Shown here: in pieces, positions 1 through 64,000 of the stretch
How positions within the stretch are numbered: position 1 is the stretch's first letter
Layout of the letters: each line of letters starts with the position of its first letter
Source of the DNA: Pyramidobacter sp. C12-8
GTDB taxonomy: Bacteria; Synergistota; Synergistia; Synergistales; Dethiosulfovibrionaceae
Assembly (NCBI RefSeq): GCF_002007215.1
Contig: NZ_MUHX01000009.1
Coordinates: forward strand, 1-64,000
Direction of reading: 5' to 3'
DNA length: 64,000 nt
The notes under the pieces: generated by a model
The model's database searches: none
What the model was told of the DNA's origin: nothing
The model's input: the letters and a program-made list of their open reading frames with translations, nothing else
Made by a program: the position numbers and the translations under genes

Positions 1-56
1 TCCGCGAAGGCGGCCACACCGTCGGCGCCGGCGTCGTCTCCCAGATCCTCGAGTAA
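1..56 (+). CDS. tuf: Elongation factor Tu, 3' end only
   Basis: Only the last 17 codons are present, reading in frame from base 3 to a TAA at 54-56. The peptide ends in [17 protein letters not shown], which matches the C-terminal beta-barrel end of EF-Tu, the GTPase that delivers aminoacyl-tRNA to the ribosome. Its position 14 bases before rpsJ fits the common str-S10 order (fusA-tuf-rpsJ). The identification rests on a short but very conserved tail. Confidence 0.85.
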
Positions 57-70
57 GCGGAGGCCGTGTC

Positions 71-376
71 GTGTCCAAAAAAATCAGAATTCGTCTCAAA
101 GCGTTCGATCACCGCGTACTCGATACCTCCGCCGTCCAAATCGCTGAAACCGCGGCTCGCAGCGGCGCCAAGGTCGCCGGTCCGATCCCGCTTCCTACGG
201 AGATCAACAAGTTCTGCATCCTCACATCACCTCATGTCAATAAGGATGCCCGCGAGCACTATGAAATGAGAACCCACAAGCGTCTCATCGACATTTTCGA
301 TCCGACGCAGAAGACGATGGAAGCATTGATGCAGCTGAATCTTCCCTCTGGTGTCGATATCCAGATCAAGCTCTAA
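71..376 (+). CDS. rpsJ: 30S ribosomal protein S10
   Basis: This 101-residue protein has the usual S10 length and family features: the [11 protein letters not shown] start, the [19 protein letters not shown] loop and the [11 protein letters not shown] segment. S10 sits in the 30S head and also acts in NusB-dependent antitermination in bacteria. Translation probably starts at GTG 71, seven bases after the GGAGG at 59-63; an overlapping frame starting at 66 is a shadow. It opens the S10 cluster right after tuf. Confidence 0.97.
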
Positions 377-386
377 CCGAGCGGGA

Positions 387-436
387 AGCTCTGAGCCAAT
401 AAAGCTGAATCTCCCTCGCTGGAGGGAGCTCTGAGC
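387..436 (+). promoter_or_regulatory. rpsJ-rplC intergenic hairpin framed by a direct repeat
   Basis: The 80-base gap between rpsJ and rplC holds two copies of the ten-mer AGCTCTGAGC (387-396 and 427-436), exactly 40 bases apart. Between them lies a perfect seven-base-pair stem, CTCCCTC (411-417) with GAGGGAG (422-428), around the loop GCTG. No U tract follows, so this is not an ordinary terminator. It could control rplC translation or mark mRNA processing; the function is inferred. Confidence 0.5.
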
Positions 437-456
437 AAAGGAGAGTGTATTGTAGT

Positions 457-1083
457 ATGAGTCTTGGTATTCTTGGACAGAAGCTGGGGATGACCCGCGT
501 ATTTAACGAAGCGGGGCAGTCCGTTCCGGTGACCGTTATCGCTGCTGGCCCTTGCCCTGTGGTCGATGTCCGTACCCCTGAGAAAAACGGTTACAGTGCC
601 GTTCTTCTCGGTTTGGGCGAACGTAAGCCTCACAAGGTCACGAAGCCGCTTCAGGGTATGTATGACCGCTGCGGTGTAAAGCCCTGTCGTTGGCTGCGTG
701 AATTCCGTATTGAGAATTCCGCCGAGTATAAAGCTGGTCAGATTGTCGACGTGGCCGTCTTTGCCGAGGGCGAGACGGTCAGCGTCACCGGCACCAGCAA
801 GGGGAAAGGATTCGCGGGCGTTATGAAGCGCTGGAACTTTGGTGGTCTTCAGGCGAGTCATGGCGTGTCCGTGTCGCATCGTAAGCCGGCCTCAAGCGGC
901 GCCAGCAGCTATCCGAGCCATATTTTCAAGGGCAAGACGATGCCCGGACATCTCGGCAACGAGCGCGTCACCATCAAGAATCTGACCGTCGTCGCAGTTG
1001 ATAAGGAGAACAACCTCCTTCTCATCAAGGGTGCGGTTCCTGGCGCCAAAAACGGCCTCGTCCTGATTCACAAGCAGGACTAG
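457..1083 (+). CDS. rplC: 50S ribosomal protein L3
   Basis: L3 is an early-assembly 23S rRNA binder close to the peptidyl-transferase centre. The protein begins MSLGILGQKLGMTRVF and contains the family segments SKGKGFAGVMKRWNF, the glycine-rich region after SHGVSVSHRKP, and MPGHLGNERVT. ATG 457 gives 208 residues, the usual length. The upstream in-frame GTG at 445 overlaps the ribosome-binding AAGGAG at 438-443 and is unlikely to be used. It follows rpsJ after an 80-base structured gap. Confidence 0.96.
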   Translation: MSLGILGQKLGMTRVFNEAGQSVPVTVIAAGPCPVVDVRTPEKNGYSAVLLGLGERKPHKVTKPLQGMYDRCGVKPCRWLREFRIENSAEYKAGQIVDVAVFAEGETVSVTGTSKGKGFAGVMKRWNFGGLQASHGVSVSHRKPASSGASSYPSHIFKGKTMPGHLGNERVTIKNLTVVAVDKENNLLLIKGAVPGAKNGLVLIHKQD

Positions 1084-1103
1084 GCTGAAGGAGGATCAAC
1101 GAA

Positions 1104-1727
1104 ATGCCTGTTATCAAGATTATGAATATCAGCGGAGAAATCGTTGGGGAGAAGACGCTCTCGGACGAAGTCTTCGGCGCTTCTGTTCATGTTTCTGCGA
1201 TGCATCAGGTTGTAGTGGCTCAGTTGGCTCATGCCAGACAAGGGACAGCCAGCACCAAGATGCGCGGCGAAGTTCGCGGCGGCGGCAAGAAGCCATGGAA
1301 ACAGAAACATACCGGGCGCGCGCGCGCGGGCAGCAGCCGTTCGCCTCTCTGGGTCGGCGGCGGCGTGGTTCACGGGCCCAAACCCCGTTCCTACAGCCTG
1401 AAAGTCAATAAGAAGGTCCGCGCCCTGGCGATGCGCAGTGCTCTTTCGATGCGGGTGATTGAGCAGTCGCTTTGTGCGGTGGAGAGCTTTGGCTTTGAGG
1501 TCCCGTCCACGAAGAAGATGAAAGGTTTCATCGATTCTCTGAAGGCCAAAAAGGTCCTGTTCCTGCTTGACCAGAGAGATGAAAATGTTGTCAGATCCGC
1601 CAGCAACATCCCCGGCGCCAAGGTCCTTCATGTTGACAGCATCAACGTGCTTGACCTGGTTCATCATGATCATGTCGTAGCCACGCCGGCGGTTCTCGAA
1701 AAGCTTGAGGAGGTGTACGCTCGATGA
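1104..1727 (+). CDS. rplD: 50S ribosomal protein L4
   Basis: The 207-residue protein has the L4 hallmark loop (about residues 45-95), with [27 protein letters not shown] cut here to its key part [17 protein letters not shown]. This loop extends into the exit tunnel. GAAGGAGG lies at 1087-1094 before ATG 1104. In E. coli L4 also represses the S10 operon; whether that occurs here cannot be seen. The stop overlaps the rplW start by four bases (ATGA), implying coupled translation. Confidence 0.97.
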
Positions 1728-2020
1728 ATCTTGTAGCTCATGACATCATCATCCGTCCTGTGGTTACCGAGAAGAGCAGCCGCTTGATGGAAATGAACAA
1801 GTACACCTTCGAAGTTCATCCTATGGCCAATAAGATTGAGATTCGCAAGGCTGTCGAGGTTGTCTTCAAGGTTAAGGTCAAGAGCGTCCATACGGTGAAG
1901 GTCCATTCCAAGCCCAAGCGCATGGGAGCTTTTCTTGGCAAGAGCCGCGCGTGGAAAAAGGCCATCATCACGTTAGCCGAGGGAGAGCGCATCCAGTTCT
2001 TCGAAGGCGCTGGCGCCTAG
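1724..2020 (+). CDS. rplW: 50S ribosomal protein L23
   Basis: L23 lines the rim of the exit tunnel and docks trigger factor and SRP. The 98-residue product carries the family's N-terminal [11 protein letters not shown] and the central [19 protein letters not shown], then VKSVHTVKV and a basic loop ending in [10 protein letters not shown]. Its ATG overlaps the rplD stop by four bases. The length is normal for bacterial L23. Confidence 0.97.
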
Positions 2021-2040
2021 CGATTGGAGGAAATCTGAAA

Positions 2041-2871
2041 ATGGCAATCAAGGAATTCAATCCCTACACCGCCAGTAGACGTCATATGACGGTTCTAAGC
2101 CGTGAGGACATCACGAAGCAGAAGCCTGAGCGCTCTCTGCTTGCCGGCAGAAAGAAAAGGACGGGCGGCCGCAACAATTACGGGCGCAGGACTATGCGTT
2201 TCATCGGTGGTGGTCACATCCGCCGCCTGCGCATCGTCGATTTCAAGCGCGATAAAATTGGCGTCCCCGGTCGCGTTGCGGCGATCGAATATGATCCCAA
2301 CCGTTCTGCGCGTCTGGCGTTGATTTTCTACGTCGACGGCGAAAAACGCTACATCCTCTGCCCCGACCAGCTTCATGTCGGCGATACGATCATGGCGGGG
2401 CCCGAGGCGGATATCCGCCCCGGCAACGCCAAGAAGTTCAAAAACATTCCTGACGGCACGTTGGTTCACAACATCGAGCTCGAACCCGGTCGCGGCGCCA
2501 AGCTGGTCCGTTCCGCCGGCGTCAGCGCTCAGCTGATGGCCAGAGAAGGCAAGTTCGCATTTGTGCGCATGCCCAGCGGCGAACTTCGCAAGTTCCTGCT
2601 TGAGTGCACCGCTACTATTGGCGTGGTTGGCAACGGCGAACACGAAAACGTCTCGTTGGGCAAGGCCGGCAAGACTCGCTGGCTGGGACGCAAGGGACGC
2701 ATCCGCGCTATGATTCAGAACCCTGTCGACCACCCCATGGGCGGCGGAGAGGGCACCACGAAATCGCATCATCACCCCTGTTCGCCTTGGGGCACCCCTG
2801 CGAAGGGCTATCGTACTCGTGCGCGTAAGCCTTCTGACAAGTTCATTGTCAGACGTCGTTACGCCAAGTAG
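2041..2871 (+). CDS. rplB: 50S ribosomal protein L2
   Basis: L2 is essential for subunit joining and peptidyl-transferase activity. From ATG 2041 (after GGAGG at 2026-2030) the product is 276 residues, the standard size. It has the [17 protein letters not shown] basic N-terminal region, an OB/SH3 core, and the C-terminal [12 protein letters not shown] loop. The first histidine of that loop (DHP) is kept; the second, often histidine in bacteria, is methionine. A longer reading frame from 1951 overlaps rplW and is rejected. Confidence 0.97.
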
Positions 2872-2891
2872 TAGGGTAAGGAGGACAAAAT

Positions 2892-3194
2892 ATGGCACGT
2901 TCTGCTAAAAAAGGACCCTACGTCGAGGCGAGGCTCCTCAAGAGGGTCGAGGAACTGAACGGAAGCGGCACGAAAAAGGTTCTCAAGACCTGGTCGCGCG
3001 CTTCCATGATCGTTCCGCCTATGGTTGGTCATACAATCGCTGTTCATAATGGCCGTACCCATGTTCCGGTCTATATCAGCGAGAACATGATCGGTCATAA
3101 GTTGGGTGAATTCGCGCTGACCCGTCGTTTTACCGGCCACAGCGGTCAGGAGCGTTCGATTCCGACCGCGGCGGCAGCGCCGAAGGCTAAGTAA
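2892..3194 (+). CDS. rpsS: 30S ribosomal protein S19
   Basis: S19 sits in the 30S head with S13 and contacts the A site. The 100-residue product has [19 protein letters not shown], the [21 protein letters not shown] core and the [15 protein letters not shown] end. It is slightly longer than the usual 90-95 residues because of an alanine-rich tail (TAAAAPKAK). GGAGG at 2880-2884 precedes ATG 2892. Confidence 0.97.
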
Positions 3195-3208
3195 AGGGGG
3201 ACATTGAC

Positions 3209-3538
3209 GTGCAGGCTTATGCAGTTGCCAAGGCGGTTCGTATTTCGCCTTATAAAGTTCGTCAGGTACTGCCTTTGATTCGTGGCAAAAAAGTTGGAGA
3301 TGCCATGATGGTTCTCCGTTATACCCCGAAGAAAGCTGCCCGACTTGTGGAAAAGGTGCTGAAGAGCGCCGTCGCTAATGCTGAGTTCAACTTTGGCATG
3401 GATGTTGAGAAGCTGAAGGTTGTCGAGGCCAAAGCCGATCAGGGCCCCAGCATGAAACGTTTTCGTCCCGCGTCTATGGGGCGGGCTCATGCGTATGTGC
3501 ATCGTACCAGTCACATCACTGTGACGGTCGCCGAGTAA
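3209..3538 (+). CDS. rplV: 50S ribosomal protein L22
   Basis: L22 has a long beta-hairpin in the exit tunnel. The 109-residue product shows AKAVRISPYKVRQVLPLIRGK, the SAVANAEFN helix and the C-terminal MGRAHAYVHRTSHITVTV. The likely start is GTG 3209, placed after AAGGGGGA at 3194-3201. It lies 14 bases after rpsS. Confidence 0.96.
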   Translation: MQAYAVAKAVRISPYKVRQVLPLIRGKKVGDAMMVLRYTPKKAARLVEKVLKSAVANAEFNFGMDVEKLKVVEAKADQGPSMKRFRPASMGRAHAYVHRTSHITVTVAE

Positions 3539-3552
3539 GGGGGAAAGGACTT

Positions 3553-4242
3553 ATGGGTCAGAAAGTTCATCCGATCGGTTATCGTATCGGCGTGATCCGC
3601 GACTGGGAATCCAAGTGGTATGCGGTTGGTAAAAATTATGTGAAGAATCTTCACGAGGATATCAAGCTGCGCACCTGGATCAAGAATCGCTGGGAAGGCG
3701 CCGGCATTTCTCGCGTCGAGATTGAGCGCGTGGGCAAAGTAATTCGTTTCACGCTATGGACGGCTCGTCCTGGTGTGGTGATCGGCAAACAGGGCGCCGA
3801 GCTGACGAAAGTGAAAGACGAGCTCCAGGCTTTGACCGGCACCCGCGTGATGCTGAACGTTCAGGAGATCAAAAATCCCGACGTCGACGCGCAGCTTGTG
3901 GCCGAAGGTATCGCCTCCGCGCTGGAGCGCCGCGTCAGCTTCCGCCGCGCCATGAAGCAGGCCATGTTCCGTACCATGAAGGCCGGCGGTCTGGGCATCA
4001 AGATTCAATGTTCGGGACGTCTTGGCGGAGCGGAAATTGCCCGCACGGAGTGGTATAACGATGGGCGCCTTCCTCTTTCCACGCTTCGTGCTGACGTGGA
4101 CTACAGTTGCGTCAAGGCCGTGACCATGTATGGCGCTATTGGTGTGAAGTGCTGGATCTACCGTGATGAGAAAGCCTTGAACACGGCAGCTCCTCGTCCA
4201 GTCCGCAGCAGAGCGAACAAAAGGGAAGGAGGCCGGGCCTAA
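3553..4242 (+). CDS. rpsC: 30S ribosomal protein S3
   Basis: S3 forms part of the mRNA entry channel. The 229-residue product starts MGQKVHPIGYRIGVIRDW and contains a KH-type RNA-binding domain around residues 38-106 (ARPGVVIGKQGAEL) and the C-terminal domain with GRLGGAEIARTEWYNDGRLPL. AAGGGGGAAAGGA precedes ATG 3553. The stop abuts the rplP start directly. Confidence 0.97.
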   Translation: MGQKVHPIGYRIGVIRDWESKWYAVGKNYVKNLHEDIKLRTWIKNRWEGAGISRVEIERVGKVIRFTLWTARPGVVIGKQGAELTKVKDELQALTGTRVMLNVQEIKNPDVDAQLVAEGIASALERRVSFRRAMKQAMFRTMKAGGLGIKIQCSGRLGGAEIARTEWYNDGRLPLSTLRADVDYSCVKAVTMYGAIGVKCWIYRDEKALNTAAPRPVRSRANKREGGRA

Positions 4243-4665
4243 ATGTTGATGCCGAAAAGAACAAAGTTCCGTAAGCCTCATCGCGACTGCCTTGTGGGTG
4301 AAGCGAAAGGCGGGGCTTACGTGGCTTTTGGCGAGTTCGGCGTGCAGGCGATGGAATGCGCCTACATTACTGCCCGCCAGATCGAAGCGACCCGCGTTGC
4401 CATCAACCGTAAGATGCGCAAGGGCGGCAAGTTGTGGATCCGCATCTTCCCCGACGTGCCTTATACGAAGAAGCCTCTTGAAACCCGAATGGGAAAGGGA
4501 AAGGGCGCTCCGGAGTTCTGGGTATCCGCCGTTCGTAAAGGCCGCATCATGTTTGAGCTTGGCGGGATTCCCCGTGAAATCGCTGAGGAAGCGTTCCGCA
4601 CGGCCTCTCACAAGCTTCCTATCAAGGTGCGGCTTGTGACCCGCGACAGTTTGGATGGTGAATAG
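4243..4665 (+). CDS. rplP: 50S ribosomal protein L16
   Basis: L16 helps place tRNA in the A and P sites. The 140-residue product opens [15 protein letters not shown], close to the bacterial norm, and has [20 protein letters not shown] and [13 protein letters not shown]. The start ATG follows the rpsC stop with no gap, and GGGAAGGAGG at the end of rpsC supplies the ribosome-binding site. Confidence 0.97.
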
Positions 4666-4667
4666 TA

Positions 4668-4883
4668 ATGGACGCCAAAAGTCTGCGTGAAATGACCGTT
4701 GAAGAGCTTATGAACAAGCACGACCAGTTCAAGGAAGAGCTGTTTAACCTGCGCTTCCAGAATGCTGTTGGTCAGTTGAAGAACACCAGCAGGATCAAAG
4801 AGGTCAAAAAGACCATCGCGAGAGTCCTTACCATTGTTCACGAAAAGGAACAGGGACTGAACGTGAACGCCGGAAGGAGGTAA
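4668..4883 (+). CDS. rpmC: 50S ribosomal protein L29
   Basis: L29 is a small two-helix protein near the exit tunnel next to L23. The 71-residue product has the family patterns LREMTVEELMNK, ELFNLRFQNAVGQLKNTSRI and KKTIARVLTI. It starts two bases after the rplP stop. The charged C-terminal tail (EKEQGLNVNAGRR) ends with the AAGGAGG used by rpsQ. Confidence 0.95.
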   Translation: MDAKSLREMTVEELMNKHDQFKEELFNLRFQNAVGQLKNTSRIKEVKKTIARVLTIVHEKEQGLNVNAGRR

Positions 4884-4889
4884 GGCACA

Positions 4890-5180
4890 ATGGAAGCTAA
4901 AACCCCTCATCGTAAGATGAAGATCGGAATCGTTGTCAGCGACAAGATGGAGAAGACGATTTCCGTCCGTGTGACCCGGCATGCCATGCACCCCGTGTAC
5001 GGCAAGCGCATCATCAAGTCCAAGAAGTTCCTTGTGCACGATGCTGAGAACGCCTGCCGCATGGGCGACAGAGTCCAGTTTGCCGAAACTCGTCCTATGA
5101 GCAAGAACAAGCGCTGGACCCTCGTCAAGATCATTGAGAGAGCCCCCATCCTGGGCGGATCTGTCGAGGAGGATGTTTAA
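4890..5180 (+). CDS. rpsQ: 30S ribosomal protein S17
   Basis: S17 is an early 16S rRNA-binding OB-fold protein. The 96-residue product has KIGIVVSDKMEKTISVRVTR, HPVYGKRIIKSKKFLVHD, and GDRVQFAETRPMSKNKRWTLVKI. Short extensions at both ends make it slightly longer than the usual 80-90 residues. GGAAGGAGG lies at the end of rpmC, just before ATG 4890. Confidence 0.96.
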   Translation: MEAKTPHRKMKIGIVVSDKMEKTISVRVTRHAMHPVYGKRIIKSKKFLVHDAENACRMGDRVQFAETRPMSKNKRWTLVKIIERAPILGGSVEEDV

Positions 5181-5183
5181 CCG

Positions 5184-5552
5184 ATGATTCAGTTAAATAC
5201 AGTGCTTAACGTTGCTGACAACACGGGCGCGAAGCGCGTCAAGTGCATTCAAGTGCTCGGCGGCAGCCGACGCCGTTTCGGCTCGCTGGGCGATATCATT
5301 GTCTGCGCTGTAAAGGAAGCCATCCCCAACAGCAATGTTGCCAAGGGCAGCGTCGTCAAGGCTGTGATCGTTCGTACCAAAAAAGAGCGTCGTCGTGCGG
5401 ATGGTTCCTACGTGCGCTTTGACGATAACGCCGCGGTTCTGATCGACGGCAACGGCGATCCGAGAGGAACTCGTATTTTTGGCCCAGTCGCCCGTGAGCT
5501 TCGCGCGAAGAAGTACATGCGCATCATCTCGCTGGCGCCCGAAGTTGTATAG
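5184..5552 (+). CDS. rplN: 50S ribosomal protein L14
   Basis: L14 contacts 16S rRNA in the bridge region of the 70S ribosome and binds the silencing factor RsfS in other bacteria. The 122-residue product has [19 protein letters not shown], the [18 protein letters not shown] segment and [14 protein letters not shown], all typical. GAGGAGG at 5166-5172 precedes ATG 5184. Confidence 0.97.
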
Positions 5553-5564
5553 GAGGCCTGCGTG

Positions 5565-5894
5565 ATGAGCAAAATGCGTTTGAAGAAGGGTGACCGCGTC
5601 AGAGTCATCTCCGGTAAGGACAAGGGCAAAGAAGGCAAGATTCTTGTTTCCTTCCCCGCGGAAAACAAGGTTATCGTCGAAGGCGTAAGCGTTGCCTCGC
5701 GTCACAGCAAGCCCACTCAGGCCAATCCGCAGGGCGGCATCGTCAAGAAGGAGACGCCGATCTATGCCTCCAAGGTCATGCTGATTTGCCCCAACACCGG
5801 TAAACCCACCCGCGTTGGTCACGCTTTCCTGGAAGACGGCCGCAAAGTGCGCGTGGCCAAGGTTTCCGGCGAAATTGTCGACCAGCTCAAGTAG
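5565..5894 (+). CDS. rplX: 50S ribosomal protein L24
   Basis: L24 starts 50S assembly and has a KOW domain ([23 protein letters not shown]). The product is 109 residues from ATG 5565, eight bases after AGGAGG (5551-5556). GTG 5562 is an alternative start adding one residue. It carries the family's [10 protein letters not shown] and [17 protein letters not shown] segments. Confidence 0.96.
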
Positions 5895-5909
5895 TGGAGG
5901 AGGCAAATC

Positions 5910-6458
5910 ATGACCGTACGCGTGCTGGAAAAGTACAAGAGCGAAGTCGTGCCTGCGCTTCAGGCTCAGTTCGCTTATAAAAATCCCATGATGATGCCTA
6001 AGATCGTCAAGGTCGTCATCAATATCGGCGTTGGCGACGCCAAGAGCGACAGCAAGTTTATCGATGCCGCCGCCGCCGAGCTTGCCACGATCAGCGGACA
6101 GCGTCCGATGATCAAGAAGTCGAAGAAGTCCATCGCGAACTTCAAACTTCGCGAAGGTTCTCCCGTCGGCTGCAGCGTGACGCTTCGCGGCGTGCGCATG
6201 TGGGAGTTTCTCGACCGTCTGCTGAATCTCACTCTTGCTCGCATCAAGGACTTTCAGGGCGTGTCGAGAACGTCCTTCGACGGACGCGGCAACTACAACC
6301 TCGGCCTCAGGGACCAGCTGATTTTCCCCGAGATCGATTACGACAAAGTTGTCAAGCTTCGCGGTATGAACGTTACCATCGTGACGACTGCGAACACCGA
6401 CGAAGAGGCTTTTGTCATGCTCGAGAAGCTTGGCATGCCTTTTGCGCACGCTGAATAG
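5910..6458 (+). CDS. rplE: 50S ribosomal protein L5
   Basis: L5 binds 5S rRNA and contacts P-site tRNA. The 182-residue product shows [16 protein letters not shown], the [20 protein letters not shown] segment, [14 protein letters not shown] and [14 protein letters not shown], all typical of bacterial L5. TGGAGGAGG at 5894-5902 precedes ATG 5910. Confidence 0.97.
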
Positions 6459-6469
6459 GAGGGGTTGAG

Positions 6470-6655
6470 ATGGCGAGAAAAGCTCTGAAGAACAAAGCTG
6501 CGCTGACCCCGAAGTTTTCGACCCGCGGCTACAACAGATGCCCGATCTGTGGCCGTATGCACGGTTACATGAGAGATTTCGACATGTGCCGCTGCTGCTT
6601 CCGCAATCTTGCCCGCGAAGGCAAGATCCCTGGAATTGTCAAGTCGAGCTGGTAA
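6470..6655 (+). CDS. rpsN: 30S ribosomal protein S14, zinc-binding type
   Basis: The 61-residue protein is the short type-Z form of S14. It keeps two cysteine pairs, CPIC and CRCC, around [12 protein letters not shown], so a Zn ribbon is expected. Longer zinc-independent S14 paralogs exist in other bacteria as zinc-starvation substitutes. ATG 6470 follows AGGAGGGG (6457-6464). Confidence 0.97.
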
Positions 6656-6683
6656 ATTACCGCTCTGAGAAAGGGGAACTTTC

Positions 6684-7088
6684 ATGTACGTTAACGATCC
6701 GATTGCGGATATGCTCACGAGAATTCGCAACGCGAACATGGTCTACCATGAGAGCGTCGATATCCCGATCAGCAAGATGAAGCTGGGGATTGCGAAGATC
6801 CTGAAAAGTGAAGGTTACATCCGCAACTACAAGGTCCTCAACGACCCCAAAAAGCCCGCGGGCACCATTAAGGTCTTTATGAACTATGGTCCCAACCGCG
6901 AACGCGTCGTACAGGGCCTTCGCCGCATGAGTAAGCCCGGCCGCCGTGTCTATGTCGGCAAAGATAAACTGCCCAAAGTCATGGGAGGCTTGGGAATTGC
7001 CATTATTTCCACTTCCCAGGGTCTGAAGACTGACGCCGAGGCCAGGCTGCTTGGGCTCGGTGGAGAAGTCGTCTGCTATGTCTGGTAA
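6684..7088 (+). CDS. rpsH: 30S ribosomal protein S8
   Basis: S8 is a primary 16S rRNA binder. The 134-residue product has the N-terminal [16 protein letters not shown], the [16 protein letters not shown] segment and the [12 protein letters not shown] motif near the C-terminus, then [18 protein letters not shown] at 6668-6676 precedes ATG 6684. In E. coli this protein represses the spc operon; the equivalent site here is not obvious. Confidence 0.97.
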
Positions 7089-7102
7089 GGCGAGGGATTA
7101 AC

Positions 7103-7642
7103 ATGTCAAGATTAGGACGTAAACCCGTCACGGTCCCGCAGGGTACCAGCGTAGAAGTCAAGGAAGACAGAATCGTTGTCAAGGGCAAGAACGGCCAGTT
7201 GTCCATGCCTCTTGTGGAGAACATCTCCGTCGAAGTCAAGGACGGCGCCGTTCACGTAGCCCGCGCCAACGAGGAGAAGCCCACCAAGGCCGCGCACGGC
7301 ATGGTGCGCGCCATGATCAACAACATGGTTATCGGCGTCACCGAAGGGTACACCAAGACTCTCGAAATCGAGGGCGTTGGCTATCGCGCCGCCATGAAAG
7401 GCAAGAACCTCGGTCTGAGCTTGGGTTTTTCCCATCCGCTTGAAGTGATTCCTCCCGAGGGAATCACCTTTGCCGTGGAAGGCGCGACCAAGATTTTCGT
7501 CAAAGGCATCGACAAACAAGTTGTTGGCCAGATCGCTGCGATCATTCGCGGATACCGCGCTCCCGAACCCTACAAGGGCAAGGGCATTCACTATCTCGGC
7601 GAGCACATCCTGCGCAAGGCCGGCAAGACCGCTACTAAGTAA
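7103..7642 (+). CDS. rplF: 50S ribosomal protein L6
   Basis: L6 binds the sarcin-ricin loop region. The 179-residue product has two related L6 domains, starting MSRLGRKPVTVPQGTSVEV and later RAMINNMVIGVTEGYTKTLE, GVGYRA and the C-terminal PEPYKGKGIHY. It begins 14 bases after rpsH with GGCGAGGGA upstream. Confidence 0.97.
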   Translation: MSRLGRKPVTVPQGTSVEVKEDRIVVKGKNGQLSMPLVENISVEVKDGAVHVARANEEKPTKAAHGMVRAMINNMVIGVTEGYTKTLEIEGVGYRAAMKGKNLGLSLGFSHPLEVIPPEGITFAVEGATKIFVKGIDKQVVGQIAAIIRGYRAPEPYKGKGIHYLGEHILRKAGKTATK

Positions 7643-7658
7643 GACGAGGTGAGCCGAT

Positions 7659-8030
7659 ATGATTAAGACCAAGAGCAGAAATGAAATGCGTCTCCTTCGG
7701 CACAGCCGTCTTCGCAAGAGCGTTTCCGGCACCGCTGAGAGACCGAGACTGTCTGTTTTCCGCAGCCTGAAAGACATCTACGTTCAGGTGATCGACGACA
7801 CCGTCGGTCATACGCTGATCTCCGTATCCACAAAGGAAAAGGTCGTGGCGCAGAGCCTTGAGTGCGGCCATTGCACGGTAGCCGCTGCCAAGGTTGTGGG
7901 CAAGCTTGTTGCGGAGCGTGCGAGGGAAAAAGGTATCACCGAGGTCGTCTTCGATCGCGGTGGCCACGTGTATCACGGCCGCGTTCAGGCGATCGCCGAC
8001 GCCGCTCGTGAAGCCGGTTTGAAGCTCTAA
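7659..8030 (+). CDS. rplR: 50S ribosomal protein L18
   Basis: L18 binds 5S rRNA with L5. The 123-residue product has [20 protein letters not shown], a variable centre, and the C-terminal [26 protein letters not shown] cut here to its key part [25 protein letters not shown] precedes ATG 7659. Length is normal. Confidence 0.97.
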
Positions 8031-8042
8031 GGAGGAATTTCA

Positions 8043-8546
8043 ATGACCGAAAAACAGTCTGCGAGCGGTACCGAGCTGAACGAGCGCGTTGTCTTTATCA
8101 ACCGTGTCAGCAAGACCGTCAAGGGCGGCAAGAGATTCCGTTTCAGCATCCTTCTTGCCGTCGGCGACGGTGAAGGCAACGTGGGCATCGGTATGGGCAA
8201 GGCTCGCGAAATTTCCGAAGCTGTCCGCAAGGGCATGGAAGACGCGAAGAAAGACATGATCCCTGTGAAGCGCAACGGCAAGACCATTCCTCATCCGGTG
8301 ATGGGACGCTATGGCTCGGCGGCCGTTATGCTCCGCCCCGCCGCTGACGGTACCGGAGTTATCGCCGGCAGCGTCGTGCGCGCCATCATGGAGCTGGGTG
8401 GCATCAAGGACGTTATGACCAAGGTCGTCGGACACACCAGCAACCCCGTCAACGTCGCCCGCGCCACTCTGGCTGCCGTCGCTTCGCTGCGCACTCGTGA
8501 CGAGATCATGGTTCTGCGCGGCAAGAAAAAGACGGAGAACGCTTAG
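8043..8546 (+). CDS. rpsE: 30S ribosomal protein S5
   Basis: S5 shapes the mRNA channel and decoding accuracy. The 167-residue product has the N-terminal double-stranded-RNA-binding-like domain (ERVVFINRVSKTVKGGKRF, GNVGIGMGKAREI) and the C-terminal domain with RPAADGTGVIAG and GHTSNPVNVARATLA. TAAGGAGG at 8029-8036 precedes ATG 8043. Confidence 0.97.
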   Translation: MTEKQSASGTELNERVVFINRVSKTVKGGKRFRFSILLAVGDGEGNVGIGMGKAREISEAVRKGMEDAKKDMIPVKRNGKTIPHPVMGRYGSAAVMLRPAADGTGVIAGSVVRAIMELGGIKDVMTKVVGHTSNPVNVARATLAAVASLRTRDEIMVLRGKKKTENA

Positions 8547-8559
8547 GAGGTAAGGGACC

Positions 8560-8772
8560 ATGGCTAAACTTCGTATTGTCTGGAAGAGGAGCGATATCGG
8601 CCGTCCTGAGCGTCAGTCGCGTACGATCAAGGCGCTGGGATTCCATAAGCTGAACTCGGTCGTCATTCACGAGGATACGCCCCAGATCCGCGGCATGGTT
8701 CGCGCGGTGGCTCACCTTGTCGAGTGCTCTGAAGTGAACGAGGAAGGGGGCAAAGCCAATGAATCTGAGTGA
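8560..8772 (+). CDS. rpmD: 50S ribosomal protein L30
   Basis: The N-terminal 60 residues match the small L30 fold ([33 protein letters not shown]). At 70 residues it is longer than the usual 58-60 because of an acidic tail. That tail overlaps the rplO start by 14 bases and provides its ribosome-binding site. AGGAGG at 8546-8551 precedes ATG 8560. Confidence 0.95.
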
Positions 8773-9205
8773 TCTGCGTCCGGCCGAAGGTGCCAAGCAC
8801 AAAGCGAAGCGCGTTGGCTGCGGCATCGGCAGCGGCAACGGCAAAACTGCCGGAAGAGGCACCAAGGGGTACGGCTCCCGTGCCGGCAGCGCTATCCGTC
8901 CCGGTTTTGAGGGCGGCCAGATGCCTTTGGTTCGCCGTACGCCCAAGCGCGGTTTCAACAATTACAATTTTGCTAAGGTATATCAGATCGCCAATCTGGG
9001 CGACATTGCCGAGATCTTCAAAGAAGGCGCTGTCATCACGGTGAACGAGCTCTTTGCGTACGGCTTGGTCCGCAATATGGATACGCCCGTCAAGATCCTT
9101 GGTGATGGCGAGCTTGACAAACCGCTGACGATCAAGGCAGAAGCCTTCAGCAAGTCTGCTGCTCAGAAGATTGCAGCTGCAGGCGGAACTGCTGAGGTGA
9201 TTTAA
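8759..9205 (+). CDS. rplO: 50S ribosomal protein L15
   Basis: L15 is a late 50S assembly protein. The 148-residue product has the long glycine- and lysine-rich N-terminal extension ([20 protein letters not shown]) and [10 protein letters not shown], then a globular C-terminal domain. It overlaps rpmD by 14 bases; GAGGAAGGGGG within rpmD is its ribosome-binding site. Confidence 0.97.
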
Positions 9206-9206
9206 A

Positions 9207-10493
9207 GTGGCTGATACCTTCCGCGACGTATTCAAACTTCCGGATCTCAAAAGGCGCATTCTCTTTACCTTGGGAATGCTGTTTGTTTTCCGCCTGGGAG
9301 CTCACATTCCTACGCCGGGCATCAACTCGGCGGCGATGTCGCAGCTCTTTGAAGGAAGTGGCGTTCTCGGTTTCCTTGACCTGTTTGCCGGTGGTGCGCT
9401 GAGAAGGTTCAGTCTTTTCTCGCTTGGTGTGGCGCCTTACATCAACGCGAGCATTGTTTTGCAGTTGGCCGCTGTCATTTTCCCCACGCTTGAGCGTCTT
9501 CAGAAAGAAGGTCCGCAGGGGCAGAAGAAAATGACGCAGTATACGAGGTATGGAGCGATCTTCTTCGCGTTTGTGCAGGCGGTCGGCATGGCCATGTGGC
9601 TGCGCCGCGCCGGGGTTCTGGCTGCGTCGGGACTTGATTTCTTTGTCGCTGTCATTACGGCGGTGACGGGATCGGTAGCCGTGATGTGGCTTGGCGAAGA
9701 AATGACCGATCACGGCATCGGCAACGGCATTTCCCTGCTGATCTTTGCCGGTATCGTTGCCCGTCTTCCCGAGGCTGTGATCCAGACGCTTTCGATGGTC
9801 AGCTCCGGTGAAATGAACGTCGTCACGCTGATTCTGGCGCTCGCCGTCATGGTCGCTGTTCTGGCGGGCGCTGTGCTCCTTGAACAGGGGCAGCGGCGTC
9901 TTCCCGTTCAGTACGCGAAGCGCGTCGTCGGCAACCGCGTCTACGGCGGACAGAGCAGTTTTATTCCGCTGCGTGTCAACATGGGCGGCGTCATGCCGAT
10001 CATCTTTGCCTCGTCGCTGCTGATTTTCCCCTCGACGGTGCTTCGCCTTTTCCACGGCACAGAGCGGCTGGCGAATTACTTTGCGCCCGGCAGTTGGCTT
10101 TACACGGTCCTGTATGTAGTGCTGATCGTCTTCTTCAGTTTCTTCTACACGGCCATGGTCTTCAATCCGAGCGACATCGCGGACAACATGAAGAAAAACG
10201 GCGGCTTCATTCTCGGAATCCGTCCGGGCAAGCCTACGTCAGACTACATCGAAAAGATCGCCTCCCGCATCACGCTGGTGGGGTCGGTCTTTCTCGTCGT
10301 GGTCGCTCTTGTCCCCGATCTTCTGACCAACGTGTTCGGCATCACGAGTTTTTACTTTGGCGGAACGTCCGTCCTGATCATCGTGGGTGTGGCGCTGGAG
10401 ATCGTCGAGCAGGTCAACAGTCAGCTTTTGATGCGCAACTATGAGGGCGTCCTCAAGCGTGCCAAGAGCGGCCGGGGATTGCTTCGCTTCTAG
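9207..10493 (+). CDS. secY: Preprotein translocase subunit SecY
   Basis: SecY is the channel of the Sec translocon in the inner membrane. The 428-residue product has about ten hydrophobic segments, starting near residue 18, with family landmarks GAHIPTPGI, INASIVLQLAAVIFP and FFSFFYTAMVFNP. The start is GTG 9207, one base after the rplO stop, with CTGAGGTGA upstream in rplO. Its place in the spc cluster is standard. Confidence 0.97.
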   Translation: MADTFRDVFKLPDLKRRILFTLGMLFVFRLGAHIPTPGINSAAMSQLFEGSGVLGFLDLFAGGALRRFSLFSLGVAPYINASIVLQLAAVIFPTLERLQKEGPQGQKKMTQYTRYGAIFFAFVQAVGMAMWLRRAGVLAASGLDFFVAVITAVTGSVAVMWLGEEMTDHGIGNGISLLIFAGIVARLPEAVIQTLSMVSSGEMNVVTLILALAVMVAVLAGAVLLEQGQRRLPVQYAKRVVGNRVYGGQSSFIPLRVNMGGVMPIIFASSLLIFPSTVLRLFHGTERLANYFAPGSWLYTVLYVVLIVFFSFFYTAMVFNPSDIADNMKKNGGFILGIRPGKPTSDYIEKIASRITLVGSVFLVVVALVPDLLTNVFGITSFYFGGTSVLIIVGVALEIVEQVNSQLLMRNYEGVLKRAKSGRGLLRF

Positions 10494-10505
10494 GGAGGAC
10501 GGGAG

Positions 10506-11156
10506 ATGAGGATTATTCTTGTCGGACCTCCCGGCGCAGGCAAAGGCACTCAGGCTGAGAAGATTGTCGCGAAGTACGGTGTCGCCCACATCTCCACGGG
10601 CGACATCCTTCGCGCCAACGTCACGGCTGGCACGGAGCTTGGCAGAAAAGCCAAGTCCTTCATGGACGCCGGCGCTCTTGTGCCTGACGACGTGATCGTC
10701 GGCATGATGCGCGGCCGACTCGCTGAAGACGACTGTCGGAAAGGGTTCATCCTCGACGGTTTCCCCCGCACCGTTCCTCAGGCCGAAGCGCTGACGGCGC
10801 TTCTGGCGGAGATGGGGATCGAGCTTGACGGTGTGATCCTTCTCGACGTGGACGACGAAACGGTCGTCGAACGTTTGTGCGGACGCCGCATGTGCAAGAA
10901 GTGCGGCCGGATCTTCCATGTCTCTTTCAAGCCTTCTGCGAAGGGAGACCGCTGCGATTCATGCGACGGCGAGCTCTACCAGAGGGACGACGACAGGGAA
11001 GAAGTGATCCGTCAGCGTCTGGCCGTGTATCATGATCAGACGGCTCCTCTTGTCGATTATTACGGCAAGGCGGGGCTTCTGCTCAGAATCGACGCTGCCG
11101 AAGCCGGGGACCAGGTTTTAAGCCGTATCGAAGCCATGCTTGAGAGGCGTGCATGA
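10506..11156 (+). CDS. adk: Adenylate kinase, zinc-LID form
   Basis: Adk interconverts ATP, AMP and ADP in the cytoplasm. The 216-residue product has the P-loop GPPGAGKGT near residue 7, the AMP-site DGFPRT and a long LID domain. Four LID cysteines (C130, C133, C150 and C153) suit a structural zinc, as in Gram-positive Adk. GGGAGGACGGGAG precedes ATG 10506. The stop overlaps map by four bases. Confidence 0.97.
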   Translation: MRIILVGPPGAGKGTQAEKIVAKYGVAHISTGDILRANVTAGTELGRKAKSFMDAGALVPDDVIVGMMRGRLAEDDCRKGFILDGFPRTVPQAEALTALLAEMGIELDGVILLDVDDETVVERLCGRRMCKKCGRIFHVSFKPSAKGDRCDSCDGELYQRDDDREEVIRQRLAVYHDQTAPLVDYYGKAGLLLRIDAAEAGDQVLSRIEAMLERRA

Positions 11157-11923
11157 TCTCTCTCAAGTCCGTTGGCGATATTGAGAAGATGCGCCATGCC
11201 GGTGCGATTCTTGCCGATCTTCTGATGAACTTGAAGGGGATCGTCAAACCCGGCATGACGACGGCCGATATTGATCGATATGCCGAAGACTTTATCAGGA
11301 AGAACGGCGCCGTTCCTTCCGAAAAGGGGTACGCGGTGCCGGGGATTTCTGAGCCTTATCCTGCTTCGGTCTGCACGTCGGTCAACGACGAAGTGGTCCA
11401 TGGGATCCCCAGCGACAAACGGATCCTTGAGGACGGCGACATTGTCAGTGTCGATGTCATGGCCTCTTATCAAGGCCTCCACGCTGATGCGTGCTACACC
11501 TACGCGGTGGGCGACATTTCGCCGCAGAGGCAGGCGCTGCTTGACGTAACACGGGAAAGTCTGGATCGCGCGATCGCCAAGGTGAAAGCCGGAGCGACTC
11601 TCGGAGACATCGGAAACGCTGTGGAGTCTTTTGTGATTCCCAAAGGTTATGGCATAGTGCGGGAATATGCAGGACACGGAATTGGGCGTCATCCCCATGA
11701 GGCCCCGTCGGTCTTGAACTACGGTGAGCCCGGCACGGGAGTAACTCTTTTGAAGGGGATGACGATCGCCATCGAACCCATGATCATGTGCGGCGGCGAG
11801 ACCCTGAAAGATGGAACGGACGGTTGGCTTGTTTCGACAGCCGACGGTTCTGATGCGGCCCATTTCGAAAAAACCGTCCTCGTCACGACGGACGGAGCAG
11901 AAATCCTGACTCCCTGGCACTAA
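11153..11923 (+). CDS. map: Type I methionine aminopeptidase
   Basis: MetAP removes the initiator methionine from nascent proteins. The 256-residue product has the M24A metal ligands in context: SVDVMASYQGLHADAC (two aspartates), GHGIGRHPHEAP (histidine), AIEPMI and a late glutamate near EKTVLVTTDGAEILTP. VNDEVVHGIP carries the substrate-facing histidine. It is translationally coupled to adk by an ATGA overlap. Confidence 0.96.
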   Translation: MISLKSVGDIEKMRHAGAILADLLMNLKGIVKPGMTTADIDRYAEDFIRKNGAVPSEKGYAVPGISEPYPASVCTSVNDEVVHGIPSDKRILEDGDIVSVDVMASYQGLHADACYTYAVGDISPQRQALLDVTRESLDRAIAKVKAGATLGDIGNAVESFVIPKGYGIVREYAGHGIGRHPHEAPSVLNYGEPGTGVTLLKGMTIAIEPMIMCGGETLKDGTDGWLVSTADGSDAAHFEKTVLVTTDGAEILTPWH

Positions 11924-11954
11924 CCGGGATCTTTGAGGAGGTTCGTAAGGTTCC

Positions 11955-12176
11955 ATGGCTAACAAGGACGATGTGATCGAGGTCCACGGCGAAGTTGAAG
12001 AGCCCTTGCCCAACGCCATGTTTCGCGTCAGGCTTGAGACGGGCCAGGTGATTCTGGCTCATGTTTCGGGAAAAATGAGGATGCATTTCATCCGTATTCT
12101 TCCCGGCGACAAGGTGTTGTTGGAATTGTCGCCTTACGACCTGACCAGAGGGCGGATCACTTACCGCTACAAGTAG
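11955..12176 (+). CDS. infA: Translation initiation factor IF-1
   Basis: IF-1 blocks the A site of the 30S subunit during initiation. The 73-residue product is a single OB-fold with [36 protein letters not shown] and the end [19 protein letters not shown] at 11935-11941 precedes ATG 11955. The order map-infA-rpmJ is typical of Firmicutes and Synergistota. Confidence 0.97.
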
Positions 12177-12193
12177 TCGATATGCTGCCTCTG

Positions 12194-12209
12194 CGGCTGT
12201 TTGCAGCCG
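12194..12209 (+). other. Small hairpin between infA and rpmJ
   Basis: A perfect six-base-pair stem, CGGCTG (12194-12199) and CAGCCG (12204-12209), encloses TTTG in the 65-base gap before rpmJ. No U tract follows, so it should not terminate transcription. It may only affect mRNA stability; no function is claimed. Confidence 0.35.
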
Positions 12210-12241
12210 GGAGCGGAATGTCCATGAGGAGTGTGCAAACT

Positions 12242-12367
12242 ATGAAGGTTAGATCATCTGTTAAACCCATTTGTGAGTATTGCCGAGTGATCAAGCGCAA
12301 TGGCGTCATCCGCGTCATCTGCAGCCGCGATCCTCGTCATAAACAGCGTCAGGGAGCTAGGAGGTAA
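12242..12367 (+). CDS. rpmJ: 50S ribosomal protein L36, zinc form
   Basis: L36 is a tiny zinc-ribbon protein of the 50S subunit. From ATG 12242 the product has 41 residues with the ligands C11, C14, C27 and H33 and the family core [21 protein letters not shown] at 12225-12231 precedes this ATG. An in-frame ATG at 12182 would add an untypical N-terminus and is rejected. The tail RQGARR is a few residues longer than usual. Confidence 0.96.
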
Positions 12368-12372
12368 CCGGT

Positions 12373-12753
12373 ATGGCTCGAATTGCAGGAGTTGATCTTC
12401 CCCGCGACAAGCGTGTTGAGATCGGCCTCACCTACATCTATGGCATCGGTCTGAGCACGGCTCGTGAGATTCTCAAGAAGACTGGCGTGAACCCGGATAC
12501 GCGCGTCAAGGATCTCACCGAAGAAGAAGCCCAGCTGCTTCGTTCCGAAATCGTCAACAATCACAAGGTGGAGGGCGACCTTCGCCGTGAGGTGTCCATG
12601 AACATCAAGCGGTTGATGGACATCGGCTGTTATCGTGGTATCCGTCACCGCCTGGGGTTGCCCTGTCGCGGCCAGCGCACCAAGACGAATGCCCGCACGT
12701 GGAAGAACCGCAAAGGACGTTCACGTCCCGTTGCCGGTAAGAAGACCGCATAA
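12373..12753 (+). CDS. rpsM: 30S ribosomal protein S13
   Basis: S13 forms head bridges to the 50S subunit and contacts P-site tRNA. The 126-residue product begins [20 protein letters not shown] and has the helix-two-turn-helix region ([17 protein letters not shown]) and the C-terminal [24 protein letters not shown] at 12358-12364 precedes ATG 12373. Confidence 0.97.
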
Positions 12754-12771
12754 CCAAGGGAGGTAACGTTC

Positions 12772-13155
12772 GTGGCCAATCGCACACAGCGTAAGAAGGA
12801 AAAGAAGAATATCAGCTACGGAGTCGCTCATATCTTCTCGACGTTCAACAACACCATCGTGAGCATCACCGACAAGGGCGGCGCTCTGCTGGCGTGGGCG
12901 TCGGGCGGCAACGTCGGTTTCAAGGGCGCCCGCAAGTCCACTCCCTTCGCCGCGCAGGTCGCTTCTCAGCAGGCCGCCAAAACGGCTCAGGATCACGGCC
13001 TTCGCGAGATCGACGTGGTCGTCAAGGGCCCCGGTCCAGGCCGTGAGTCTGCCATCCGCGCGCTTCAGGCCGTCGGCCTGCAGGTCAACTCCATCAGGGA
13101 CGAGACCCCCATCCCTCACAACGGATGCCGTCCTCCCAAAAGACGCCGCGTCTAA
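12772..13155 (+). CDS. rpsK: 30S ribosomal protein S11
   Basis: S11 lies on the 30S platform at the mRNA exit. The 127-residue product shows [18 protein letters not shown], the [14 protein letters not shown] segment, [15 protein letters not shown] and the end [14 protein letters not shown]. The start is GTG 12772 after GGGAGG (12758-12763). rpsD does not follow it, unlike in E. coli; in Bacillus rpsD also lies elsewhere. Confidence 0.97.
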
Positions 13156-13158
13156 TAC

Positions 13159-13188
13159 TTGTATTTTGTCGTTAAAGCTGCGTAGAAT
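13159..13188 (+). promoter_or_regulatory. Possible internal promoter for rpoA-rplQ
   Basis: The 92-base gap before rpoA contains TTGTAT (13159-13164), an 18-base spacer and TAGAAT (13183-13188), a fair sigma-70-type promoter. A short stem, TAGCC (13195-13199) with GGCTA (13206-13210), lies just after it. The gap is the longest inside the alpha cluster. Use as a promoter is inferred from motif match only. Confidence 0.4.
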
Positions 13189-13247
13189 CCGTCGTAGCCT
13201 CAATCGGCTATGGAGTTATAGGAAGGGTGTGGGGATCTTTGGAGATT

Positions 13248-14255
13248 ATGCGGCCTGAGATTCAAGTTGAAGAGTGTTCCAGTACCGCCGCGCGGCTGGT
13301 TATTGGTCCGCTCGAACGCGGTTATGGTCAGACGATAGGTAACGCTCTCCGTCGTGTGCTGCTTTCTTCGATCAAAGGAGCGGCGATCAGTGCGGTTCGC
13401 GTTGAAGGCGCTCAGCACGAGTTTACGACGATCCCCGGCATGAAGGAAGACGTTATCGAGCTGCTGCTGAATCTCAAGCACGTGCCTGTCCGCTCCCATA
13501 GCGCCGAATACCGTACACTGAAGCTGGATGTGGAAGGCGGAAAGAAGGTTACGGCAGCCGATTTTCAGGAGGACAGCGACATCGAGTTCATAGATCCCGA
13601 CGCGTACATCTGCACGCTGGCGGAAGGGCATTCGCTTTCGCTCGAAGTTTACATCGAGCAGGGCGTCGGCTACGCCACGGTGGATCGTCCGCGCCCGAGC
13701 TATTTACCGGTAGACGCTCTCATGATCGACGCCATCTATTCCCCGATCCTTCGCGTCAAGTACGAAGTTCAGAACGAACGCGTCGGCCAAAAGACGGACT
13801 ATGAAAAAATTGTGATGAACGTCACCACGAATGGCGTCGTCGCTCCCGATATCGCCGTCGCCGAAGCGGCGAAACTGCTTCGCGAGTATTTCGACATCGT
13901 CATTCAGGAGCTTCGCAAGCTTCATCCCGCCGAGCTCGGGCTGTTCGACGACGAAAGCGCGTCTCAGCCTTCCGGGAACAGTCAGGCCGGAGACGGCGCC
14001 GATAATCCGCCGGAGAATGCCCTGCTGAACAAACCGGTCAGGGAACTTGAACTTTCAATCAGAAGTGAAAACTGCCTGCTTCGCGGTGGCATTCATACCA
14101 TTGGCGATCTTGTCAGCCGCAGTAAGGATGACTTGCTGAAGATCCGCAACCTGGGCAAGATCTCTCTTCGCGAGATCGAAGAGAAGATGACCAAGTACGG
14201 TATCGTCCTCAGTGACGACAAGGCAAGCGCAGAGAACTCAAGCAAGGAGGACTAA
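13248..14255 (+). CDS. rpoA: DNA-directed RNA polymerase subunit alpha
   Basis: The alpha subunit starts RNA polymerase assembly and its C-terminal domain binds UP elements and activators. The N-terminal domain has PLERGYGQTIGNALRRVLLSS; a linker rich in Ser, Gly and Asn (about residues 235-260) leads to the CTD with ELSIRSENCLLRGGIHTIGDL and LGKISLREIEEKM. Starts at GTG 13227, TTG 13239 or ATG 13248 are possible; ATG gives the family-like N-terminus MRPEIQVEE and about 335 residues. The exact start is uncertain. Confidence 0.95.
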   Translation: MRPEIQVEECSSTAARLVIGPLERGYGQTIGNALRRVLLSSIKGAAISAVRVEGAQHEFTTIPGMKEDVIELLLNLKHVPVRSHSAEYRTLKLDVEGGKKVTAADFQEDSDIEFIDPDAYICTLAEGHSLSLEVYIEQGVGYATVDRPRPSYLPVDALMIDAIYSPILRVKYEVQNERVGQKTDYEKIVMNVTTNGVVAPDIAVAEAAKLLREYFDIVIQELRKLHPAELGLFDDESASQPSGNSQAGDGADNPPENALLNKPVRELELSIRSENCLLRGGIHTIGDLVSRSKDDLLKIRNLGKISLREIEEKMTKYGIVLSDDKASAENSSKED

Positions 14256-14261
14256 GTCCCT

Positions 14262-14615
14262 ATGAGACATGGAGTTGCCCAGAGAAAGCTCGGCCGCAAC
14301 GGCAGCCACAGACGCGCGATGCTGGCCAATATGGTCGCGAGCCTGATCCTTGAAGGCAGCATCGAGACCACGGTGACCCGCGCGAAGGAAGTTCGCCGCG
14401 TCGCCGAGCGTTTGATCACGCGCGCCAAGGGCGGCACGCTGCACGATCGCCGCATCGTCATTTCGCGCATGAACTACAAGGAAGCCGTCATCAAACTGTT
14501 TGACGACGTCGCTCCCCGTTTTGCGGATCGTCCCGGCGGATACACCCGTATCGTCCGTACCCGTTTCCGCGTCGGCGACGCGTCGCCCATGGCGGTCATC
14601 TCGCTGGTTGACTAA
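14262..14615 (+). CDS. rplQ: 50S ribosomal protein L17
   Basis: L17 sits at the base of the 50S subunit. The 117-residue product begins MRHGVAQRKLGRNGSHRRAM and contains SLILEGSIETTVTRAKEVRR and the end GGYTRIVRTRFRVGDASPMA. AAGGAGGA at 14247-14254 precedes ATG 14262. It closes the alpha cluster and runs into the ECF transporter genes. Confidence 0.97.
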   Translation: MRHGVAQRKLGRNGSHRRAMLANMVASLILEGSIETTVTRAKEVRRVAERLITRAKGGTLHDRRIVISRMNYKEAVIKLFDDVAPRFADRPGGYTRIVRTRFRVGDASPMAVISLVD

Positions 14616-14627
14616 AAACGCCGGAAA

Positions 14628-15470
14628 ATGGAACAACCCAATATGATCTCCCTGAGGGGTGTTGGCTATTCTTACTCCGACACGGGGAGGCCCGCGCTTG
14701 AGAACGTCAGTTTCGAAGTGCGGCAGGGCGAGTGGATCGCCCTGGTCGGCAGCAATGGCTCTGGGAAGTCCACGCTGGCCAAACACCTTAACGCCCTGCT
14801 CGTTCCGATGCAGGGCGCTTGTTTTATCTTGGGACGGGACTCCCGCGAGGAAGAAAATCTGTGGAAGATCCGCTCTTCCGTGTCGATGGTCTTTCAGAAT
14901 CCCGAAAATCAGATCGTTTCCACGGTAGTGGAGGACGACGTGGCGTTCGGTCCGGAAAATCTCGGCCTGCCGGCGGCGGAGATCCGCCGCCGCGTGGACG
15001 AAGCCCTCAAAGTCTGCGGTCTTGCGGAGAAAGCCGACAAGGCGGTCTACACGCTGTCCGGCGGGCAAAAGCAGCGTTTGGCCATTGCCGGCGCTCTGGC
15101 CATGGGCACGCAGTGTCTGGTGCTCGACGAGCCGACGGCGATGCTCGATCCCGAGGGGCGCCGGGAAGTGGGGACGCTGCTGCGCGAGCTGCATGGACGC
15201 GGCATCACGATCGTGCAGGTGACGCACCGCCTCGAAGAGGTGATTGGCGCCGATCGCGTGATCGTTCTCGATCAGGGGCGCTTCGCCTGGGAAGGCACGC
15301 CGGATCAGCTTTTCCGCCTGAAAGACATCGGCGCCCGCTGGGGACTGGAAGTGCCGCCCGTCGTGATTCTTCGGGAGCGGCTCGTCGCCGCCGGGCTGAT
15401 AGCAAAAGATACTCCGCCGACGGCGGAGGGGATAGGAACGGCTTTATGTCTATCGTCGTCGAAAATTTAA
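14628..15470 (+). CDS. ecfA1: ECF transporter ATP-binding subunit EcfA1
   Basis: This 280-residue ABC ATPase powers an energy-coupling-factor vitamin or metal importer. It has Walker A GSNGSGKST near residue 42, the signature LSGGQKQR and Walker B CLVLDEPTAMLDP, followed by a C-terminal extension. Twelve bases separate it from rplQ. ATG 14628 is listed; ATG 14643 (MISLRG) is a good alternative because neither has a strong ribosome-binding site. Its 3' end overlaps ecfA2 by 25 bases. Confidence 0.92.
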   Translation: MEQPNMISLRGVGYSYSDTGRPALENVSFEVRQGEWIALVGSNGSGKSTLAKHLNALLVPMQGACFILGRDSREEENLWKIRSSVSMVFQNPENQIVSTVVEDDVAFGPENLGLPAAEIRRRVDEALKVCGLAEKADKAVYTLSGGQKQRLAIAGALAMGTQCLVLDEPTAMLDPEGRREVGTLLRELHGRGITIVQVTHRLEEVIGADRVIVLDQGRFAWEGTPDQLFRLKDIGARWGLEVPPVVILRERLVAAGLIAKDTPPTAEGIGTALCLSSSKI

Positions 15471-16306
15471 GCCACATTTACCATGAAAACACTGCCCTCC
15501 AGACGGCAGCTCTGGAGGGCGTTTCGCTGTCGATCGAACGCGGTCACTGGACCTCGTTCATCGGCCATACGGGCAGCGGCAAGTCGACGCTGGCTCAGCA
15601 CCTGAACGCGATCCTGCGCCCTACGTCGGGTTCGGTGACGGTGGACGGCGCGGCGATCCTGCCGGAGAAAAAACGGGAGAAGACCGATTTTCGCGAGATC
15701 CGCCGCAAGGTGGGGCTGATCTTCCAGTATCCCGAGCAGCAGCTTTTCGAGGAGACGGTGCGCGAGGAGCTGGCTTTTGCGCCGCGCAACTGGGGCGTGC
15801 CGGAGTCCCGGATCGGCGAGCTGACGGCGGGGGCGCTGCGCGCGGTGGAACTCGACGATTCTTATCTGGAGCGCAATCCTTTCGGCCTCTCCGGCGGCGA
15901 GAAGAGGCGCGTGGCGATCGCCTCGGTGCTGACCTGCGCGCCGGATTATCTGGTGCTCGACGAGCCGACGGCGGGACTGGACGAGCGCGGCCGGGCGGCG
16001 CTGCTGAAGCTGCTGGACCGTATCCACCGCGAGGGCACGGGGATCGTGCTGGTCACTCACGATCTGGAGATCGCCTTTTCGCGCAGCGACCGCATTCTCG
16101 TGCTCGACCACGGGCGCTGCGCCGGTCTGGGCACGGCGGACGAGATCGCGGTGCAGCTGTACCGGCGGCCGGTTTCGGGGCTGGTGCTGCCTGAAGTGAT
16201 GCTGACGGCGCTGAAGTTGCGCGAGCGCGGACTGCGCGCGCCGCTGACCTGCGATGCCGAAAGGCTGGCGCAGGCGCTGGTCCGCGAGAGGAGGCGGGGG
16301 CGTTGA
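15446..16306 (+). CDS. ecfA2: ECF transporter ATP-binding subunit EcfA2
   Basis: The second ATPase of the ECF module has 286 residues with Walker A GHTGSGKST, the Q-loop region GLIFQYPEQQLFEETV, signature LSGGEKRR and Walker B YLVLDEPTAGLDE. It begins at ATG 15446 inside the 3' end of ecfA1, after GATAGGA. EcfA1 and EcfA2 are expected to form a heterodimer on EcfT. The next gene, ecfT, starts at its stop codon. Confidence 0.93.
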   Translation: MSIVVENLSHIYHENTALQTAALEGVSLSIERGHWTSFIGHTGSGKSTLAQHLNAILRPTSGSVTVDGAAILPEKKREKTDFREIRRKVGLIFQYPEQQLFEETVREELAFAPRNWGVPESRIGELTAGALRAVELDDSYLERNPFGLSGGEKRRVAIASVLTCAPDYLVLDEPTAGLDERGRAALLKLLDRIHREGTGIVLVTHDLEIAFSRSDRILVLDHGRCAGLGTADEIAVQLYRRPVSGLVLPEVMLTALKLRERGLRAPLTCDAERLAQALVRERRRGR

Positions 16307-17112
16307 AGTTTCTTGAGAACATGAGTTTCGGGCAGTACGTGCCCGCCCGTTCGTGGGTGCATCGCCTCGACCCGCGCGCCAAGGTGGGCGCGCTGGCGCT
16401 GCTGCTGACGGGGATATTCATGGCGGGGCGCCCCTACGATTGGATCCTCTGGGCGGCGGTGCTGTGGCTCTGCGCGGCGCTGGCGCAGACGAACGTGGCG
16501 TTTTTGCTGCGTTCGATCCGCACGGTGCTGTTCCTGATCGTTTTCACGGCGCTGCTGAATCTGTTCTTCGCGTCGGGGGAGCCTCTGTGGCAGTGGGGGA
16601 TCTTCCGCGTCAGCCGGGAAGGCGTCGAGCTGGCCTGGACGATGGCGCTGCGGCTGACGCTGCTGGTGCTGTTCGCCAATCTGCTGACGCTGACGACCAG
16701 TCCGATGGCGCTGTCCGACGGGCTGGAGAGTCTCTTTTCGCCGTTCAAGCGCTTCGGTTTTCCGGCGCACGAACTGGCGATGATGATGACGATCGCGCTG
16801 CGCTTCATCCCCACGCTGCTGAGCGAGACGGACCGCATCCTCAAAGCGCAGCTGGCCCGCGGCGCGGACCTTGACCGCGGTTCGGTCGTCAGGCGCATGA
16901 AGGCGTTCATCCCCGTGCTGGTGCCGCTGTTCGTGATCGTCTTTCAGCGCGCCGACGATCTGGCGGTGGCGATGGAAGCCCGCTGTTACCGCGGCGGCGA
17001 GGGGCGGACGCGCATGAAGCCGTTTCGCTGGCGGGCGGCCGACACGGCGGCGCTGGTTTTCTGCGCGCTGCTGATCGCCGGCCAGAAGCTGCTGAACTGG
17101 GTGGTCGGCTGA
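16303..17112 (+). CDS. ecfT: ECF transporter transmembrane subunit EcfT
   Basis: EcfT is the membrane scaffold linking the two ATPases to interchangeable substrate-binding S components. The 269-residue product has several hydrophobic segments and the coupling-helix motifs QLARGADLDRG and AMEARCYRGG. No S-component gene is nearby, which suggests a shared (group II) module. TTG 16303 overlaps the ecfA2 stop and follows GAGGAGGCGGGGG; ATG 16321 is the alternative start. Confidence 0.92.
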   Translation: MKFLENMSFGQYVPARSWVHRLDPRAKVGALALLLTGIFMAGRPYDWILWAAVLWLCAALAQTNVAFLLRSIRTVLFLIVFTALLNLFFASGEPLWQWGIFRVSREGVELAWTMALRLTLLVLFANLLTLTTSPMALSDGLESLFSPFKRFGFPAHELAMMMTIALRFIPTLLSETDRILKAQLARGADLDRGSVVRRMKAFIPVLVPLFVIVFQRADDLAVAMEARCYRGGEGRTRMKPFRWRAADTAALVFCALLIAGQKLLNWVVG

Positions 17113-17855
17113 TGCCGCGCTATTCCTGCGTGATCAGCTACGACGGCGGCAAGTTCTGCGGCTGGCAGACGCAGCCCAACGGCGCCACCGTTCAGGAGTC
17201 GCTGGAGCGGGTCCTGTCGCTGCTGAACGGTTCGCCGGTGAAGGCAACGGGCGCAGGGCGCACGGACGCCGGCGTGCACGCGCGCGGACAGACGGCTTCC
17301 TTCCTGATGGACCGAGCCTGGGAGCCGCGGCGGCTTCTGCTGGCGCTGAACGCGAATCTGCCCGAGGGCGCGGCGGTTGCGTCGGTACGGGAGCGCCCGC
17401 CGGAGTTCGACGCGCGGCGCGACGCGCTGTGGCGCGAATACGCCTTTTTCGTGTGGCGCGGTTCATTCTGCTATCCAATGATGAAGCCCTACGTGTGGTG
17501 GAAAAAAAAGGACGACTGGGATCATGATCTGATCCGCCGCGGCTGCGCGCTGCTGGAGGGACGGCACGATTTCAGCGCGTTCTGCCGGGCCGGCGACCTG
17601 CCGGAAAACGCGGTGCGGCGCATGCACTTCGTGCGCTATATTCGCCGCGGCCGGCTGTCGGTCTTCCGCATCCGCGGCGACGCTTTTTTGACCAACATGG
17701 TGCGGATCATGGTTGGCAATCTGGACGCCGTCGCTTCGGGACGCCGGCCGCTCTCGTGGCTGGCCGCGCTGCTGGATGGCGCGAGCCGCAGCGACTCGGC
17801 GATGACGGTGCCGCCGGACGGGTTGTTTTTCTGGAAGGTTGGCTACAAGGACTAA
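17112..17855 (+). CDS. truA: tRNA pseudouridine(38-40) synthase
   Basis: TruA makes pseudouridine at positions 38-40 of tRNA anticodon arms. The 247-residue product has the catalytic aspartate D52 in GRTDAGVHARGQ, the N-terminal YDGGKFCGWQTQPNG, and a late FLTNMVRIMVGNL. Its ATG overlaps the ecfT stop by one base, which matches the rplQ-ecfA-ecfA-ecfT-truA order seen in Firmicutes. rplM and rpsI do not follow. Confidence 0.96.
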   Translation: MPRYSCVISYDGGKFCGWQTQPNGATVQESLERVLSLLNGSPVKATGAGRTDAGVHARGQTASFLMDRAWEPRRLLLALNANLPEGAAVASVRERPPEFDARRDALWREYAFFVWRGSFCYPMMKPYVWWKKKDDWDHDLIRRGCALLEGRHDFSAFCRAGDLPENAVRRMHFVRYIRRGRLSVFRIRGDAFLTNMVRIMVGNLDAVASGRRPLSWLAALLDGASRSDSAMTVPPDGLFFWKVGYKD

Positions 17856-17868
17856 AATAGGGTACAAT
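17839..17868 (+). promoter_or_regulatory. Candidate promoter of mreB
   Basis: TTGGCT (17839-17844) and TACAAT (17863-17868) are 18 bases apart at the truA stop codon, about 80 bases before mreB. The mreB start has GGGAGG (17931-17936) at good distance. The match to the sigma-70 consensus is moderate and no terminator is seen after truA. Confidence 0.45.
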
Positions 17869-17947
17869 AGAACAGTTTTGGAGAATGTGTTCTGACTCCC
17901 GTACGATTCAAAAGCTGACCAACTTCAGAAGGGAGGCTCTTCCTAAA

Positions 17948-18991
17948 ATGTTTTCCCTGGGCAACGACATCGGCATCGATCTCGGCACCGCCACGGTGCT
18001 TATCTATATGAAAGGCAAGGGCATCGTGCTGCGCGAGCCTTCGTGCGTGGCGGTCGATCAGGATACGGGGCGTATCCTGGCCGTCGGCTACGAGGCGAAA
18101 AACATGGTGGGGCGCACGCCGGGCAACGTAGTGTCGGTACGCCCGCTGCGCGACGGCGTGATCGCCGATTATTCGATGACGGAAGCGATGATGCGCTACT
18201 TCATGAGGAAGATCAACCGCGGCCTGCACCGCTATTTCCGCAGCCGCGTGATGATCTGCGTGCCGTCGGGCGCGACCGACGTGGAGCGCCGCGCCGTGCT
18301 CGAGGCGGCGGTGGAGGTGGGCGCCCGCGATGCCTATCTGATCGAGGAACCGATGGCTGCGGCCATCGGCGCCGATCTGCACGTGGAGGAATCGCGCGGC
18401 AAGATGGTGGTCGACATCGGCGGCGGCACCACGGACATCGCCGTGATCTCGCTGGGCGGCTGCGTCATCTCCAAATCGCTGCGCATCGGCGGCGACAAGC
18501 TCGACGAGTGCATCATGCGCTACCTGCGCAAGCAGTACAATCTGGCCATCGGCGAGCAGATGGCGGAGAACCTGAAGATCATGATCGGTTCCTGCCTGCC
18601 CGACGGCGAGGAGAACAACATGACGCTGAAAGGCCGCGACCTGGTTCAGGGGCTGCCCCGCCAGATCGAGATCAACAGCCGCAGCGTGTGCTCGGCCATC
18701 ATCGAGCGCATCCAGGCCATCGTCGACGGCGTCAAGAACGTGCTGGAGATGACGCCGCCCGAACTTTCCGCCGACATTATCGACCAGGGCATCGTGCTCA
18801 CCGGCGGCGGCGCGTTGCTGCGCGGCCTGCCCGAGCTGATCGGCCGCAGCACCGGCATCAAGTGCGTCGTGGCCGATCGCCCCGCCGAGTGCGTGGCGCT
18901 GGGCACCGGATTGGCGCTGGCCAACATCGGCAAGCTTTCGGAGAAGGGGCAGGGCAGTTTTCTGTTCTCGGCCCGCCGTCAGCGAAAATGA
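17948..18991 (+). CDS. mreB: Rod-shape protein MreB
   Basis: MreB is an actin homolog that guides lateral cell-wall synthesis under the membrane. The 347-residue product starts MFSLGNDIGIDLGTATVLIY, has phosphate-binding DIGGGTTDIAVISLGG, and the adenosine motif VLTGGGALLRGL. ATG 17948 follows GGGAGG; a frame extending upstream to 17885 has no support. mreC and mreD do not follow, so this may be a paralog or an isolated copy. It overlaps the next gene by four bases. Confidence 0.95.
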   Translation: MFSLGNDIGIDLGTATVLIYMKGKGIVLREPSCVAVDQDTGRILAVGYEAKNMVGRTPGNVVSVRPLRDGVIADYSMTEAMMRYFMRKINRGLHRYFRSRVMICVPSGATDVERRAVLEAAVEVGARDAYLIEEPMAAAIGADLHVEESRGKMVVDIGGGTTDIAVISLGGCVISKSLRIGGDKLDECIMRYLRKQYNLAIGEQMAENLKIMIGSCLPDGEENNMTLKGRDLVQGLPRQIEINSRSVCSAIIERIQAIVDGVKNVLEMTPPELSADIIDQGIVLTGGGALLRGLPELIGRSTGIKCVVADRPAECVALGTGLALANIGKLSEKGQGSFLFSARRQRK

Positions 18992-19503
18992 TCGAGACGA
19001 CCTTGCCGGACGTTGAAGGGATCTCTTCAGGCCCCCGCAGAACCGCTCGGGAACTTCCCTGGTGGGCCTGCGGGGGCCTTCGTTTTGAATGTCTGGGGTG
19101 CGGCCGTTGCTGCCGAGGCGCTTCCGGCGGGATCTTCATGCGCCCCGTCGAGGAGCGGCGCATCGCCGCCGCGCTGAATCTGACGGCGGAACAGCTGCGT
19201 TCGCGCTTCGAGACGACGCGCTGGCGCTTTCCCAGCCTGAGAGAGACGGGCTGCGGCCGCTGCGTCATGAACGGCGACGACGGACGCTGCCGCGTTTACG
19301 CTTGCCGTCCCGTCGAGTGCCGCACCTGGCCGTTCTGGCCGGAGCTGCTCGAATCGCCGCAGACCTGGCAGGCGGCGGCTCACCGCTGCCCCGGCATGGA
19401 TTCCGGGCCGCTATGGAGCCCGCGACGCATCGCCGCCGTGCTGGCGGCTCATGAAAATTACGCGGAGAAACTCTCCCGCGAATGGAGAAAGGAGGCTCGC
19501 TGA
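18988..19503 (+). CDS. YkgJ-type cysteine-cluster protein
   Basis: The 171-residue product has CLGCGRCC near residue 38 and a second cluster CGRCVMNGDDGRCRVY followed by CRPVECRTWPFWPE. This pattern of about ten cysteines is that of the YkgJ (UPF0153) family, predicted to bind zinc or an Fe-S cluster; its function is unknown. ATG 18988 overlaps the mreB stop (ATGA). The first 100 bases contain a strong terminator-like hairpin, so translation might depend on it. No other in-frame start lies between the hairpin and the cysteines. Confidence 0.8.
   Translation: MIETTLPDVEGISSGPRRTARELPWWACGGLRFECLGCGRCCRGASGGIFMRPVEERRIAAALNLTAEQLRSRFETTRWRFPSLRETGCGRCVMNGDDGRCRVYACRPVECRTWPFWPELLESPQTWQAAAHRCPGMDSGPLWSPRRIAAVLAAHENYAEKLSREWRKEAR
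19029..19085 (+). promoter_or_regulatory. Terminator-like hairpin inside the cysteine-cluster gene
   Basis: A perfect 12-base-pair inverted repeat, AGGCCCCCGCAG (19029-19040) and CTGCGGGGGCCT (19068-19079), is followed by TCGTTTT. It lies within the 5' coding part of the gene that overlaps mreB. It could attenuate transcription beyond mreB, or be a terminator co-opted into coding sequence. The U tract is short, so strength is uncertain. Confidence 0.5.
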
Positions 19504-20735
19504 TGGAAGAAAGCCTGTGGGAGCTGCTCACTGAAGTCAACTGGAAAATGATCGCGCTGACGCTCCTGGCCGGCGGCGTGTTGTCGATCATCGGCGACCG
19601 CGTCGGCATGAAATTCGCCAAACGCCGCGTGACGCTGTTCAACCTGCGTCCGAAGTACACCTCGTCGATCCTGACCGCCTGCACGGGCATGCTGATCTCG
19701 CTGTGCGTCATCGCCATTCTGGCCGTCGTTTCCGAATCGGTGCGCACCAGCCTGTTCTCCATGCAGTTCATCCAACGCCAGATCGTCGATCTGACGCGGC
19801 AGCTGCAGGACAGCCGCAACGAACAGCAGATCTCTTCGCTGTTGATCGTCGAGGCGCAGCAGCAGCTCACCAGCAAGGAAAAAGAGCTGGACGACCTGCA
19901 GACCCGGGCCGACGCGCTGCGCAAGACCACGGAAGAAATGCAGGCCGAACGCGACCGTCTCACCCAAGAACGCGCCAGGCTCGAAGAGGACGTGAACCGG
20001 ATCCGCACGACGCTGGGCAAACTTCAGGAAGGGCGTATCGTCGCCTTCTCCGACGAGCGCCTCGGGCAGGAAGTGATCCCCGAAGGCGTCGCCAGCGAGG
20101 CGGAAGCCCGCAGGTACCTGGACCGTCTCAACGAGCGCGTGCGCTTTGAAGTGGCCCGCCGTTCCGACGCCGTGCCTACCTCGATCTCCCTCGAAGAGGA
20201 TCCCGAGTCGCTGCAGAACGCCATGCAGCGCATCCTCGCCTATGACAGCCGCAAAGTCGTGCGCGCCATGGTGCCGCAGAACATCGCCGCCGGCGAGACG
20301 GTGCGCGTCGTCTACCGCGTTTACGAGAGTTCGCTGGTTTTTCGCAAGGAGGAAGCGCTGATCACCCGCGTGCTGCGTTTCAAACCCAGCGCCGAGCAGG
20401 CCGAGACCATGCTCAGCTACATGCTGCGCGAGCTGAACCGCATGGCGACATCCAGCGGCATCCTCAACGATCCGCTGACCGGCATGGTCGGCGGCATCCC
20501 CGCCAACGACTTTTACGACGGCGTCGAGCGCCTCGCCGCCGCGAAAGCGCCGCTGCGCGTCACCCTGCTGGCCGCCCGCGACATCTACAGCGAAGGTCCT
20601 GTGAGCGTGAAAATCGTCGTGGAACAGAACGTGAGCCTCGACAACCTCGATTCACTGGACGAAGAGCTGCCCGATCTTACCGCCGCGGAGCGGGGGAATT
20701 CTTCCGTACTGGCGAAGACGACGGGCCGAAAATGA
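19503..20735 (+). CDS. DUF3084 membrane protein with coiled coil
   Basis: The 410-residue product matches the DUF3084 type: a short cytosolic start, a membrane segment about residues 15-35 and another about 58-80, then a long coiled coil (about 95-175) rich in Gln, Glu and Arg, then a globular C-terminal domain. Its function is not established; an envelope role is inferred from the topology and the link to mreB. ATG 19503 follows GGAGG (19490-19494) and overlaps the preceding stop by one base. Confidence 0.8.
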   Translation: MEESLWELLTEVNWKMIALTLLAGGVLSIIGDRVGMKFAKRRVTLFNLRPKYTSSILTACTGMLISLCVIAILAVVSESVRTSLFSMQFIQRQIVDLTRQLQDSRNEQQISSLLIVEAQQQLTSKEKELDDLQTRADALRKTTEEMQAERDRLTQERARLEEDVNRIRTTLGKLQEGRIVAFSDERLGQEVIPEGVASEAEARRYLDRLNERVRFEVARRSDAVPTSISLEEDPESLQNAMQRILAYDSRKVVRAMVPQNIAAGETVRVVYRVYESSLVFRKEEALITRVLRFKPSAEQAETMLSYMLRELNRMATSSGILNDPLTGMVGGIPANDFYDGVERLAAAKAPLRVTLLAARDIYSEGPVSVKIVVEQNVSLDNLDSLDEELPDLTAAERGNSSVLAKTTGRK

Positions 20736-21412
20736 ACTGGCCGCCTGTCGCCGAACTGCTGGGCCATCTGCTGATGCCGGAAAGCTGCCCCGTCTGCGGA
20801 AAACTGGCCTCCCCGCTCTGCCCCGAATGCCTGGAAAAAATTTCCGCTCCCGAGCCGCCCCTGCCGCACTGCCTGTGCTGCGACGGAGCTTCGCCCTGCA
20901 AACGCCACGGCCGGCGCTATGAAGCGCGCGCCCTGACGCTGCACAAAGGCGAGGCGCGCGAGCTGCTGCTGACGGTCAAGTACGGCGGCTCCGGCGTGGC
21001 GGCGCGGAAAATGGGCGTTGCGTTGACCCGGCTGGTCGGCGAAAATGAGCGTCGGGGCGGATGGACCATCGTCCCCATTCCGCCGCATCCGCGCGTATGC
21101 TTTTTTCCTCGCGGCGACAGCCACCTGCAGTGGATGGCCCGCGGCCTTGCCGGCGCCCTCGGCGTGCCCGTGCGGGAATGCCTGCGCTGGAAGGAAAAAC
21201 GCACGCCGCAGAAGCAGCAGCCCGATTCGCAGTCACGCCGCGCCATGCCCGAAGACAGCTTCGTCTGCGCCGGCGCGGCGCCCGAACGAGTCTTCCTGCT
21301 CGACGACGTCAGCACCACTGGCACCACACTGCTGCGCGCCGCCCAGTGCCTCTACGGCGTCGGAGCGCAGCAGGTGATCAGCCTGTGCTGGAGCGTCGCC
21401 TGGCGGACGTGA
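20732..21412 (+). CDS. comF: ComF-family phosphoribosyltransferase-like protein
   Basis: The 226-residue product has an N-terminal zinc-finger-like part (CPVCGKLASPLCPEC) and a C-terminal phosphoribosyltransferase fold with the PRPP motif VFLLDDVSTTGTT. ComF helps DNA uptake in naturally competent bacteria, but ComF-like genes are widespread without proven competence. It overlaps the DUF3084 gene by four bases, and is followed by a large terminator. Confidence 0.85.
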   Translation: MNWPPVAELLGHLLMPESCPVCGKLASPLCPECLEKISAPEPPLPHCLCCDGASPCKRHGRRYEARALTLHKGEARELLLTVKYGGSGVAARKMGVALTRLVGENERRGGWTIVPIPPHPRVCFFPRGDSHLQWMARGLAGALGVPVRECLRWKEKRTPQKQQPDSQSRRAMPEDSFVCAGAAPERVFLLDDVSTTGTTLLRAAQCLYGVGAQQVISLCWSVAWRT

Positions 21413-21425
21413 GGCACAAAACAAA

Positions 21426-21506
21426 CGGCTCCGCGCTCAAAGCGGCGAGACCAACGAACGCATGCTCGTTGGTCTCGCCGCTTTGAGCGCGGAGCCGCTG
21501 TTTTTT
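21426..21506. terminator. Very long bidirectional terminator
   Basis: The arms 21426-21457 and 21466-21497 are perfectly complementary over 32 bases around an eight-base loop. The + strand continues CTGTTTTTT, and the minus strand continues into a T-rich stretch (complement of ACAAAACAAA). It lies between the convergent comF-like and IclR genes. The stem is about three times longer than a normal intrinsic terminator. Confidence 0.9.
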
Positions 21507-21559
21507 CAAAAAATTCTGCGTGCCGCGAAGTATGGAAGGTCACAACGTTTTTGTACGTA

Positions 21560-22339
21560 CTACAGAGAATCACTGTACAACTCCGTCAGAGCTTTTGCTG
21601 TTTCCACGAGGGCCGGACAGTTTTTGAGGGCAGACGTCTGACTTTCGGAAGATGGGTAAATGTATTGTATGGCGCCGATGGCCACTCTCCCGTGAGGGAC
21701 AATAACGGCCGCGACGTTGGATATTCCCATTTGGTATTCGTCCTGGGACACGTCATATCCCCTTTCTCTCGTCGTTTCGACACGGAGGTAAAGATGTTCC
21801 AGCGTCTTTATCGTGCAAGGAGTAAAGGGCGTGATTTTTGAGAGATCCCAAAGTTTTTTGATCCGGTCGTTGTCATAGGTAGAGAGGATGGCGATGCCGG
21901 CGGAGCAGGCGTACATCGGCACACGGAATGCGGGAAGATCGACCGTCGCCTTTTCTCTCCAGTTCCCCGTTCGTGCGACGGAGATTACGTCGAACATCTC
22001 GGGTACGCACAAAGAGACGGTACGGAAGGTGCTTGATGATAATTTTTCCAGAAACGGAAACGCCGCTCGTATAAATGTTTGTCCTGCGAGATATTTTGTG
22101 CCAAGTTCGTAAAGTTTGTAGCTGAGTTTGTACCTTCCGCTATTTTCTTTGCGATTCAGAACATAGCCGAGAGAAATCAACGAGCGCAGCAAACGGTGGA
22201 CGGTGCTGCTGCTTAGGCCGGACTCCTCTGAGATCTCGGTGAGATACAATCCCTGCGAATTTTTTGCGAGCAGCTCAAGAATCGCAACGGTTCTCTCTAC
22301 TGACTGCAATGCTTCATGATAATTATATTCGTTGGACAA
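21560..22339 (-). CDS. IclR-family transcriptional regulator
   Basis: The 259-residue product has an N-terminal winged helix (residues about 8-70: SVERTVAILELLA, LYLTEISEESGLSSSTVHRLLRSL) and a C-terminal IclR effector domain. IclR proteins control catabolic genes, often divergent ones, in response to a small acid. It is divergent from the NhaC-amidohydrolase pair, its likely target. The start is TTG (complement of 22337-22339), eight bases after GGAG. Confidence 0.9.
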   Translation of the reverse strand: MSNEYNYHEALQSVERTVAILELLAKNSQGLYLTEISEESGLSSSTVHRLLRSLISLGYVLNRKENSGRYKLSYKLYELGTKYLAGQTFIRAAFPFLEKLSSSTFRTVSLCVPEMFDVISVARTGNWREKATVDLPAFRVPMYACSAGIAILSTYDNDRIKKLWDLSKITPFTPCTIKTLEHLYLRVETTRERGYDVSQDEYQMGISNVAAVIVPHGRVAIGAIQYIYPSSESQTSALKNCPALVETAKALTELYSDSL

Positions 22340-22372
22340 CGCAAGATCTCCTTTGCAAAAAATCTTTTAGGC

Positions 22373-22401
22373 AGTATATACCAAATTGACGGCCAGGGCA
22401 A
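22373..22401 (-). promoter_or_regulatory. Promoter of the IclR gene
   Basis: On the minus strand TTGCCC (22396-22401) and TATACT (22373-22378) are separated by 17 bases, about 35 bases before the IclR start codon. The match is good. IclR regulators commonly repress themselves, and an operator may overlap this site, but no clear palindrome is visible. Confidence 0.55.
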
Positions 22402-22610
22402 TGTCTGTCAGTAATTTTCTTACCCCTTATCCAAAACAGGACGGTGTTTTTTGCGTTGTTTGGCAGGAAGTAAAAGTTATACACTTTTTGAGAGCAGCAA
22501 TCGCCGGCATTTGTGTTTATAGTGTCGAATCAGTTTTTATTTTGCGCGTATAGTGATTTAGCACAATATCATTTCGGTTGTTATATTTTACAGAATTTTA
22601 TTTTTAGATA

Positions 22611-22638
22611 TTGACATAAAATGTTCATTATGTATAAA
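22611..22638 (+). promoter_or_regulatory. Strong sigma-70 promoter for the NhaC operon
   Basis: TTGACA (22611-22616), a 16-base spacer and TATAAA (22633-22638) form a near-consensus promoter. Transcription would begin near 22645, leaving a leader of about 285 bases before the GTG at 22930. IclR probably acts in this divergent region. Confidence 0.75.
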
Positions 22639-22929
22639 ATTCTGCTTAGCGGAAAATTAATCCCATAAAGGGGAATTTTTTAGTCATGAATCGGACGGAT
22701 GATTGTATAATTTGCGATGTCTTACGGAGGATGAACTCATTTGCGCCGGCCGGCATCTGGTGGCATTTTGCAAAAAACGACAAGCGCTTTGCGGGGATCA
22801 TTCGCGCGGGGCCACGTCGGCGGCCGGATTCTCGATGTGAGGTTTTGCGCGCGACGCTGCGGAATACTTGCCCGTAAGCGCGCCGGGCCGGCATTTTTGT
22901 GACAGCGTAACGAAAGGAGATCGTTTTAC

Positions 22930-24249
22930 GTGGAAACTTACGGCGCTTTATCCCTTATCCCCATATTTGTTCTGTTCGCCATGGCGTTCTCGACGAAAAG
23001 ATCGCTTGAGCCCTTATTCGTGGCGGCGATCGTCGGCCATATCATCATATACAAAGCGAACTTCGCAACGGCCTGGATTGACTCTCTCTACAAGGTAATG
23101 TGCAGCAAGCATATGGTATGGTTGATTCTCGTGGTAACTCTTTTCGGCAGTCTGATCGCGCTGCTGGAAAAGTCGGGCGGCCTCGGCAGCTTCGCGGCGC
23201 TGGCCCGAAAATACGCCATGAGCCGCAAGAAGTCCCTCATGATCACGTGGCTGCTGGGAAGCATCTTCTTTTTGGACGATTACCTGCATAACCTGACGAC
23301 TGCTTCCACGATGAAGTACATCACCGATTCCCGCGGCGTCAAACGGACGGAGCTTGCCTACGTCGTCAACTCCAACGCCGGCAACCTCTGCTGCCTCATG
23401 CCGATCTCTTCGTGGGTCGTGTTCTTCGCCGGGTTGCTGGAGACGTCGGGATTCGTCGTCGGGTCGGCGACAAGCACTTATCTGCGCTGCATCCCTTATC
23501 TGTTCTACTGCTGGATCGCGATCATCATCTCGTTCCTCTTCGCGCTGGGCGTTGTTCCCGCGATCGGTCCGATGAAAACCATCGATCCCGAGCTGCTCAA
23601 CAGCGAGGACGAACCCGCGGCCGAAAACGGCAGACATAACGTCTGGAACTTCTTGCTGCCGGTCGTGACGCTTGTGGGCGTGACCATTGCCTGCGACAAC
23701 GAAATCCTCTACGGCGTGATGACCGCTCTAGCCGTCTGTGCGGTCACGTTCCTCCTTACCAAGACGATGCCTTACGACGAATTCTTCAAGGTCTTCATGC
23801 AGGGCATGAAAAACATGGTGTTCATCGACGTGCTGCTGATCGTGGCTTTCACGCTCAAAGAGGCCAACGACACGCTGAAGCTGGCCCCGTACATCATCGG
23901 CGTCGTCAAACCGATCATGAAGGGCGGATTGCTTCCGGCGGTCACTTTTGTAGTCTGCATCATTTATGCGTACTTTACCAGCTGTTTCTGGAGTATGGCG
24001 GCCGTGATGCTTCCCATCGTCATCCCGCTGGCGCAAGGGATCGGCGTCAACGTGTATCTCGTGCTCGGCGCGGTTTTCTCCGCCGCGGCCTTCGGCAGCC
24101 AGAGCTGCCTGTTCTCCGACGCGCTGATCATGTGCTCCGCCGCCACGAACATCTCGACGGCCGATCATGGCGTCACGACGCTTCCCTACGCGCTGATCGG
24201 CGCGGCCCTTTCTTTCGTTCTCTTCCTGGTCGGAGGGTTCGTGTTATGA
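22930..24249 (+). CDS. Na+/H+ antiporter NhaC-family transporter
   Basis: The 439-residue product is very hydrophobic with about eleven membrane segments. It has the family region DDYLHNLTTASTMKYITD and the late motif VFSAAAFGSQSCLFSDALIMCSA, in keeping with the NhaC superfamily. Members may exchange Na+ for H+ or an organic substrate such as lysine or malate for lactate. The start is GTG 22930 after GAAAGGAGA. It overlaps the amidohydrolase by four bases, so an organic substrate is plausible. Confidence 0.85.
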   Translation: METYGALSLIPIFVLFAMAFSTKRSLEPLFVAAIVGHIIIYKANFATAWIDSLYKVMCSKHMVWLILVVTLFGSLIALLEKSGGLGSFAALARKYAMSRKKSLMITWLLGSIFFLDDYLHNLTTASTMKYITDSRGVKRTELAYVVNSNAGNLCCLMPISSWVVFFAGLLETSGFVVGSATSTYLRCIPYLFYCWIAIIISFLFALGVVPAIGPMKTIDPELLNSEDEPAAENGRHNVWNFLLPVVTLVGVTIACDNEILYGVMTALAVCAVTFLLTKTMPYDEFFKVFMQGMKNMVFIDVLLIVAFTLKEANDTLKLAPYIIGVVKPIMKGGLLPAVTFVVCIIYAYFTSCFWSMAAVMLPIVIPLAQGIGVNVYLVLGAVFSAAAFGSQSCLFSDALIMCSAATNISTADHGVTTLPYALIGAALSFVLFLVGGFVL

Positions 24250-25865
24250 TCATGGATCTGGTGTTGAAAAGCGACGCCGTCTTCACGGGGCTCAAAGACG
24301 GCCCCGAGCGTCTGGCAGTCGGCGTCAGAGGCAACCGGATCGAAAAGGTCTGTCCGCCCGAAGAGATGGCCTCGTATATAGGCTCCGGAACGGACGTGAG
24401 GGATTACGGCAGTCAGCTGATCATGCCGGGTTTTTTCGACGGGCACGAGCACGCATTTCTGGGCGGCATTTTCGGCCGGGCCGTCGATCTGAGCGATTGC
24501 GCTTCCGAGCAGGAAGCGGCGCGACGCGTCAAGGATTTTGCGGACGCGCACCCCGAGCTGTCCTGGATTATCGGCACGGACTGGTCGAACATCGCTTGGG
24601 AGCAGGCGCGGCATCCCCGCAAGGAAACTCTGGACGCGCTTCTGCCCGATACGCCGGTTTACCTGATCGACACGGAAGGGCATTCCGCCTGGCTCAATTC
24701 CGCCGCCATCAAGCTCAGCGGCGTTGCGGACGTCGAAGAGTTCGGTGGCGACCTCGTCGCCCGCGATCCCGACGGATCGCCCACCGGTTATATCGCCGAG
24801 ACGCCGATGCTCATGGTCGCTCGACTGGCCTTCGACATGCCCATGCCGGTCCAGGAGGTCATTTTCGACGAGTTCCAGCGCCGCACGGCCTCCCTGGGCA
24901 TCACCTCGGTCAGTAACATCCAGTGCTACCAGGGGTCGGACATCGACGTGGGCAACGTCGCCGTGGTGAAGCAGTTCGAGCGGGAAGGGCGTCTCAACGT
25001 CCGCTTTTTCTTCGCCGCCGGCCTGACCGGGGATCTGGAGCGCCCGCGTCGCCTACGGCAGGAATACGACAGCGACAAGGTGCGTTTTTCCGGTCTGAAG
25101 CACATCGTCGACGGAACGGCGACGGGCTGGACGGCACTGCTGCTCGAACCTTACGCGGACAAACCCGATTCCGTCGGCTCCAGCCGGATCCCGGTGGAAG
25201 AACTGGCCCGCAGAGTGGTGGATGCCGACCGCGAAGGCTTCCGGGTGAGGATGCACGCCTGCGGCGACGGCTCCGTCCGAAGGGCGCTGGACTGCTGCGA
25301 GCTGGCCCAAAAGCACAACGGCAAGCGCGATTCCCGGCACACGATCGAGCACATCGAGATCATCGCCAAAGAAGACATCGGCCGCTTCGCTCAACTGGGC
25401 GTGGTGGCGTCGATGCAGCCGGATCATCTCAGCATCTGCGAAAAGTTTGCGGACAATCCCTATTTCGCCCGGCTGGGCGAACGCCGCGCCGCGGAGACGT
25501 GGCCGATCCGTTCGATTTTGGAAACCGGCGCGCACATGCAGTTCGGCACGGATTTCCCAATTTACGACAACAACCCCATGCTGGCCCTTTATCGGGGCAC
25601 GACCCGCCTGTTCAACGACGGTCAGCCGGAAGGCGGCTGGAATCCGGGCGAGAAGGTCACGATGGCGCAGCTTCTGAAAGGCTACACGGCCGGTTCCGCC
25701 TACGGCGCTTTCATGGAAGACCGGGTCGGCACTCTGGAAGAAGGAAAGTACGCGGACATCGTCGTGCTGGATCATGATCTGTTTTCGCTGGACGATCCGC
25801 ATGAAATTCTGGAGACCGCGCCGATCCTGACCCTTATGGACGGACGTATCGTATACGAGAGATAA
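24246..25865 (+). CDS. YtcJ-like amidohydrolase (amidohydrolase 3 family)
   Basis: The 539-residue product is a metal-dependent hydrolase of the amidohydrolase superfamily. It has the N-terminal metal motif PGFFDGHEHAFLGG (HxH), a later RMHACGDGS and HTIEHIEII, and the C-terminal LGTLEEGKYADIVVLDHDLF that forms the beta-sandwich. The substrate, probably an N-acyl or cyclic amide, is unknown. ATG 24246 overlaps the antiporter stop, indicating a two-gene operon with a likely transport-hydrolysis link. Confidence 0.88.
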   Translation: MIMDLVLKSDAVFTGLKDGPERLAVGVRGNRIEKVCPPEEMASYIGSGTDVRDYGSQLIMPGFFDGHEHAFLGGIFGRAVDLSDCASEQEAARRVKDFADAHPELSWIIGTDWSNIAWEQARHPRKETLDALLPDTPVYLIDTEGHSAWLNSAAIKLSGVADVEEFGGDLVARDPDGSPTGYIAETPMLMVARLAFDMPMPVQEVIFDEFQRRTASLGITSVSNIQCYQGSDIDVGNVAVVKQFEREGRLNVRFFFAAGLTGDLERPRRLRQEYDSDKVRFSGLKHIVDGTATGWTALLLEPYADKPDSVGSSRIPVEELARRVVDADREGFRVRMHACGDGSVRRALDCCELAQKHNGKRDSRHTIEHIEIIAKEDIGRFAQLGVVASMQPDHLSICEKFADNPYFARLGERRAAETWPIRSILETGAHMQFGTDFPIYDNNPMLALYRGTTRLFNDGQPEGGWNPGEKVTMAQLLKGYTAGSAYGAFMEDRVGTLEEGKYADIVVLDHDLFSLDDPHEILETAPILTLMDGRIVYER

Positions 25866-25881
25866 AATCACGTTGTGAAGA

Positions 25882-25924
25882 AAGCTACCTCAAACTCACG
25901 CAGCAAAGTTGAGGTAGCTTTTTT
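25882..25924 (+). terminator. Intrinsic terminator after the amidohydrolase
   Basis: AAGCTACCTCAA (25882-25893) pairs perfectly with TTGAGGTAGCTT (25909-25920), and the last T continues into TTTT. It lies 17 bases after the stop of the antiporter-amidohydrolase operon. Confidence 0.9.
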
Positions 25925-26226
25925 ATGATGTCGACTTCTCGCTAGATTGTGGAAAAATGATGTGTGGCGTTTCTGAACGTCGAAGGCATCGGCGACGGCG
26001 TCCATGTCAAGAAAAGCGAAACGCCTTGCCCAAGAGCGATATCCTTGTCCGTTATCGGAAACATGGCGAGATTTATATGCTCGAGGGGGGCGTCTTGGGA
26101 CGGCTCCGGCGGCGAAACTTGATTGTCGAAAAAAATTATTGACATTTTTCTAACATACAGTAGAATGTTTTATAAAGAATTATTATCTTGGTAATATTTC
26201 GCATTTTTATTCCAGGAGGTCCCGCG
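25925..26226 (+). other. Intergenic region before the first M20 gene
   Basis: This 302-base gap holds no convincing gene. Short frames on both strands (25957-26142 plus, 25942-26145 minus) match nothing I recognise. Two adjoining frames could read as one damaged peptide, so an eroded gene is possible. The right end holds the promoter at 26139-26166. Confidence 0.45.
26139..26166 (+). promoter_or_regulatory. Promoter of the M20 gene and first peptide-binding protein
   Basis: TTGACA (26139-26144), a 16-base spacer and TAGAAT (26161-26166) match a sigma-70 promoter in an AT-rich stretch. The start codon is 60 bases further on, after AGGAGG. Confidence 0.7.
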
Positions 26227-27438
26227 ATGTTGTGCAGCTACCGCCGCGACAGACTCGCGCAACGGCTGAAGGAGATTGCACCGCAGCTGATCGAGTGGCG
26301 TCATCAGATCCATCGGAATCCGGAATTGAGCTTTCGCGAGGTGAAGACCTCCGCGCTGGTGGAAGAGCAACTCAGGAAAATGGATATGGACTCGATCCGG
26401 CGGGTCGGGAGGTCACAGACAGGCATTCTCGCCGTGCTGCGGGGAACGGGTACGGGACCAGATGTTTGCATCGCCGTCAGAGCCGATATGGACGCGCTGC
26501 CGATCCAGGAGCAGTCAGGCGTGCCGTTCGTTTCCCAAAATGACGGCGTCTTCCATGGCTGCGGGCATGACACCCACACTGCGGCGCTGTTGGGCACGGC
26601 TTGGCTGCTCAGCGAATTTCGCAGTTACTTCGCGGGGACAGTCAAGTTTTTTTTCCAACATGCCGAGGAAGAGCTTGGCGGCGCGGTGGAATTCATCGAA
26701 GCTGGTGTGATGGAAGATCCTGCCGTGGACGCTGTGTTGGCGCTTCACGCGCTGCCTGACATCTATGTCGGTGAGATCGGCGTGAGAGATGACTTCATGA
26801 CGGCCGGCGTCGATATCCTCAAGATCACCGTCGAAGGCAAAAGGGCGCATGGGGGGTATCCTCATTACGGCGTCGACACGATCCTGACCGCTTCGACAAT
26901 CGTCACCGCGCTCATGAGTCTGGGGTCGCGTGAGCTGGCTCCTACTGACTGTGCGCTGGTGACTTTTGGCAGTATTCATGGTGGCATTTCCAATTCTTAT
27001 ATCGGTGCCCCGGTGGTATTGGAAGGCTGCATCCGCTACCTTCGCGACGAGACGCACGACCGTTTTCGGCGCCGTGTGCGCGAGATCGCCGAAAGTATCG
27101 GCGCGGGACTGCGCGCGAAAGTGACCGTGGAGATCACGCCGGAAAGCATCCCCTCTGTGGTCGCCAGAAGCTGGGTCGACCGGGTACGCCGTGCCTGCGC
27201 GCAGGTAAAGTCGGTGACGAACGTTGTCGATCTCCCTTCCCCCGCCATGGGCGGCGAAGATTTTGCGCTTTTCCTGAAAAAAGCGCCGGGGACGCTCTTC
27301 CGCTTGGGGTGCCGCTCGCCGGGCGGCCTCCACTGTCCCACCCATTCGGTCAACTTTTATGCCGACGACCGCTCGATCCCTATTGGGACGGAAGTCATGA
27401 CCACTACGGTGCTTAACGCGCTCACGGGTTCAGAGTAA
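26227..27438 (+). CDS. M20-family amidohydrolase / metallopeptidase
   Basis: The 403-residue product belongs to the M20D group (IAA-amino-acid hydrolase, hippurate hydrolase, AbgB-like). Metal ligands appear in HGCGHDTHT and the HAEEELGG motif, and the active-site region RADMDALPIQEQSG is intact; IHRNPELSFRE is the family start. Substrates are N-acyl amino acids or amino-acid amides. ATG 26227 follows CCAGGAGG (26213-26220). It is co-transcribed with the peptide-binding protein 28 bases on. Confidence 0.9.
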   Translation: MLCSYRRDRLAQRLKEIAPQLIEWRHQIHRNPELSFREVKTSALVEEQLRKMDMDSIRRVGRSQTGILAVLRGTGTGPDVCIAVRADMDALPIQEQSGVPFVSQNDGVFHGCGHDTHTAALLGTAWLLSEFRSYFAGTVKFFFQHAEEELGGAVEFIEAGVMEDPAVDAVLALHALPDIYVGEIGVRDDFMTAGVDILKITVEGKRAHGGYPHYGVDTILTASTIVTALMSLGSRELAPTDCALVTFGSIHGGISNSYIGAPVVLEGCIRYLRDETHDRFRRRVREIAESIGAGLRAKVTVEITPESIPSVVARSWVDRVRRACAQVKSVTNVVDLPSPAMGGEDFALFLKKAPGTLFRLGCRSPGGLHCPTHSVNFYADDRSIPIGTEVMTTTVLNALTGSE

Positions 27439-27466
27439 TATTTTTAAGGGGAGGCATTGAACGAAG

Positions 27467-28984
27467 ATGAACGTGAAAAAGACCCTGTTGTTTTTGACGT
27501 CGCTTTTGGTTTTTGCTGCGTCCTGCGTGGCGGCGGATTTGCAGACGCTCAACGTGGGAGTCCCCAACGACGCCAAGAGCATGGATCCGCTCAAGGCTGT
27601 CGATACGGTCTCCTTTGCCATGATCAAGCATATTAATGAAACGCTGGTGACGGTGGACGGCAGAACCAAGCAGTTGGTGCCCGTGCTGGCGGAACGTTGG
27701 AAAGTGCTTGATCCGCTGACCTATAAGTTTTATCTGAAAAAAGGCGTTAAGTTCCATAATGGTGAAGAGTTTACCGCAGACGATGTGGTGTTCTCGTTTC
27801 AGCGAGCTCTTTCAAATGAATCCGTTTATGCCAAATCCAAGGCTAAGTACATTGATCCGCAGGGATTCCAGGTGATCGACCGGCATACGCTGATCGTGAA
27901 GACGCTGACGCCTTTCGGCGGTTTTCTGGAATCGATGAAGCATCCCTATGCCAGTATTTTCAACCGCAAAGCCGTTGCGGACGCCGGCGGCGATTACTTC
28001 AGGATGCCGGTCGGCACGGGGCCTTACAAGTTCAAGCGGTGGCTCAAGGGCGACCGCGTAGAACTGGAAGCGTTTGGCGACTATCATGGCGATAAGCCCC
28101 ATTCCCAACGCTTGAATTTTCTTACAATGGCCGACGACAGCAGCCGCGTCATCGCCCTTGAAACCGGCAAGGCCGACTTGATTTACAACGTGCCTGTGAA
28201 CGATTTCGATCGTCTTGCCGAAGAAGGCCGAGTGAAGGTCATCAAGGGGACCGGGCATAACCTCATTTATCTCGGTATGAACACTCAAAAAGGTGCTCTC
28301 AAGGATCCGCGCGTCCGCATGGCCATCGAGTATGCCATTGATAAGGATGCTTTTGTCCAAGTGGTGTATCAGGGAAAAGCGGTGGTCCCCGACGGGCCGC
28401 TGGTTTCCTCCAGCAGCTTCACTCCTGCCGACATTCGACGCCATCCCCGCGATCCCGTCAAAGCTAGACAACTTCTGAAAGAGGCCGGCTATGCCGACGG
28501 CCTGACGTTCGATCTGTGGATCACGACGCGCCAGGATTACGTGAACGGCGCGACCGTGCTTCAATCCATGCTTCAGGATATCGGCATCAAAGTCAACATC
28601 ATCGTCATGGAGTCCGGCGTCTTCGACGACCGCGTCACGAGCAATACGCAGAGCTTGTTCATCAGTACATGGGGTATGCAGACGAACCGCGATGCGGGAC
28701 AGTTCTGGCTGTCGCTGTTCCATTCCAGCAGTATCGGGACTACGAATTGGGCGGTGCTGGACGACAAGATCGTTGATGAGAACATTGAACTGGGCAATCG
28801 AAGCGTCGAACCGGCGGAACGCCAGGCGGCTTTCCAAAAAGTCTGGGCGCGGCTCGACGAGATCCATCCTTTTGTTTCTTTGGCTGTTCCCAACGAACTT
28901 TACGGCGGCCGCAAAGATCTTCGGGGCATGGAGGATTTTTGCGACGGACGCCTGAACTACCTTGGGCGCGTGACGGTGGAATGA
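27467..28984 (+). CDS. Peptide ABC transporter substrate-binding protein (family 5), copy 1
   Basis: The 505-residue product starts with a signal peptide (MNVKKTLLFLTSLLVFAASC, cleavage near AVAAD) and then a family 5 peptide/nickel-binding domain with FYLKKGVKFHNGEEFTADDVVFSFQRA. It should bind di- or oligopeptides in the periplasm or at the cell surface. It is a paralog of the genes at 33216 and 36664. No permease follows, so it may share the one at 38341-40127. Confidence 0.9.
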   Translation: MNVKKTLLFLTSLLVFAASCVAADLQTLNVGVPNDAKSMDPLKAVDTVSFAMIKHINETLVTVDGRTKQLVPVLAERWKVLDPLTYKFYLKKGVKFHNGEEFTADDVVFSFQRALSNESVYAKSKAKYIDPQGFQVIDRHTLIVKTLTPFGGFLESMKHPYASIFNRKAVADAGGDYFRMPVGTGPYKFKRWLKGDRVELEAFGDYHGDKPHSQRLNFLTMADDSSRVIALETGKADLIYNVPVNDFDRLAEEGRVKVIKGTGHNLIYLGMNTQKGALKDPRVRMAIEYAIDKDAFVQVVYQGKAVVPDGPLVSSSSFTPADIRRHPRDPVKARQLLKEAGYADGLTFDLWITTRQDYVNGATVLQSMLQDIGIKVNIIVMESGVFDDRVTSNTQSLFISTWGMQTNRDAGQFWLSLFHSSSIGTTNWAVLDDKIVDENIELGNRSVEPAERQAAFQKVWARLDEIHPFVSLAVPNELYGGRKDLRGMEDFCDGRLNYLGRVTVE

Positions 28985-29024
28985 ATTTTAACTGAGTTTT
29001 TTATTTTAGAAAAAATACTCACTG

Positions 29025-29072
29025 ATAAAATTGTGCAAGGCAACGTTATTTGTCGGCCTTGCACAATTTTAT
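29025..29072 (+). terminator. Intrinsic terminator after binding protein 1
   Basis: ATAAAATTGTGCAAGGC (29025-29041) pairs perfectly with GCCTTGCACAATTTTAT (29056-29072) around a 14-base loop. The A/T flanks of the stem act as the U tract, so termination in both directions is possible. Confidence 0.85.
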
Positions 29073-29731
29073 TGGGCTTGCCTAAAAAACGTGAAATTGC
29101 TCAAATCGATTTAGCCATTTATACTATTTTTTAATTAAAAAGCCGAACATAAGGGCGCCGCGGGGAAGTTCGGTCGCTCGAACATACTCGCAGTGCCCAG
29201 AGAATTATGTTAATACTTTTCCGGAGGAACGCTTTTATGAAATAAAAAAGTTCCGTACCCGCTTTAAAGCCCTCTCGTCGTCAAGCTTTCGCCTGGGGCG
29301 GCAGGCCTTTCCGCGAGCATAGCGAGCGCCTTGCACCGGGGAAGAAGAATACGGCTCGGAAAAAGCATTCCGCTTTCGCTCTCCGGAGATCGTCGATTTA
29401 TGACGTCCAAGATGCTGTGCGATCTCGGAGAGCCCTTTTCCGCTATTGGAAAGCGACATGAGCTTTTCGCGTTCGAATGGTGTAAGATGGGTACAGGGGC
29501 TCAGTTCTCCTCGTGATAAACGTCATTTTACTGGGATCTATGAGGTCTGCTTGTTTCTCGCGACGGTTGCTCTGATTTTGTAGTCTAAGTGACATTGCCA
29601 GTCAGGTATGAGATGAATGAACCCTGATCTGAGAACGGGCTCTCTTTATAAAGTCAGAGATTCCTTAAATGCTTTTGGCGCGGAAGTTTCATGCCTACGG
29701 TAAAATTTCTGTAGAAATTGGAGATGGCGTT
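29073..29731. other. Intergenic stretch with a transposase remnant
   Basis: The 660 bases between the terminator and the TauE-like gene contain only an IS30-type transposase fragment. The rest is noncoding; CCGAAC (29142-29147) and GTTCGG (29167-29172) form a short inverted repeat. No intact mobile element or complete terminal repeats are visible. Confidence 0.55.
29235..29519 (-). pseudogene. IS30-type transposase, N-terminal remnant
   Basis: The minus strand reads HLTPFEREKLMSLSNSGKGL, then EIAQHLGRHKSTISGERKRN, which is the N-terminal helix-turn-helix of IS30 transposases (pattern LGR.xSTISRE.KRN). The frame stops at 29235 after about 95 codons with no DDE catalytic domain. The frame has no start codon before HLTP and extends upstream only to about 29519. 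It is a decayed fragment; an internal ATG at 29459 is the only obvious start. Confidence 0.75.
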
Positions 29732-30457
29732 ATGGACTGGATGCTCACTGCCATGATGATGGGGACAACGGTGGCCGGCGGAATCGTGGCCAGTGTGTGC
29801 GGCTTCGGCTTTGGCGCCGTGGCGATGGCCACATGGCCGTATTTTCTCTCCTATCCCCAGGCTGTAGCCGTTTCGGCGCTCTGCGGCGCCAGCACGGCCG
29901 TGATGATTGCCGTTCCTCACTGGCACAGGATCAACTTCAGAATTCTGCTGCCCTGTGCACTTTCGGGGCTGTTTTTTTCGGCGGCTTCGGTCGTACTGTC
30001 CCTCGGTGCGGCGGAAAGGATGATGGTGCATGCGCTTGGCGCGATGCTGATTGCCGTCAGCTTCTATTCCATTTTTCTCGGCGGCAGGATCCGCATCAAA
30101 GGGACACCTTTGACCGGTATGGTCGCCGGTGCCATCGGCGGCGCGTGCGCCGGACTTTTCGCTGTCGGTGGACCTCCCGTCGCTATCTATCTGCTCTCGT
30201 CGACCCGCGACAATCAGGAGTACCGCGCCACGCTGAACGCTCATTTCTGCTTCACTTCCGGCGTCGCCACGTTCATGAGATGGCGCAGCGGCGTCATCAC
30301 TCCCACGACGGTTCAGCTGTGGCTGCTGGTCGTCGCGGCGCTGGCTTTTGGCATCTTTCTCGGCAACAAAATCTTCAAACGCCTCGACGCCCGTCGCCTG
30401 CGCCTCGCTGTGTACGGCTACCTGGCCGTCTCCGGCGTGACCATGCTGTTTAAGTAG
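29732..30457 (+). CDS. TauE/SafE-family membrane exporter
   Basis: The 241-residue product has about seven or eight hydrophobic helices and two related halves, with GGIVASVCGFGFGAVA in the first and GAIGGACAGLFAVGGPPVAIYLL in the second, typical of the TauE/SafE (sulfite exporter, DUF81) family. Members move sulfonates, sulfite or other anions; the substrate here is unknown. ATG 29732 is preceded by GGAG (29719-29722); an upstream ATG at 29669 gives a non-hydrophobic lead and is less likely. Confidence 0.88.
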   Translation: MDWMLTAMMMGTTVAGGIVASVCGFGFGAVAMATWPYFLSYPQAVAVSALCGASTAVMIAVPHWHRINFRILLPCALSGLFFSAASVVLSLGAAERMMVHALGAMLIAVSFYSIFLGGRIRIKGTPLTGMVAGAIGGACAGLFAVGGPPVAIYLLSSTRDNQEYRATLNAHFCFTSGVATFMRWRSGVITPTTVQLWLLVVAALAFGIFLGNKIFKRLDARRLRLAVYGYLAVSGVTMLFK

Positions 30458-30520
30458 CTCATGTCTGCGGGGGACATGAAAAAATTTCATCGAAGAGTGT
30501 GCCAGAGAAGGAGAATATCA

Positions 30521-32032
30521 ATGATCGCGAACGAACAGTTTTTGCCGACGGAACCTTTTCTTGAGCCGCAGCGCGCTGAGGATGCGATCGCGCTGGAAGG
30601 ACAGCGGCTGAAGTACGGCATTACGGCAGAGTCCATCCCTGTTTACGACGATGAGGGCGCCGAACAGGCGCGCAGTTTCTGCGTCAGCTACGCTCTGACG
30701 GACGGCGGCGCGCAGCGGCCGGTGACTTTCGCCTTCAACGGGAAACCGGGGACTTCGACGCTTTATCTGCACATGGCGGCGCTGGCGCCGAAGACGTTCA
30801 GCCTGACGGGGCAGGGTGAGGAGGCGCCGCGGCGGCCTTATATCGTTGGCGACAATCCCGGTACGATCCTCGATTTTTCCGATCTGGTCTTCATCGATCC
30901 TGTGGGGACGGGATTCAGCTGCACTGTGAACCGCGAGAAGGAACGCCAGTATTACGGCGTGCGGCAGGACGTGGACGCGATCGCACGTATCATCCGCGCG
31001 TGGATGGCGCGTCACGGGCGTTTCGCCTCGCCCGTGTTCATCGTTGGCGAGAGCTACGGCGGACTGCGCGGCAGCGGACTTGTGCTGCGGCTGCAGCAGA
31101 TGCACATCATGTCGAGCGGTTTTGTGGCGGTGTCCCCGGCGTTGTCGTACGGCGAGCTGCACACGTCGATGCTGTACGAACACCATCTGGTGCACACGGT
31201 GCCGGCGCTGTGCGCGGCGGCGTGGTTCCACAAAAAGCTGGACGCCGATCTGCTGGCGCGCCCTCTTGAAGACGTGCGTGCCGAAGCGGCGGCGTGGGCG
31301 CAGAGCGAGTATCTGCTGTTTCTGTGGAAGGGCTGCGAGGCTTCGGCGGAGGAACGCAACGCTGTTCTGGAAAAGCTGCGCCGCTACACGGCGCTGAAAG
31401 CGCCGGATCTCGAAGCGCTGAATCTGCGCGTCGGCGACAAGCAGTTCGCGGGGCTGCTGCTCGCGGATCAAGGCCTTGTGACGAGCTACTTCGACGCGCG
31501 GCTGACCTATCCGGGGCGCGGCTTTAACGCTGCGGCTGACCCACAGACATTCAACATGTCGGCGGCCTGTTACGCGGCGTTTTACGAGTATTTCGGGCGC
31601 ATCATGAAGCTGCCGGAACACCGGGATTATCTCGCCTTCAATCCCCGCGTGGACGGCGGCAGATGGGATTTTGCCAGCGGCTATCTGCCGACGGCCTCGG
31701 GCGCCGCGCCGCGCGCCGGCGGTTTCGCGTCCATGCTGGCGGACCTGTGCACGGCCATGAAGATGGATTCTCGTTTTAAGTTCTTCGCCTGCGCCGGGCA
31801 GTTCGACCTGCACTGCTCGATCGATACGACGCGCTACTGTCTGAACCATATGGACATTCCCGCTCGTCTACGTGCGAATGTCACTTTCAAAACCTACTGG
31901 GGCGGGCACATGTTCTATTCCAATCCCGAAGCGCGCCTCCAGTTCCGCCGCGACCTGAAAGAGTTTTATACTGCCGCGCTGGAGGCGAATGTCGGGAAAG
32001 AAGCGCGCGCAGAGGCGTTAGTCATACAGTGA
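30521..32032 (+). CDS. Serine carboxypeptidase-like (S10) protein
   Basis: The 503-residue product has the S10 catalytic signature GESYGG (Ser178), the oxyanion region FNGKPGTSTLYLHMAALAP, DPVGTGFSC, a later AGQFDLHCS (Asp) and YWGGHM (His), so the triad appears complete. S10 enzymes remove C-terminal residues at acid pH and are mostly eukaryotic; bacterial forms lack a secretion signal, as here. ATG 30521 follows AGAAGGAGAA. A cytoplasmic peptide-degrading role is inferred. Confidence 0.85.
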   Translation: MIANEQFLPTEPFLEPQRAEDAIALEGQRLKYGITAESIPVYDDEGAEQARSFCVSYALTDGGAQRPVTFAFNGKPGTSTLYLHMAALAPKTFSLTGQGEEAPRRPYIVGDNPGTILDFSDLVFIDPVGTGFSCTVNREKERQYYGVRQDVDAIARIIRAWMARHGRFASPVFIVGESYGGLRGSGLVLRLQQMHIMSSGFVAVSPALSYGELHTSMLYEHHLVHTVPALCAAAWFHKKLDADLLARPLEDVRAEAAAWAQSEYLLFLWKGCEASAEERNAVLEKLRRYTALKAPDLEALNLRVGDKQFAGLLLADQGLVTSYFDARLTYPGRGFNAAADPQTFNMSAACYAAFYEYFGRIMKLPEHRDYLAFNPRVDGGRWDFASGYLPTASGAAPRAGGFASMLADLCTAMKMDSRFKFFACAGQFDLHCSIDTTRYCLNHMDIPARLRANVTFKTYWGGHMFYSNPEARLQFRRDLKEFYTAALEANVGKEARAEALVIQ

Positions 32033-32147
32033 AAGAGCGGGGAAAAAATCTTTAGGACTCCGGGCAAAATCTTTATATAGAGATCGTAATTCTATAAAGG
32101 CAGTACTATGGAAACTCTTTTGAGGACTTAAGGAAGTGTAATATTTT

Positions 32148-33125
32148 ATGGAAAATATTTCCGTAAGGGAACTGGGAAATTTTTACGTGGGCGGTCATGA
32201 GGTAATTCTGCGAGGCCTCCCTCACAAAGCTTTTATTTGTCAGGACGGAACGACGCAGGATTTTGACCCCAACGGCCAGTACGAAGCGGGACAGATGTAT
32301 GTTGAATATGTTAAGCTAGCTCAGCCGAAAGCCAAATATCCGCTGTTGATGTGGCACGGCGGCGGTTTGACCGGCGCCACCTGGGGGGCTACGCCCGACG
32401 GCCGTGAAGGCTGGAGAAGTCTGTTTCTTCGCTATGGGCATGACGTTTACGTGAGCGATTCGGTGGAGCGGGGGCGATCTTCCTGGGCCATGTACCCGGA
32501 GATCTATCGTACGCCTCCGGAATTTACCACCAAAGCGGCCTGCTGGAGCAACTTTCGCATGGGGCCCGTTTTTGCTGAAAATCACGCGGAGCGCGTTCCC
32601 TATGCGGGCACGCAGTTCCCAATGAAATATTACGACGAGTTCTGCAAACAGATTGTGCCTCGCTGGCGCAGTATGGATGATTGGGCGCAGGACGCCTATA
32701 ATAATCTGGTAGATCGGTTCGATGGTGGGTGCGTGATCATGGCTCACAGCCAGGGTGCCAATTTCGCTCTTCCGGCAGCCCTCGCTCATCCTGACAAGGT
32801 AAGGGGGCTGATCCTGTTGGAGCCGGCCCGTACTCCCGATCCTCAAACGACGGAATTTTCCGCGCTGAAAGAGATTCCTCAGCTCGTTCTCTGGGGCGAT
32901 TTCATCAGGGTGCCGGAGCTCTGCGCGTGGACAAAAGCCGCTTATTTTAAAATTTATCCTGAATATTTTCGTATCATGAAAGAGCTCGGCGCGCCGATCA
33001 CCTGGATCGATTTGCCGAAACGCGGTATTTTCGGCAATACGCATTTGCTGATGATGGACCGTAATTCGGTCCAGGTAGCTGAAATGGTTCAAAGTTGGAT
33101 GACGGAGAAGGGGCTGATGAAGTAG
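32148..33125 (+). CDS. Alpha/beta hydrolase
   Basis: The 325-residue product has the oxyanion-hole region MWHGGGLTGATW, nucleophile motif AHSQGAN with Ser201, and a late histidine (NTHLLMMDRNS), so an alpha/beta hydrolase with a complete triad is expected. The natural substrate is not known; esters or peptides fit the setting. It precedes the second peptide-binding protein gene by 90 bases. Confidence 0.85.
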   Translation: MENISVRELGNFYVGGHEVILRGLPHKAFICQDGTTQDFDPNGQYEAGQMYVEYVKLAQPKAKYPLLMWHGGGLTGATWGATPDGREGWRSLFLRYGHDVYVSDSVERGRSSWAMYPEIYRTPPEFTTKAACWSNFRMGPVFAENHAERVPYAGTQFPMKYYDEFCKQIVPRWRSMDDWAQDAYNNLVDRFDGGCVIMAHSQGANFALPAALAHPDKVRGLILLEPARTPDPQTTEFSALKEIPQLVLWGDFIRVPELCAWTKAAYFKIYPEYFRIMKELGAPITWIDLPKRGIFGNTHLLMMDRNSVQVAEMVQSWMTEKGLMK

Positions 33126-33215
33126 AAATCCTATGGAGAGCGTCGACGAGGCAGTGTTGCGCGGGATGATGTTTTCAGCAAATTTGGAACTTAATAGGTG
33201 AAAGAGGTGTCTTTT

Positions 33216-34724
33216 TTGAAGCTGAAATCATTGTTTTATAGTTTAGCAGTGAGTGCGTTTCTGGCGTCATGTGCCTTTGCCCGCGGAGACGAGATGGCCG
33301 TCGGCGTCGCCATCGACGCCAAGAATCTCGATCCGCAGAATTCGGTCGATACGTATTCTTTTTGTCTGACGAACCAAATTTACGAGACTTTATACACTGT
33401 CGACGGCAAGACCCGCAAACTGGTCCCTGTCCTTGCGGAAAGCGTGGACATCCTTGACGATAAGACGTATCGCTTTCATTTGAAAAAAGGCGTTAAATTC
33501 CACAACGGCGAAGAACTTACTGCCGACGACGTCGTTTTTTCACTCAAACGCGCCACTTCTCCCCAGTCGGTTTTCGCCGGTTCAAAGGGACGCTATATTG
33601 ACCCCGACGGCTTTAAAATCGAAGACAAATACACGGTTGTCGTGAAGACGCGGACACCTTTTGGGGGATTCCTTGAGTCAATGAAGCATCCTTATGCCTC
33701 GATCCTCAATAAAAAAGCTGTGGAGGAGGCCGGCAGTAACTATTCCATGCACCCCGTAGGCACCGGCGCTTTCAAGCTGATTAAATGGACAAAGGGAGAG
33801 AAGCTGGAGCTGGAGCGCTTCGAGGATTATCACGGAACAAAACCTGTCTACAAGAAGCTGACTTTCCTGATTATCTCCGATGACAGTAACCGCGTTATCG
33901 CTCTTGAGACCGGCAAGGTCGATCTTATCTATGCTGTTCCCACAACGGAGTTTAATCGTCTTTCCCAAAGCGATAAAGTGCAGCTCGTTCGCGCTCCCGG
34001 GCTTGTGCTTCATTATCTTGGTCTGAACACGCAGTCGCCTCGGCTGGCTGATCCTCGCGTGAGGCTTGCGATCGAGTACGCCGTCAACAAGGAAGCCTTG
34101 AATCAGGTGGTCTACGAGGGAAACTCCGCACCGGCCGTCGGACCGCTTCTGCCGGTGTGCAGTTTCTATCCCGAAGATGCTCGTCCGTTCGGTTATGATC
34201 CCGAGAGATCGAAAGCGCTGCTGAAAGATGCCGGCGTCAAGGATCTGAAACTCAGTTTATGGGTGCTGAACCTTCAGGATCTGATTAACACCGCCACGGT
34301 GCTTCAGGCTATGCTGGCACAGGTCGGCATTACGCTTGACATTCAGGTACTTGAAAACGGCGTCTTCAACGATCGGATGAAAACCGGCGGCTATGACATG
34401 TTCATCTACATGTGGGGCATGATGACCAACCGTGACGCGGCCGTCTACTGGCAGTCGTTGTTCACCAAAGAGGCCATTGGTACGACCAATTTCACCCGTT
34501 TTGACGATCCTCAGACCAACGCATGGATCAAAGAAGCCGCTGAAACCGTCGATACTGCGAAGCGGAATGGAATTTTTCAGAAGATCTGGGATCGCATCAA
34601 CGAATTGCATCCCTGGGTTTATCTGTCGATCCCCAGCGAACTGTACGGCGCCCAAAAAGATCTGAAGGGCGTCAAAGACCTATGTGACGGTAAAATCAGT
34701 TTCCTTGGCAATCTGCATTATTAA
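33216..34724 (+). CDS. Peptide ABC transporter substrate-binding protein, copy 2
   Basis: The product (about 502 residues) is a paralog of copies 1 and 3, with a signal peptide (KLKSLFYSLAVSAFLASCAFA) and the segments FHLKKGVKFHNGEELTADDV and TRTPFGGFLESMKHPYASIL shared with copy 1. The likely start is TTG 33216, eight bases after AGAGG; GTG 33198 would add six residues. It has no permease of its own, and follows the alpha/beta hydrolase. Peptide or dipeptide substrates are expected. Confidence 0.88.
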   Translation: MKLKSLFYSLAVSAFLASCAFARGDEMAVGVAIDAKNLDPQNSVDTYSFCLTNQIYETLYTVDGKTRKLVPVLAESVDILDDKTYRFHLKKGVKFHNGEELTADDVVFSLKRATSPQSVFAGSKGRYIDPDGFKIEDKYTVVVKTRTPFGGFLESMKHPYASILNKKAVEEAGSNYSMHPVGTGAFKLIKWTKGEKLELERFEDYHGTKPVYKKLTFLIISDDSNRVIALETGKVDLIYAVPTTEFNRLSQSDKVQLVRAPGLVLHYLGLNTQSPRLADPRVRLAIEYAVNKEALNQVVYEGNSAPAVGPLLPVCSFYPEDARPFGYDPERSKALLKDAGVKDLKLSLWVLNLQDLINTATVLQAMLAQVGITLDIQVLENGVFNDRMKTGGYDMFIYMWGMMTNRDAAVYWQSLFTKEAIGTTNFTRFDDPQTNAWIKEAAETVDTAKRNGIFQKIWDRINELHPWVYLSIPSELYGAQKDLKGVKDLCDGKISFLGNLHY

Positions 34725-34785
34725 CAGTGAATAGGGAACAGGTCGGGTTGGCGTCGAGGATCACCTGATGGCAGGGCTGCCCCCC

Positions 34786-34811
34786 GGCAATCTGCACTAT
34801 CTATCCCGAGC
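34786..34811 (+). repeat. Relic of a binding-protein 3' end
   Basis: GGCAATCTGCACTAT (34786-34800) repeats the last codons of the copy-2 gene (GGCAATCTGCATTAT at 34707-34721) with one difference. The next bases CTATCCCGAGC also occur at the 3' end of copy 3 near 38178. This looks like the residue of a deleted or recombined binding-protein gene. Confidence 0.45.
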
Positions 34812-34845
34812 TGTAGTACCCTGAGTAACGTTTTTTCTGACAGAA

Positions 34846-34901
34846 ATAACGCCGGCGCCCGCTTTGGAATCGTATGATTCCAAAGCGGGCGCCGGCGTTA
34901 T
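34846..34901. terminator. Long perfect inverted repeat terminator
   Basis: Arms 34846-34871 and 34876-34901 are perfectly complementary over 26 bases with a four-base GTAT loop. It lies between the convergent copy-2 binding-protein gene and the minus-strand M20 gene. The minus strand continues TTATTTCTG, giving a modest U tract. It is probably a shared bidirectional terminator. Confidence 0.8.
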
Positions 34902-34918
34902 GAAAAGCATTCGAAAAA

Positions 34919-36106
34919 CTATCCGTTGATCTCCAGCACGGCTTGCACGAAGAATCCTGCTCCGACGGGCAGCGCGTTTTCGTCGAAGACAAAGGCGGGA
35001 TTATGGAATTTGGGCTGCGCCCGGCCGTCTTTCCAGATTCCCAGGCGGGCGAAACAGGAGGCGGGGATCTTTTCGGAGTAGCAGGCATAATCTTCCGAAC
35101 CCATGCGGGGCTGTTCCATGGTTTTGACGTGTTCCTCCCCTAGCAGCTTGGCTGCGGCGGAGCGCATCGCTCTCACCACGGCGGCGTCGTTGACCAGCGG
35201 CGGGACGCCGTAGGTGTAGTCGAGCTCGTGGGTGCAGTTGTAACCGGCGACGATGGAACCGATCATACGGTCCAGCGCGCTTCTGATCCTGCCGCGGCTT
35301 TCGGGAGACTGACAGCGTATGGAGCCGCCGAAGGCGACTTCTTCGGGGATGATGTTCTTGGCCGTACCGCCGTGGAACGTGCAGATCGAGAGGACGACGG
35401 GATCGACGGCGTTGAACTGACGAGTGATCAGGCCCTGCAGGGACGTGACGCAGTTGGCCGCGGCGAGCAGCGCGTCGGCGCCGGAATTGTGCGGATAGGC
35501 TCCGTGCCCGCCGACGCCTTTGACAGTGACGGAGAAGGTGTCGGACGAGGCCATGCTGGGACCTTCGCGAAAGGCGATGTCGCCCGTGGCGAATTCGCCG
35601 ATGCCGTGCTGTCCGAGCATAATGTCTACTTTGGGGTTTTCGAGGCAGCCGAGCCGGATCATCAGCTCCGAGCCGCCCAGCGTCTCCTCGGCGGGCTGAA
35701 AGATCAACTTCACGACGCCGCTGAAGCGTTCCCGCATGCTCATCAGAAGTTGGGCGGCCCCCAGCAGCATGGCGGTGTGCGCGTCGTGTCCGCAGGCGTG
35801 CATGACGCCGGCTACCTCGGACTGATCGGGCTGGCCGGCGGCTTCCTGAATGGGCAGCGCGTCCATGTCGGCGCGCAGGGCGATCACTTTTCCCGCGCCG
35901 GCTTTTGTGCCGCGGATAAGCCCCAGCACGCCGACTTTGGTGTCGAGCGGCTGAATTTCCACGCCCATTTTCTTCAGTTCGGCTCTCACGAAGGCCGCTG
36001 TTCGGAGCTCTTGCATCCCCAGCTCGGGGTTACGGTGGATCCTGCGCTTGCAATCTACGAGGTAGCTGCATATAGATTGGGCTTTTTCGAGTACTTCTGA
36101 AGGCAT
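34919..36106 (-). CDS. M20-family amidohydrolase, second copy
   Basis: The 395-residue product resembles the gene at 26227: IHRNPELGMQE, ALRADMDALPIQEAAG, metal ligands in HACGHDAHTAM and FQPAEETLGG. It is likely to hydrolyse N-acyl or aminobenzoyl amino acids. ATG at 36106 (minus) follows GGAGGAGG. It lies convergent to the second binding protein and may hydrolyse what that protein imports. Confidence 0.9.
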   Translation of the reverse strand: MPSEVLEKAQSICSYLVDCKRRIHRNPELGMQELRTAAFVRAELKKMGVEIQPLDTKVGVLGLIRGTKAGAGKVIALRADMDALPIQEAAGQPDQSEVAGVMHACGHDAHTAMLLGAAQLLMSMRERFSGVVKLIFQPAEETLGGSELMIRLGCLENPKVDIMLGQHGIGEFATGDIAFREGPSMASSDTFSVTVKGVGGHGAYPHNSGADALLAAANCVTSLQGLITRQFNAVDPVVLSICTFHGGTAKNIIPEEVAFGGSIRCQSPESRGRIRSALDRMIGSIVAGYNCTHELDYTYGVPPLVNDAAVVRAMRSAAAKLLGEEHVKTMEQPRMGSEDYACYSEKIPASCFARLGIWKDGRAQPKFHNPAFVFDENALPVGAGFFVQAVLEING

Positions 36107-36219
36107 TATTTTTCCTCCTCCTGGATGGGATCTTTAGTTTACATGGAGCGGTCGCTTTGAAAATATAAAAAATTTGAAATTAGGCAAGGGACGAGCTGTT
36201 TCAGTCGTGTGACTAGAAT

Positions 36220-36247
36220 AATATACACTCCTGCCTGATTTTTTCAA
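36220..36247 (-). promoter_or_regulatory. Promoter of the second M20 gene
   Basis: On the minus strand TTGAAA (36242-36247) and TATATT (36220-36225) are 16 bases apart in AT-rich DNA, about 115 bases before the M20 start. Confidence 0.55.
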
Positions 36248-36461
36248 TCATGAAGAATAATATATCAAATATGTATACAATATATTGAAGAGCAATGGAG
36301 AAGCCATATAAAATGTTTTTGGCTTATGTAGTGAATTTATTCGTATTTAACGACAATATATTATGATTATTTGCTGTAATAGTTGTGATATGTGTCCTTT
36401 AACTGAAAGCGACATTCGTTTTGAATTTTATTCAATAGGCAAAGTCAAAATTTGAGACTCC

Positions 36462-36489
36462 TTGCTTTTTGTATATTATTTGCTAGAAT
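36462..36489 (+). promoter_or_regulatory. Promoter of binding protein 3 and the dpp-like operon
   Basis: TTGCTT (36462-36467), a 16-base spacer and TAGAAT (36484-36489) match a sigma-70 promoter. It would leave a leader of about 170 bases before ATG 36664. The GntR gene at the end of the cluster is a candidate regulator. Confidence 0.55.
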
Positions 36490-36663
36490 CTGACTCAGTC
36501 GTGGATATTCTTTTTCCCGAGAAAAGAGCATCCTTATTTGAAAAACGGGTTGGGAATTTCAGGTTGTCCTTTTAACGGGCCGCGACGTCATGTCGCCATA
36601 TTGGGGGAAGTGGAGTAAAGGCTGCAGGTTCCGCAATCTCATTTTAGGAAGGGGATCTTTGTT

Positions 36664-38208
36664 ATGAAGAGGACATTCGCTTTGTGTCTCGTCTGTGCCA
36701 TGCTGTGCGCCGGAACGGCTTTCGCCGCGCCGCGGGGCGAGGAACTTCGTGTCGGCGTCTCCATCGACGCGAAGAACTTTGATCCGCAGAACTCTGTCGA
36801 TACCTATTCGTTCTCCATGCAGAAACAGATCTACGAGCCGCTGTTCACGGTGGACGGCAAGACCCGCAAGCTGACGCCGGTGCTCGCCGAAAGCGTCGAG
36901 ATCCTTGACGACCACACTTACAAGTTCCATCTGCGCAAGGGCGTCAAGTTCCACAACGGCGAGGAGTTTACCGCGGATGACGTGGTTTTCTCTCTGACCC
37001 GTGTCACCGATCCTTCCAAGTCTGTCTTCGCCAAGTCGAAGGGCGTGTGGATTGATCCGAAGGGCTTCGAAGTGATCGACAAGCATACCGTGATCGTCCG
37101 CACCAACGGCCCCGTCGGCGGCTGGCTGGGCTCTATGAAGCACCCTTACGCTATGATCCTGAACCGTAAGGCCGTTGAAGAAGCCGGCGCCGATTACTTC
37201 CGTCAGCCCGTGGGGACGGGCCCGTACAAGTTCGTGAGCTGGACCAAGGGCGAACGAGTCGAGATGGAAGCTTTCGCCGACTACTGGGGAACCAAGCCCT
37301 ACGCGAAGAAGCTGACGTTCGTGGTCCTGCCCGACGACAGTACGCGCATCATCGCTCTTGAGACGGGCAAGGTCGACATGATCTACGCCGTGCCGCCCTC
37401 CGATTTCGAGCGCTTGCAGAGCAGCGACAAGGTCAAGGCTGTCAAGGCTCCCGGTCTGGTACTGCTGCATCTGGCCATGAACACGGACAGCCCCAAACTG
37501 AAGGATCCCCGCGTGCGCAAAGCGATCGACGCCGCGATCAACAAGGACGCCTACGTTCAGGTCGTCTACAACGGTAATGGCATCCCCGGCCAGGGGCCCC
37601 TGCCCACGGCGAGCTCATGGTTCCCCGAGAATCCCGAGAAATGGGATTACAATCCCGAGCTCGCCAAAAAACTTCTTGCCGAGGCCGGCGTCAAGGATCT
37701 GGAGCTGAACCTCTGGGTCATGAACGCCGCCGACCGTGTCAACGGCGCGACGGTGCTGCAGAGTATGCTGGGAGCTGTCGGCATCAAGGTCAACGTGTCG
37801 GTGTTCGAGAACGCCGTCATCAATGACAAGGTCCGTAAGGAGCCCGAAAAGTACGATATGTACGCCGCCACCTGGGGCATGCAGACCAACCGTGACGCTG
37901 GCGTTTACTGGCAGTCGGTCATCACCACGACCTCCATCGTCAGTACCAACTCGGCCCGTCTGTCTGACCCCGAGATCGACACGCTGATGGACGAGGCCAA
38001 TCACTGCATCGACGAGGGCGAGCGCGGCAAAGTCTTCCAGAAGATCTGGGATCGTGTCAACGATCTGCACCCCTGGGTCTATCTGTGCCAGGCCGATGAG
38101 CTTCACGGTGCCCAGAAGGATCTGATCGGTGTGGACGAGCTCTACGACGGCAAGATCAATCTGCTTTCCAACATTCACTATCCCGAGCAGACTGAACGCG
38201 TAAAATAA
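36664..38208 (+). CDS. Peptide ABC transporter substrate-binding protein, copy 3
   Basis: The 514-residue product has a signal peptide (MKRTFALCLVCAMLCAGTAFA) and a family 5 domain with FHLRKGVKFHNGEEFTADDV and the C-terminal LSNIHYPEQTE. It is the only one of three paralogs followed by a complete transporter. AGGAAGGGGATC lies before ATG 36664. A terminator separates it from the permease genes, which should make it more abundant than they are. Confidence 0.92.
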   Translation: MKRTFALCLVCAMLCAGTAFAAPRGEELRVGVSIDAKNFDPQNSVDTYSFSMQKQIYEPLFTVDGKTRKLTPVLAESVEILDDHTYKFHLRKGVKFHNGEEFTADDVVFSLTRVTDPSKSVFAKSKGVWIDPKGFEVIDKHTVIVRTNGPVGGWLGSMKHPYAMILNRKAVEEAGADYFRQPVGTGPYKFVSWTKGERVEMEAFADYWGTKPYAKKLTFVVLPDDSTRIIALETGKVDMIYAVPPSDFERLQSSDKVKAVKAPGLVLLHLAMNTDSPKLKDPRVRKAIDAAINKDAYVQVVYNGNGIPGQGPLPTASSWFPENPEKWDYNPELAKKLLAEAGVKDLELNLWVMNAADRVNGATVLQSMLGAVGIKVNVSVFENAVINDKVRKEPEKYDMYAATWGMQTNRDAGVYWQSVITTTSIVSTNSARLSDPEIDTLMDEANHCIDEGERGKVFQKIWDRVNDLHPWVYLCQADELHGAQKDLIGVDELYDGKINLLSNIHYPEQTERVK

Positions 38209-38224
38209 GTCGCTTTTTCATGGG

Positions 38225-38257
38225 GCGCCGGACGCCTCCGCTGCGTCCGGCGCTTTT
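38225..38257 (+). terminator. Terminator or attenuator after binding protein 3
   Basis: GCGCCGGACGC (38225-38235) pairs perfectly with GCGTCCGGCGC (38243-38253), followed by TTTT. It lies inside the operon between the binding protein and permease genes and probably sets their expression ratio. Confidence 0.85.
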
Positions 38258-38340
38258 GTGAAAGTTGTTTTTAATCCACCCCCCTATGGATTTTTTAGAT
38301 TTTTCGCGATCACAGATCACAGAGAAAAGGTGATGCTCCC

Positions 38341-39264
38341 GTGCTGAAGTACGCTATCCGCCGAATTTTTATTCTGATCCCTGTTATTCTCAGCGTTATG
38401 TTCATCCTCTTCACCATCCTCTACTTTACGCCCGGAGATCCGGCGCGCATCGCCCTCGGCGAAGAGGCGACGCCCGAAGCGATCGAGTCGTTCCGCGACG
38501 AACACGGGCTGAACGATCCGTTTTTCGTCCAGTTTGGACACTACGTTTACAATGCGGTGACCAAGTTTGATCTGGGGTATTCCTACAACATGAAGAGCCC
38601 CGTCGCGCAGGAGCTGGCGATCCGCATCCCCACCACCATGAGGCTGGCGTTTGCGGCCGTGCTCTTCAGCACGCTGCTGGGCCTGCCGCTGGGGATCCTC
38701 AGCGCGATCAAGCAGTATTCGCTGCTTGACAGCGTCGTGACGGTCTTCATCCTGCTGGGCGTTTCCATGCCGACATTCTGGACGGGGCTATTGCTTATTC
38801 TGGCTTTTTCGGTCAAGCTGGGCTGGCTGCCTTCCATGGGCTTTGACACGCTGAGCGAGATGGTGCTGCCGGTGGTGACGCTGTCGGGTTCGTCGACGGC
38901 TCTGTTCGCCAAGATGACCCGTTCCAGCATGCTGGAAGTCATCAAGTCGGACTACATCAGAACGGCCCGCGCCAAGGGACAGAAGGAAAGCGTCGTGATT
39001 TGGCGTCACGCGCTGCCGAACGCGCTGATCCCCATCATGACCATTATCAGCATGCAGTTCGGAGCTCTGTTGGGCGGTTCCATCGTCACGGAGGCCATTT
39101 TCTCCATCTCCGGCGTCGGCCGTCTGATGCTTGAGGCCATAAACTTACGCGACTATCCCATCATTCAGGGTGGCGTTTTGTTTATCTCCGTGGCGTACTG
39201 CTTCATCAACCTTGCCGTCGATCTGCTGTACGCGGTGGTCGATCCGCGTATCCACGTCAAGTAA
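38341..39264 (+). CDS. Dipeptide/oligopeptide ABC permease (DppB-like)
   Basis: The 307-residue product has about six membrane segments and the inner-membrane permease motif region TARAKGQKESVVIWRHALPNALIPI. It starts like DppB/OppB (MLKYAIRRIFILIPVILSVMFI). The start is GTG 38341 after AAAAGGTGA. It should form the channel with the next gene. Confidence 0.92.
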   Translation: MLKYAIRRIFILIPVILSVMFILFTILYFTPGDPARIALGEEATPEAIESFRDEHGLNDPFFVQFGHYVYNAVTKFDLGYSYNMKSPVAQELAIRIPTTMRLAFAAVLFSTLLGLPLGILSAIKQYSLLDSVVTVFILLGVSMPTFWTGLLLILAFSVKLGWLPSMGFDTLSEMVLPVVTLSGSSTALFAKMTRSSMLEVIKSDYIRTARAKGQKESVVIWRHALPNALIPIMTIISMQFGALLGGSIVTEAIFSISGVGRLMLEAINLRDYPIIQGGVLFISVAYCFINLAVDLLYAVVDPRIHVK

Positions 39265-39278
39265 GGGAAGGTACTGCC

Positions 39279-40127
39279 ATGAAGAACAATTCCATGCTCA
39301 AGTACACGATGATCCGCCTGCGCCGCAACTATCTGGCGCTTTTCGGGTTGTTCATCCTCGTAGTGTTGATCGTCTGCGCCATTTTTGCCGACCAGCTGGC
39401 TCCCTTCGGCTATGCCCAGCAGGATTACATGATGATCCGCAAGGCGCCTTCCGCGATGCACTGGCTGGGCACCGACGAATTCGGCCGCGACATTCTCAGC
39501 CGCCTGATCTACGGTTCGCGCATCTCGCTGCAGGTCGGCCTGATTGCCGTCTCTATCTCGCTGGTGGTCGGAGGGCTGATCGGCGCGGTTTCCGGATACT
39601 TCGGCGGCAAACTGGACAACGTGTTGATGCGTCTGATGGACATTCAGATGGCCATCCCCACGATTCTGATGGCCATCGTCATCTCTTCCGTGCTCGGCCC
39701 CGGGCTGTTTAATCTGATGGTCGCCGTGGGCATCACCTACATTCCCAAATTTGCCCGCTTGACGCGCGCTTCAGTGCTTTCTATCAAAGATCAGGAATTC
39801 ATTGAGGCGGCTCGCGCTATGGGCGCCTCACACACGCGCATCATCTGCCTGTACATCCTGCCCAACTGCGCCGCGCCGCTGATCGTTCAGTCCACGCTGA
39901 GCGTGGCCAACGCGATCCTGTTCGCCGCGACGCTGAGCTTTCTTGGGCTGGGCATTCAGCCCCCCTATCCCGAGTGGGGTGGCATGCTCTCGGCGGCCCG
40001 CCCGTATCTGCGCAACAGCGCCTATATGAGCATTTTCCCCGGGCTGGCCATCATGTTCACGATCCTGTCTCTGAATTTTCTCGGCGACGGTCTTCGCGAC
40101 GCCCTTGACCCCAAGCAGAAACGATAG
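39279..40127 (+). CDS. Dipeptide/oligopeptide ABC permease (DppC-like)
   Basis: The 282-residue product has an N-terminal extension and one helix (YLALFGLFILVVLIVCAIFA), then five more helices, LGTDEFGRDILSRLIYG and the coupling motif EAARAMGASHTRIICLYILPN, typical of DppC/OppC. ATG 39279 follows AAGGGAAGG. It runs in the operon with the preceding permease. Confidence 0.92.
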   Translation: MKNNSMLKYTMIRLRRNYLALFGLFILVVLIVCAIFADQLAPFGYAQQDYMMIRKAPSAMHWLGTDEFGRDILSRLIYGSRISLQVGLIAVSISLVVGGLIGAVSGYFGGKLDNVLMRLMDIQMAIPTILMAIVISSVLGPGLFNLMVAVGITYIPKFARLTRASVLSIKDQEFIEAARAMGASHTRIICLYILPNCAAPLIVQSTLSVANAILFAATLSFLGLGIQPPYPEWGGMLSAARPYLRNSAYMSIFPGLAIMFTILSLNFLGDGLRDALDPKQKR

Positions 40128-40136
40128 GTGGACGTT

Positions 40137-41162
40137 ATGAGCGAAAATAAAGACATTCTTCTCGACATAAAGGATCTTTCCGTTCAGTTCAACACGGATT
40201 CCGGCGTGGTCAAGGCAGTCAATCACCTGAACCTGCGGCTTGAGCGCGGCAAGTCTCTGGGATTTGTCGGCGAAACGGGCGCCGGCAAGACGACGACGGC
40301 CCTTTCGATTTTGCAGCTGGTACAGACGCCTCCCGGCGAGATCACCAGCGGTGAGATCCTGTTCAACGGGGTGGACGTGCGGCGGATGACGGAGGCGGAG
40401 AAGCGCCATCTGCGCGGCGGCGACATCTCCATGATCTTCCAGGATCCGATGACATCGCTCAATCCGATCATGACGGTCGAAGAGCAGATCATGGAGATGG
40501 TCTCGCTGCACCTTAACCTGAAAGGCGAAGCGGCCCGCGAGCGCGCCATCGAGATGCTGCGCCTCGTCGGCATCCGGCCCGAGCGCGCCAAGGACTTTCC
40601 CCATCAGTTTTCCGGCGGGATGAGGCAGCGCGTGGTGATTGCCATCGCCTTGGCCTGCCGTCCGCAGCTGATCATCGCCGACGAGCCGACCACGGCGCTG
40701 GACGTGACGATTCAGGCGCAGGTGCTGGAACTGATCAAAAAGCTGCAGCAGAGTGAAAAAACGTCGATGCTGCTGATCACGCACGATCTGGGGATCGTCG
40801 CCGAGACCTGCGACAGCGTGGCGATCATGTACGGCGGCCATCTGGTGGAGTACGCCGGCATCAAAGAGCTGTATACCAATCCCAAGCATCCCTACACTCA
40901 GGGGCTGTTCAACGCCGTTCCCACGCTCGAGAGCCCTCTCGGCAGCCGGCTGGCCGTGATTCCCGGTCTGCCGCCCGATCCGACGAATCTGCCCAAGGGC
41001 TGTTCTTTCTCGCCGCGCTGCCCCTACGCCAGGGATGTCTGCCATGAGCGCGCCTGCGGCATGCGCGAGGCGGGGCCGGGACATTTCGTGGACTGCCACT
41101 TCCCGCTGACGCCCGAATCCGGCAACGCGTTTCTTGAGCGTCCTTGCAAGGAGGCCGAATAG
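40137..41162 (+). CDS. Oligopeptide ABC transporter ATP-binding protein (DppD-like)
   Basis: The product (341 residues from ATG 40137) has Walker A GETGAGKTT, signature FSGGMRQR, Walker B LIIADEPTTALDV, and the oligopeptide C-terminal extension with CSFSPRCPYA cysteines. An in-frame GTG at 40128 would add three residues. AGGTGG (40126-40131) precedes the ATG. Confidence 0.92.
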   Translation: MSENKDILLDIKDLSVQFNTDSGVVKAVNHLNLRLERGKSLGFVGETGAGKTTTALSILQLVQTPPGEITSGEILFNGVDVRRMTEAEKRHLRGGDISMIFQDPMTSLNPIMTVEEQIMEMVSLHLNLKGEAARERAIEMLRLVGIRPERAKDFPHQFSGGMRQRVVIAIALACRPQLIIADEPTTALDVTIQAQVLELIKKLQQSEKTSMLLITHDLGIVAETCDSVAIMYGGHLVEYAGIKELYTNPKHPYTQGLFNAVPTLESPLGSRLAVIPGLPPDPTNLPKGCSFSPRCPYARDVCHERACGMREAGPGHFVDCHFPLTPESGNAFLERPCKEAE

Positions 41163-41164
41163 CC

Positions 41165-42136
41165 ATGAGCGATAATCTGATCGAGATCAAACACCTGAAA
41201 AAATACTTTCATGTCTCCAGCGGTCTGCTTCACGCCGTCGACGACGTTTCCCTGGACATCCCCCGCGGCAAGACGCTGGGGCTGGTCGGCGAGTCGGGAT
41301 GCGGCAAGTCCACTCTGGGGCGCGTCATTATCGGTCTGCTCAAGGCGAGCGGCGGCGAGGTGTTCTTCAACGGCGAGGATTCGCTTAAATTCGACGGCGC
41401 CAAGCGGAGCGAGTTCCGCCGCCACGCCCAGATCGTCTTTCAGGATCCGTTTTCTTCGCTGAATCCTCGTATGTCCGTGTCGCAGCTCATTTCCGAGCCG
41501 TTGATCATCAACGGCATCTGCCGTTCCAGAAAAGAGCTGGACGAGAAGGTCGGCGAGCTGATGGATCTGGTCGGCCTGGCTTCGCGCCTGACGACTTCGT
41601 TCCCTCACGAACTTGACGGCGGCCGCCGCCAGCGCATCGGCATCGCCCGCGCGCTGGCGCTCGACCCCGAGTTCATCGTCCTCGACGAGCCGGTTTCGGC
41701 GCTGGACGTGTGCATTCAGGCGCAGGTGCTCAACCTGCTGGCCGACCTGCGCGAACAGCGTGGCTACACCTATCTTTTCATCTCCCACAATCTTTCCGTC
41801 GTCCGTTACGTTTCCGACGAAGTCGCGGTCATGTACCTCGGCAACGTGGTGGAGAAGGCCGACAACAGCACGCTGTTCAAATCGCCGCTGCACCCCTACA
41901 CGCAGGCGCTGCTTTCGGCCGTGCCGATCGCCAGCGTGGGGCCGAAGAAGCAACGCATCATCCTCGAAGGCGACGTACCCAGCCCGGTCAATCCTCCCGA
42001 AGGCTGCCGCTTCGCCGGACGCTGCTGGCAGCACGAGGAGATCTGCACGTGCCAGACGCCACCTCTGGTTGAAGTGGAACCGGGACATTTTGTGGCGTGC
42101 CATCGGCTGAAAGATCAGCTTGTCTGCCATGTCTGA
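41165..42136 (+). CDS. Oligopeptide ABC transporter ATP-binding protein (DppF-like)
   Basis: The product (323 residues) has Walker A GESGCGKST, Walker B FIVLDEPVSALDV and the C-terminal CRFAGRCWQ extension. Its signature reads LDGGRRQR, with Asp where Ser is usual; I have the impression that this variant occurs in other oligopeptide ATPases. ATG 41165 follows AAGGAGG (41149-41155). It should pair with the DppD-like subunit. Confidence 0.92.
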   Translation: MSDNLIEIKHLKKYFHVSSGLLHAVDDVSLDIPRGKTLGLVGESGCGKSTLGRVIIGLLKASGGEVFFNGEDSLKFDGAKRSEFRRHAQIVFQDPFSSLNPRMSVSQLISEPLIINGICRSRKELDEKVGELMDLVGLASRLTTSFPHELDGGRRQRIGIARALALDPEFIVLDEPVSALDVCIQAQVLNLLADLREQRGYTYLFISHNLSVVRYVSDEVAVMYLGNVVEKADNSTLFKSPLHPYTQALLSAVPIASVGPKKQRIILEGDVPSPVNPPEGCRFAGRCWQHEEICTCQTPPLVEVEPGHFVACHRLKDQLVCHV

Positions 42137-42716
42137 GCGCGACGGTCAGGCTGCTGCGCCGCAGAAGACGCTGCGCTGGTTTTGCGGCGTTCCCGTGCTT
42201 ACCAATCCGCTGATTCTGATCGACCTGTTGACGGGGACCGCGGCGCTATGGTTCGTCACGGTGCTGATCATGGCGCTCGCGCAGCTGATGTTCGGTACAG
42301 GGTCTCTACAGGGTTCCCATATCGCGGCGGCTTCGATCTACGCGAGTTATCTGACGGCGCTGGTGCTGTTCCTGTTCGCCGCCGTGTGCGCGGTCTTTTA
42401 CCGCCGTGGCTACGTGATGTTTTACCGTTTCGAACAGAACGGCGTCTTCATGGAAACGATCCGCGCCCGAAAAGTTCCCGGCGCGGAGGGGGTTCACGTC
42501 CGCCCCTTTGCCGTGGAAGAGCCGGCGGAGATCGTCCGCAGCGTGACGAAAAACGTGAGCTGGGACGATGTGAAAGGCGTCAGGGAGCTGCGGGGAATGA
42601 ATTCGTTCCAGCTCCGGGGAAAGCGGGGGCGGCTCGCGCAGATTTACTGCCCCGACGACGAGACGTATCGAAAAGCCCTTGACTTTGCGGGAGAGAAGGT
42701 TGGTCATCATGCTTAA
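42129..42716 (+). CDS. Hypothetical two-helix membrane protein
   Basis: The product (195 residues) has two hydrophobic segments (about residues 28-55 and 67-90) and then a soluble domain with EIVRSVTKNVSWDDVKGV. I do not recognise a family. It overlaps dppF by eight bases and the GntR gene by eight bases, so it belongs to the transporter operon. ATG 42129 is chosen over TTG 42120. Confidence 0.6.
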   Translation: MSERDGQAAAPQKTLRWFCGVPVLTNPLILIDLLTGTAALWFVTVLIMALAQLMFGTGSLQGSHIAAASIYASYLTALVLFLFAAVCAVFYRRGYVMFYRFEQNGVFMETIRARKVPGAEGVHVRPFAVEEPAEIVRSVTKNVSWDDVKGVRELRGMNSFQLRGKRGRLAQIYCPDDETYRKALDFAGEKVGHHA

Positions 42717-43452
42717 AAGCGGCAAACATACCATGAACGAACAGGTGTACCTGAGCCTGCGCAACGACATTCTCTCAGGGCGTTACCACGACGGGCAGCA
42801 GCTGCTGCAGGCCGATCTGGCCGAAGAATATCACGTCAGCCGCATCCCCGTGAGGGAAGCTCTGATGCAGCTTTCGAGCGAAGGGCTGGTCGAGATTATC
42901 CCCTACAAGGGCGCGGTCGTTGCCTCGTTCTCCCTCGACGAGCTGCACGAGATCTTCGAGATCCGCTATTCGCTGGAATCCCTGATCCTCCGCTACGTGG
43001 TGCAGAACATCACCGAGGAAGCGGCCGGGAGCGTTCATGCCCTGCTGCTCGCTTCGACGCGGACGCCGCCCGAAGAACGCAGCCGCAAGACGAACTGGGA
43101 ATTTCACCGCGCCCTCTACGAGATCGCGAACAAGCCGCGCTTGTTGGAGCTGATCGAATCCCAGTACAACAAGATCGACCGTTACGTGCAGATGGACATC
43201 ACCAAGCCCAGCGCGCAGGAGTACGCTTTCAAATCCCATGACGCGATCCTCCAGGCCTGCCGCGCCGGCGACACGGTCGAAGCGACGGTGCTGCTGCACG
43301 AGCACATGATGACCGCGCTGCGCCGGCTCGACCTTTTCTTGCAGGAAAAGATCAGCGCGCCTGCGCCCGACGAGTTCTTTACGCTGTTCCCTCCGCTGAT
43401 CAACCGCCGCGCCTCGGAACAGATCCTCATGTCGAAGCAGGCGTCGGTTTGA
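42709..43452 (+). CDS. GntR-family regulator with FCD domain
   Basis: The 247-residue product has an N-terminal winged helix (VYLSLRNDILSGRYHDGQQL, EYHVSRIPVREALMQLSSEGL) and a C-terminal FCD helical domain (about residues 85-215) with a metal-binding pattern. FCD regulators respond to organic acids and control their catabolism. GGAGAGAAGG precedes ATG 42709. It may control the transporter operon before it or the UroD-like gene after it. Confidence 0.88.
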   Translation: MLKSGKHTMNEQVYLSLRNDILSGRYHDGQQLLQADLAEEYHVSRIPVREALMQLSSEGLVEIIPYKGAVVASFSLDELHEIFEIRYSLESLILRYVVQNITEEAAGSVHALLLASTRTPPEERSRKTNWEFHRALYEIANKPRLLELIESQYNKIDRYVQMDITKPSAQEYAFKSHDAILQACRAGDTVEATVLLHEHMMTALRRLDLFLQEKISAPAPDEFFTLFPPLINRRASEQILMSKQASV

Positions 43453-43531
43453 ACGCAGGATTTCAGACGGCTCAGCCGTCAAATTTATAAGCTGTCTTTG
43501 CAGCATGAAAGAATTTTAGGAGGTTTTATGA

Positions 43532-44533
43532 ATGTTCACGCACAAGCAGAGAATCGAAAACGCCCTCGCCCTGAAGGAAAACGACCGCACGCCGTACAGT
43601 ATGTGGATGCACTTTCCCAACCGAGACCGCCATCCCCGCCGCCTGGCCGAACTGGCGCTCGCCAATCAGAAGAAGTACGACCTCGACTTCATCAAGTACA
43701 TGCCCTTCGGCCTGTACACCACTATCGACATGGGCGTCGATCTCGACGTGTATCCTGGCTTCGAAAAAGCTCCCACGCTGTACGAGCCTGTCATCAAGGA
43801 CGTGAAGGACTGGGATCGGATCCGCCCCGTCAGCGGCGTCCGCGGCGAGTACGCCGTAGTGCTCGAATCGCAGCGCATTCTCATGGAGATGATGGACGAA
43901 CATGTGCCGTTCCTGCAGACGCTCTTCAGCCCCGCCACCACGCTGGCCAAGATGTGCTCGCCCGCCGCGCTGGTCAAGCACATGCGCGAGGATCCCGCCC
44001 GAGTCCACCGCGTGCTGGAGATGGTCACCGACACCACCATCCAGTTTGCCCGAGCTTCCGCGGCACTCGGCGCCGACGGCTTCTTCTACGCCACTCAGCT
44101 TTCCGGCCGCAAGACGATGGAGACGGCGGAGCATGAGGAGTTCGTCATGAAGTACGACCTCGAAGTGCTGAACGCCGTCAAAGATCTCACGTGGTTCAAC
44201 GTGCTGCACATGCACGGCGCCGCAGTGCGCATCGACGAAGTGCAGCATTATCCCGTGCAGGGGCTGAGTTGGCACGACCGCGACGACGGCCCTTCCATGG
44301 AGGAAGTGCGCACGTACAGTTCCAAGGCGTTCGTCGGCGGTCTGAGCTGGGGCGAGAACTGGCTGACCAAGACGGAAGAACAGGTCTCCGCCGAAGTCCG
44401 CGAGATGTGTGGCCACAAGGGAGTCATCCTTGGCCCCGGCTGCGTCATCGAGCCCCACACGCCTGAAAAGTTCCTCGAACTGGTCCATCGGACGATTCTC
44501 GAGTGCGCCGGCAAAGGCCGTTGTTGTAAATAA
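43532..44533 (+). CDS. UroD/MtaA-family protein
   Basis: The 333-residue product belongs to the uroporphyrinogen decarboxylase-like superfamily (MFTHKQRIENALALKENDRTPYSMW, PGCVIEPHTPEKF). In MtaA/MtbA relatives this fold carries methyl transfer to or from corrinoid. Here the usual HxCG zinc motif is not seen (LHMHGAAVRI instead), so the activity is unclear. It lacks a nearby corrinoid protein or haem genes. AGGAGG at 43519-43524 precedes ATG 43532. It is followed by the desulfidase after 36 bases. Confidence 0.8.
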   Translation: MFTHKQRIENALALKENDRTPYSMWMHFPNRDRHPRRLAELALANQKKYDLDFIKYMPFGLYTTIDMGVDLDVYPGFEKAPTLYEPVIKDVKDWDRIRPVSGVRGEYAVVLESQRILMEMMDEHVPFLQTLFSPATTLAKMCSPAALVKHMREDPARVHRVLEMVTDTTIQFARASAALGADGFFYATQLSGRKTMETAEHEEFVMKYDLEVLNAVKDLTWFNVLHMHGAAVRIDEVQHYPVQGLSWHDRDDGPSMEEVRTYSSKAFVGGLSWGENWLTKTEEQVSAEVREMCGHKGVILGPGCVIEPHTPEKFLELVHRTILECAGKGRCCK

Positions 44534-44569
44534 AATCTGCGAACATCAGAGAGAGGTTTAAGATCATCC

Positions 44570-45865
44570 ATGTTTACCATTACCGAATTTCTTCATCAGG
44601 AAGTCAAGCCGGCCCTTGGCTGCACGGAGCCGGGGGCTGTGGCTCTGGCCGTCGCCAAAGCGTGCGAGCAGCTGAGCGGTCTGGCCGAGCGCGTGGAAGT
44701 GGTCGTCAGCGACAACATCTTCAAGAACGGCATCGCCGTCGGCGTGCCCGGCACCAACGGCGCCCGCGGCAACGAGATCGCCGCGGCGCTGGCCGTGTTC
44801 TGCGGCCACAGCGCTTACAGCCTCGAAGTGCTCAAGGACGCTACCCCCGAAGATCTGTCCCACGCCAAGGAGTTCATTGCCGCAGGCCGTCTGAAGCTGA
44901 CAGCCAACGGCAAGGGTGGCGTCTACGTGGAAGCTGCGGCATATCGCGGCGACGAAACCGGCGTCGCCGTGATCGAGCAGACGCACGGCAACATCACGCT
45001 GGTGAAGAAAAACGGCGAAGTCGTCTTTCAGGCCGTGCCGCACTGCGATGGCGCCGTATCGGCCGCTCCCGCGAAAACGCTCTCCGTTCCCGACCAGGTG
45101 AAAGAGATGGATTTCGAGGAACTCGTCGCGCTCGCCGGCCGGCTCTCTCCCGAAGACATCGACTACGTGTGGCAGGGCATCGACATGAACATGAGGATCT
45201 CCGATTACGGCTTCGAGAACGACGTCGGCCTTGGACTGGGGCGGACCGTCAGAGCCGCGGCCGGAGCGAACTACGAAAACGATCTGGCCGCCCAGGTGAA
45301 AGCCGTTTCCGCGGCGGCCTCCGACGCGCGCATGGCCGGCGTAGCGCTGCCTGTGATGAGCAGCGCCGGCAGCGGCAATCACGGTATCACCGCCATCCTG
45401 CCCGTCTACGTCGTCGGCAAAGCCAAGAATAAGACCCGCGAACAGATCGCCCGCGCCGTGGCGTACAGCCATCTGGCGACGAGTTTTGTCAAGAGCCGCA
45501 TGGGCCGTCTCAGCCCCGTGTGCGGCTGCGCCGTGGCGGCCGGAGCCGGAGCGGCCGCGGGCATCGTCAACGTCATGGGCGGCACGGACGGCCAGGCCAA
45601 GAAAGCCATGGAACTCGTGCTCGGCAACATCACCGGCATGCTCTGCGACGGCGCCAAGGAATCCTGCGCGCTCAAAGTGGGCACCGGCGCGACCGAAGCG
45701 TTTTACGCCGCGCAGATCGCCCTGGCTGGCGGCGGCATGGCCGTGTCGCAGGGCGTCGTCGACGTGAACAGTTTCACCCGTACCGCCGAGAACGCGGCCA
45801 GACTGAATCGCGAAGGCATGAAGGACGTCGATCACACCATCATCGACATCATCACGCACCGCTGA
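44570..45865 (+). CDS. L-cysteine desulfidase (CyuA/UPF0597) family protein
   Basis: The 431-residue product starts MFTITEFLHQEVKPALGCTEPGAVALA, the signature of the cysteine desulfidase family that uses an Fe-S cluster to turn cysteine into pyruvate, sulfide and ammonia. Cluster-type cysteines are C18, the pair in SPVCGCAVAAG, and those in MLCDGAKESCALK. It may give sulfide and pyruvate in amino-acid fermentation. GAGAGAGG precedes ATG 44570. Confidence 0.85.
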   Translation: MFTITEFLHQEVKPALGCTEPGAVALAVAKACEQLSGLAERVEVVVSDNIFKNGIAVGVPGTNGARGNEIAAALAVFCGHSAYSLEVLKDATPEDLSHAKEFIAAGRLKLTANGKGGVYVEAAAYRGDETGVAVIEQTHGNITLVKKNGEVVFQAVPHCDGAVSAAPAKTLSVPDQVKEMDFEELVALAGRLSPEDIDYVWQGIDMNMRISDYGFENDVGLGLGRTVRAAAGANYENDLAAQVKAVSAAASDARMAGVALPVMSSAGSGNHGITAILPVYVVGKAKNKTREQIARAVAYSHLATSFVKSRMGRLSPVCGCAVAAGAGAAAGIVNVMGGTDGQAKKAMELVLGNITGMLCDGAKESCALKVGTGATEAFYAAQIALAGGGMAVSQGVVDVNSFTRTAENAARLNREGMKDVDHTIIDIITHR

Positions 45866-45880
45866 AAAAAATCGCAAGAG

Positions 45881-45929
45881 AAAAGCTGACCTCCGAACCG
45901 TAAACGACGGCGCGGAGGTCAGCTTTTTT
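45881..45929 (+). terminator. Terminator between the desulfidase and the M32 gene
   Basis: AAAAGCTGACCTCCG (45881-45895) pairs with CGGAGGTCAGCTTTT (45913-45927) and the T run continues to 45929. It lies between convergent genes and probably works in both directions, since the left arm begins with AAAA. Confidence 0.85.
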
Positions 45930-45938
45930 GCGGCAGGG

Positions 45939-47450
45939 CTAAATTTTGAATCCGTACAGCCGCGAGTATTTTTCATTTAGGTAATCCAGATAGGGGCTGG
46001 CGTCGAGTTCGCTTCCGGCGACGCGCTTCATCAGTTCGGGCGAGGTGAAGCAGCAGCCCCAGCGGAACAGATGTTCCTGCATCCAGCCGTCGATGGCGCC
46101 GATGTCGCCTGCGGCAAGGTGCGCAAAGGCGTCGGGACGTTTTTTCAGCAGCGCGGCGCGCCACTGGCCGCCGTAGATGTTGCCGAGCGCGTAGCTCTGG
46201 AAGTAGCCGATGTAGTCGCCGGCCCAGTGGATATCCTGCAGGATCCCTTCCAGGTCGTCGGTGGGGCGGACGCCGAGCGTGCGTTCGTAAGCGTCATTCC
46301 ATGCGTCGGCAAGGTCTTCCGCTGTGAGAAGCCCGGCGAAATAATCGCGTTCCAGCTCGAAGCGGACGATGATGTGCAGGCTGTACGTCACTTCGTCGGC
46401 GGCCGTACGCTTGAGGTTGGGCGAAACGGCGTTGACGCCGGCGTAGAAATCTTCCGGCGGCAGATCTTTGAATTCGGGCAGCGCGGCTTGCAGCGCTCCG
46501 TAATGGCACTGCCAGAATTCGCGGCTGCGGCCGACGATGTTTTCGTAAAAACGCGCTGCGCCTTCCTGCAGCGCGCCGGTCGTGCCGCCCCACAGTCCCT
46601 CGCCGCGCAGCGCGGGATCGGTGCGGCTGGAGTACATGGCGTGCCCGCCCTCGTGCAGGAGTGTGAAGATCATGTCGATCCGCCCGAGGCGGGCCGTGGA
46701 AATGCGCGAATCGAGAGGCCCCGGGCGGTTGGTCATGCCGTGGACGGCGCGGTCGTTGAAGGTTACCGTCTCCGAATCGAGCCCGTTCCAGCAGGCCAGG
46801 CGGCGTCCCAGCGCCATCAGCGCGCCGGCGTCGTACTCGCGGTTTATGAAATCGCGGGAAATCGTTTTGCCGGAAGAGCGGATACGTTCGATCAAGGCGA
46901 TGATACCGGCGCGTAGCCGCGCGAACTCGCGGCTGATATCGCCGGTTTTGACGTCTTCGTCGGTCAGCCCCACGAGCGTGTCGAAAACGGGCTGGCCGGG
47001 GGCGAGAGCTCGGGCGATCTCGGCTTTCAGCGCGAAGGCCCGTTTCAGCCACGGCATGAAGATCCGATAATCGCGCTTTTCGCGGGCTTCTTTCCAGGCG
47101 TTCAGCACGTCGGCCTTGATCAGCGTGAACTCGCGTAGCGTGTCGGAGGGAATGAGAACGGAGTTGCGGTAGTCGCGCCGGAAGATGCGCGCCTGGGCGC
47201 GGTCGGCGTCGCTTTCGATCTCCGCAAGGGGCACTCCGTTAAGGTACGCGGCGGCTCGGCGGGCGTCGTCGGAGGCGTAAAGCTTCGCTTTCTGCGCCCC
47301 GAAAAAGGCGCTCATCTCCTGACGGTATGCGCCGCCGCGGCGGGGCAGCGAAGTCCATTGGTCGTACTGAAGCAGCCCGTTCAGCGAACGGTAATAAACG
47401 GCCGTTTGATTGACCGCACGGGCGGTCCGCAATGCTTCGTCAAAGTCCAT
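45939..47450 (-). CDS. M32 carboxypeptidase (Taq type)
   Basis: The 503-residue product is of the usual M32 length and has the zinc motif HEGGH (about residues 266-270) in TLLHEGGHAMYSSRTDP. M32 enzymes remove basic, aromatic or branched C-terminal residues in the cytoplasm. ATG at 47450 follows CGGAGA (minus). It is 13 bases after the dehydrogenase gene at 47464-48330 in the same transcript. Confidence 0.9.
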   Translation of the reverse strand: MDFDEALRTARAVNQTAVYYRSLNGLLQYDQWTSLPRRGGAYRQEMSAFFGAQKAKLYASDDARRAAAYLNGVPLAEIESDADRAQARIFRRDYRNSVLIPSDTLREFTLIKADVLNAWKEAREKRDYRIFMPWLKRAFALKAEIARALAPGQPVFDTLVGLTDEDVKTGDISREFARLRAGIIALIERIRSSGKTISRDFINREYDAGALMALGRRLACWNGLDSETVTFNDRAVHGMTNRPGPLDSRISTARLGRIDMIFTLLHEGGHAMYSSRTDPALRGEGLWGGTTGALQEGAARFYENIVGRSREFWQCHYGALQAALPEFKDLPPEDFYAGVNAVSPNLKRTAADEVTYSLHIIVRFELERDYFAGLLTAEDLADAWNDAYERTLGVRPTDDLEGILQDIHWAGDYIGYFQSYALGNIYGGQWRAALLKKRPDAFAHLAAGDIGAIDGWMQEHLFRWGCCFTSPELMKRVAGSELDASPYLDYLNEKYSRLYGFKI

Positions 47451-47463
47451 GCTCGGTCTCCGC

Positions 47464-48330
47464 TCACTTTTCGTAATGATGGATCAGCGCCTGCGTGCCG
47501 AGGTCGCCCATGCCGCGCGCTGTCACGTCGAGACAATTGCGCAGCGCGGCCTCGAGCACGTCGAGAGAGAGTCCAGCGCTTCGGGCTTCCTCAGCGGCGA
47601 TGCGCAGATCTTTGGCCAGATATTTGACGAAAAAAGTGGGCGAGTCGTCGCCGGAAATGATCTTCGGTCCCAGCGTGTCCAGTTGCCGGCTGGCGGCGGA
47701 ACCGCTGCTGACGAGCCCGAAAAGGCGGTTCAGGTCAAGGCCGGCCCGGCGGGCGTACGCGAACGACTCGCAAATGCCCGAAAGCGTTCCGGCCACGAGG
47801 ATCTGGTTGGCCGCCTTGGCGTGCTGGCCTTTCCCTGCCGGCCCCATAAAGTCCGCTTTTGCCCCCATAGCCGAAAAAAGAGGCCGGCATCTTTCGAAAT
47901 CCGCCGCCGCACCGCCGACGAGGAACGACAGCGTCCCTTCCGCCGCTCCCTTCGCGCCGCCCGTGACGGGCGCGTCGAGCGCGCGCAGCCCGCGCTTTTG
48001 CCCCTCGGCGAAGATCCGTTCCGCCAGCGCCGGGCTGGAGGTGGTCATGTCGATCAGGAACGTCCCCGGACGCGCCGAATCCATCAATCCTCCTCGGCCG
48101 AAATAGACCTGTTCCACGTCGGCGGGCGCGCCGAGCATGGTGAGCGCGACCGCGGCGGAGCGGACGCAGTCGGCGATGGAATTGTGAAGGCGCGCGCCGG
48201 CGTTGATCAGATCCCGCGCCTTTTCCGGATGCCGGGCGTAAACGTGCAGTTCGTATCCGGCGTTCATGAGATTGCGGCCCATGGGCTTTCCCATGATGCC
48301 CAGACCGATGAAGGCGAGCGCTTGGTTCAT
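47464..48330 (-). CDS. Beta-hydroxyacid dehydrogenase (3-hydroxyisobutyrate dehydrogenase family)
   Basis: The 288-residue product has the NAD(P)-binding GLGIMGKPMGRNL near the start, the DAPVTGGAKGA substrate loop and the KAANQILVAG catalytic-lysine motif, which define the beta-hydroxyacid dehydrogenase family. Tartronate semialdehyde reductase and 3-hydroxyisobutyrate dehydrogenase are alternatives. ATG at 48330 (minus) follows AAAGGAG. It is the first gene of a minus-strand pair with the M32 peptidase. Confidence 0.88.
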   Translation of the reverse strand: MNQALAFIGLGIMGKPMGRNLMNAGYELHVYARHPEKARDLINAGARLHNSIADCVRSAAVALTMLGAPADVEQVYFGRGGLMDSARPGTFLIDMTTSSPALAERIFAEGQKRGLRALDAPVTGGAKGAAEGTLSFLVGGAAADFERCRPLFSAMGAKADFMGPAGKGQHAKAANQILVAGTLSGICESFAYARRAGLDLNRLFGLVSSGSAASRQLDTLGPKIISGDDSPTFFVKYLAKDLRIAAEEARSAGLSLDVLEAALRNCLDVTARGMGDLGTQALIHHYEK

Positions 48331-48668
48331 TTTGTTTTCTCCTTTTCCCGACGGCGAGATTTTTCCCGCGTGGTCCTCGTGAGATATGGTTCTGTCCGCA
48401 CCGCGAACGCGGCTTACGCCGGATCTTCATGCCAAAACGGCTCCCGCCGCTATTATGCCATAAGATCTCGAGCGAAGCCATTGCGGTTCGAGAAAGAGAA
48501 CGCTTTCTCCGGACAAATCTCAGTTTATCAAAACTTCAGTTTTGTGAAAGTCATTAAATAATATAGAAGTTCATCTTGACAGCGTCCCAAGGCAATGATA
48601 ATATCGCTTCAGTTTTCATCGAGTGATGAATAATAGTTTATTCGTGCATCGTATTGAGGTGAAAAAAT
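48331..48668. other. Divergent intergenic region before argH
   Basis: The 338-base gap separates the minus-strand dehydrogenase from argH. It has no gene. The argH promoter lies at 48576-48604. I see no clear minus-strand promoter. Confidence 0.6.
48576..48604 (+). promoter_or_regulatory. Promoter of the argH-deacetylase operon
   Basis: TTGACA (48576-48581), an exact 17-base spacer and TAATAT (48599-48604) match the sigma-70 consensus. The start of argH is about 65 bases downstream, with GAGGTG as ribosome-binding site. This is one of the strongest promoter matches in the window. Confidence 0.8.
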
Positions 48669-49991
48669 ATGAATTTATGGGGAGGGCGCTTTCAAGGCGC
48701 CGAAGACGAGCTGATGAAGGCCTTCGACAATTCGCTGCCGCTGGGCAAGCGTTACTGGAAGGAAGACATCGAAGGCAGCCTCGCGCACGCGGCTATGCTC
48801 GGCGCCTGCGGGATCATCACGAAGGAAGACGCCGAGGCGATCCGGAAGGGGCTGCAGGGGATCATGGGCGACATCGAAAGCGGCGCGCTCGTGATCGGCG
48901 ACGAGGGGTACGAGGACATTCACAGCTTTGTGGAGCTGAATTTGACGAAGCGCATCGGCGAGGCGGGCAAAAAGCTCCACACGGCGCGCAGCCGCAACGA
49001 CCAGGTGGCCGTGGATTCGAAGCTCTTCGCCAAAAACGCCGCCGCGCGGGTGGAGGAGAAGCTGGACAAACTGTGCGGCGCGCTCAAAGCTACGGCCGAC
49101 GCCAATCCCTGGCTGATGCCGGGCTACACGCACCTGCAGCGCGCGCAGGCCGTCACCTTCAAACACACGCTGGCGGCCTTCGAGCGCATGTTCCAGCGCG
49201 ACCGCAAGCGCCTGCGCAACGCCGTGGAGATCATGATGGAAGACTGTCCGCTGGGCTGCGGCGCGCTGGCGGGGACCACGCATCCCATCGACCGCGGCAT
49301 GACCGCCGCGGCGCTGGGGTTCCAAAAGCCCTGCGACAATTTCCTCGACGGCGTCAGCGACCGCGATTATTTCTGCGAGCTGCTCGGCGTCTTCGCGATC
49401 GTCCTCATGCACCTCAGCCGCCTGAGCGAATCGATCATCCTCTGGTGTTCGCAGGAGTTCCGCTTCGTCACGCTCAGCGACGCCTATTCCACGGGCAGCA
49501 GCATCATGCCCCAGAAGAAGAACCCCGACAGCGCCGAACTGATCCGCGGCAGCGCGGGGCTGGTCTACGGCTCGCTGATGGCGATGCTGACGGAGATGAA
49601 GGGGCTGCCGCTGGCCTACAACAAGGACATGCAGCTCGACAAGCGGGCCTTTCTGCCGGCGCTGGACGACACGCTGATGTGCCTCGAGATCATGAGCGGC
49701 CTCGTCGCCACGATGACCGTCCACCCCGAGGCCATGAAAAAAGCGCTTCACGACGGTTTTCTCAACGCCACCGAGCTGGCCGACTACCTCGTCAAACGCG
49801 GCGTGCCCTTCCGCGACGCGCATGCCGTCGTCGGCGCGGCGGTGCTGCTGTGCGAGAAAAAAGGCTGCGCGATCGAGGACCTGCCGCTGGAGGAGCTGCA
49901 AAAACTCAGCCCCGCGATCGGCGCGGACGTGTACGGCCAGCTGGATTACGAAAACACGATCAAACTGGGCGTCAAGAGTCAAATGCTATGA
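48669..49991 (+). CDS. argH: Argininosuccinate lyase-family protein
   Basis: The 440-residue product matches ArgH: MNLWGGRF start, HTARSRNDQVA, the GYTHLQRAQ segment and the signature SSIMPQKKNPDS. ArgH cleaves argininosuccinate to arginine and fumarate; other members of the superfamily split aspartase-type C-N bonds. No other arginine biosynthetic gene is near, and it leads an operon with a racemase, an amino-acid importer and deacetylases, so a catabolic C-N lyase is a real alternative. The stop overlaps the next gene by four bases. Confidence 0.88.
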   Translation: MNLWGGRFQGAEDELMKAFDNSLPLGKRYWKEDIEGSLAHAAMLGACGIITKEDAEAIRKGLQGIMGDIESGALVIGDEGYEDIHSFVELNLTKRIGEAGKKLHTARSRNDQVAVDSKLFAKNAAARVEEKLDKLCGALKATADANPWLMPGYTHLQRAQAVTFKHTLAAFERMFQRDRKRLRNAVEIMMEDCPLGCGALAGTTHPIDRGMTAAALGFQKPCDNFLDGVSDRDYFCELLGVFAIVLMHLSRLSESIILWCSQEFRFVTLSDAYSTGSSIMPQKKNPDSAELIRGSAGLVYGSLMAMLTEMKGLPLAYNKDMQLDKRAFLPALDDTLMCLEIMSGLVATMTVHPEAMKKALHDGFLNATELADYLVKRGVPFRDAHAVVGAAVLLCEKKGCAIEDLPLEELQKLSPAIGADVYGQLDYENTIKLGVKSQML

Positions 49992-50722
49992 AGATCTGCG
50001 TCGTCAATCCCGACAGCGGCCTCGACGCGGCGGGTCTGAAACTGAGGGTCGAGCTGCTGCGCGCCTTTGCGCGCCCCGATACGGAAATCGTCATGGTCTG
50101 CCCGCGCAAGAACAATCTCTGCGTCGATTCGTGCCTCGACGCGGCGCTGGACGCGCCGGAGATCGCGGAGATGGCGCTGCGGGCGCAAGCCGGCGGCGCC
50201 GACGCGGTGTGCCTGTACTGTTTCAGCGATCCCGGCTTCGACGCCTGCCGGGAACTGCTCCGTGTCCCCGTCGTCGTCGGCGCGCAGGCCACGGTGCTGC
50301 TGGCCAGCCAGCTGGCCCTCAGCTTTTCGGTGCTGACCACGTCGGCGCGGCGGATCCCGCAGAAAAAAGCCTTTCTCCGCGCGCTGGGCGCCGATCCCGT
50401 CAGGATCGCGAGCGTGCGCGGCGTCGAACTGCCGCCGGGCGCCTCGCGGGAACGGAGCGAAATCATTGAAATTCTCGAGGCGGGCGGACGGCTGTGCGTC
50501 GAAGAAGACGGCGCCGGCGCCGTGATCCTCGGCTGTCTCAGCTTCGCCGGCATGGGCGCGGAGCTGACGGAGCGGCTCGGCGTGCCGGTGATCGACCCCG
50601 CCGCCGCGCTGATCGCCACGGCCGAATCTTTGGTCGTTCAGGGACTCAGCCACAGCAAGCGGAGCTGGCCCGAGCCGCCGGCGGCGCGACGCTTCTGGGG
50701 CGCGGGGACCATCGAAAACTGA
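49988..50722 (+). CDS. Asp/Glu/hydantoin racemase-family protein
   Basis: The 244-residue product starts MKICVVNPDSG and has cysteine-containing motifs VCLYCFSDPG and AVILGCLSFAGMG, which sit where the two catalytic cysteines of aspartate, glutamate or hydantoin racemases lie. It is of the hydantoin-racemase size. It overlaps argH by four bases (ATGA), so the two enzymes are probably made together. Confidence 0.85.
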   Translation: MKICVVNPDSGLDAAGLKLRVELLRAFARPDTEIVMVCPRKNNLCVDSCLDAALDAPEIAEMALRAQAGGADAVCLYCFSDPGFDACRELLRVPVVVGAQATVLLASQLALSFSVLTTSARRIPQKKAFLRALGADPVRIASVRGVELPPGASRERSEIIEILEAGGRLCVEEDGAGAVILGCLSFAGMGAELTERLGVPVIDPAAALIATAESLVVQGLSHSKRSWPEPPAARRFWGAGTIEN

Positions 50723-50771
50723 ACGTGGCGCTGCGCCATGCGACATTTATATTTATGAGGAGGAACACACG

Positions 50772-52280
50772 ATGAATTTCAACGTCAAAAAAATTGCCGC
50801 CGGCGTTGCGGCGGTCATGCTGTGCGCCGTATCGGCCTGTGCGGCCAAGCCGCTCGAAGGGCAAAAGCTGAAGATGGCCGTCAGCCCCACGTTCCCGCCT
50901 TTCGAGTTCGAGCAGCTCGACGAGCAGGGCAATGCCCGCATCGTCGGCTACGACATCGACATGGTGGACGCGATCGCCGCGGAGCTCGGCTTCACCTACG
51001 AGCTGGTGCACACCAACTTCAAGGGATTGATGGGGGAGCTGGCCAGTCACCGCGTCGACTTCGTCGTCTCCGGCATGTCGCCCACCGAGGAGCGCAAAAA
51101 GACCGTCGATTTCTCCGTGCCCTACTATTATTGCCAGACTTCAATCATCCAGCACAAGGGAACCAACATCAAGACCGTGGCGGACCTGAAGGGCAAAAAG
51201 ATCGCCGCCTCCTTCGGCACTCAGTACGCCGACTTCGCCGAAGCGGCGGGCGCCGTCGTCGCCGCGATGGACAGCAGCACATACAGCATGCAGGAACTCC
51301 TGGCCGGCCGCGCCGACGGCGTGGTACAGGACGCCGCCTCCGCTTCCATCCGCGTCAAGCAGCATCCCGAGCTCGAGTACTTCGTGCTGCCGCAGGACGA
51401 ACTCGACAAGGTGCAGGGCGGCAACGTCTCCGACTGTTTCGCCGCCGTGTTCCCCAAGGGCTCGGAACTGGAACCGCTGTTCACCGAACAGATCGAAAAG
51501 ATGCAGGCCGACGGCACCATGAAGGCCATTTACGAGAAGTGGATCGGCCCCTGGCCCTACGACGCCAAGCCGCTCCGGGGCAAGCACTACAAGCTGGCGA
51601 TCAACGCCACCTTCGCGCCGTTCGAGTTCGCCCAGGTGAACGACACGGGCGAGAGCGTCATCACCGGTTTCGACATCGACGTGCTCGACGCGATCGCCGC
51701 GGCGCTCGGCTTCACCTACGAGATCAAGGACATGAACTTCTCCGGCCTGATCGGCGAGCTGCACAGCGGCCGCGCCGACTTCGTCATCTCCGGCCTGTCG
51801 GACACGGAGGAGCGCCGCAAGAGCGTCGATTTCTCCGTTCCCTATTATTTCTGCAAGACCGCCATCATCTCGCCGGCCGCCGCGCCGGTGAAGACCATGG
51901 CGGAGATGAAGGGCAAAAAGATCGCCACCGTGTTCGGCACCGAGTACGCCAAGGTGGTCGAGGCCTCCGGTTCCGTTCCCACGCTGCTCGACAACAGCAC
52001 CATGGTCACTCAGGAGCTGCTGAACGGCCGCGTCGACGGCGCCGTCATGGACGCCTCGCAGGCCAAGACCAAGTGCGAGCAGAACGAGGGTTACGTGTAC
52101 CACGTCATCCCCAACGAAGAGCTCGAAAGCGCCCATTACGTTTCCGGTGCGTATTCCATCGCCTTCCAGAAAGGTTCCGGGCTGATCCCCCTGTTCAACG
52201 AACAGATCGGGAAGATGTTCGCCAGCGGCCGGATGAACGAGCTGATCGTCAAATGGATGGGCGAGGAGTTCGTCAAGTAA
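50772..52280 (+). CDS. Amino-acid ABC binding protein with two tandem domains
   Basis: The 502-residue product has a signal peptide (MNFNVKKIAAGVAAVMLCAVSACAA) and then two family 3 solute-binding domains in tandem, about residues 28-265 and 270-502. The halves are clearly related: TFPPFEFEQLDEQG against TFAPFEFAQVNDTG, DFVVSGMSPTEERKKTVDFS against DFVISGLSDTEERRKSVDFS. Most such proteins have one domain. GAGGAGGA precedes ATG 50772. It should feed the permease and ATPase downstream. Confidence 0.9.
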   Translation: MNFNVKKIAAGVAAVMLCAVSACAAKPLEGQKLKMAVSPTFPPFEFEQLDEQGNARIVGYDIDMVDAIAAELGFTYELVHTNFKGLMGELASHRVDFVVSGMSPTEERKKTVDFSVPYYYCQTSIIQHKGTNIKTVADLKGKKIAASFGTQYADFAEAAGAVVAAMDSSTYSMQELLAGRADGVVQDAASASIRVKQHPELEYFVLPQDELDKVQGGNVSDCFAAVFPKGSELEPLFTEQIEKMQADGTMKAIYEKWIGPWPYDAKPLRGKHYKLAINATFAPFEFAQVNDTGESVITGFDIDVLDAIAAALGFTYEIKDMNFSGLIGELHSGRADFVISGLSDTEERRKSVDFSVPYYFCKTAIISPAAAPVKTMAEMKGKKIATVFGTEYAKVVEASGSVPTLLDNSTMVTQELLNGRVDGAVMDASQAKTKCEQNEGYVYHVIPNEELESAHYVSGAYSIAFQKGSGLIPLFNEQIGKMFASGRMNELIVKWMGEEFVK

Positions 52281-52340
52281 CTTTTTTCGAAAAAAGAGCG
52301 GCCGAAGGGCTCGCCGCCGCGCGCGGAGATCCCTTCGGCC
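52281..52340 (+). promoter_or_regulatory. Hairpins between binding protein and permease
   Basis: CTTTTTTCGAAAAAAG (52281-52296) is a perfect 16-base palindrome immediately after the stop codon. GGCCGAAGGG (52300-52309) and CCCTTCGGCC (52331-52340) form a ten-base-pair stem. Neither has a following U tract, so the structure probably stabilises the binding-protein mRNA or slows read-through. Confidence 0.55.
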
Positions 52341-52404
52341 CTGTGCGACGGGCGCGCCGCGCGTCGCCGCGGCGGCTTTGCGAAACGCCGCAGGAAGGAA
52401 GAAC

Positions 52405-53178
52405 ATGAGAAAATCGCTTTTCGGCCGCAAAAAAGCGCCGCCGCTGCTGGCCCTCGCGGCCGTGCTGGCTCTGGCGGGGCTGGCCTGGGCCGCGCCGGCC
52501 CCGGCGCGGCGGTTTGCGCTGCATTTCGAACGCATCTGGCCCTATTACAAAGTCTTTTACCGCGGCATGATCAATTCGCTCGAGGTGACCTTCATGTCCG
52601 TGATCATGGGCTCGGTCTGCGGCACCGTGCTGGCGCTGCTCAAAGTCTCGCGCCTCGGGCCGCTGTCGTGGTTCGCCACGGCCTACACCTCGGTGTTCCG
52701 CGGCACGCCGCTGATGGTGCAGTTGTTCCTCGTTTATTTCGCCACGCCGCAGCTCTTCGATTATCAGATCCCGGCCTTCAACGCCGTGGTGCTGACCTTC
52801 GGGCTCAACTCCGCCGCCTACGTGTCCGAGATCCTGCGCGGCGGCATCCAGTCCATCGACGTCGGCCAGCGCGAGGCCGCCATGGCCCTGGGCGTGCCCT
52901 ACCGCGCCATGATGTTCGACATCGTCATCCCTCAGGCGCTGCGCACCGTGCTGCCGTCGCTGGTCAACGAGCTCATCGCCCTGCTCAAGGACACCTCCAT
53001 CGTCGCCACCATCGGCATGCTCGACATGATGCGCGCCGCCCAGACCGCCATGAACTCCACCTATCTGGCCTTCGAGCCGTTCATCGTCGTCGCCGGCATG
53101 TACTACGTGCTCGTGATGATCTTCACGGCCGTCGCCTCGCGCCTGGAGAGGAGGCTGCACAAAAGTGATCGAAATTAA
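52405..53178 (+). CDS. Amino-acid ABC permease (HisM/GlnP type)
   Basis: The 257-residue product has an N-terminal signal-like helix and about five further helices, with the family motif [18 protein letters not shown] and the coupling region [26 protein letters not shown]. One permease suffices as a homodimer. ATG 52405 follows GCAGGAAGGAAG. It overlaps the ATPase gene by 14 bases. Confidence 0.9.
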
Positions 53179-53887
53179 GGATCTGAAAAAACAATTCGGC
53201 TCCCTCGAGGTGCTTCGGGGCGTCAACCTGAAGATCGACGACGGCGAAGTGGTGTCCGTCATCGGCCCCTCCGGCTCGGGCAAGTCGACGCTGCTGCGCT
53301 GCATCAACCTGCTCGAAACGCCCACGTCGGGACAGGTCGTGATCGACGGGGTGGACATCACCCAAAGAGGCGTGGACATTCAGAAAGTGCGCGAGAACGT
53401 GGGCATGGTGTTTCAGCACTTCAACCTGTTCCAGAACAAGAACGTGCTCCAGAACATGATCTACGCGCCCATGAAAGTGCGCGGCCTTCCCGAGGCGCAG
53501 GCCGTCGAAAAGGCCATGCGGCTGCTCGAACGCGTCGGTCTGGCCGACAAGGCCCGCGCCTATCCTTCCATGCTCTCCGGCGGCCAGCAGCAGCGCGTCG
53601 CCATCGCCCGCGCCCTGGCCATGGAGCCGCGCACGCTGCTTTTCGACGAGCCCTCCTCGGCGCTCGATCCGGAGATGGTCAAGGAAGTGCTCGACGTGAT
53701 TCGCAGCCTGGTTTCCACGGGCATCACCATGGCGATCGTCACCCACGAGATGGGCTTCGCCCGCGAGGCTTCCGACCGCGTCTGCTTCGTCGACGAGGGC
53801 GTGATCGCCGAAGACGCCGCGCCGTCTGAGTTCTTCTCGTCGCCGAAGTCGGCGCGCGCTCGGCAGTTTTTGGAAAAAGTGCTTTAG
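53165..53887 (+). CDS. Amino-acid ABC ATP-binding protein (GlnQ type)
   Basis: The 240-residue product has Walker [10 protein letters not shown], the Q-loop region [18 protein letters not shown], the signature [15 protein letters not shown] and Walker [12 protein letters not shown]. The start is GTG 53165, inside the permease 3' end after GAGAGGAGG. It completes a polar amino-acid importer. Confidence 0.93.
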
Positions 53888-53911
53888 ACGCAGAGAAACG
53901 GAGACTGAAAA

Positions 53912-54781
53912 ATGGAAGACCGGCTGCATTGGAAAAACGGCGCCCGCTGCGCCGTGATGCTGACGTTCGATCTCGACGGGGACACCACGTGGAAGAACGG
54001 CAACGCCCACTACGAAGGCGGCGACAAGTTCCTGAAAGCCCGCTCGGTAGGGCTTTACGGCCCCAACCGCGGCGCTCACTCCATCCTCGACCTGCTGAAG
54101 AAATACGGCGTCCCCGGCACCTTCTTCGTGCCCGGCAAGGTCGCCGAGGACAACCCCGACCTGATCCGCCGCATCGACGCCGAAGGGCACGAGATCGGCC
54201 AGCACGGCTACACGCACGAAATGTTCTTCAACTACGGCCGCGAGCGGCAGATCGAGATCGTCGAAAAGTGCCAGAACATCTTCTGCGACCTGATCGGCAA
54301 GCCCGCCCGCGGCTTTCGCACCCCGTCCGGCGACTGGTCGCTGGACACGCCGCGCCTGCTGTACGAGCGCGGCGTCGACTACAGCAGCTCGATGCGCGGC
54401 AACGACCGCCCCTATCACACCGCGATCGACGGCGAAAAGACCGACTTCATCGAGATCCCTACGCGCTGGGAACTGGACGATTACGTGGCCACCGCCTACA
54501 ATTATTTCCCCGCCGAACCCGACGGGCAGGACCGCATCTCCGGCTACGACCTGGTCTACGACAATTTCTCGCGCGAGTTCGACGGCTATTACGAATACGG
54601 CCTGTGCTTCGTCAGCATGATCCATCCGCAGGTCACCGGCACTCCCGGCCGCCTGCGCATCCTCGAAAAGCTGATCCGGCATATCAAGGAGCGAGGCGAC
54701 GTCTGGTTCGCGCGCGGCGGCGAAGTGGCGCGGTGGTACCGCGAGCATTACGACCGCGAGGAGGTCCTGAAAAATGCCTGA
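53912..54781 (+). CDS. Polysaccharide deacetylase-family protein, PgdA/PuuE type
   Basis: The 289-residue product has a NodB-like barrel close to HpPgdA and PuuE: TFDLDGD with D20 and D22, then HGYTH with H98 and H102, the expected metal site, and a later RGFRTPSGDW. This family includes peptidoglycan deacetylases, allantoinases and cyclic imidases. No signal peptide is seen, so a cytoplasmic substrate is likely. It lies in an amino-acid import operon, favouring a small cyclic amide. Confidence 0.82.
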   Translation: MEDRLHWKNGARCAVMLTFDLDGDTTWKNGNAHYEGGDKFLKARSVGLYGPNRGAHSILDLLKKYGVPGTFFVPGKVAEDNPDLIRRIDAEGHEIGQHGYTHEMFFNYGRERQIEIVEKCQNIFCDLIGKPARGFRTPSGDWSLDTPRLLYERGVDYSSSMRGNDRPYHTAIDGEKTDFIEIPTRWELDDYVATAYNYFPAEPDGQDRISGYDLVYDNFSREFDGYYEYGLCFVSMIHPQVTGTPGRLRILEKLIRHIKERGDVWFARGGEVARWYREHYDREEVLKNA

Positions 54782-55610
54782 AATCGAGTGGAAGGACGGC
54801 GCCCGCTGCGCCGCCATGATCACCGTCAACCTCGACGCCGAAAACTTCTGGCTGGCCGTCGACCCCGACGTCTCGAAACGCCCGAAGACTCTGTCCATGG
54901 GGCAGTACGGCATGGACCGCGGCCTGCCGCGCCTGCTGGAGCTTCTTGACGATTTGGATATCAAGGCCACGTTTTTCGTGCCCGGTTCGACCGCCGCGGC
55001 CTACGCCGAAAAAGTGAAAGACGTCGCCGCCCGCGGCCACGAGATCGCCCTGCGCGGCTACGAACTGCTCAACTGGGGCCTGCTGCCCGCCGAACAGGCC
55101 GCGGCCGACATGGAAAAAGGCGCCGCTGTCCTCAAAAACGTCGTCGGCGCGCAACCCAGAGGCTACCGCGCTCCCATCGCCGAGTTCACCCTCGACACCC
55201 TGCGCGCCGCCCATGCCAACGGCGCCGTGTATTCCAGCAGCCTCAGCAGCGACGACCGCCCCTTCTGGTTCGACCTGGGAAACGGCGAAAAACTGCTGGA
55301 GATCCCCGTTCACTGGGCGCTTTACGACCTGCCGTACTTCGCCTTCAACTACCACCCGCCCATGCCGAAGGGACAGGGGCGGATCGCCAACTCCGCTCAG
55401 GTCTTCAATAACTTCCGCGAGGAGTTCCTCGGCTGCGCCGAGCGCGGCCTCTGTTACGTGCTCCAGCTCGACCCGCAGACCGCCTGCACTCCCGGCCGCA
55501 TGCCGCTGCTGCGCGGACTGCTGACCGAGATCAAGGAGAGCGGCGCGGCCTGGCTCGCCACCGGCGGCAAGATGTACGATTACTGGTCCGCCGTTTATCC
55601 CGCGAAGTAG
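54774..55610 (+). CDS. Degenerate deacetylase-family paralog
   Basis: The 278-residue product is a clear paralog of the previous gene (KDGARCAAMITVNLDAENFW, FFVPGSTAAAYAEK, PRGYRAPIAEFTLDT). The metal site is changed: the first catalytic aspartate is N19, and the two histidines are R94 and L98, while D21 is retained. It may be an inactive partner or act with another metal-free chemistry. The start overlaps the preceding gene by eight bases, so the two proteins are probably made in equal amounts. Confidence 0.8.
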   Translation: MPEIEWKDGARCAAMITVNLDAENFWLAVDPDVSKRPKTLSMGQYGMDRGLPRLLELLDDLDIKATFFVPGSTAAAYAEKVKDVAARGHEIALRGYELLNWGLLPAEQAAADMEKGAAVLKNVVGAQPRGYRAPIAEFTLDTLRAAHANGAVYSSSLSSDDRPFWFDLGNGEKLLEIPVHWALYDLPYFAFNYHPPMPKGQGRIANSAQVFNNFREEFLGCAERGLCYVLQLDPQTACTPGRMPLLRGLLTEIKESGAAWLATGGKMYDYWSAVYPAK

Positions 55611-55720
55611 CTCTTTGTTGCGGAACGGGAAACGAATGTACCGCGAGGGAGCGAATGTTCGCCCCCTCTCCCCGCCGCCGTCTTCAAGCGGCACGTTTCC
55701 GTCGAAGCCGCGGCCGCAAC

Positions 55721-55750
55721 TTGTCAAAAAACGCCCGCCTGTGTTATAAT
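55721..55750 (+). promoter_or_regulatory. Promoter of tRNA-Ser
   Basis: TTGTCA (55721-55726), an 18-base spacer and TATAAT (55745-55750) form a good sigma-70 promoter. The tRNA begins 13 bases after the -10 box. Confidence 0.7.
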
Positions 55751-55763
55751 GCCCTTTGTCCGC

Positions 55764-55851
55764 GGAGGGGTGTCCGAGTGGTCGATGGTGCTTGCTTGGA
55801 AGGCATGTGTACCTTAGGGTACCGGAGGTTCGAATCCTCTCCCCTCCGCCA
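55764..55851 (+). tRNA. tRNA-Ser(GGA)
   Basis: The acceptor GGAGGGG (55764-55770) pairs with CCCCTCC (55841-55847), followed by G and an encoded CCA ending at 55851. The anticodon loop TTGGAAG reads GGA, so it decodes UCC and UCU. The variable arm GTACC-TTAG-GGTAC is long, as in class II serine tRNAs, and the T loop is TTCGAAT. One anticodon-stem pair (T-T) appears mismatched. Confidence 0.95.
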
Positions 55852-55869
55852 TTTTTAACGGTCAAACAT

Positions 55870-55896
55870 GGACAATCTTGGACAAAAAACGGACAA
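55870..55896 (+). repeat. Helically phased GGACAA triplet after the tRNA
   Basis: GGACAA occurs at 55870-55875, 55880-55885 and 55891-55896, spaced 10 and 11 bases. This lies just downstream of the tRNA 3' end, the usual place for integrase attachment and arm sites. The terminator follows at once. No integrase gene is present in the window, so this is a possible scar. Confidence 0.4.
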
Positions 55897-55919
55897 AGCC
55901 GCCTGCGGGCGGCTTTTTT
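55896..55919 (+). terminator. Terminator after tRNA-Ser
   Basis: AAGCCGCC (55896-55903) pairs with GGCGGCTT (55908-55915) around TGCG and the T run continues to 55919. It is a typical intrinsic terminator for the tRNA transcript. Confidence 0.85.
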
Positions 55920-55984
55920 GCTGTAAAACGAAAACCACCGGCCATGCCGGTGGTTATGATACAAACGAAAAACGTAACATCAGC

Positions 55985-56092
55985 TCAATTTTTCTTTTTT
56001 CCGTATTGGAATCCGCTCACGGCGCCAGCTGCAAAAGCCAGCAGAACTTTTACCAGGTCTTTGACGAATTCTCCGAAGCCCGCGTGGAGTGC
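55985..56092 (-). pseudogene. Possible frameshifted small membrane peptide
   Basis: Directly after the TGA of the gene at 56093-56380 the same frame continues for 35 codons as ALHAGFGEFVKDLVKVLLAF then AAGAVSGFQYGKKKN, which looks like a real short hydrophobic peptide. It has no start codon. An ATG overlaps the stop one base out of frame (56094-56096). Removal of one base would give an ATG start, MALHAGFGEF. It may be a separate gene with an indel, or a read-through extension. Confidence 0.4.
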
Positions 56093-56380
56093 TCATCCGA
56101 CAAAAAGGACGATGAGAAATAACACCAATCCGCAGAAAATATACAGCTCGCGTTTCTTTTTGATATCGTACTGACGGCTTTTTTCGTTATCCTGCATTTG
56201 CGCTTTCAAAGCCGTCTGAGCATATTCGTAGCTGTATTTGTCTTCTGTTTGCCGAGTAAGAAGTTCCTTTTCCCGTAAATCTATCTCCCGTGCCTGATTG
56301 GCGATGAGCGCGTTCAATGCCTCCGGCGGGAGCTGGGGAGCAGCGGGCTGTGCAGACGGCGCTGGATGGTTGTCGTTCAT
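56093..56380 (-). CDS. Hypothetical tail-anchored membrane protein
   Basis: The 95-residue product has a Pro/Ala-rich start, a charged likely coiled-coil middle (NQAREIDLREKELLTRQTED) and a hydrophobic C-terminal segment (IFCGLVLFLIVLFV), as in a tail-anchored protein. I do not recognise the family. It overlaps the preceding minus-strand gene (ATGA). Small phage-like genes of this type often lie near tRNA integration sites, but this is not shown. Confidence 0.5.
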   Translation of the reverse strand: MNDNHPAPSAQPAAPQLPPEALNALIANQAREIDLREKELLTRQTEDKYSYEYAQTALKAQMQDNEKSRQYDIKKKRELYIFCGLVLFLIVLFVG

Positions 56381-56577
56381 TTAGCTTCTCCGAGCGGGGC
56401 GTAAATAGGATGCGTATAAGTTACGCGGATTTTTCCGCCGACTGTTGGATCGCCAAGGCGAGGCGGGATGATTCTCGTTTCTTTTATTTTCGCCTTGTCC
56501 TTTTCGCGCAGGCTCAGGTATTGTTCAATGGTCAGGTCTTCGGAATCGATGCGCAGCATGTTGATAATCTGTGCCAT
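56377..56577 (-). CDS. Hypothetical protein of 66 residues
   Basis: The likely start is ATG at 56577, eight bases after AAAGGAGG, giving MAQIINMLRIDSEDLTIEQY; ATG at 56583 is too close to the ribosome-binding site. The rest is charged and ends ...THPIYAPLGEAK. No family is recognised. An extended -10 promoter lies 23 bases upstream on the minus strand. It overlaps the next minus gene by four bases. Confidence 0.5.
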   Translation of the reverse strand: MAQIINMLRIDSEDLTIEQYLSLREKDKAKIKETRIIPPRLGDPTVGGKIRVTYTHPIYAPLGEAK

Positions 56578-56599
56578 CCCCATCCCCTCCTTTTGATCT

Positions 56600-56608
56600 A
56601 TTGTATCA
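56600..56608 (-). promoter_or_regulatory. Extended -10 promoter of the small minus-strand genes
   Basis: On the minus strand TGATACAAT (56600-56608) matches an extended -10 element (TGnTATAAT). No good -35 box is seen. It lies 23 bases before the start of the 66-residue gene. Confidence 0.45.
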
Positions 56609-56636
56609 TACCCGTCAATCGTGACCTCTCCACCGC

Positions 56637-56707
56637 CATGCGCGGCTCGTTTTGTGAATCTGCCCCGCAGCGCCCTTGCGTTCGGCTTTTTAGTTAAGAA
56701 ATAATAT
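56637..56707 (+). repeat. Imperfect direct repeat, copy 1
   Basis: Bases 56637-56707 match 60047-60115 over about 70 bases. The best 38 bases (56670-56707 and 60078-60115) differ at about six positions, and the flank GCTCGTTTTGTGAATCT matches GCTCGCTTCGCGGATCT. Both copies end in AAGAAATAATAT or AAGAAATAGTAT. The pair encloses the MarR and UvrA-like genes. It may be an integration footprint or a dispersed genome repeat. Confidence 0.6.
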
Positions 56708-56746
56708 CATGGGCGGCGGGGAGCGCTCCTCGCCGCCTGTCTTGTC

Positions 56747-56774
56747 TTGAAAAAATCCGAGAACGGACTATAAT
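56747..56774 (+). promoter_or_regulatory. Promoter of the MarR gene
   Basis: TTGAAA (56747-56752), a 16-base spacer and TATAAT (56769-56774). The -10 box lies in the middle of the palindrome at 56752-56797, so a bound regulator would occlude it. GGAGG and ATG 56820 follow. Confidence 0.75.
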
Positions 56775-56797
56775 TTAAGCGTCCGTTTTCGGATTTT
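56752..56797. promoter_or_regulatory. Palindromic MarR operator
   Basis: The arms AAAATCCGAGAACGGAC (56752-56768) and GTCCGTTTTCGGATTTT (56781-56797) are complementary over 17 bases with one mismatch, around the 12-base centre TATAATTTAAGC. The centre carries the -10 box of the MarR promoter. This position and symmetry fit a MarR-type autorepressor. On RNA the same sequence would form a hairpin in either direction, so a terminator role is the alternative. Confidence 0.7.
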
Positions 56798-56819
56798 TAT
56801 CTTATGGAGGACACAGACA

Positions 56820-57278
56820 ATGGGTTCGAATACGAAAGATTACTTGACGCGGATTGCCATGCAGGAAAAACAATTCGATGCTCTGTATCGGGAAACAAGC
56901 GCGAAATTTGATCTGCCGGATTGTGCGATGTGGGTGTTGTATTTTCTCGTTTCTTCCGATGGGCCGATAACACAGCAGGATCTGATCGAGAAGATGATGT
57001 TTCCCAAGCAGACCATCAATTCTGCTGTGATGAAGCTTTCCAAAGAGGGGCTTGTCCAACTTCAAATCGTCCCCGGCACCCGTAATCGGAAGACGATCTT
57101 TTTGACGGACACCGGAGCGAAGCTGGCACAAGCGACCGTAGAGCGGATGCGGCATGCGGAACTCCGGGCCGTTGAGGCCATGGGAGCCGAGCGCATGGAA
57201 CAGTTTGTCTCGCTCCACAACAGTTTTTATTCTCACTTGCAACGAGCGTTTCAAGACGAAGGTTTGACGGATGCCTGA
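56820..57278 (+). CDS. MarR-family transcriptional regulator
   Basis: The 152-residue product has the winged helix of MarR proteins (ITQQDLIEKMMFPKQTINSA, VMKLSKEGLVQLQIVPGTRN) and the helical dimerisation ends. MarR proteins respond to small aromatic compounds and usually repress themselves and linked efflux or resistance genes. A strong palindromic operator overlaps its promoter. The UvrA-like ABC gene lies about 290 bases on, separated by a decayed gene. Confidence 0.9.
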   Translation: MGSNTKDYLTRIAMQEKQFDALYRETSAKFDLPDCAMWVLYFLVSSDGPITQQDLIEKMMFPKQTINSAVMKLSKEGLVQLQIVPGTRNRKTIFLTDTGAKLAQATVERMRHAELRAVEAMGAERMEQFVSLHNSFYSHLQRAFQDEGLTDA

Positions 57279-57551
57279 CTTGAGATCATGGAATCTTTGG
57301 CGCGGCTGCCAAAAATACAGCGAGGACTGGGAAAACCGTTATATGCATTATCCGGATAAGGTCAGAGGCGTCCCGGAGCGTGCGGCTGTCATTCAAGGGA
57401 TAATCCGCCCAAGAGGAACTGGCGGGGGCAGTATAAGATCCCATCCGGCTCTTGCCTGCGTGTCAATATGACTTCTGGTGCATTTCTTGAAGAGGCGGAC
57501 GAGTGGCGCGTCGAAATGTGGAACGTGATGGGAACGGGAAAGCGTTTATGA
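57271..57551 (+). pseudogene. Decayed DUF5131 (phage Gp37/Gp68-like) gene
   Basis: One frame reads SWNLWRGCQKYSEDWENRYM, close to the N-terminus of DUF5131 proteins (W.PWHGC.K.SEGC.NCYM), but the second cysteine pair is lost. A second frame from 57432 reads YKIPSGSCLRVNMTSGAFLE, matching the next conserved block. The two are out of frame and no C-terminal domain follows. The gene is a fragment squeezed between MarR and the UvrA-like gene. Confidence 0.65.
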
Positions 57552-57571
57552 GCGACGAAGGAGATCGTGCG

Positions 57572-59836
57572 ATGAACGACAATATTGAAATCCGCGGCGC
57601 GTCCGAGAACAACTTGAAGCACATCGACGTGACCATACCGAAGGGGAAGCTGGTCGTCTTTGCCGGCGTCTCCGGCTCGGGCAAGAGTTCGCTGGCTTTT
57701 GATACGGTGGCTGTGGAATCCGAACGCGAATGGCAGCAGAGCTATCCGCTGTTTCTGCGCAACAAGATGCCGCACTATGACCGCCCAAAGGTGGACGAGA
57801 TCCGCAATCTGACGCCCGCCATCGTAGTGGATCAGCGCGCCATCGGCGCGAACACCCGTTCCACGGTCGGCACGGCGGTGGACGTCGCGCCGCTTTTGCG
57901 TCTGCTGTTTTCCCGCGTGGGCGAGCCGAGTGCCGGCGGCAGTATGGCGTACTCCTTCAATCATCCCGCCGGGATGTGCCCGGACTGCACCGGCGTCGGA
58001 GAACGGTTGGAGCTGATCGAGGAATCCATGTTCGACCCGGATAAGACTCTTGCGGAAGGAGCCATTCTGTTCAGCCAGTTTTCCGCCGGATGGCAGACGC
58101 ACCTGTATCAGAACAATCCTCTGCTCGATCCCGATAAAAAGCTCCGGGATTTTACATCCGAGGAATGGGACACGCTGAAATACGGATCGAAAGAACCGGT
58201 CAAAGTGGGAATCAAGTCCAACAATACCGGACGTGTGGATATGGTGGAATATGAGGGCGTTTTCCCCCGTTTTGAGCGTGTCTACATGAAGCGGGACATC
58301 ACCAAGCTGAAAAAAGGCTTGCAGGACGAGATCATGTCTCATGTGAGGCGCGGGGCATGTCGCACCTGCGGGGGGACGGGACTGAATCCGAAGGCTCTGG
58401 CCTCAAGGATCAACGGCAAAAACATCGTGGAGTGCATGGACATGACCGCCGCCGATCTGCTGCCGTTCCTCGAAACGATCGGCGACCCGCGCGGCGGCTC
58501 GCTTGCCAAGCGGATCGCCGAATATCTGGAACGTATGATCGGCGTCGGTATCGGCTATTTGTCCCTTTCGCGCAAGACCGAAACTCTCTCCGGCGGCGAG
58601 GCCCAGCGGTTAAAAATGGTTCGCAATCTCGGCGGATATCTCAACAATATCACTTACATTTTCGACGAACCCACGGCCGGCCTGCATCCGGCGGATGCGG
58701 AGCGGATCGGCAGGATGCTCTGCGACCTGCGGGACAAGCACAACAACGTGCTTGTGGTGGAACACAGCCGTCAAATGCTTGCGCTTGCGGACCACATCAT
58801 CGAAATGGGGCCGGGGGCCGGAATCGGAGGCGGCAGTCTCGTCTTTTCGGGCAGCCTTGAAGAACTGCAAAAAGCGGGGACGCTCACGGCGCAGGCGATC
58901 CGTCAGAAGGTCGCAGTCAACAGAGAGCCGCTGCCGTGGACGGAAGGCTACGAGATCAGAGACGCCCATTGCCACAATTTGAAGCACGTGAACGTGACCG
59001 TTCCGAAGGGCGTTCTCACCGCCGTCACCGGCGTGGCGGGAAGCGGCAAAAGCTCGCTGATGCGCCGTGAGTTCCCTAAAGCATACCCGGATGCCGTCAT
59101 CATCGACCAAAAGCCCATCGGCACATCCATCCGCTCGACGCCCGCCACTTATACCGGCGTGATGGACGAGATCAGAAAGGTCTTCGCCAAGGAGAACGGC
59201 GTCGGCGCGGGCTGGTTCTCCTTCAATTCCGAGGGCGGCTGCCCTATCTGCAAGGGCACCGGGCAGATCACCTACGATATGGCCTTCGCCGAGCCGTTGG
59301 CCGTCCCCTGCGAGGAATGCGGCGGACATCGCTACAATCCCACGGCGCTGTCTTACTGTTACAAAGGAATGAACATCGAAGAAGCGATGAGGCTGACTAT
59401 CGGGCAGGCGTATGATTTCTTCGACAATGCCAAGATCCGCAAGCTCCTGCGGAGCATGATCGACGTGGGGCTGGATTATCTCACGCTGGGACAGCCCACG
59501 AGCACGCTGTCCGGCGGAGAAGTGCAGCGGGTCAAGCTGGCCAGCGAGCTGCACAGGCAGGGACAGATCTATGTGCTGGACGAACCAAGCAGCGGCTTAC
59601 ACGCTAGCGACATTGAAAAGCTGCTGGCGCTGCTCCGCGGGCTGGTGGGGAGCGGGAACACCGTGGTCATGGTCGAGCATCGCATGGAACTGATCGCACA
59701 GGCGGACTGGGTCATCGACATGGGGCCGGACGGCGGCTCCGGCGGGGGAACAGTGGTATTCGAGGGGGTCCCCGAACAGCTGTTGAAATGTTCGGGCTCC
59801 AAAACCGCAAAGTATATGCTTGAAGCGCTCCGATAG
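57572..59836 (+). CDS. UvrA-like ABC ATPase, short form
   Basis: The 754-residue product is homologous to UvrA with two ABC domains: FAGVSGSGKSSLAFDT near residue 34, signatures LSGGEAQRLKMV and LSGGEVQRVKLA, and zinc motifs CPDCTGVG/CRTCGGTG and CPICKGTG/CEECGG. UvrA is about 940 residues; the missing part is in the DNA-damage-sensing insertion. Such short paralogs, often near MarR genes, are linked to resistance to DNA-binding drugs. ATG 57572 follows AAGGAG; an upstream frame start at 57503 overlaps the pseudogene. Confidence 0.88.
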   Translation: MNDNIEIRGASENNLKHIDVTIPKGKLVVFAGVSGSGKSSLAFDTVAVESEREWQQSYPLFLRNKMPHYDRPKVDEIRNLTPAIVVDQRAIGANTRSTVGTAVDVAPLLRLLFSRVGEPSAGGSMAYSFNHPAGMCPDCTGVGERLELIEESMFDPDKTLAEGAILFSQFSAGWQTHLYQNNPLLDPDKKLRDFTSEEWDTLKYGSKEPVKVGIKSNNTGRVDMVEYEGVFPRFERVYMKRDITKLKKGLQDEIMSHVRRGACRTCGGTGLNPKALASRINGKNIVECMDMTAADLLPFLETIGDPRGGSLAKRIAEYLERMIGVGIGYLSLSRKTETLSGGEAQRLKMVRNLGGYLNNITYIFDEPTAGLHPADAERIGRMLCDLRDKHNNVLVVEHSRQMLALADHIIEMGPGAGIGGGSLVFSGSLEELQKAGTLTAQAIRQKVAVNREPLPWTEGYEIRDAHCHNLKHVNVTVPKGVLTAVTGVAGSGKSSLMRREFPKAYPDAVIIDQKPIGTSIRSTPATYTGVMDEIRKVFAKENGVGAGWFSFNSEGGCPICKGTGQITYDMAFAEPLAVPCEECGGHRYNPTALSYCYKGMNIEEAMRLTIGQAYDFFDNAKIRKLLRSMIDVGLDYLTLGQPTSTLSGGEVQRVKLASELHRQGQIYVLDEPSSGLHASDIEKLLALLRGLVGSGNTVVMVEHRMELIAQADWVIDMGPDGGSGGGTVVFEGVPEQLLKCSGSKTAKYMLEALR

Positions 59837-59982
59837 CGAAAACGCCTCCGGCCCGGCGGCTTTTATCGCATGCGGCGCCTGCGGCTCAATCGAGAAATGG
59901 AGATCGGGAGGGATGCGGACGTCCGTCGGAACGCCGTCGGAGTTTCTGTCGTCGCACGGAATGAAACGGAGAAAACGGCAGG

Positions 59983-60015
59983 GAGGCCGCCTCAATCGAC
60001 TTTTGAGACGGCCTC
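59983..60015 (+). terminator. Possible terminator of the UvrA-like gene
   Basis: GAGGCCGCCTCAA (59983-59995) pairs with TTGAGACGGCCTC (60003-60015), with one G-T wobble and a seven-base loop. Only TTG follows, so the U tract is poor. It is the only stem near the end of the gene. Confidence 0.5.
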
Positions 60016-60046
60016 TTGTGTCGTGTTTAAAGCCGACGTTCCTCAG

Positions 60047-60115
60047 GCTGCGCCGCTCGCTTCGCGGATCTCCCTCGGCGCCTTTGTGTTCGGTTTTTTA
60101 ACTAAGAAATAGTAT
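60047..60115 (+). repeat. Imperfect direct repeat, copy 2
   Basis: This copy of the repeat at 56637-56707 lies about 3.4 kb further on, on the same strand. Both copies include AAGAAATA(A/G)TAT and the CTCG(C/T)TT(C/T)G(C/T)G(A/G)ATCT stretch. The intervening cassette holds a regulator and a resistance-like gene. Confidence 0.55.
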
Positions 60116-60131
60116 GAATTTCGATTACGGG

Positions 60132-60189
60132 GCGGCATTGAAAATGCCGCGCATCCGCGCGCCGCGCCGCAAAAAAACGTGCGGCGCGG
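60132..60189 (+). other. Two adjacent perfect hairpins
   Basis: GCGGCATT (60132-60139) pairs with AATGCCGC (60143-60150), and CCGCGCCGCA (60162-60171) pairs with TGCGGCGCGG (60180-60189). The second has an A-rich loop. They lie 230 bases before the dehydrogenase gene and have no U tract after them. Confidence 0.45.
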
Positions 60190-60422
60190 GATTGAAAAAA
60201 AAGCGCCGCCGACGATTTCTCGAAAAGCGCTGGGATCCGGTTCCCATATGGCTGCGGAAGCTATTGCGAAAGTTTAGGCTTTTGATCGACGCAGTTTTAC
60301 GGTTAAATCGATATGCTCGTTCATGATATAATAAAATCAGTCTAAAAAAGTAACGATCCTTTTATTATGGCAAAGTCGCGTCTTTTGCACTCGGATATTC
60401 GTTTGAAAATGGAGGGATGCAG

Positions 60423-61556
60423 ATGATTCAGTTCAGCGAGGCTCAGGTGATGATCCGCGACATGGTCCGCGAGTTCACGAAGAACGAAGTCGCCCCGCGC
60501 GATCGCTGGATGGACGAGAACGGATTCGATCATGAGCTGCGCAAAAAGCTGACGGAAGCCGGCTTGATGGCCATTCATATGCCGGAGGAGTACGGCGGAG
60601 GCGGCGGCGACGCGGTCACCAGCGAGATCGTGATCAACGAAATCGCCAAGGGCAGCGCTTCCGTCGCGCTGTTTCTCGACGCCCATTGGCTGGCGGCCGA
60701 CTTGATCCTCCTGCACGGCAGCGAGGCGCAGAAGAAAAAATATCTCCCGCAGTGCGCCGAGGGCAAGGTTTTCGCTTTCGGCCTGACGGAATCCAGCGCG
60801 GGTTCCGATGCGGCGGCGATCAAGTCGGCGGCGGAGAAACAGCCTGACGGCGGCTATATCCTCAACGGAAGCAAGGCGTGGATCACGAACTCAGGCGTCG
60901 CGGATTACTACCTGATCATGGCCAAAACGGATCCCGCTGCCGGCAGCCACGGCATTTCCGTGTTCGTCGTCCCCAAGGACGCCGAAGGGCTGACCGTCGG
61001 CAAATTCGAGAAGAAAATGGGTATGAGGGGCACCGCCACCTGCGAGCTCTCTTTCGACAACATCGAGCTTCCCGCCGACTCTCTGGTCGGCGACGAAGGC
61101 AAGGGCTTCATGATGGCCATGCAGGCTCTGGACGGGGCGCGCATCTCCATCGGCGCGATCGCTTCGGGACTGATGCAGCACGCCATGGACAGGGCCGCCG
61201 CGTATGCCAGAGAACGCACGACGTTCGGCAAGCCCATCGCCGGGCACCAGGCGGTCGGGTTCAAGTTCGCCGATATGGCGGCCAAAATCCGCGCCACCGA
61301 CCTGATGGTCTGGGATACCTGCGAGCTCAAGCGGCAGGGGAAAAGATTTTCCGTCGAAGCGGCGGAGCTGAAGCTCCTTGCCTCCCGATGGGCATGCGAA
61401 GTGTGCGACGACTGCATTCAGATCTTCGGCGGCAACGGCTACAGCGAGGAATTCGACGTCGAGAGATTCTATCGTGACGCCAAGCTTTTGGAAATCGGCG
61501 AAGGCACGAGCGAGATCCTGCGTCTGATCATCAGCAGCTCCGTCCTCGGCCGATAG
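60423..61556 (+). CDS. Acyl-CoA dehydrogenase (CaiA-like)
   Basis: The product (377 residues) has FTKNEVAPRDRWMDENGFDH, the FAD-site ESSAGSDAAAI, AWITNSG, and the catalytic-Glu region YRDAKLLEIGEGTSEI. It should oxidise or, in reverse, reduce an acyl-CoA with EtfAB as partner. ATG 60423 lies seven bases after GGAGG; ATG 60417 is too close. With etfB, etfA and a CaiB-type CoA-transferase behind it, it resembles the carnitine/crotonobetainyl-CoA reductase CaiA. Confidence 0.9.
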   Translation: MIQFSEAQVMIRDMVREFTKNEVAPRDRWMDENGFDHELRKKLTEAGLMAIHMPEEYGGGGGDAVTSEIVINEIAKGSASVALFLDAHWLAADLILLHGSEAQKKKYLPQCAEGKVFAFGLTESSAGSDAAAIKSAAEKQPDGGYILNGSKAWITNSGVADYYLIMAKTDPAAGSHGISVFVVPKDAEGLTVGKFEKKMGMRGTATCELSFDNIELPADSLVGDEGKGFMMAMQALDGARISIGAIASGLMQHAMDRAAAYARERTTFGKPIAGHQAVGFKFADMAAKIRATDLMVWDTCELKRQGKRFSVEAAELKLLASRWACEVCDDCIQIFGGNGYSEEFDVERFYRDAKLLEIGEGTSEILRLIISSSVLGR

Positions 61557-61584
61557 GCCCGCGTCCATCGAGGCATGGAATCCG

Positions 61585-62370
61585 ATGAAAATCCTCGTTT
61601 TTGTCAAGCAGGTTCCGGATACTGACGACGTCGCGCTCGACCCGAAAACGGGGCGGCTCGTGCGGGAAGGCGTGGAGAGCAAACTCAACCCGGTCGATGC
61701 GAACGCCATCGAAGCGGCTGTGCAGCTCAAAGAAAAGCACGGCGGCACGGTCGGCGTTGTCAGCATGGGGCCGCCTCAGGCGGAAGACGTTCTGAAAAAG
61801 GCGCTGGCGCTTGGCTGCGACGAGTCGTATCTGTTGTCGGACCGTCCGCTGGGCGGCGCGGACACGCTGGCCACGGCGTATACGCTGTCCCTGGCGGCAC
61901 GCCGGATCGGCGGCTATGATCTGCTCCTGTTCGGGCGCAACGCCGTCGACGGCGATACGGCCCAGACGGGGCCCGCCACGGCGGCCTTCCTCGGCATCCC
62001 GCAGGTCACGCTGGCCTCCTCCATAGACGTCGAGGACGGCTGGGTCGTCTGCGAGCGCCGTCTGGAAGACCGCACGCAAAAAGTCAGGGCCAGGATGCCC
62101 GCGCTCGTGACCGTCACGGCGGAGATGAACAAACCGCGCTATCCCAAGCCCGTCGATATCGTGAAGGCGCTGAAGAAACTGCGGCACGCGTGGACCGCTC
62201 AGGACCTGGAGGCGGATCCTTCCCGGATCGGGATGAACGGCTCGCCGACGTCGACGCGCGGACTGATGGAGCCGCGGAAACGCAAGGCCGACACGAAGTA
62301 TTTTCAGGGACAGCCGCGGGAAATCGCGGCGCAGATCGCCGATCTGCTGCATGACGAGCGCCTGATTTAA
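61585..62370 (+). CDS. etfB: Electron transfer flavoprotein subunit beta
   Basis: The 261-residue product has MKILVFVKQVPDTDDVALDP, ALGCDESYLLSD and the GRNAVDGDTAQTGPATAAFLG region of the ETF-beta/FixA family. It holds the AMP or second FAD site and passes electrons to or from the acyl-CoA dehydrogenase. It precedes etfA by 13 bases. Confidence 0.94.
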   Translation: MKILVFVKQVPDTDDVALDPKTGRLVREGVESKLNPVDANAIEAAVQLKEKHGGTVGVVSMGPPQAEDVLKKALALGCDESYLLSDRPLGGADTLATAYTLSLAARRIGGYDLLLFGRNAVDGDTAQTGPATAAFLGIPQVTLASSIDVEDGWVVCERRLEDRTQKVRARMPALVTVTAEMNKPRYPKPVDIVKALKKLRHAWTAQDLEADPSRIGMNGSPTSTRGLMEPRKRKADTKYFQGQPREIAAQIADLLHDERLI

Positions 62371-62383
62371 GGAGGCGGACCTC

Positions 62384-63382
62384 ATGGCACAGGAAGACTG
62401 CAAAGGAATATGGGTGTTTGCCGAACAGCAGGACGGAAAATTGAACGACACGGTTTTCGAAATTCTGGCGCGGGCCCTCGATCTGAAAAACCACAGCGGA
62501 GAAGAAATCACGGCGGTGCTGCTGGGCAAGGGCGTGACCGCGTTGGCCCCGGCCCTTTTCGAGTACGGCGCCGACGCCGTGATCGTCGCCGAGAACGACG
62601 CCCTGGCGCAGTACAGCGCTCGTCCTTACGAAAAGGCCCTGACGCAGCTGGTCCAAAAGCATCGGCCTTCCATCCTGCTCTACGGGGCCACCTCTCTCGG
62701 GAGAGACCTGGCTCCGCGCGTGATGGTCTCTTTGCGCACGGGACTGACCGCCGACGCGGTAGACCTGGGGTTCGACGAGGACGGGGTGTTCTGCCAGACG
62801 ACGCCGGCATACGGCGGCAGCGTTCTTGCCCGCATTGCGATCCTCGAAAAGCGGCCGCAGATGGTAACTGTCCGTCCGAAGATGTTCGATCCCGTCGAGC
62901 CGCGGTCCCGCGCTTCGGGCCGGATGATTGCCGAAACGGTAGACGTCGCGGCGGACGGAGATTACGAAGTTCTTGAAACAATGGCGCGGCAGGATCACGG
63001 CGGATCCATAGAGGATGCGGACATTCTGGTTTCGGGCGGGCGAGGGATCAAGAGCGAGGAAGACCTGAAGCGTTTGGACGAGCTCGCCGCCCTGCTGGGC
63101 GGACGTCTTGCGGCGTCTCGCCCGCTGGTTGACAGCGGATGGCTTCCGCACGACCGGCAGATCGGCCAGAGCGGAACGACCGTAAAGCCCAAATACATCT
63201 TCAACGTCGCGATTTCGGGCTCGGTCCAGTATCAGGTCGGCATGCAGAAAGCCGGCTGCATCATCAGCGTCAACCATACCAAGGGCGCCCCGATCTTCGA
63301 CATTTCCCACTACGGCGCGGTTGCCGACTACAGGGCGCTGATACCGGCCCTGATCGAGGAGATCAGAAGGCGAAAAGCCTGA
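62384..63382 (+). CDS. etfA: Electron transfer flavoprotein subunit alpha
   Basis: The 332-residue product has the FAD-binding C-terminal segments GGRGIKSEEDL, GQSGTTVKPKYIFNVAISG and SVQYQVGMQKAGCIISVNHT, with FDISHYGAVADY at the end. It pairs with etfB. TTAAGGAGGCGGA precedes ATG 62384. The order dehydrogenase-etfB-etfA-CaiB matches reductive carnitine-type operons. Confidence 0.95.
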   Translation: MAQEDCKGIWVFAEQQDGKLNDTVFEILARALDLKNHSGEEITAVLLGKGVTALAPALFEYGADAVIVAENDALAQYSARPYEKALTQLVQKHRPSILLYGATSLGRDLAPRVMVSLRTGLTADAVDLGFDEDGVFCQTTPAYGGSVLARIAILEKRPQMVTVRPKMFDPVEPRSRASGRMIAETVDVAADGDYEVLETMARQDHGGSIEDADILVSGGRGIKSEEDLKRLDELAALLGGRLAASRPLVDSGWLPHDRQIGQSGTTVKPKYIFNVAISGSVQYQVGMQKAGCIISVNHTKGAPIFDISHYGAVADYRALIPALIEEIRRRKA

Positions 63383-63440
63383 GGATCAGGGCGCGAGCTT
63401 TGTACGGAGATTCATATCATTTTGAAGGAGGACCTTGTCC

Positions 63441-64000
63441 ATGCGCGATCGTACGTTTATCATCCCGGAATTCGGCCCCCTTGCGGGGATGAGGATCATC
63501 GACAGCGGCTCTCTCATTGCGATGCCCTTTGCCGCCACGATGTTGGCCGATTTCGGAGCCGAAGTCATTCACATCGAACGTCCTGGCGTCGGCGACACGC
63601 TGCGTTTGATGGCGCCGTTCGCCACCGTCAACGGCAAGAAAGTTTCCACGGCCTGGGCGCAGGATGCGAGAAACAAGCTGTCGATGACGCTTGAGCTCAA
63701 CCTCCGGCATGAGGAAGTCAAAGAGATATTTTATGGGCTCATCAAGGAAGCCGACGTCTTCATGGAGAACATGGTCTGGCTGGAGAAGCTCGGCATCTAC
63801 GACGAGGAACTGCTGAAGGTCAATCCGAAGCTCGTCATCGTCCACGTCAGCGGACTTGGGCACAAGGAATTCGGCGGCGTCCCCTCGGTCTGCAACAGAG
63901 CTTCGTACGACATGATCGGGCAGGCGTTTTCCGGATGGCTGTACCTGCAGGGCGACCCCGACCGCGATCCGTCGGTGTCCAAACCTTATACGAACGACTT
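63441..64000 (+). CDS. CaiB/BaiF family CoA-transferase, 5' part
   Basis: The first 186 codons are present and the gene runs off the window. The N-terminal EFGPLAGMRIIDSGSLIAMP, the FGAEVIHIERPGVGDTLR segment, NPKLVIVHVSGLG and IGQAFSGWLYLQGDPD resemble E. coli CaiB, the crotonobetainyl-CoA:carnitine CoA-transferase. Family III transferases use an aspartate beyond this point. GAAGGAGGAC precedes ATG 63441. The substrate may be carnitine or another short acid. Confidence 0.82.
   Translation, partial: MRDRTFIIPEFGPLAGMRIIDSGSLIAMPFAATMLADFGAEVIHIERPGVGDTLRLMAPFATVNGKKVSTAWAQDARNKLSMTLELNLRHEEVKEIFYGLIKEADVFMENMVWLEKLGIYDEELLKVNPKLVIVHVSGLGHKEFGGVPSVCNRASYDMIGQAFSGWLYLQGDPDRDPSVSKPYTND

Follow-up and report, generated by a model that had tools for sequence, protein, structure and literature searches.

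Judged by sequence and gene neighbourhood, seven genes of Pyramidobacter sp. C12-8 look like an undescribed pathway for modified arginine; matching gene sets occur in Bacillota, in Actinomycetota and in a Variovorax bin. The genes probably serve to take up and degrade an arginine that is guanidino-substituted and ring-modified. The best explanation overall, to which we give nearly an even chance, is a catabolic operon for arginine bearing a ring-closed succinyl group on a guanidino nitrogen. Our proposal for the exact substrate, cyclised argininosuccinate ("argininosuccinic anhydride", a 2-amino-imidazol-4-one), is a tentative one.

A seven-gene operon

All seven (7/7) open reading frames were found at the positions claimed for them on one strand of the window, that is, the whole 64,000-nucleotide stretch of DNA analysed (Table 1). 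As originally noted, they are separated by overlaps (argH/racemase, 4 nt; permease/ATPase, 14 nt; DacA/DacB, 8 nt) or short gaps (racemase to binding protein, 49 nt; binding protein to permease, 124 nt; ATPase to DacA, 24 nt) and lie behind a near-consensus promoter. Five promoter-like sites were observed in the region against 1.0 expected, and the next one after the operon, at 55721, precedes a tRNA-Ser gene (55764-55851). The 124-nt gap contains a strong stem-loop, which may have a role in differential expression. An Rfam search revealed no riboswitch, the tRNA being the sole match.

Table 1 Features of the operon and its flanking elements
Feature	Length	Position	Strand	Basis
Promoter-like TTGACA-17-TAATAT		48576..48604	+	upstream of argH; 10/12 matches, extended -10
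ArgH, argininosuccinate lyase homologue	440 aa	48669..49991	+	TIGR00838, active-site segments, tree
Asp/Glu/hydantoin racemase family protein	244 aa	49988..50722	+	PF01177, 109 bits
Tandem-domain amino-acid-binding protein	502 aa	50772..52280	+	PF00497 in two stretches
Intercistronic RNA stem-loop, binding protein/permease gap		52300..52340	+	fold of 52278-52410, z -2.7
Polar amino-acid ABC permease	257 aa	52405..53178	+	PF00528; TIGR01726 over cut-off
Polar amino-acid ABC ATPase	240 aa	53165..53887	+	PF00005; best NCBIfam model GlnQ, under its cut-off
DacA, NodB-fold hydrolase (PuuE/HpPgdA-like)	289 aa	53912..54781	+	PF01522, AlphaFold model
DacB, DacA paralogue	278 aa	54774..55610	+	39% identical to DacA

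The original check was whether the seven-gene order is conserved in other Synergistota. Three further genomes of the genus share it (93-100% identity), but the exact order is confined to that genus. Beyond it, the conserved core consists of the importer, a racemase or epimerase, DacA and DacB, and often ArgH.

ArgH and its linkage to DacA and DacB

The score of ArgH is that of a true argininosuccinate lyase. It matched TIGR00838 over its full length at 513.1 bits (equivalog cut-off, 279.5), and alignment to 1tj7 revealed the family signature and substrate-binding segments HTARSRNDQ, PGYTHLQRAQ, GSSIMPQKKNPD and PLAYNKDMQLDK. In the tree, it branches with the ArgHs of the Bacillota clusters, outside the usual Synergistota ArgH clade. 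The claim that ArgH appears without any other arginine gene holds for the operon and its neighbours, where no other arg biosynthesis gene adjoins it, but not for the genome, which has one argG on another contig, one ornithine carbamoyltransferase and a carbamate kinase. Since this is the only ArgH of a genome that also has ArgG, it may additionally serve the conversion of citrulline to arginine, which counts against a dedicated catabolic reading. For the same reason, restoration of arginine synthesis by this enzyme would not refute the modified-amino-acid idea, as it may do both.

To count linkage, we searched with DacA, so that loci were not picked for ArgH, and scored ArgH as linked if it lay within 9 kb of DacA; in the high-GC loci L028, L110, L115 and L118, genes were called by tblastn, ORF lists or a retrained codon-usage gene finder. 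DacA and DacB were paired in all 16 loci whose DacA is 44-66% identical. ArgH lay beside DacA in 11 of these 16 close-orthologue loci but in none (0) of the 64 loci with a more distant DacA (Fisher p=4e-10), with linked copies in Bacillota, Actinomycetota and the Variovorax bin. The original prediction hinged on the neighbours not proving unlinked elsewhere, and the linkage indeed holds in distant genomes. The five close loci without a nearby ArgH (5/16: L105, L109, L114, L116 and L120) indicate that ArgH is not obligatory beside DacAB, which counts against our best reading. In the tree, DacA-linked ArgHs are scattered over several branches, with at least 6 changes of label, suggesting repeated gain or retention of the association. 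Moreover, an ArgG-adjacent ArgH is also present in Arthrobacter (G199), the actinobacterial bins G200 and G201, and Gordonibacillus (G196), so the DacA-linked ArgH of these genomes is an additional copy; the Variovorax bin (G198) has two ArgHs.

These data bear on an ordinary alternative, namely that a biosynthetic ArgH is co-transcribed with an importer and two unrelated sugar or peptidoglycan deacetylases. Passage of the equivalog cut-off, the single copy and the presence of ArgG and ornithine carbamoyltransferase all speak for it. It is nevertheless improbable, being weakened by the cross-phylum linkage to DacAB and by the extra copies in genomes that keep an ArgG-adjacent ArgH; in addition, no N-acetylglutamate kinase was found among the four amino-acid-kinase proteins of the window genome.

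A NodB-fold hydrolase and its probably degenerate partner

The properties of DacA and DacB also argue against that alternative. Both exceed the cut-off of PF01522 (Polysacc_deac_1), and neither begins with a hydrophobic N-terminus when the sequence is read by eye, in agreement with the original statement that they lack a signal peptide. The AlphaFold model of DacA (pLDDT 86) is closest to 3rxz, 3qbu and 3cl6; Foldseek TM scores are 0.79-0.87 to 3rxz, HpPgdA and PuuE versus about 0.5-0.6 for most CE4 structures. The match to 3cl6 (PuuE) has a TM of 0.79 and an E of 1e-20, and that to 3qbu (HpPgdA) a TM of 0.84, with the metal-ligand residues D22, H98 and H102 retained. We thus rejected peptidoglycan deacetylation as the function of DacA and DacB, given the absent signal and a fold closer to PuuE/HpPgdA than to CE4.

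The catalytic residues D20, D22, H98, H102, R136 and H238 are kept in all DacA orthologues examined. DacB differs at four of these sites (D20N, H98R, H102L and H238D), and by this comparison it is probably a conserved degenerate, non-catalytic partner of DacA. In this respect the analysis departs from the original reading of a deacetylase pair: a second active enzyme beside DacA is improbable.

Importer and racemase

The binding protein comprises two SBP_bac_3 domains that are 52% identical to each other, and both keep the Arg (TEER) and Asp ligand positions; we take their roles in holding the alpha-amino and alpha-carboxylate groups from LAO-type proteins. With such a binding protein, a permease and an ATPase, the operon has the make-up of a PAAT amino-acid ABC importer.

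The closest solved relatives of the racemase are the hydantoin/allantoin racemases 3qvj and 5lfd. Both catalytic cysteines are kept (C78 and C183); the corresponding positions hold Cys in 3qvj but Ser in 3qvk. Together with the fold of DacA near PuuE/HpPgdA, this fits the original idea of a PuuE-like cyclic amidohydrolase working with a hydantoin-type racemase, as far as sequence can indicate. An allantoin pathway was considered, which the racemase and DacA fit in part, and rejected: DacA and DacB reach only 77.8 and 63.1 bits against the PuuE model TIGR03212 (cut-off, 424.6), and the other allantoin genes are absent from the operon. The racemase and DacA families would equally fit a hydantoin or cyclic imide derived from arginine or citrulline by other routes, with ArgH only channelling later intermediates, and clusters without ArgH do exist. 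We consider this quite unlikely, because it leaves unexplained why ArgH, and not a carbamoylase, recurs in three phyla.

An epimerase recurs in the related clusters, either as a hydantoin racemase with both cysteines or as an MmgE/PrpD gene after DacB; the latter occurs only in L115 and L117 among the related clusters. MmgE/PrpD is the family of iminodisuccinate epimerase (PMC7347537). The substrate could accordingly be a different amine-succinate adduct, either of the iminodisuccinate/EDDS type or an N-succinylated amino acid. ArgH would then act as a C-N lyase of broad specificity on the isomer prepared by the epimerase, following the lyase and epimerase logic of iminodisuccinate breakdown as cited in PMC7347537. 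This is very unlikely: the window operon has no MmgE/PrpD gene, the neighbouring arginase, RocD and ADI-type genes concern arginine, and ArgH matches true argininosuccinate lyases far better (E 8e-116) than the group of 6g3d, an EDDS lyase (E 3e-47).

Arginine- and fumarate-handling neighbours

Genes found beside DacA include two arginases and RocD (ornithine aminotransferase) in L113, an agmatinase-type ureohydrolase in L115, FumA or FumC with malic enzyme in L110-L112, and malic enzyme in L106-L108. It appears that both products, arginine and fumarate, are provided for. The cross-genome linkage supports the original idea that a modified amino acid is imported and broken down, and we narrow it to an arginine derivative because ArgH, at 513 bits, recurs beside DacAB with arginase, RocD, fumarase and malic enzyme.

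An ADI/DDAH-type hydrolase is present in the Synergistota genomes that have DacAB without an ArgH link (G021, G034 and G098), and its gene lies inside the cluster in G021, G022 and G098. In G039, an ArgH-like gene adjoins an ADI/DDAH-type gene with no DacA beside them; the one enzyme does not strictly replace the other, then, which counts against our best reading. As many as 11 genes of Emergencia timonensis are related to this hydrolase. These genes and the ADI/DDAH-type genes inside the G021, G022 and G098 clusters favour the main rival reading. In it, the substrates are glycation products of arginine, chiefly the methylglyoxal hydroimidazolone MG-H1 or its glyoxal analogue, and ArgH is an add-on or has altered specificity. 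The racemase would then invert ring C5, and ring opening by DacA would yield carboxyethyl- or carboxymethyl-arginine, from which citrulline would be released by an ADI/DDAH-type hydrolase; MG-H1 has the same 2-amino-imidazolone ring and C5 stereocentre. We regard glycation products as an unlikely substrate, however. For ArgH to act, a carboxylate must stand beta to the leaving nitrogen, and neither carboxyethyl- nor carboxymethyl-arginine has one; no ADI/DDAH gene was found in the window genome; and the neighbouring genes for fumarase and malic enzyme suggest fumarate as a product. For carboxymethyllysine, the literature search gave no mention of such a cluster.

Proposed pathway

For cyclised argininosuccinate, we propose four steps; substrate, step order and the DacA/DacB heteromer are all inferred from the genes. 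The tandem binding protein and the PAAT-type ABC importer would take up the substrate by its free alpha-amino-acid end, and the hydantoin-type racemase would invert the acidic ring carbon. Hydrolysis of the ring amide to open L-argininosuccinate would then fall to DacA, which probably forms a heteromer with DacB and contributes its active site, by analogy with PuuE and cyclic imide hydrolases acting on their rings, and ArgH would cleave this to arginine and fumarate. Argininosuccinic acid does form five-membered-ring anhydrides (PMC6918381). Counting against the proposal, our literature search found no bacterium described as growing on argininosuccinate or its anhydride, and a large natural supply of the cyclised form is not documented in the literature surveyed. 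Nor did the search, which covered few subscription papers, find a published description of the gene set or of bacterial argininosuccinate use.

More broadly, and again tentatively, a widespread undescribed pathway may open arginine-based 2-amino-imidazolone rings in gut and soil bacteria, with DacA/DacB as the founding heteromeric ring hydrolase, cyclised argininosuccinate and possibly MG-H1 as substrates, and ArgH, ADI/DDAH-type hydrolases or arginase fed by it. If true, this would supply a set of enzymes, open to testing, that accounts for what such bacteria do with ring-modified arginines, namely argininosuccinate anhydrides and perhaps dietary glycation products. It would give a function to genes annotated "polysaccharide deacetylase", a catabolic role to ArgH, so far associated with biosynthesis and the urea cycle, and an explanation for stray second argH copies. 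It would also predict a heteromeric hydrolase with one dead subunit retained across phyla, and mark Emergencia timonensis and its relatives as likely modified-arginine specialists.

Comparison with known systems

ArgH resembles argininosuccinate lyase (TIGR00838) in its full-length, above-cut-off match and active-site segments, but its gene neighbours encode an importer and a putative ring hydrolase, and argG is not next to it. The racemase shares family and both catalytic cysteines with hydantoin/allantoin racemase (3qvj, 5lfd), although the similarity is only moderate and the operon has no allantoin pathway genes.

DacA has the NodB fold (TM 0.79-0.84 to 3cl6 and 3qbu) and the absent signal peptide in common with the PuuE/HxnM/HpPgdA group, a small-substrate group (PMC3084791, PMC9304392) in which reverse genetics led to the assignment of HxnM as a cyclic imide hydrolase (PMC9304392). 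It differs in coming with a degenerate partner, DacB, and in its retained Asp/His/His metal site; the activity of PuuE is reported not to depend on a metal (PMC10967932).

With iminodisuccinate/EDDS breakdown, the operon shares the logic of epimerising an amine-succinate adduct and then eliminating fumarate. It differs in its lyase subfamily, the window lyase being argininosuccinate lyase-like, in the absence of MmgE/PrpD, in the extra ring-hydrolase pair and in its arginine-linked neighbours. Finally, the SBP_bac_3 protein, permease and ATPase all belong to the PAAT family of ABC importers, but the binding protein here is a fused tandem; related clusters have instead a single-domain binding protein, or AgcS or DcuC-type carriers.

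Results

The operon encodes two paralogous deacetylase homologues, DacA and DacB; DacA has the PuuE/HpPgdA-like NodB fold. Bacterial and archaeal genomes were scanned with the DacA alignment, loci being selected independently of ArgH. This yielded more than 500 loci, and among the best 80 of these ArgH lay within 9 kb of DacA in 11 of the 16 close loci (DacA identity at least 44%; L105–L120) versus 0 of the 64 remoter ones (Fisher p = 4e-10; p = 6e-8 with near relatives merged). DacB adjoins DacA in all 16 close loci. The identity break between close and remote loci may in part be a ranking artefact, because only the 80 top-ranked of the 500-plus loci were retained and the collection scan relied on two peptide patterns. 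Some loci are bins or contig ends, and gene calls at related loci came from a custom script and tblastn. Within the close set, named strains are represented by Emergencia timonensis, Bacilliculturomica massiliensis, Gordonibacillus kamchatkensis and Arthrobacter sp. Leaf137; other members are metagenome bins. Neighbouring genes encode two arginases and RocD (L113), an agmatinase-type ureohydrolase (L115), fumarase (L110–L112) and malic enzyme (L106–L108, L110–L112). In L115 and L117, MmgE/PrpD genes, of the iminodisuccinate epimerase family (PMC7347537), lie 3' of DacB and the hydantoin-type racemase is absent.

Of 188 Synergistota genomes, those with the pair belong to the window genus or are G021, G022, G034 and G098 (G021 is again L116, and G034 is L120, whose DacA aligns at 38–44% depending on the query). 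The G098 cluster begins with an arginine-deiminase/DDAH-type (ADI/DDAH-type) guanidino-hydrolase gene and includes racemase, ABC importer, DacA, DacB and regulator; those of G021 and G022 comprise an AgcS carrier, racemase, DacA, DacB, GntR and an ADI/DDAH-type gene, which in G034 (73% identical) lies away from the cluster. At L101 (G039, 8733–12911), an ArgH-like gene close to the Bacillota cluster ArgHs shares its strand with an adjoining ADI/DDAH-type gene and NhaC-like carrier. The G039 genome gave no DacA match, and this set is possibly a sister pathway.

The window ArgH clusters in the tree with the Bacillota cluster ArgHs, apart from the usual Synergistota clade, its exact position being unsure because some branches are long. 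G120, of the window genus, has both a DacA-cluster-like and a separate canonical ArgH. A DacA-linked ArgH accompanies an ArgG-adjacent one in G196, G199, G200 and G201 (G198 also has two copies), whereas in Bacillota G189, G190, G191, G193 and G195 ArgG is present and every ArgH copy lies in the DacA region; the DacA-linked ArgH is therefore extra in some genomes and sole in others. No argB was found in these five Bacillota genomes. Relatives of the cluster ADI/DDAH-type enzyme gave 11 matches in G195 (E. timonensis), 8 in G193 and 3–4 each in G189, G190 and G191, some in tandem, an expansion that suggests specialists in modified arginine.

As originally predicted, seven ORFs lie on one strand behind a near-consensus promoter (TTGACA-17-TAATAT). 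The same order recurs in three further genomes of the genus. The predicted overlaps or short gaps hold except between binding protein and permease, where 124 nt contain a strong stem-loop (fold z -2.7). Such a stem-loop is frequent where a binding protein is produced in excess over its permease. UvrA paralogues of the kind found downstream can be tied to drug resistance.

Features of the operon and its flanks in the window (flanking genes read by eye)
Feature	Position	Strand	Location
Upstream group of four genes	43532-48330		upstream
Uroporphyrinogen-decarboxylase-like protein	43532		upstream
L-cysteine desulfidase-like protein	44570		upstream
M32-type carboxypeptidase	45939	minus	upstream
3-hydroxyisobutyrate-dehydrogenase-like protein	47464	minus	upstream
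Promoter-like site	48576-48604		operon
argH	48669	plus	operon
Racemase	49988	plus	operon
Tandem binding protein	50772	plus	operon
Stem-loop gap	52281-52404		operon
Permease	52405	plus	operon
ATPase	53165	plus	operon
DacA	53912-54781	plus	operon
DacB	54774-55610	plus	operon
MarR-type regulator and UvrA-like gene	56820-59836
MarR-type regulator	56820
UvrA-like protein, 754 aa	57572		after MarR-type regulator

The window ArgH scores far over the argininosuccinate lyase cut-off and retains the family's active-site segments, the racemase retains both catalytic cysteines, and both domains of the binding protein retain the Arg and Asp that serve as amino-acid backbone ligands in LAO-type proteins. 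At L095 (G120, 195–2332), ArgH (81%) is followed directly, with no racemase between and at a contig end, by a single-domain binding protein, which points to recent binding-domain duplication and stepwise operon assembly.

In the window genome (2.67 Mb, ~99% complete), this ArgH is the sole one; argG, OTC and carbamate kinase are present outside the operon, and no ADI/DDAH protein was found. N-acetylglutamate kinase was not found among its four amino-acid-kinase proteins, because all were read as other enzymes (ProB, aspartokinase, UMP kinase and carbamate kinase). The OTC gene is close to that for carbamate kinase (G000 C104:602-7785), and arginine deiminase is absent there. Conversion of arginine to citrulline by ArgG/ArgH in reverse is conceivable here.

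DacA retains D20, D22, H98, H102, R136 and H238. In DacB, D20 is replaced by N in nearly all pairs and further residues are lost: in Bacillota and Synergistota, D, E or T stands in place of H238, and the two His are variable. As the pair is present in every close locus, DacB is probably a non-catalytic partner. The structures nearest to the DacA AlphaFold model (pLDDT 86) are 3rxz, HpPgdA and PuuE allantoinase (TM 0.79–0.87), with carbohydrate esterases well behind. The substrate of PuuE is small and cyclic. HpPgdA binds metal and has no secretion signal (PMC3084791), and HxnM, of the same structural group, has been assigned to cyclic imide ring opening in nicotinate breakdown (PMC9304392).

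Discussion

ArgH and its neighbours suggest arginine and fumarate as products, so that ArgH must receive argininosuccinate, which can cyclise to a five-membered ring (PMC6918381). The best rival substrate would be glycation products of the methylglyoxal hydroimidazolone (MG-H1) type, whose ring is identical to that of cyclised argininosuccinate, but these give no ArgH substrate, and an ADI/DDAH-type enzyme able to handle their opened form is missing from the window genome. Either substrate falls within import and breakdown of ring-modified, guanidino-substituted arginine, which, judged from sequence and gene neighbourhoods, is probably the function of the operon. The pathway appears undescribed in the sense that no earlier description was found in the literature searched, which lay mostly outside subscription journals. 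Within that frame, we tentatively favour cyclised argininosuccinate as the imported substrate: given its ring closure, it would account for all operon parts, since its 2-amino-imidazolone ring resembles both the rings that enzymes of the DacA group open and those inverted by hydantoin racemases.

Follow-up and report, generated by a model that had tools for sequence, protein, structure and literature searches.

We analysed a stretch of 64,000 nucleotides from Pyramidobacter sp. C12-8 (contig NZ_MUHX01000009.1; hereafter the window), in which two adjacent genes for NodB-fold proteins, here called A and B, close a same-strand run comprising argH, a racemase gene and the genes for the substrate-binding protein, permease and ATPase of an ABC transporter. 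The features of the run are as follows:

48576..48604, + strand: promoter-like site before argH, TTGACA-17-TAATAT, 10/12 (consensus match only)
48669..49991, + strand: argH, argininosuccinate lyase (TIGR00838, 513 bits against a cut-off of 279.5)
49988..50722, + strand: Asp/Glu/hydantoin racemase family protein (PF01177, E 3e-31)
50772..52280, + strand: amino-acid ABC transporter substrate-binding protein, with two tandem binding domains in one chain (family matches in two stretches)
52378..53178, + strand: amino-acid ABC transporter permease (family matches)
53165..53887, + strand: amino-acid ABC transporter ATPase (family matches)
53912..54781, + strand: A, catalytic-type NodB-fold hydrolase of 289 aa, with D20, D22, H98, H102, R136, D190 and H238 intact
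54760..54764, + strand: GGAGG, likely ribosome-binding site of B, within the 3' end of A (read from sequence)
54774..54781, + strand: overlap of the A and B reading frames, 8 bases
54774..55610, + strand: B, degenerate paralog of 278 aa, with N19, D21, R94, L98, R132, D185 and D233

The start codon of B (ATG, 54774) lies upstream of the stop codon of A (TGA, 54779-54781), which falls inside B, and the ORF positions bear out the extents of both frames and the eight-base overlap given in the initial annotation. The two proteins share 38% identity, and both are members of the NodB fold, with PF01522 Pfam scores of 84.9 bits for A and 66.4 bits for B against a cut-off of 23.1. Directly downstream of B lies a tRNA-Ser (GGA) gene (55764-55851, + strand) that has a separate strong promoter-like site (55721-55750). 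Further along, a MarR-type regulator (56820-57278, Pfam match) precedes a 777-aa protein (57503-59836, + strand) that by eye resembles an excinuclease-UvrA-type ATPase.

Residue checks of the active sites confirmed the initial reading that A carries D20, D22, H98 and H102 and that B carries N19, D21, R94 and L98 at the matching positions. That reading had overlooked a further loss in B, in which the motif-5 histidine (H238 in A) is replaced by D233, so that the seven-site patterns are DDHHRDH in A and NDRLRDD in B. The motif-5 histidine of CE4 enzymes is catalytic. Motif 1 of this family consists of two aspartates, one catalytic and one metal-binding, and motif 2 of two metal-binding histidines (PMC10967932). 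The residue set of the CE4/NodB metal-dependent hydrolases (motif-1 Asp pair, motif-2 His pair and motif-5 His) is therefore complete in A and incomplete in B. By analogy, D20 would be the base and D22 the metal ligand in this D-x-D variant of motif 1; if these roles were reversed, one metal ligand would be missing from every B described below. Identical lesions are present in the B of a conspecific genome (G118) and of two other species of the genus (G116 and G117), whose B proteins are 94% identical to that of the window, which rules out sequencing error or chance as their source.

We collected 48 A-B loci of the clade in Synergistota and Bacillota, with the order A-B in all 48. A phylum search placed the pairs in four separate Synergistota lineages, and an alignment-query search of GTDB genomes yielded 62 loci, with B-type carriers mostly in Clostridia and A directly upstream at every B-type locus (at L055, A is truncated by the contig end). 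When A was the query, in Clostridia and in two orders, 13 genomes gave a strong match, and in all 13 a second homologue adjoins A; nine of these genomes had not been found through B and four had. At loci with clear start sites, the A-B junctions range from an overlap to about 25 bases, and B is a full-length frame at the pair loci. No single-ORF A-B fusion was seen among the loci, the sole two-domain frame being a PuuE record. Carriers of the pair include the gut anaerobes Anaerobutyricum hallii, Emergencia timonensis and Blautia luti.

Comparison of the 48 pairs revealed that D20, D22, H98, H102 and H238 are kept in every A, with one A having Glu at D190, while every B has Asn at the D20 position and Asp or Glu at the H238 position. 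The D22/H98/H102 metal triad is retained (D-H-H) in eight of the 48 B proteins, and its state changes at least six times on the B tree. The constant lesion thus lies in the catalytic columns, and the metal ligands seem to have been lost later and repeatedly. The description of B as a paralog with a lost metal site accordingly holds for the protein of the window and fails as a hallmark of the family, whose constant features are Asn at D20 and Asp or Glu at H238. The columns fixed differently in the two clades (at 85% or more in both) are D20/N19, H238/D233 and a mild Gly/Ala difference beside motif 1, with no others; within the B clade, N19 and Q231 are invariant and D233 is 97% conserved. The B set, in which the triad is kept or lost and the two catalytic residues are always replaced, offers a natural series for the order in which catalysis is lost. 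One divergent pair (L121, genome G840) was excluded from the 48-pair count; its A-like protein (HDHHVDH) has His at D20 and Val at R136, and its B-like protein (MDHHRDT) has Met at D20 and Thr at H238. Four clostridial loci (L141, L147, L148 and L149) carry tandem homologue pairs in which both copies are intact and which occupy a separate region of the tree; they counter the notion that tandem duplication always implies decay and serve as a natural control for the degenerate pairs.

In a tree built after removal of the motif columns from the alignment, B forms one clade (SH-aLRT 99) and A another (97), and a third group holds single-gene or other homologues with intact sites, including the Mycobacterium smegmatis protein 3rxz. 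Trees of A and of B for 33 pairs have 17 of 30 splits in common, against a mean of 0.18 and a maximum of 3 in 2000 label shuffles, and the mirror correlation is r 0.85. The four Synergistota lineages sit among Bacillota alike in both trees, each with four phylum-label changes for four Synergistota rows, and A and B of the window both group with the Bacillota loci L031 and L035. Because the two trees place the same Synergistota lineages among Bacillota, the simplest reading is that the pair has moved between lineages as one block. The tree length is 16.2 for B and 11.1 for A, so that B evolves about 1.4 times faster. Against two sister species, dN/dS is 0.155 and 0.172 for B and 0.09 and 0.16 for A, and B is under purifying selection.

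Eight proteobacterial loci, on plasmids of Burkholderia, Caballeronia, Paraburkholderia, Ensifer, Rhizobium, Ochrobactrum and Paracoccus, have an intact A beside a B that is degenerate in other ways. The betaproteobacterial B has the pattern DNSCRDH, and the alphaproteobacterial B has Leu, Ile or Gly at D20 and has lost the second His. The proteobacterial A proteins fall in clade A (SH-aLRT 97), while the support for grouping the B proteins with clade B is only 7 and 13. Some related proteobacterial argH/ABC/MmgE operons run on a single intact homologue with no B, which indicates that B is dispensable in some such pathways. It appears that a lineage of homotetrameric hydrolases gave rise, by duplication, to a catalytic and a degenerate subunit, which have remained together across Synergistota, Clostridia and Proteobacteria.

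Analysis of the gene neighbourhoods covered about 46 pair loci, some cut by contig ends and with two genomes counted twice; on this basis the recurring neighbours are AGCS-type amino-acid carriers (24 loci), argininosuccinate-lyase-like proteins (20), Asp/Glu racemase-like proteins (17), malic enzyme (13), ABC ATPases (13) and sigma-54 activators (12). The proteobacterial operons add MmgE/PrpD, agmatinase, arginase and ornithine cyclodeaminase; MmgE/PrpD is the family of iminodisuccinate epimerase. The argH protein of the window contains the motifs SRNDQ, GSSIMPQKKNP and YNKD..Q..K and is the sole lyase over the cut-off in its genome, with argG on another contig; a single enzyme may thus be shared by arginine synthesis and the A/B pathway. 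A biosynthetic argH lying here by mere coincidence was rejected, since about 20 pair loci, and the proteobacterial operons as well, have an argH. In Sinorhizobium meliloti, a tolC mutant has lowered expression of the argH2-ABC genes SMb21094-97 as well as of nitrogen genes (PMC2912261); SMb21094-97 presumably form part of an operon of the type described here. Beside a divergent A-B subgroup lies a conserved protein of about 440 aa (L063:6565-7890, L065:6814-8127 and L058:7986-9323), the L063 copy of which gave no Pfam or NCBIfam match.

These neighbours bear on the substrate. Since argH, a racemase and amino-acid uptake genes surround the pair, they suggest that A/B is a cytosolic cyclic-amide hydrolase and not a polysaccharide deacetylase; the deacetylase label of the initial annotation thus probably names the wrong substrate, and the polysaccharide deacetylase annotation of such proteins is probably misleading. 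The operon points instead to uptake of an amino-acid derivative and its degradation, with argininosuccinate lyase as the last step, and a salvage route that ends in a fumarate-releasing C-N lyase fits the neighbourhood. Argininosuccinate lactams are one candidate substrate, offered as a guess. Nothing bearing directly on the pathway or on NodB heteromers came out of the literature searches.

AlphaFold2 models of A (pLDDT 85) and B (pLDDT 88) matched the same solved structures, A with Z scores of 32.8 to 3rxz and 30.8 to HpPgdA, and B with 35.1 to 3rxz, 32.8 to HpPgdA and 31.6 to PuuE. Overall, the models match 3rxz, HpPgdA and PuuE-type proteins with Z of 30-35, compared with about 20 for CE4 polysaccharide deacetylases. 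Residues 181-210 of B are among its best conserved and yet contain the least confident part of the model (183-187, below 50), and the matching segment of A is also weak (203-209); in these models, the weakness at B 181-210 is as expected for a loop ordered by a partner or ligand. HpPgdA is described as a C4 homotetramer in the crystal and a tetramer in solution, with no signal peptide, with no turnover of typical peptidoglycan deacetylase substrates and with suggested binding of a small molecule (PMC3084791, PMC12283931). PuuE is likewise a C4 homotetramer, and its substrate is a small cyclic imide (PMC3084791, PMC12283931). An assignment of A or B as PuuE allantoinase was rejected, as their TIGR03212 scores (77.8 and 63.1 bits) fall short of the cut-off of 424.6. 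The PuuE-type protein at locus L105 reads NEHWYDH, and its pattern of N/E/H/W plus the motif-5 His is found in neither A nor B.

The best reading, which we regard as moderately probable, is that B is a non-catalytic partner in a heteromer with A. From their residues, A is probably active and B inactive, and B, as a conserved paralog that lacks catalytic residues and is linked to an intact A, has the sequence attributes of the pseudoenzyme in such a pair. As the two genes lie side by side in distant bacteria and were apparently transferred as a unit, B is probably a non-catalytic partner and no dead leftover. Because HpPgdA and PuuE, the nearest relatives whose structures are well described, are C4 homotetramers, a mixed A/B ring is a natural hypothesis. 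A and B would then together make up a cytosolic hetero-oligomeric amidohydrolase, probably a mixed tetramer, that belongs to the HpPgdA/PuuE branch of the NodB fold. Catalysis would fall to A, in which the motif-1 Asp pair, both motif-2 His and the motif-5 His are all present, and B would be a non-catalytic subunit, long retained, that lends A stability, influences the form of its pocket or controls its activity. In the proposed salvage pathway, the amino-acid-type transporter would import a compound, the racemase or an epimerase would correct its stereochemistry, A/B would open the ring of this compound, most likely a small cyclic amide, imide or lactam, and argininosuccinate lyase would cleave the product to fumarate and an amine, perhaps arginine. 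The earlier proposal of an inactive partner that shapes a heteromer is thus supported in part: it gains from the strict linkage of the genes, from the mirrored trees, from the apparent transfer of the two together and from the purifying selection that acts on B, and the homotetrameric relatives make a mixed ring plausible, but missing ligands alone are no proof that B is dead, since PuuE is active and metal-independent.

Some observations pull away from the heteromer. Two independent enzymes acting in one pathway would also account for the co-linkage and the mirrored trees. As the B-less proteobacterial operons indicate, some pathways of this kind do without B, and the particular Asn and Asp that are fixed in B seem to be the product of selection and not of decay, a hint that B has a role of its own. 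B might accordingly be an active enzyme in its own right, whose rebuilt site (N19, E23, D185, Q231 and D233) works without metal and which acts on another stereoisomer or the next intermediate. PuuE, described as a non-metal-dependent enzyme (PMC10967932), arose from metal-dependent relatives and gives a precedent, its type at L105 has the D-to-N change and the second-His loss of B, and the near-invariance of N19, Q231 and D233 points the same way. We nevertheless consider a second enzyme unlikely: PuuE keeps the motif-5 His that is always absent from B, the Asp/His pair on which the known mechanism relies is retained in no B of the clade, and the proteobacterial B proteins are degenerate at quite different residues, still beside an intact A. 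A re-specified B, whose fixed Asn and Asp would join Gln231 and Glu23 in a new site that needs no metal, or in a half-site to which A supplies the rest, is put forward just as tentatively. If it were true, an A/B ring would present two kinds of alternating active or binding sites to one substrate, a division of labour for which we found no description for the NodB fold in the literature searched.

The conservation of pocket residues in B despite the replaced catalytic ones, and the constant adjacency of the genes, would also suit a ligand-binding sensor or pathway regulator that makes no stable complex with A. This is improbable, as a Pfam scan gave no extra signalling domain in B, a regulator gene (sigma-54 activator, GntR-like or LysR) already lies near many clusters, and strict 1:1 co-inheritance and the tetrameric relatives favour direct A-B contact. 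The faster evolution of B is what a functionless, decaying duplicate would show; such decay, or lesions due to sequencing errors, is nonetheless barely credible, because B is full-length at the pair loci with dN/dS of about 0.16, its specific replacements are fixed in all 48 pairs and recur in other genomes of the genus, and its retention across phyla refutes decay in substance.

A non-catalytic B beside A would fall among active/pseudoenzyme pairs, which are known elsewhere, with none found described for the NodB/CE4 fold in the literature searched. HpPgdA (HP0310, PDB 3qbu/4ly4), a tetrameric NodB-fold protein with a small buried site and no signal peptide, is comparable to the pair, and the Asp/His set is kept in A; HpPgdA differs as a homomer from one gene, whose tetramer is held by a 25-residue arm (161-185) where A and B have only a short loop, and no degenerate partner of it was found in the literature searched. 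PuuE (PDB 3cl6) and its relatives 1z7a and 3s6o match A and B with Z of 29.5-31.6, and PuuE shares with B the D-to-N change and the loss of the second His, but it is a homomer and keeps the motif-5 His lost in B. The closest solved structure to both proteins is 3rxz, a putative polysaccharide deacetylase (30-31% identity, Z 32.8-35.1) with all catalytic residues intact and four chains deposited, which, unlike A and B, groups with single-gene homologues in the tree and for which the literature searched gave no tested function. BA3943 (7bkf) and 4M1B of Bacillus anthracis are CE4 proteins of the NodB fold that have been described as pseudoenzymes, but they are distant from B (Z about 20), and 4M1B has been grouped with MurNAc deacetylases (PMC10967932). 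In trypanosomatid AdoMetDC/prozyme and deoxyhypusine synthase, an active enzyme and a catalytically dead paralog make a working hetero-oligomer (PMC5201418, PMC3663545); these proteins are eukaryotic and of unrelated folds, and they provide a precedent for the principle only.
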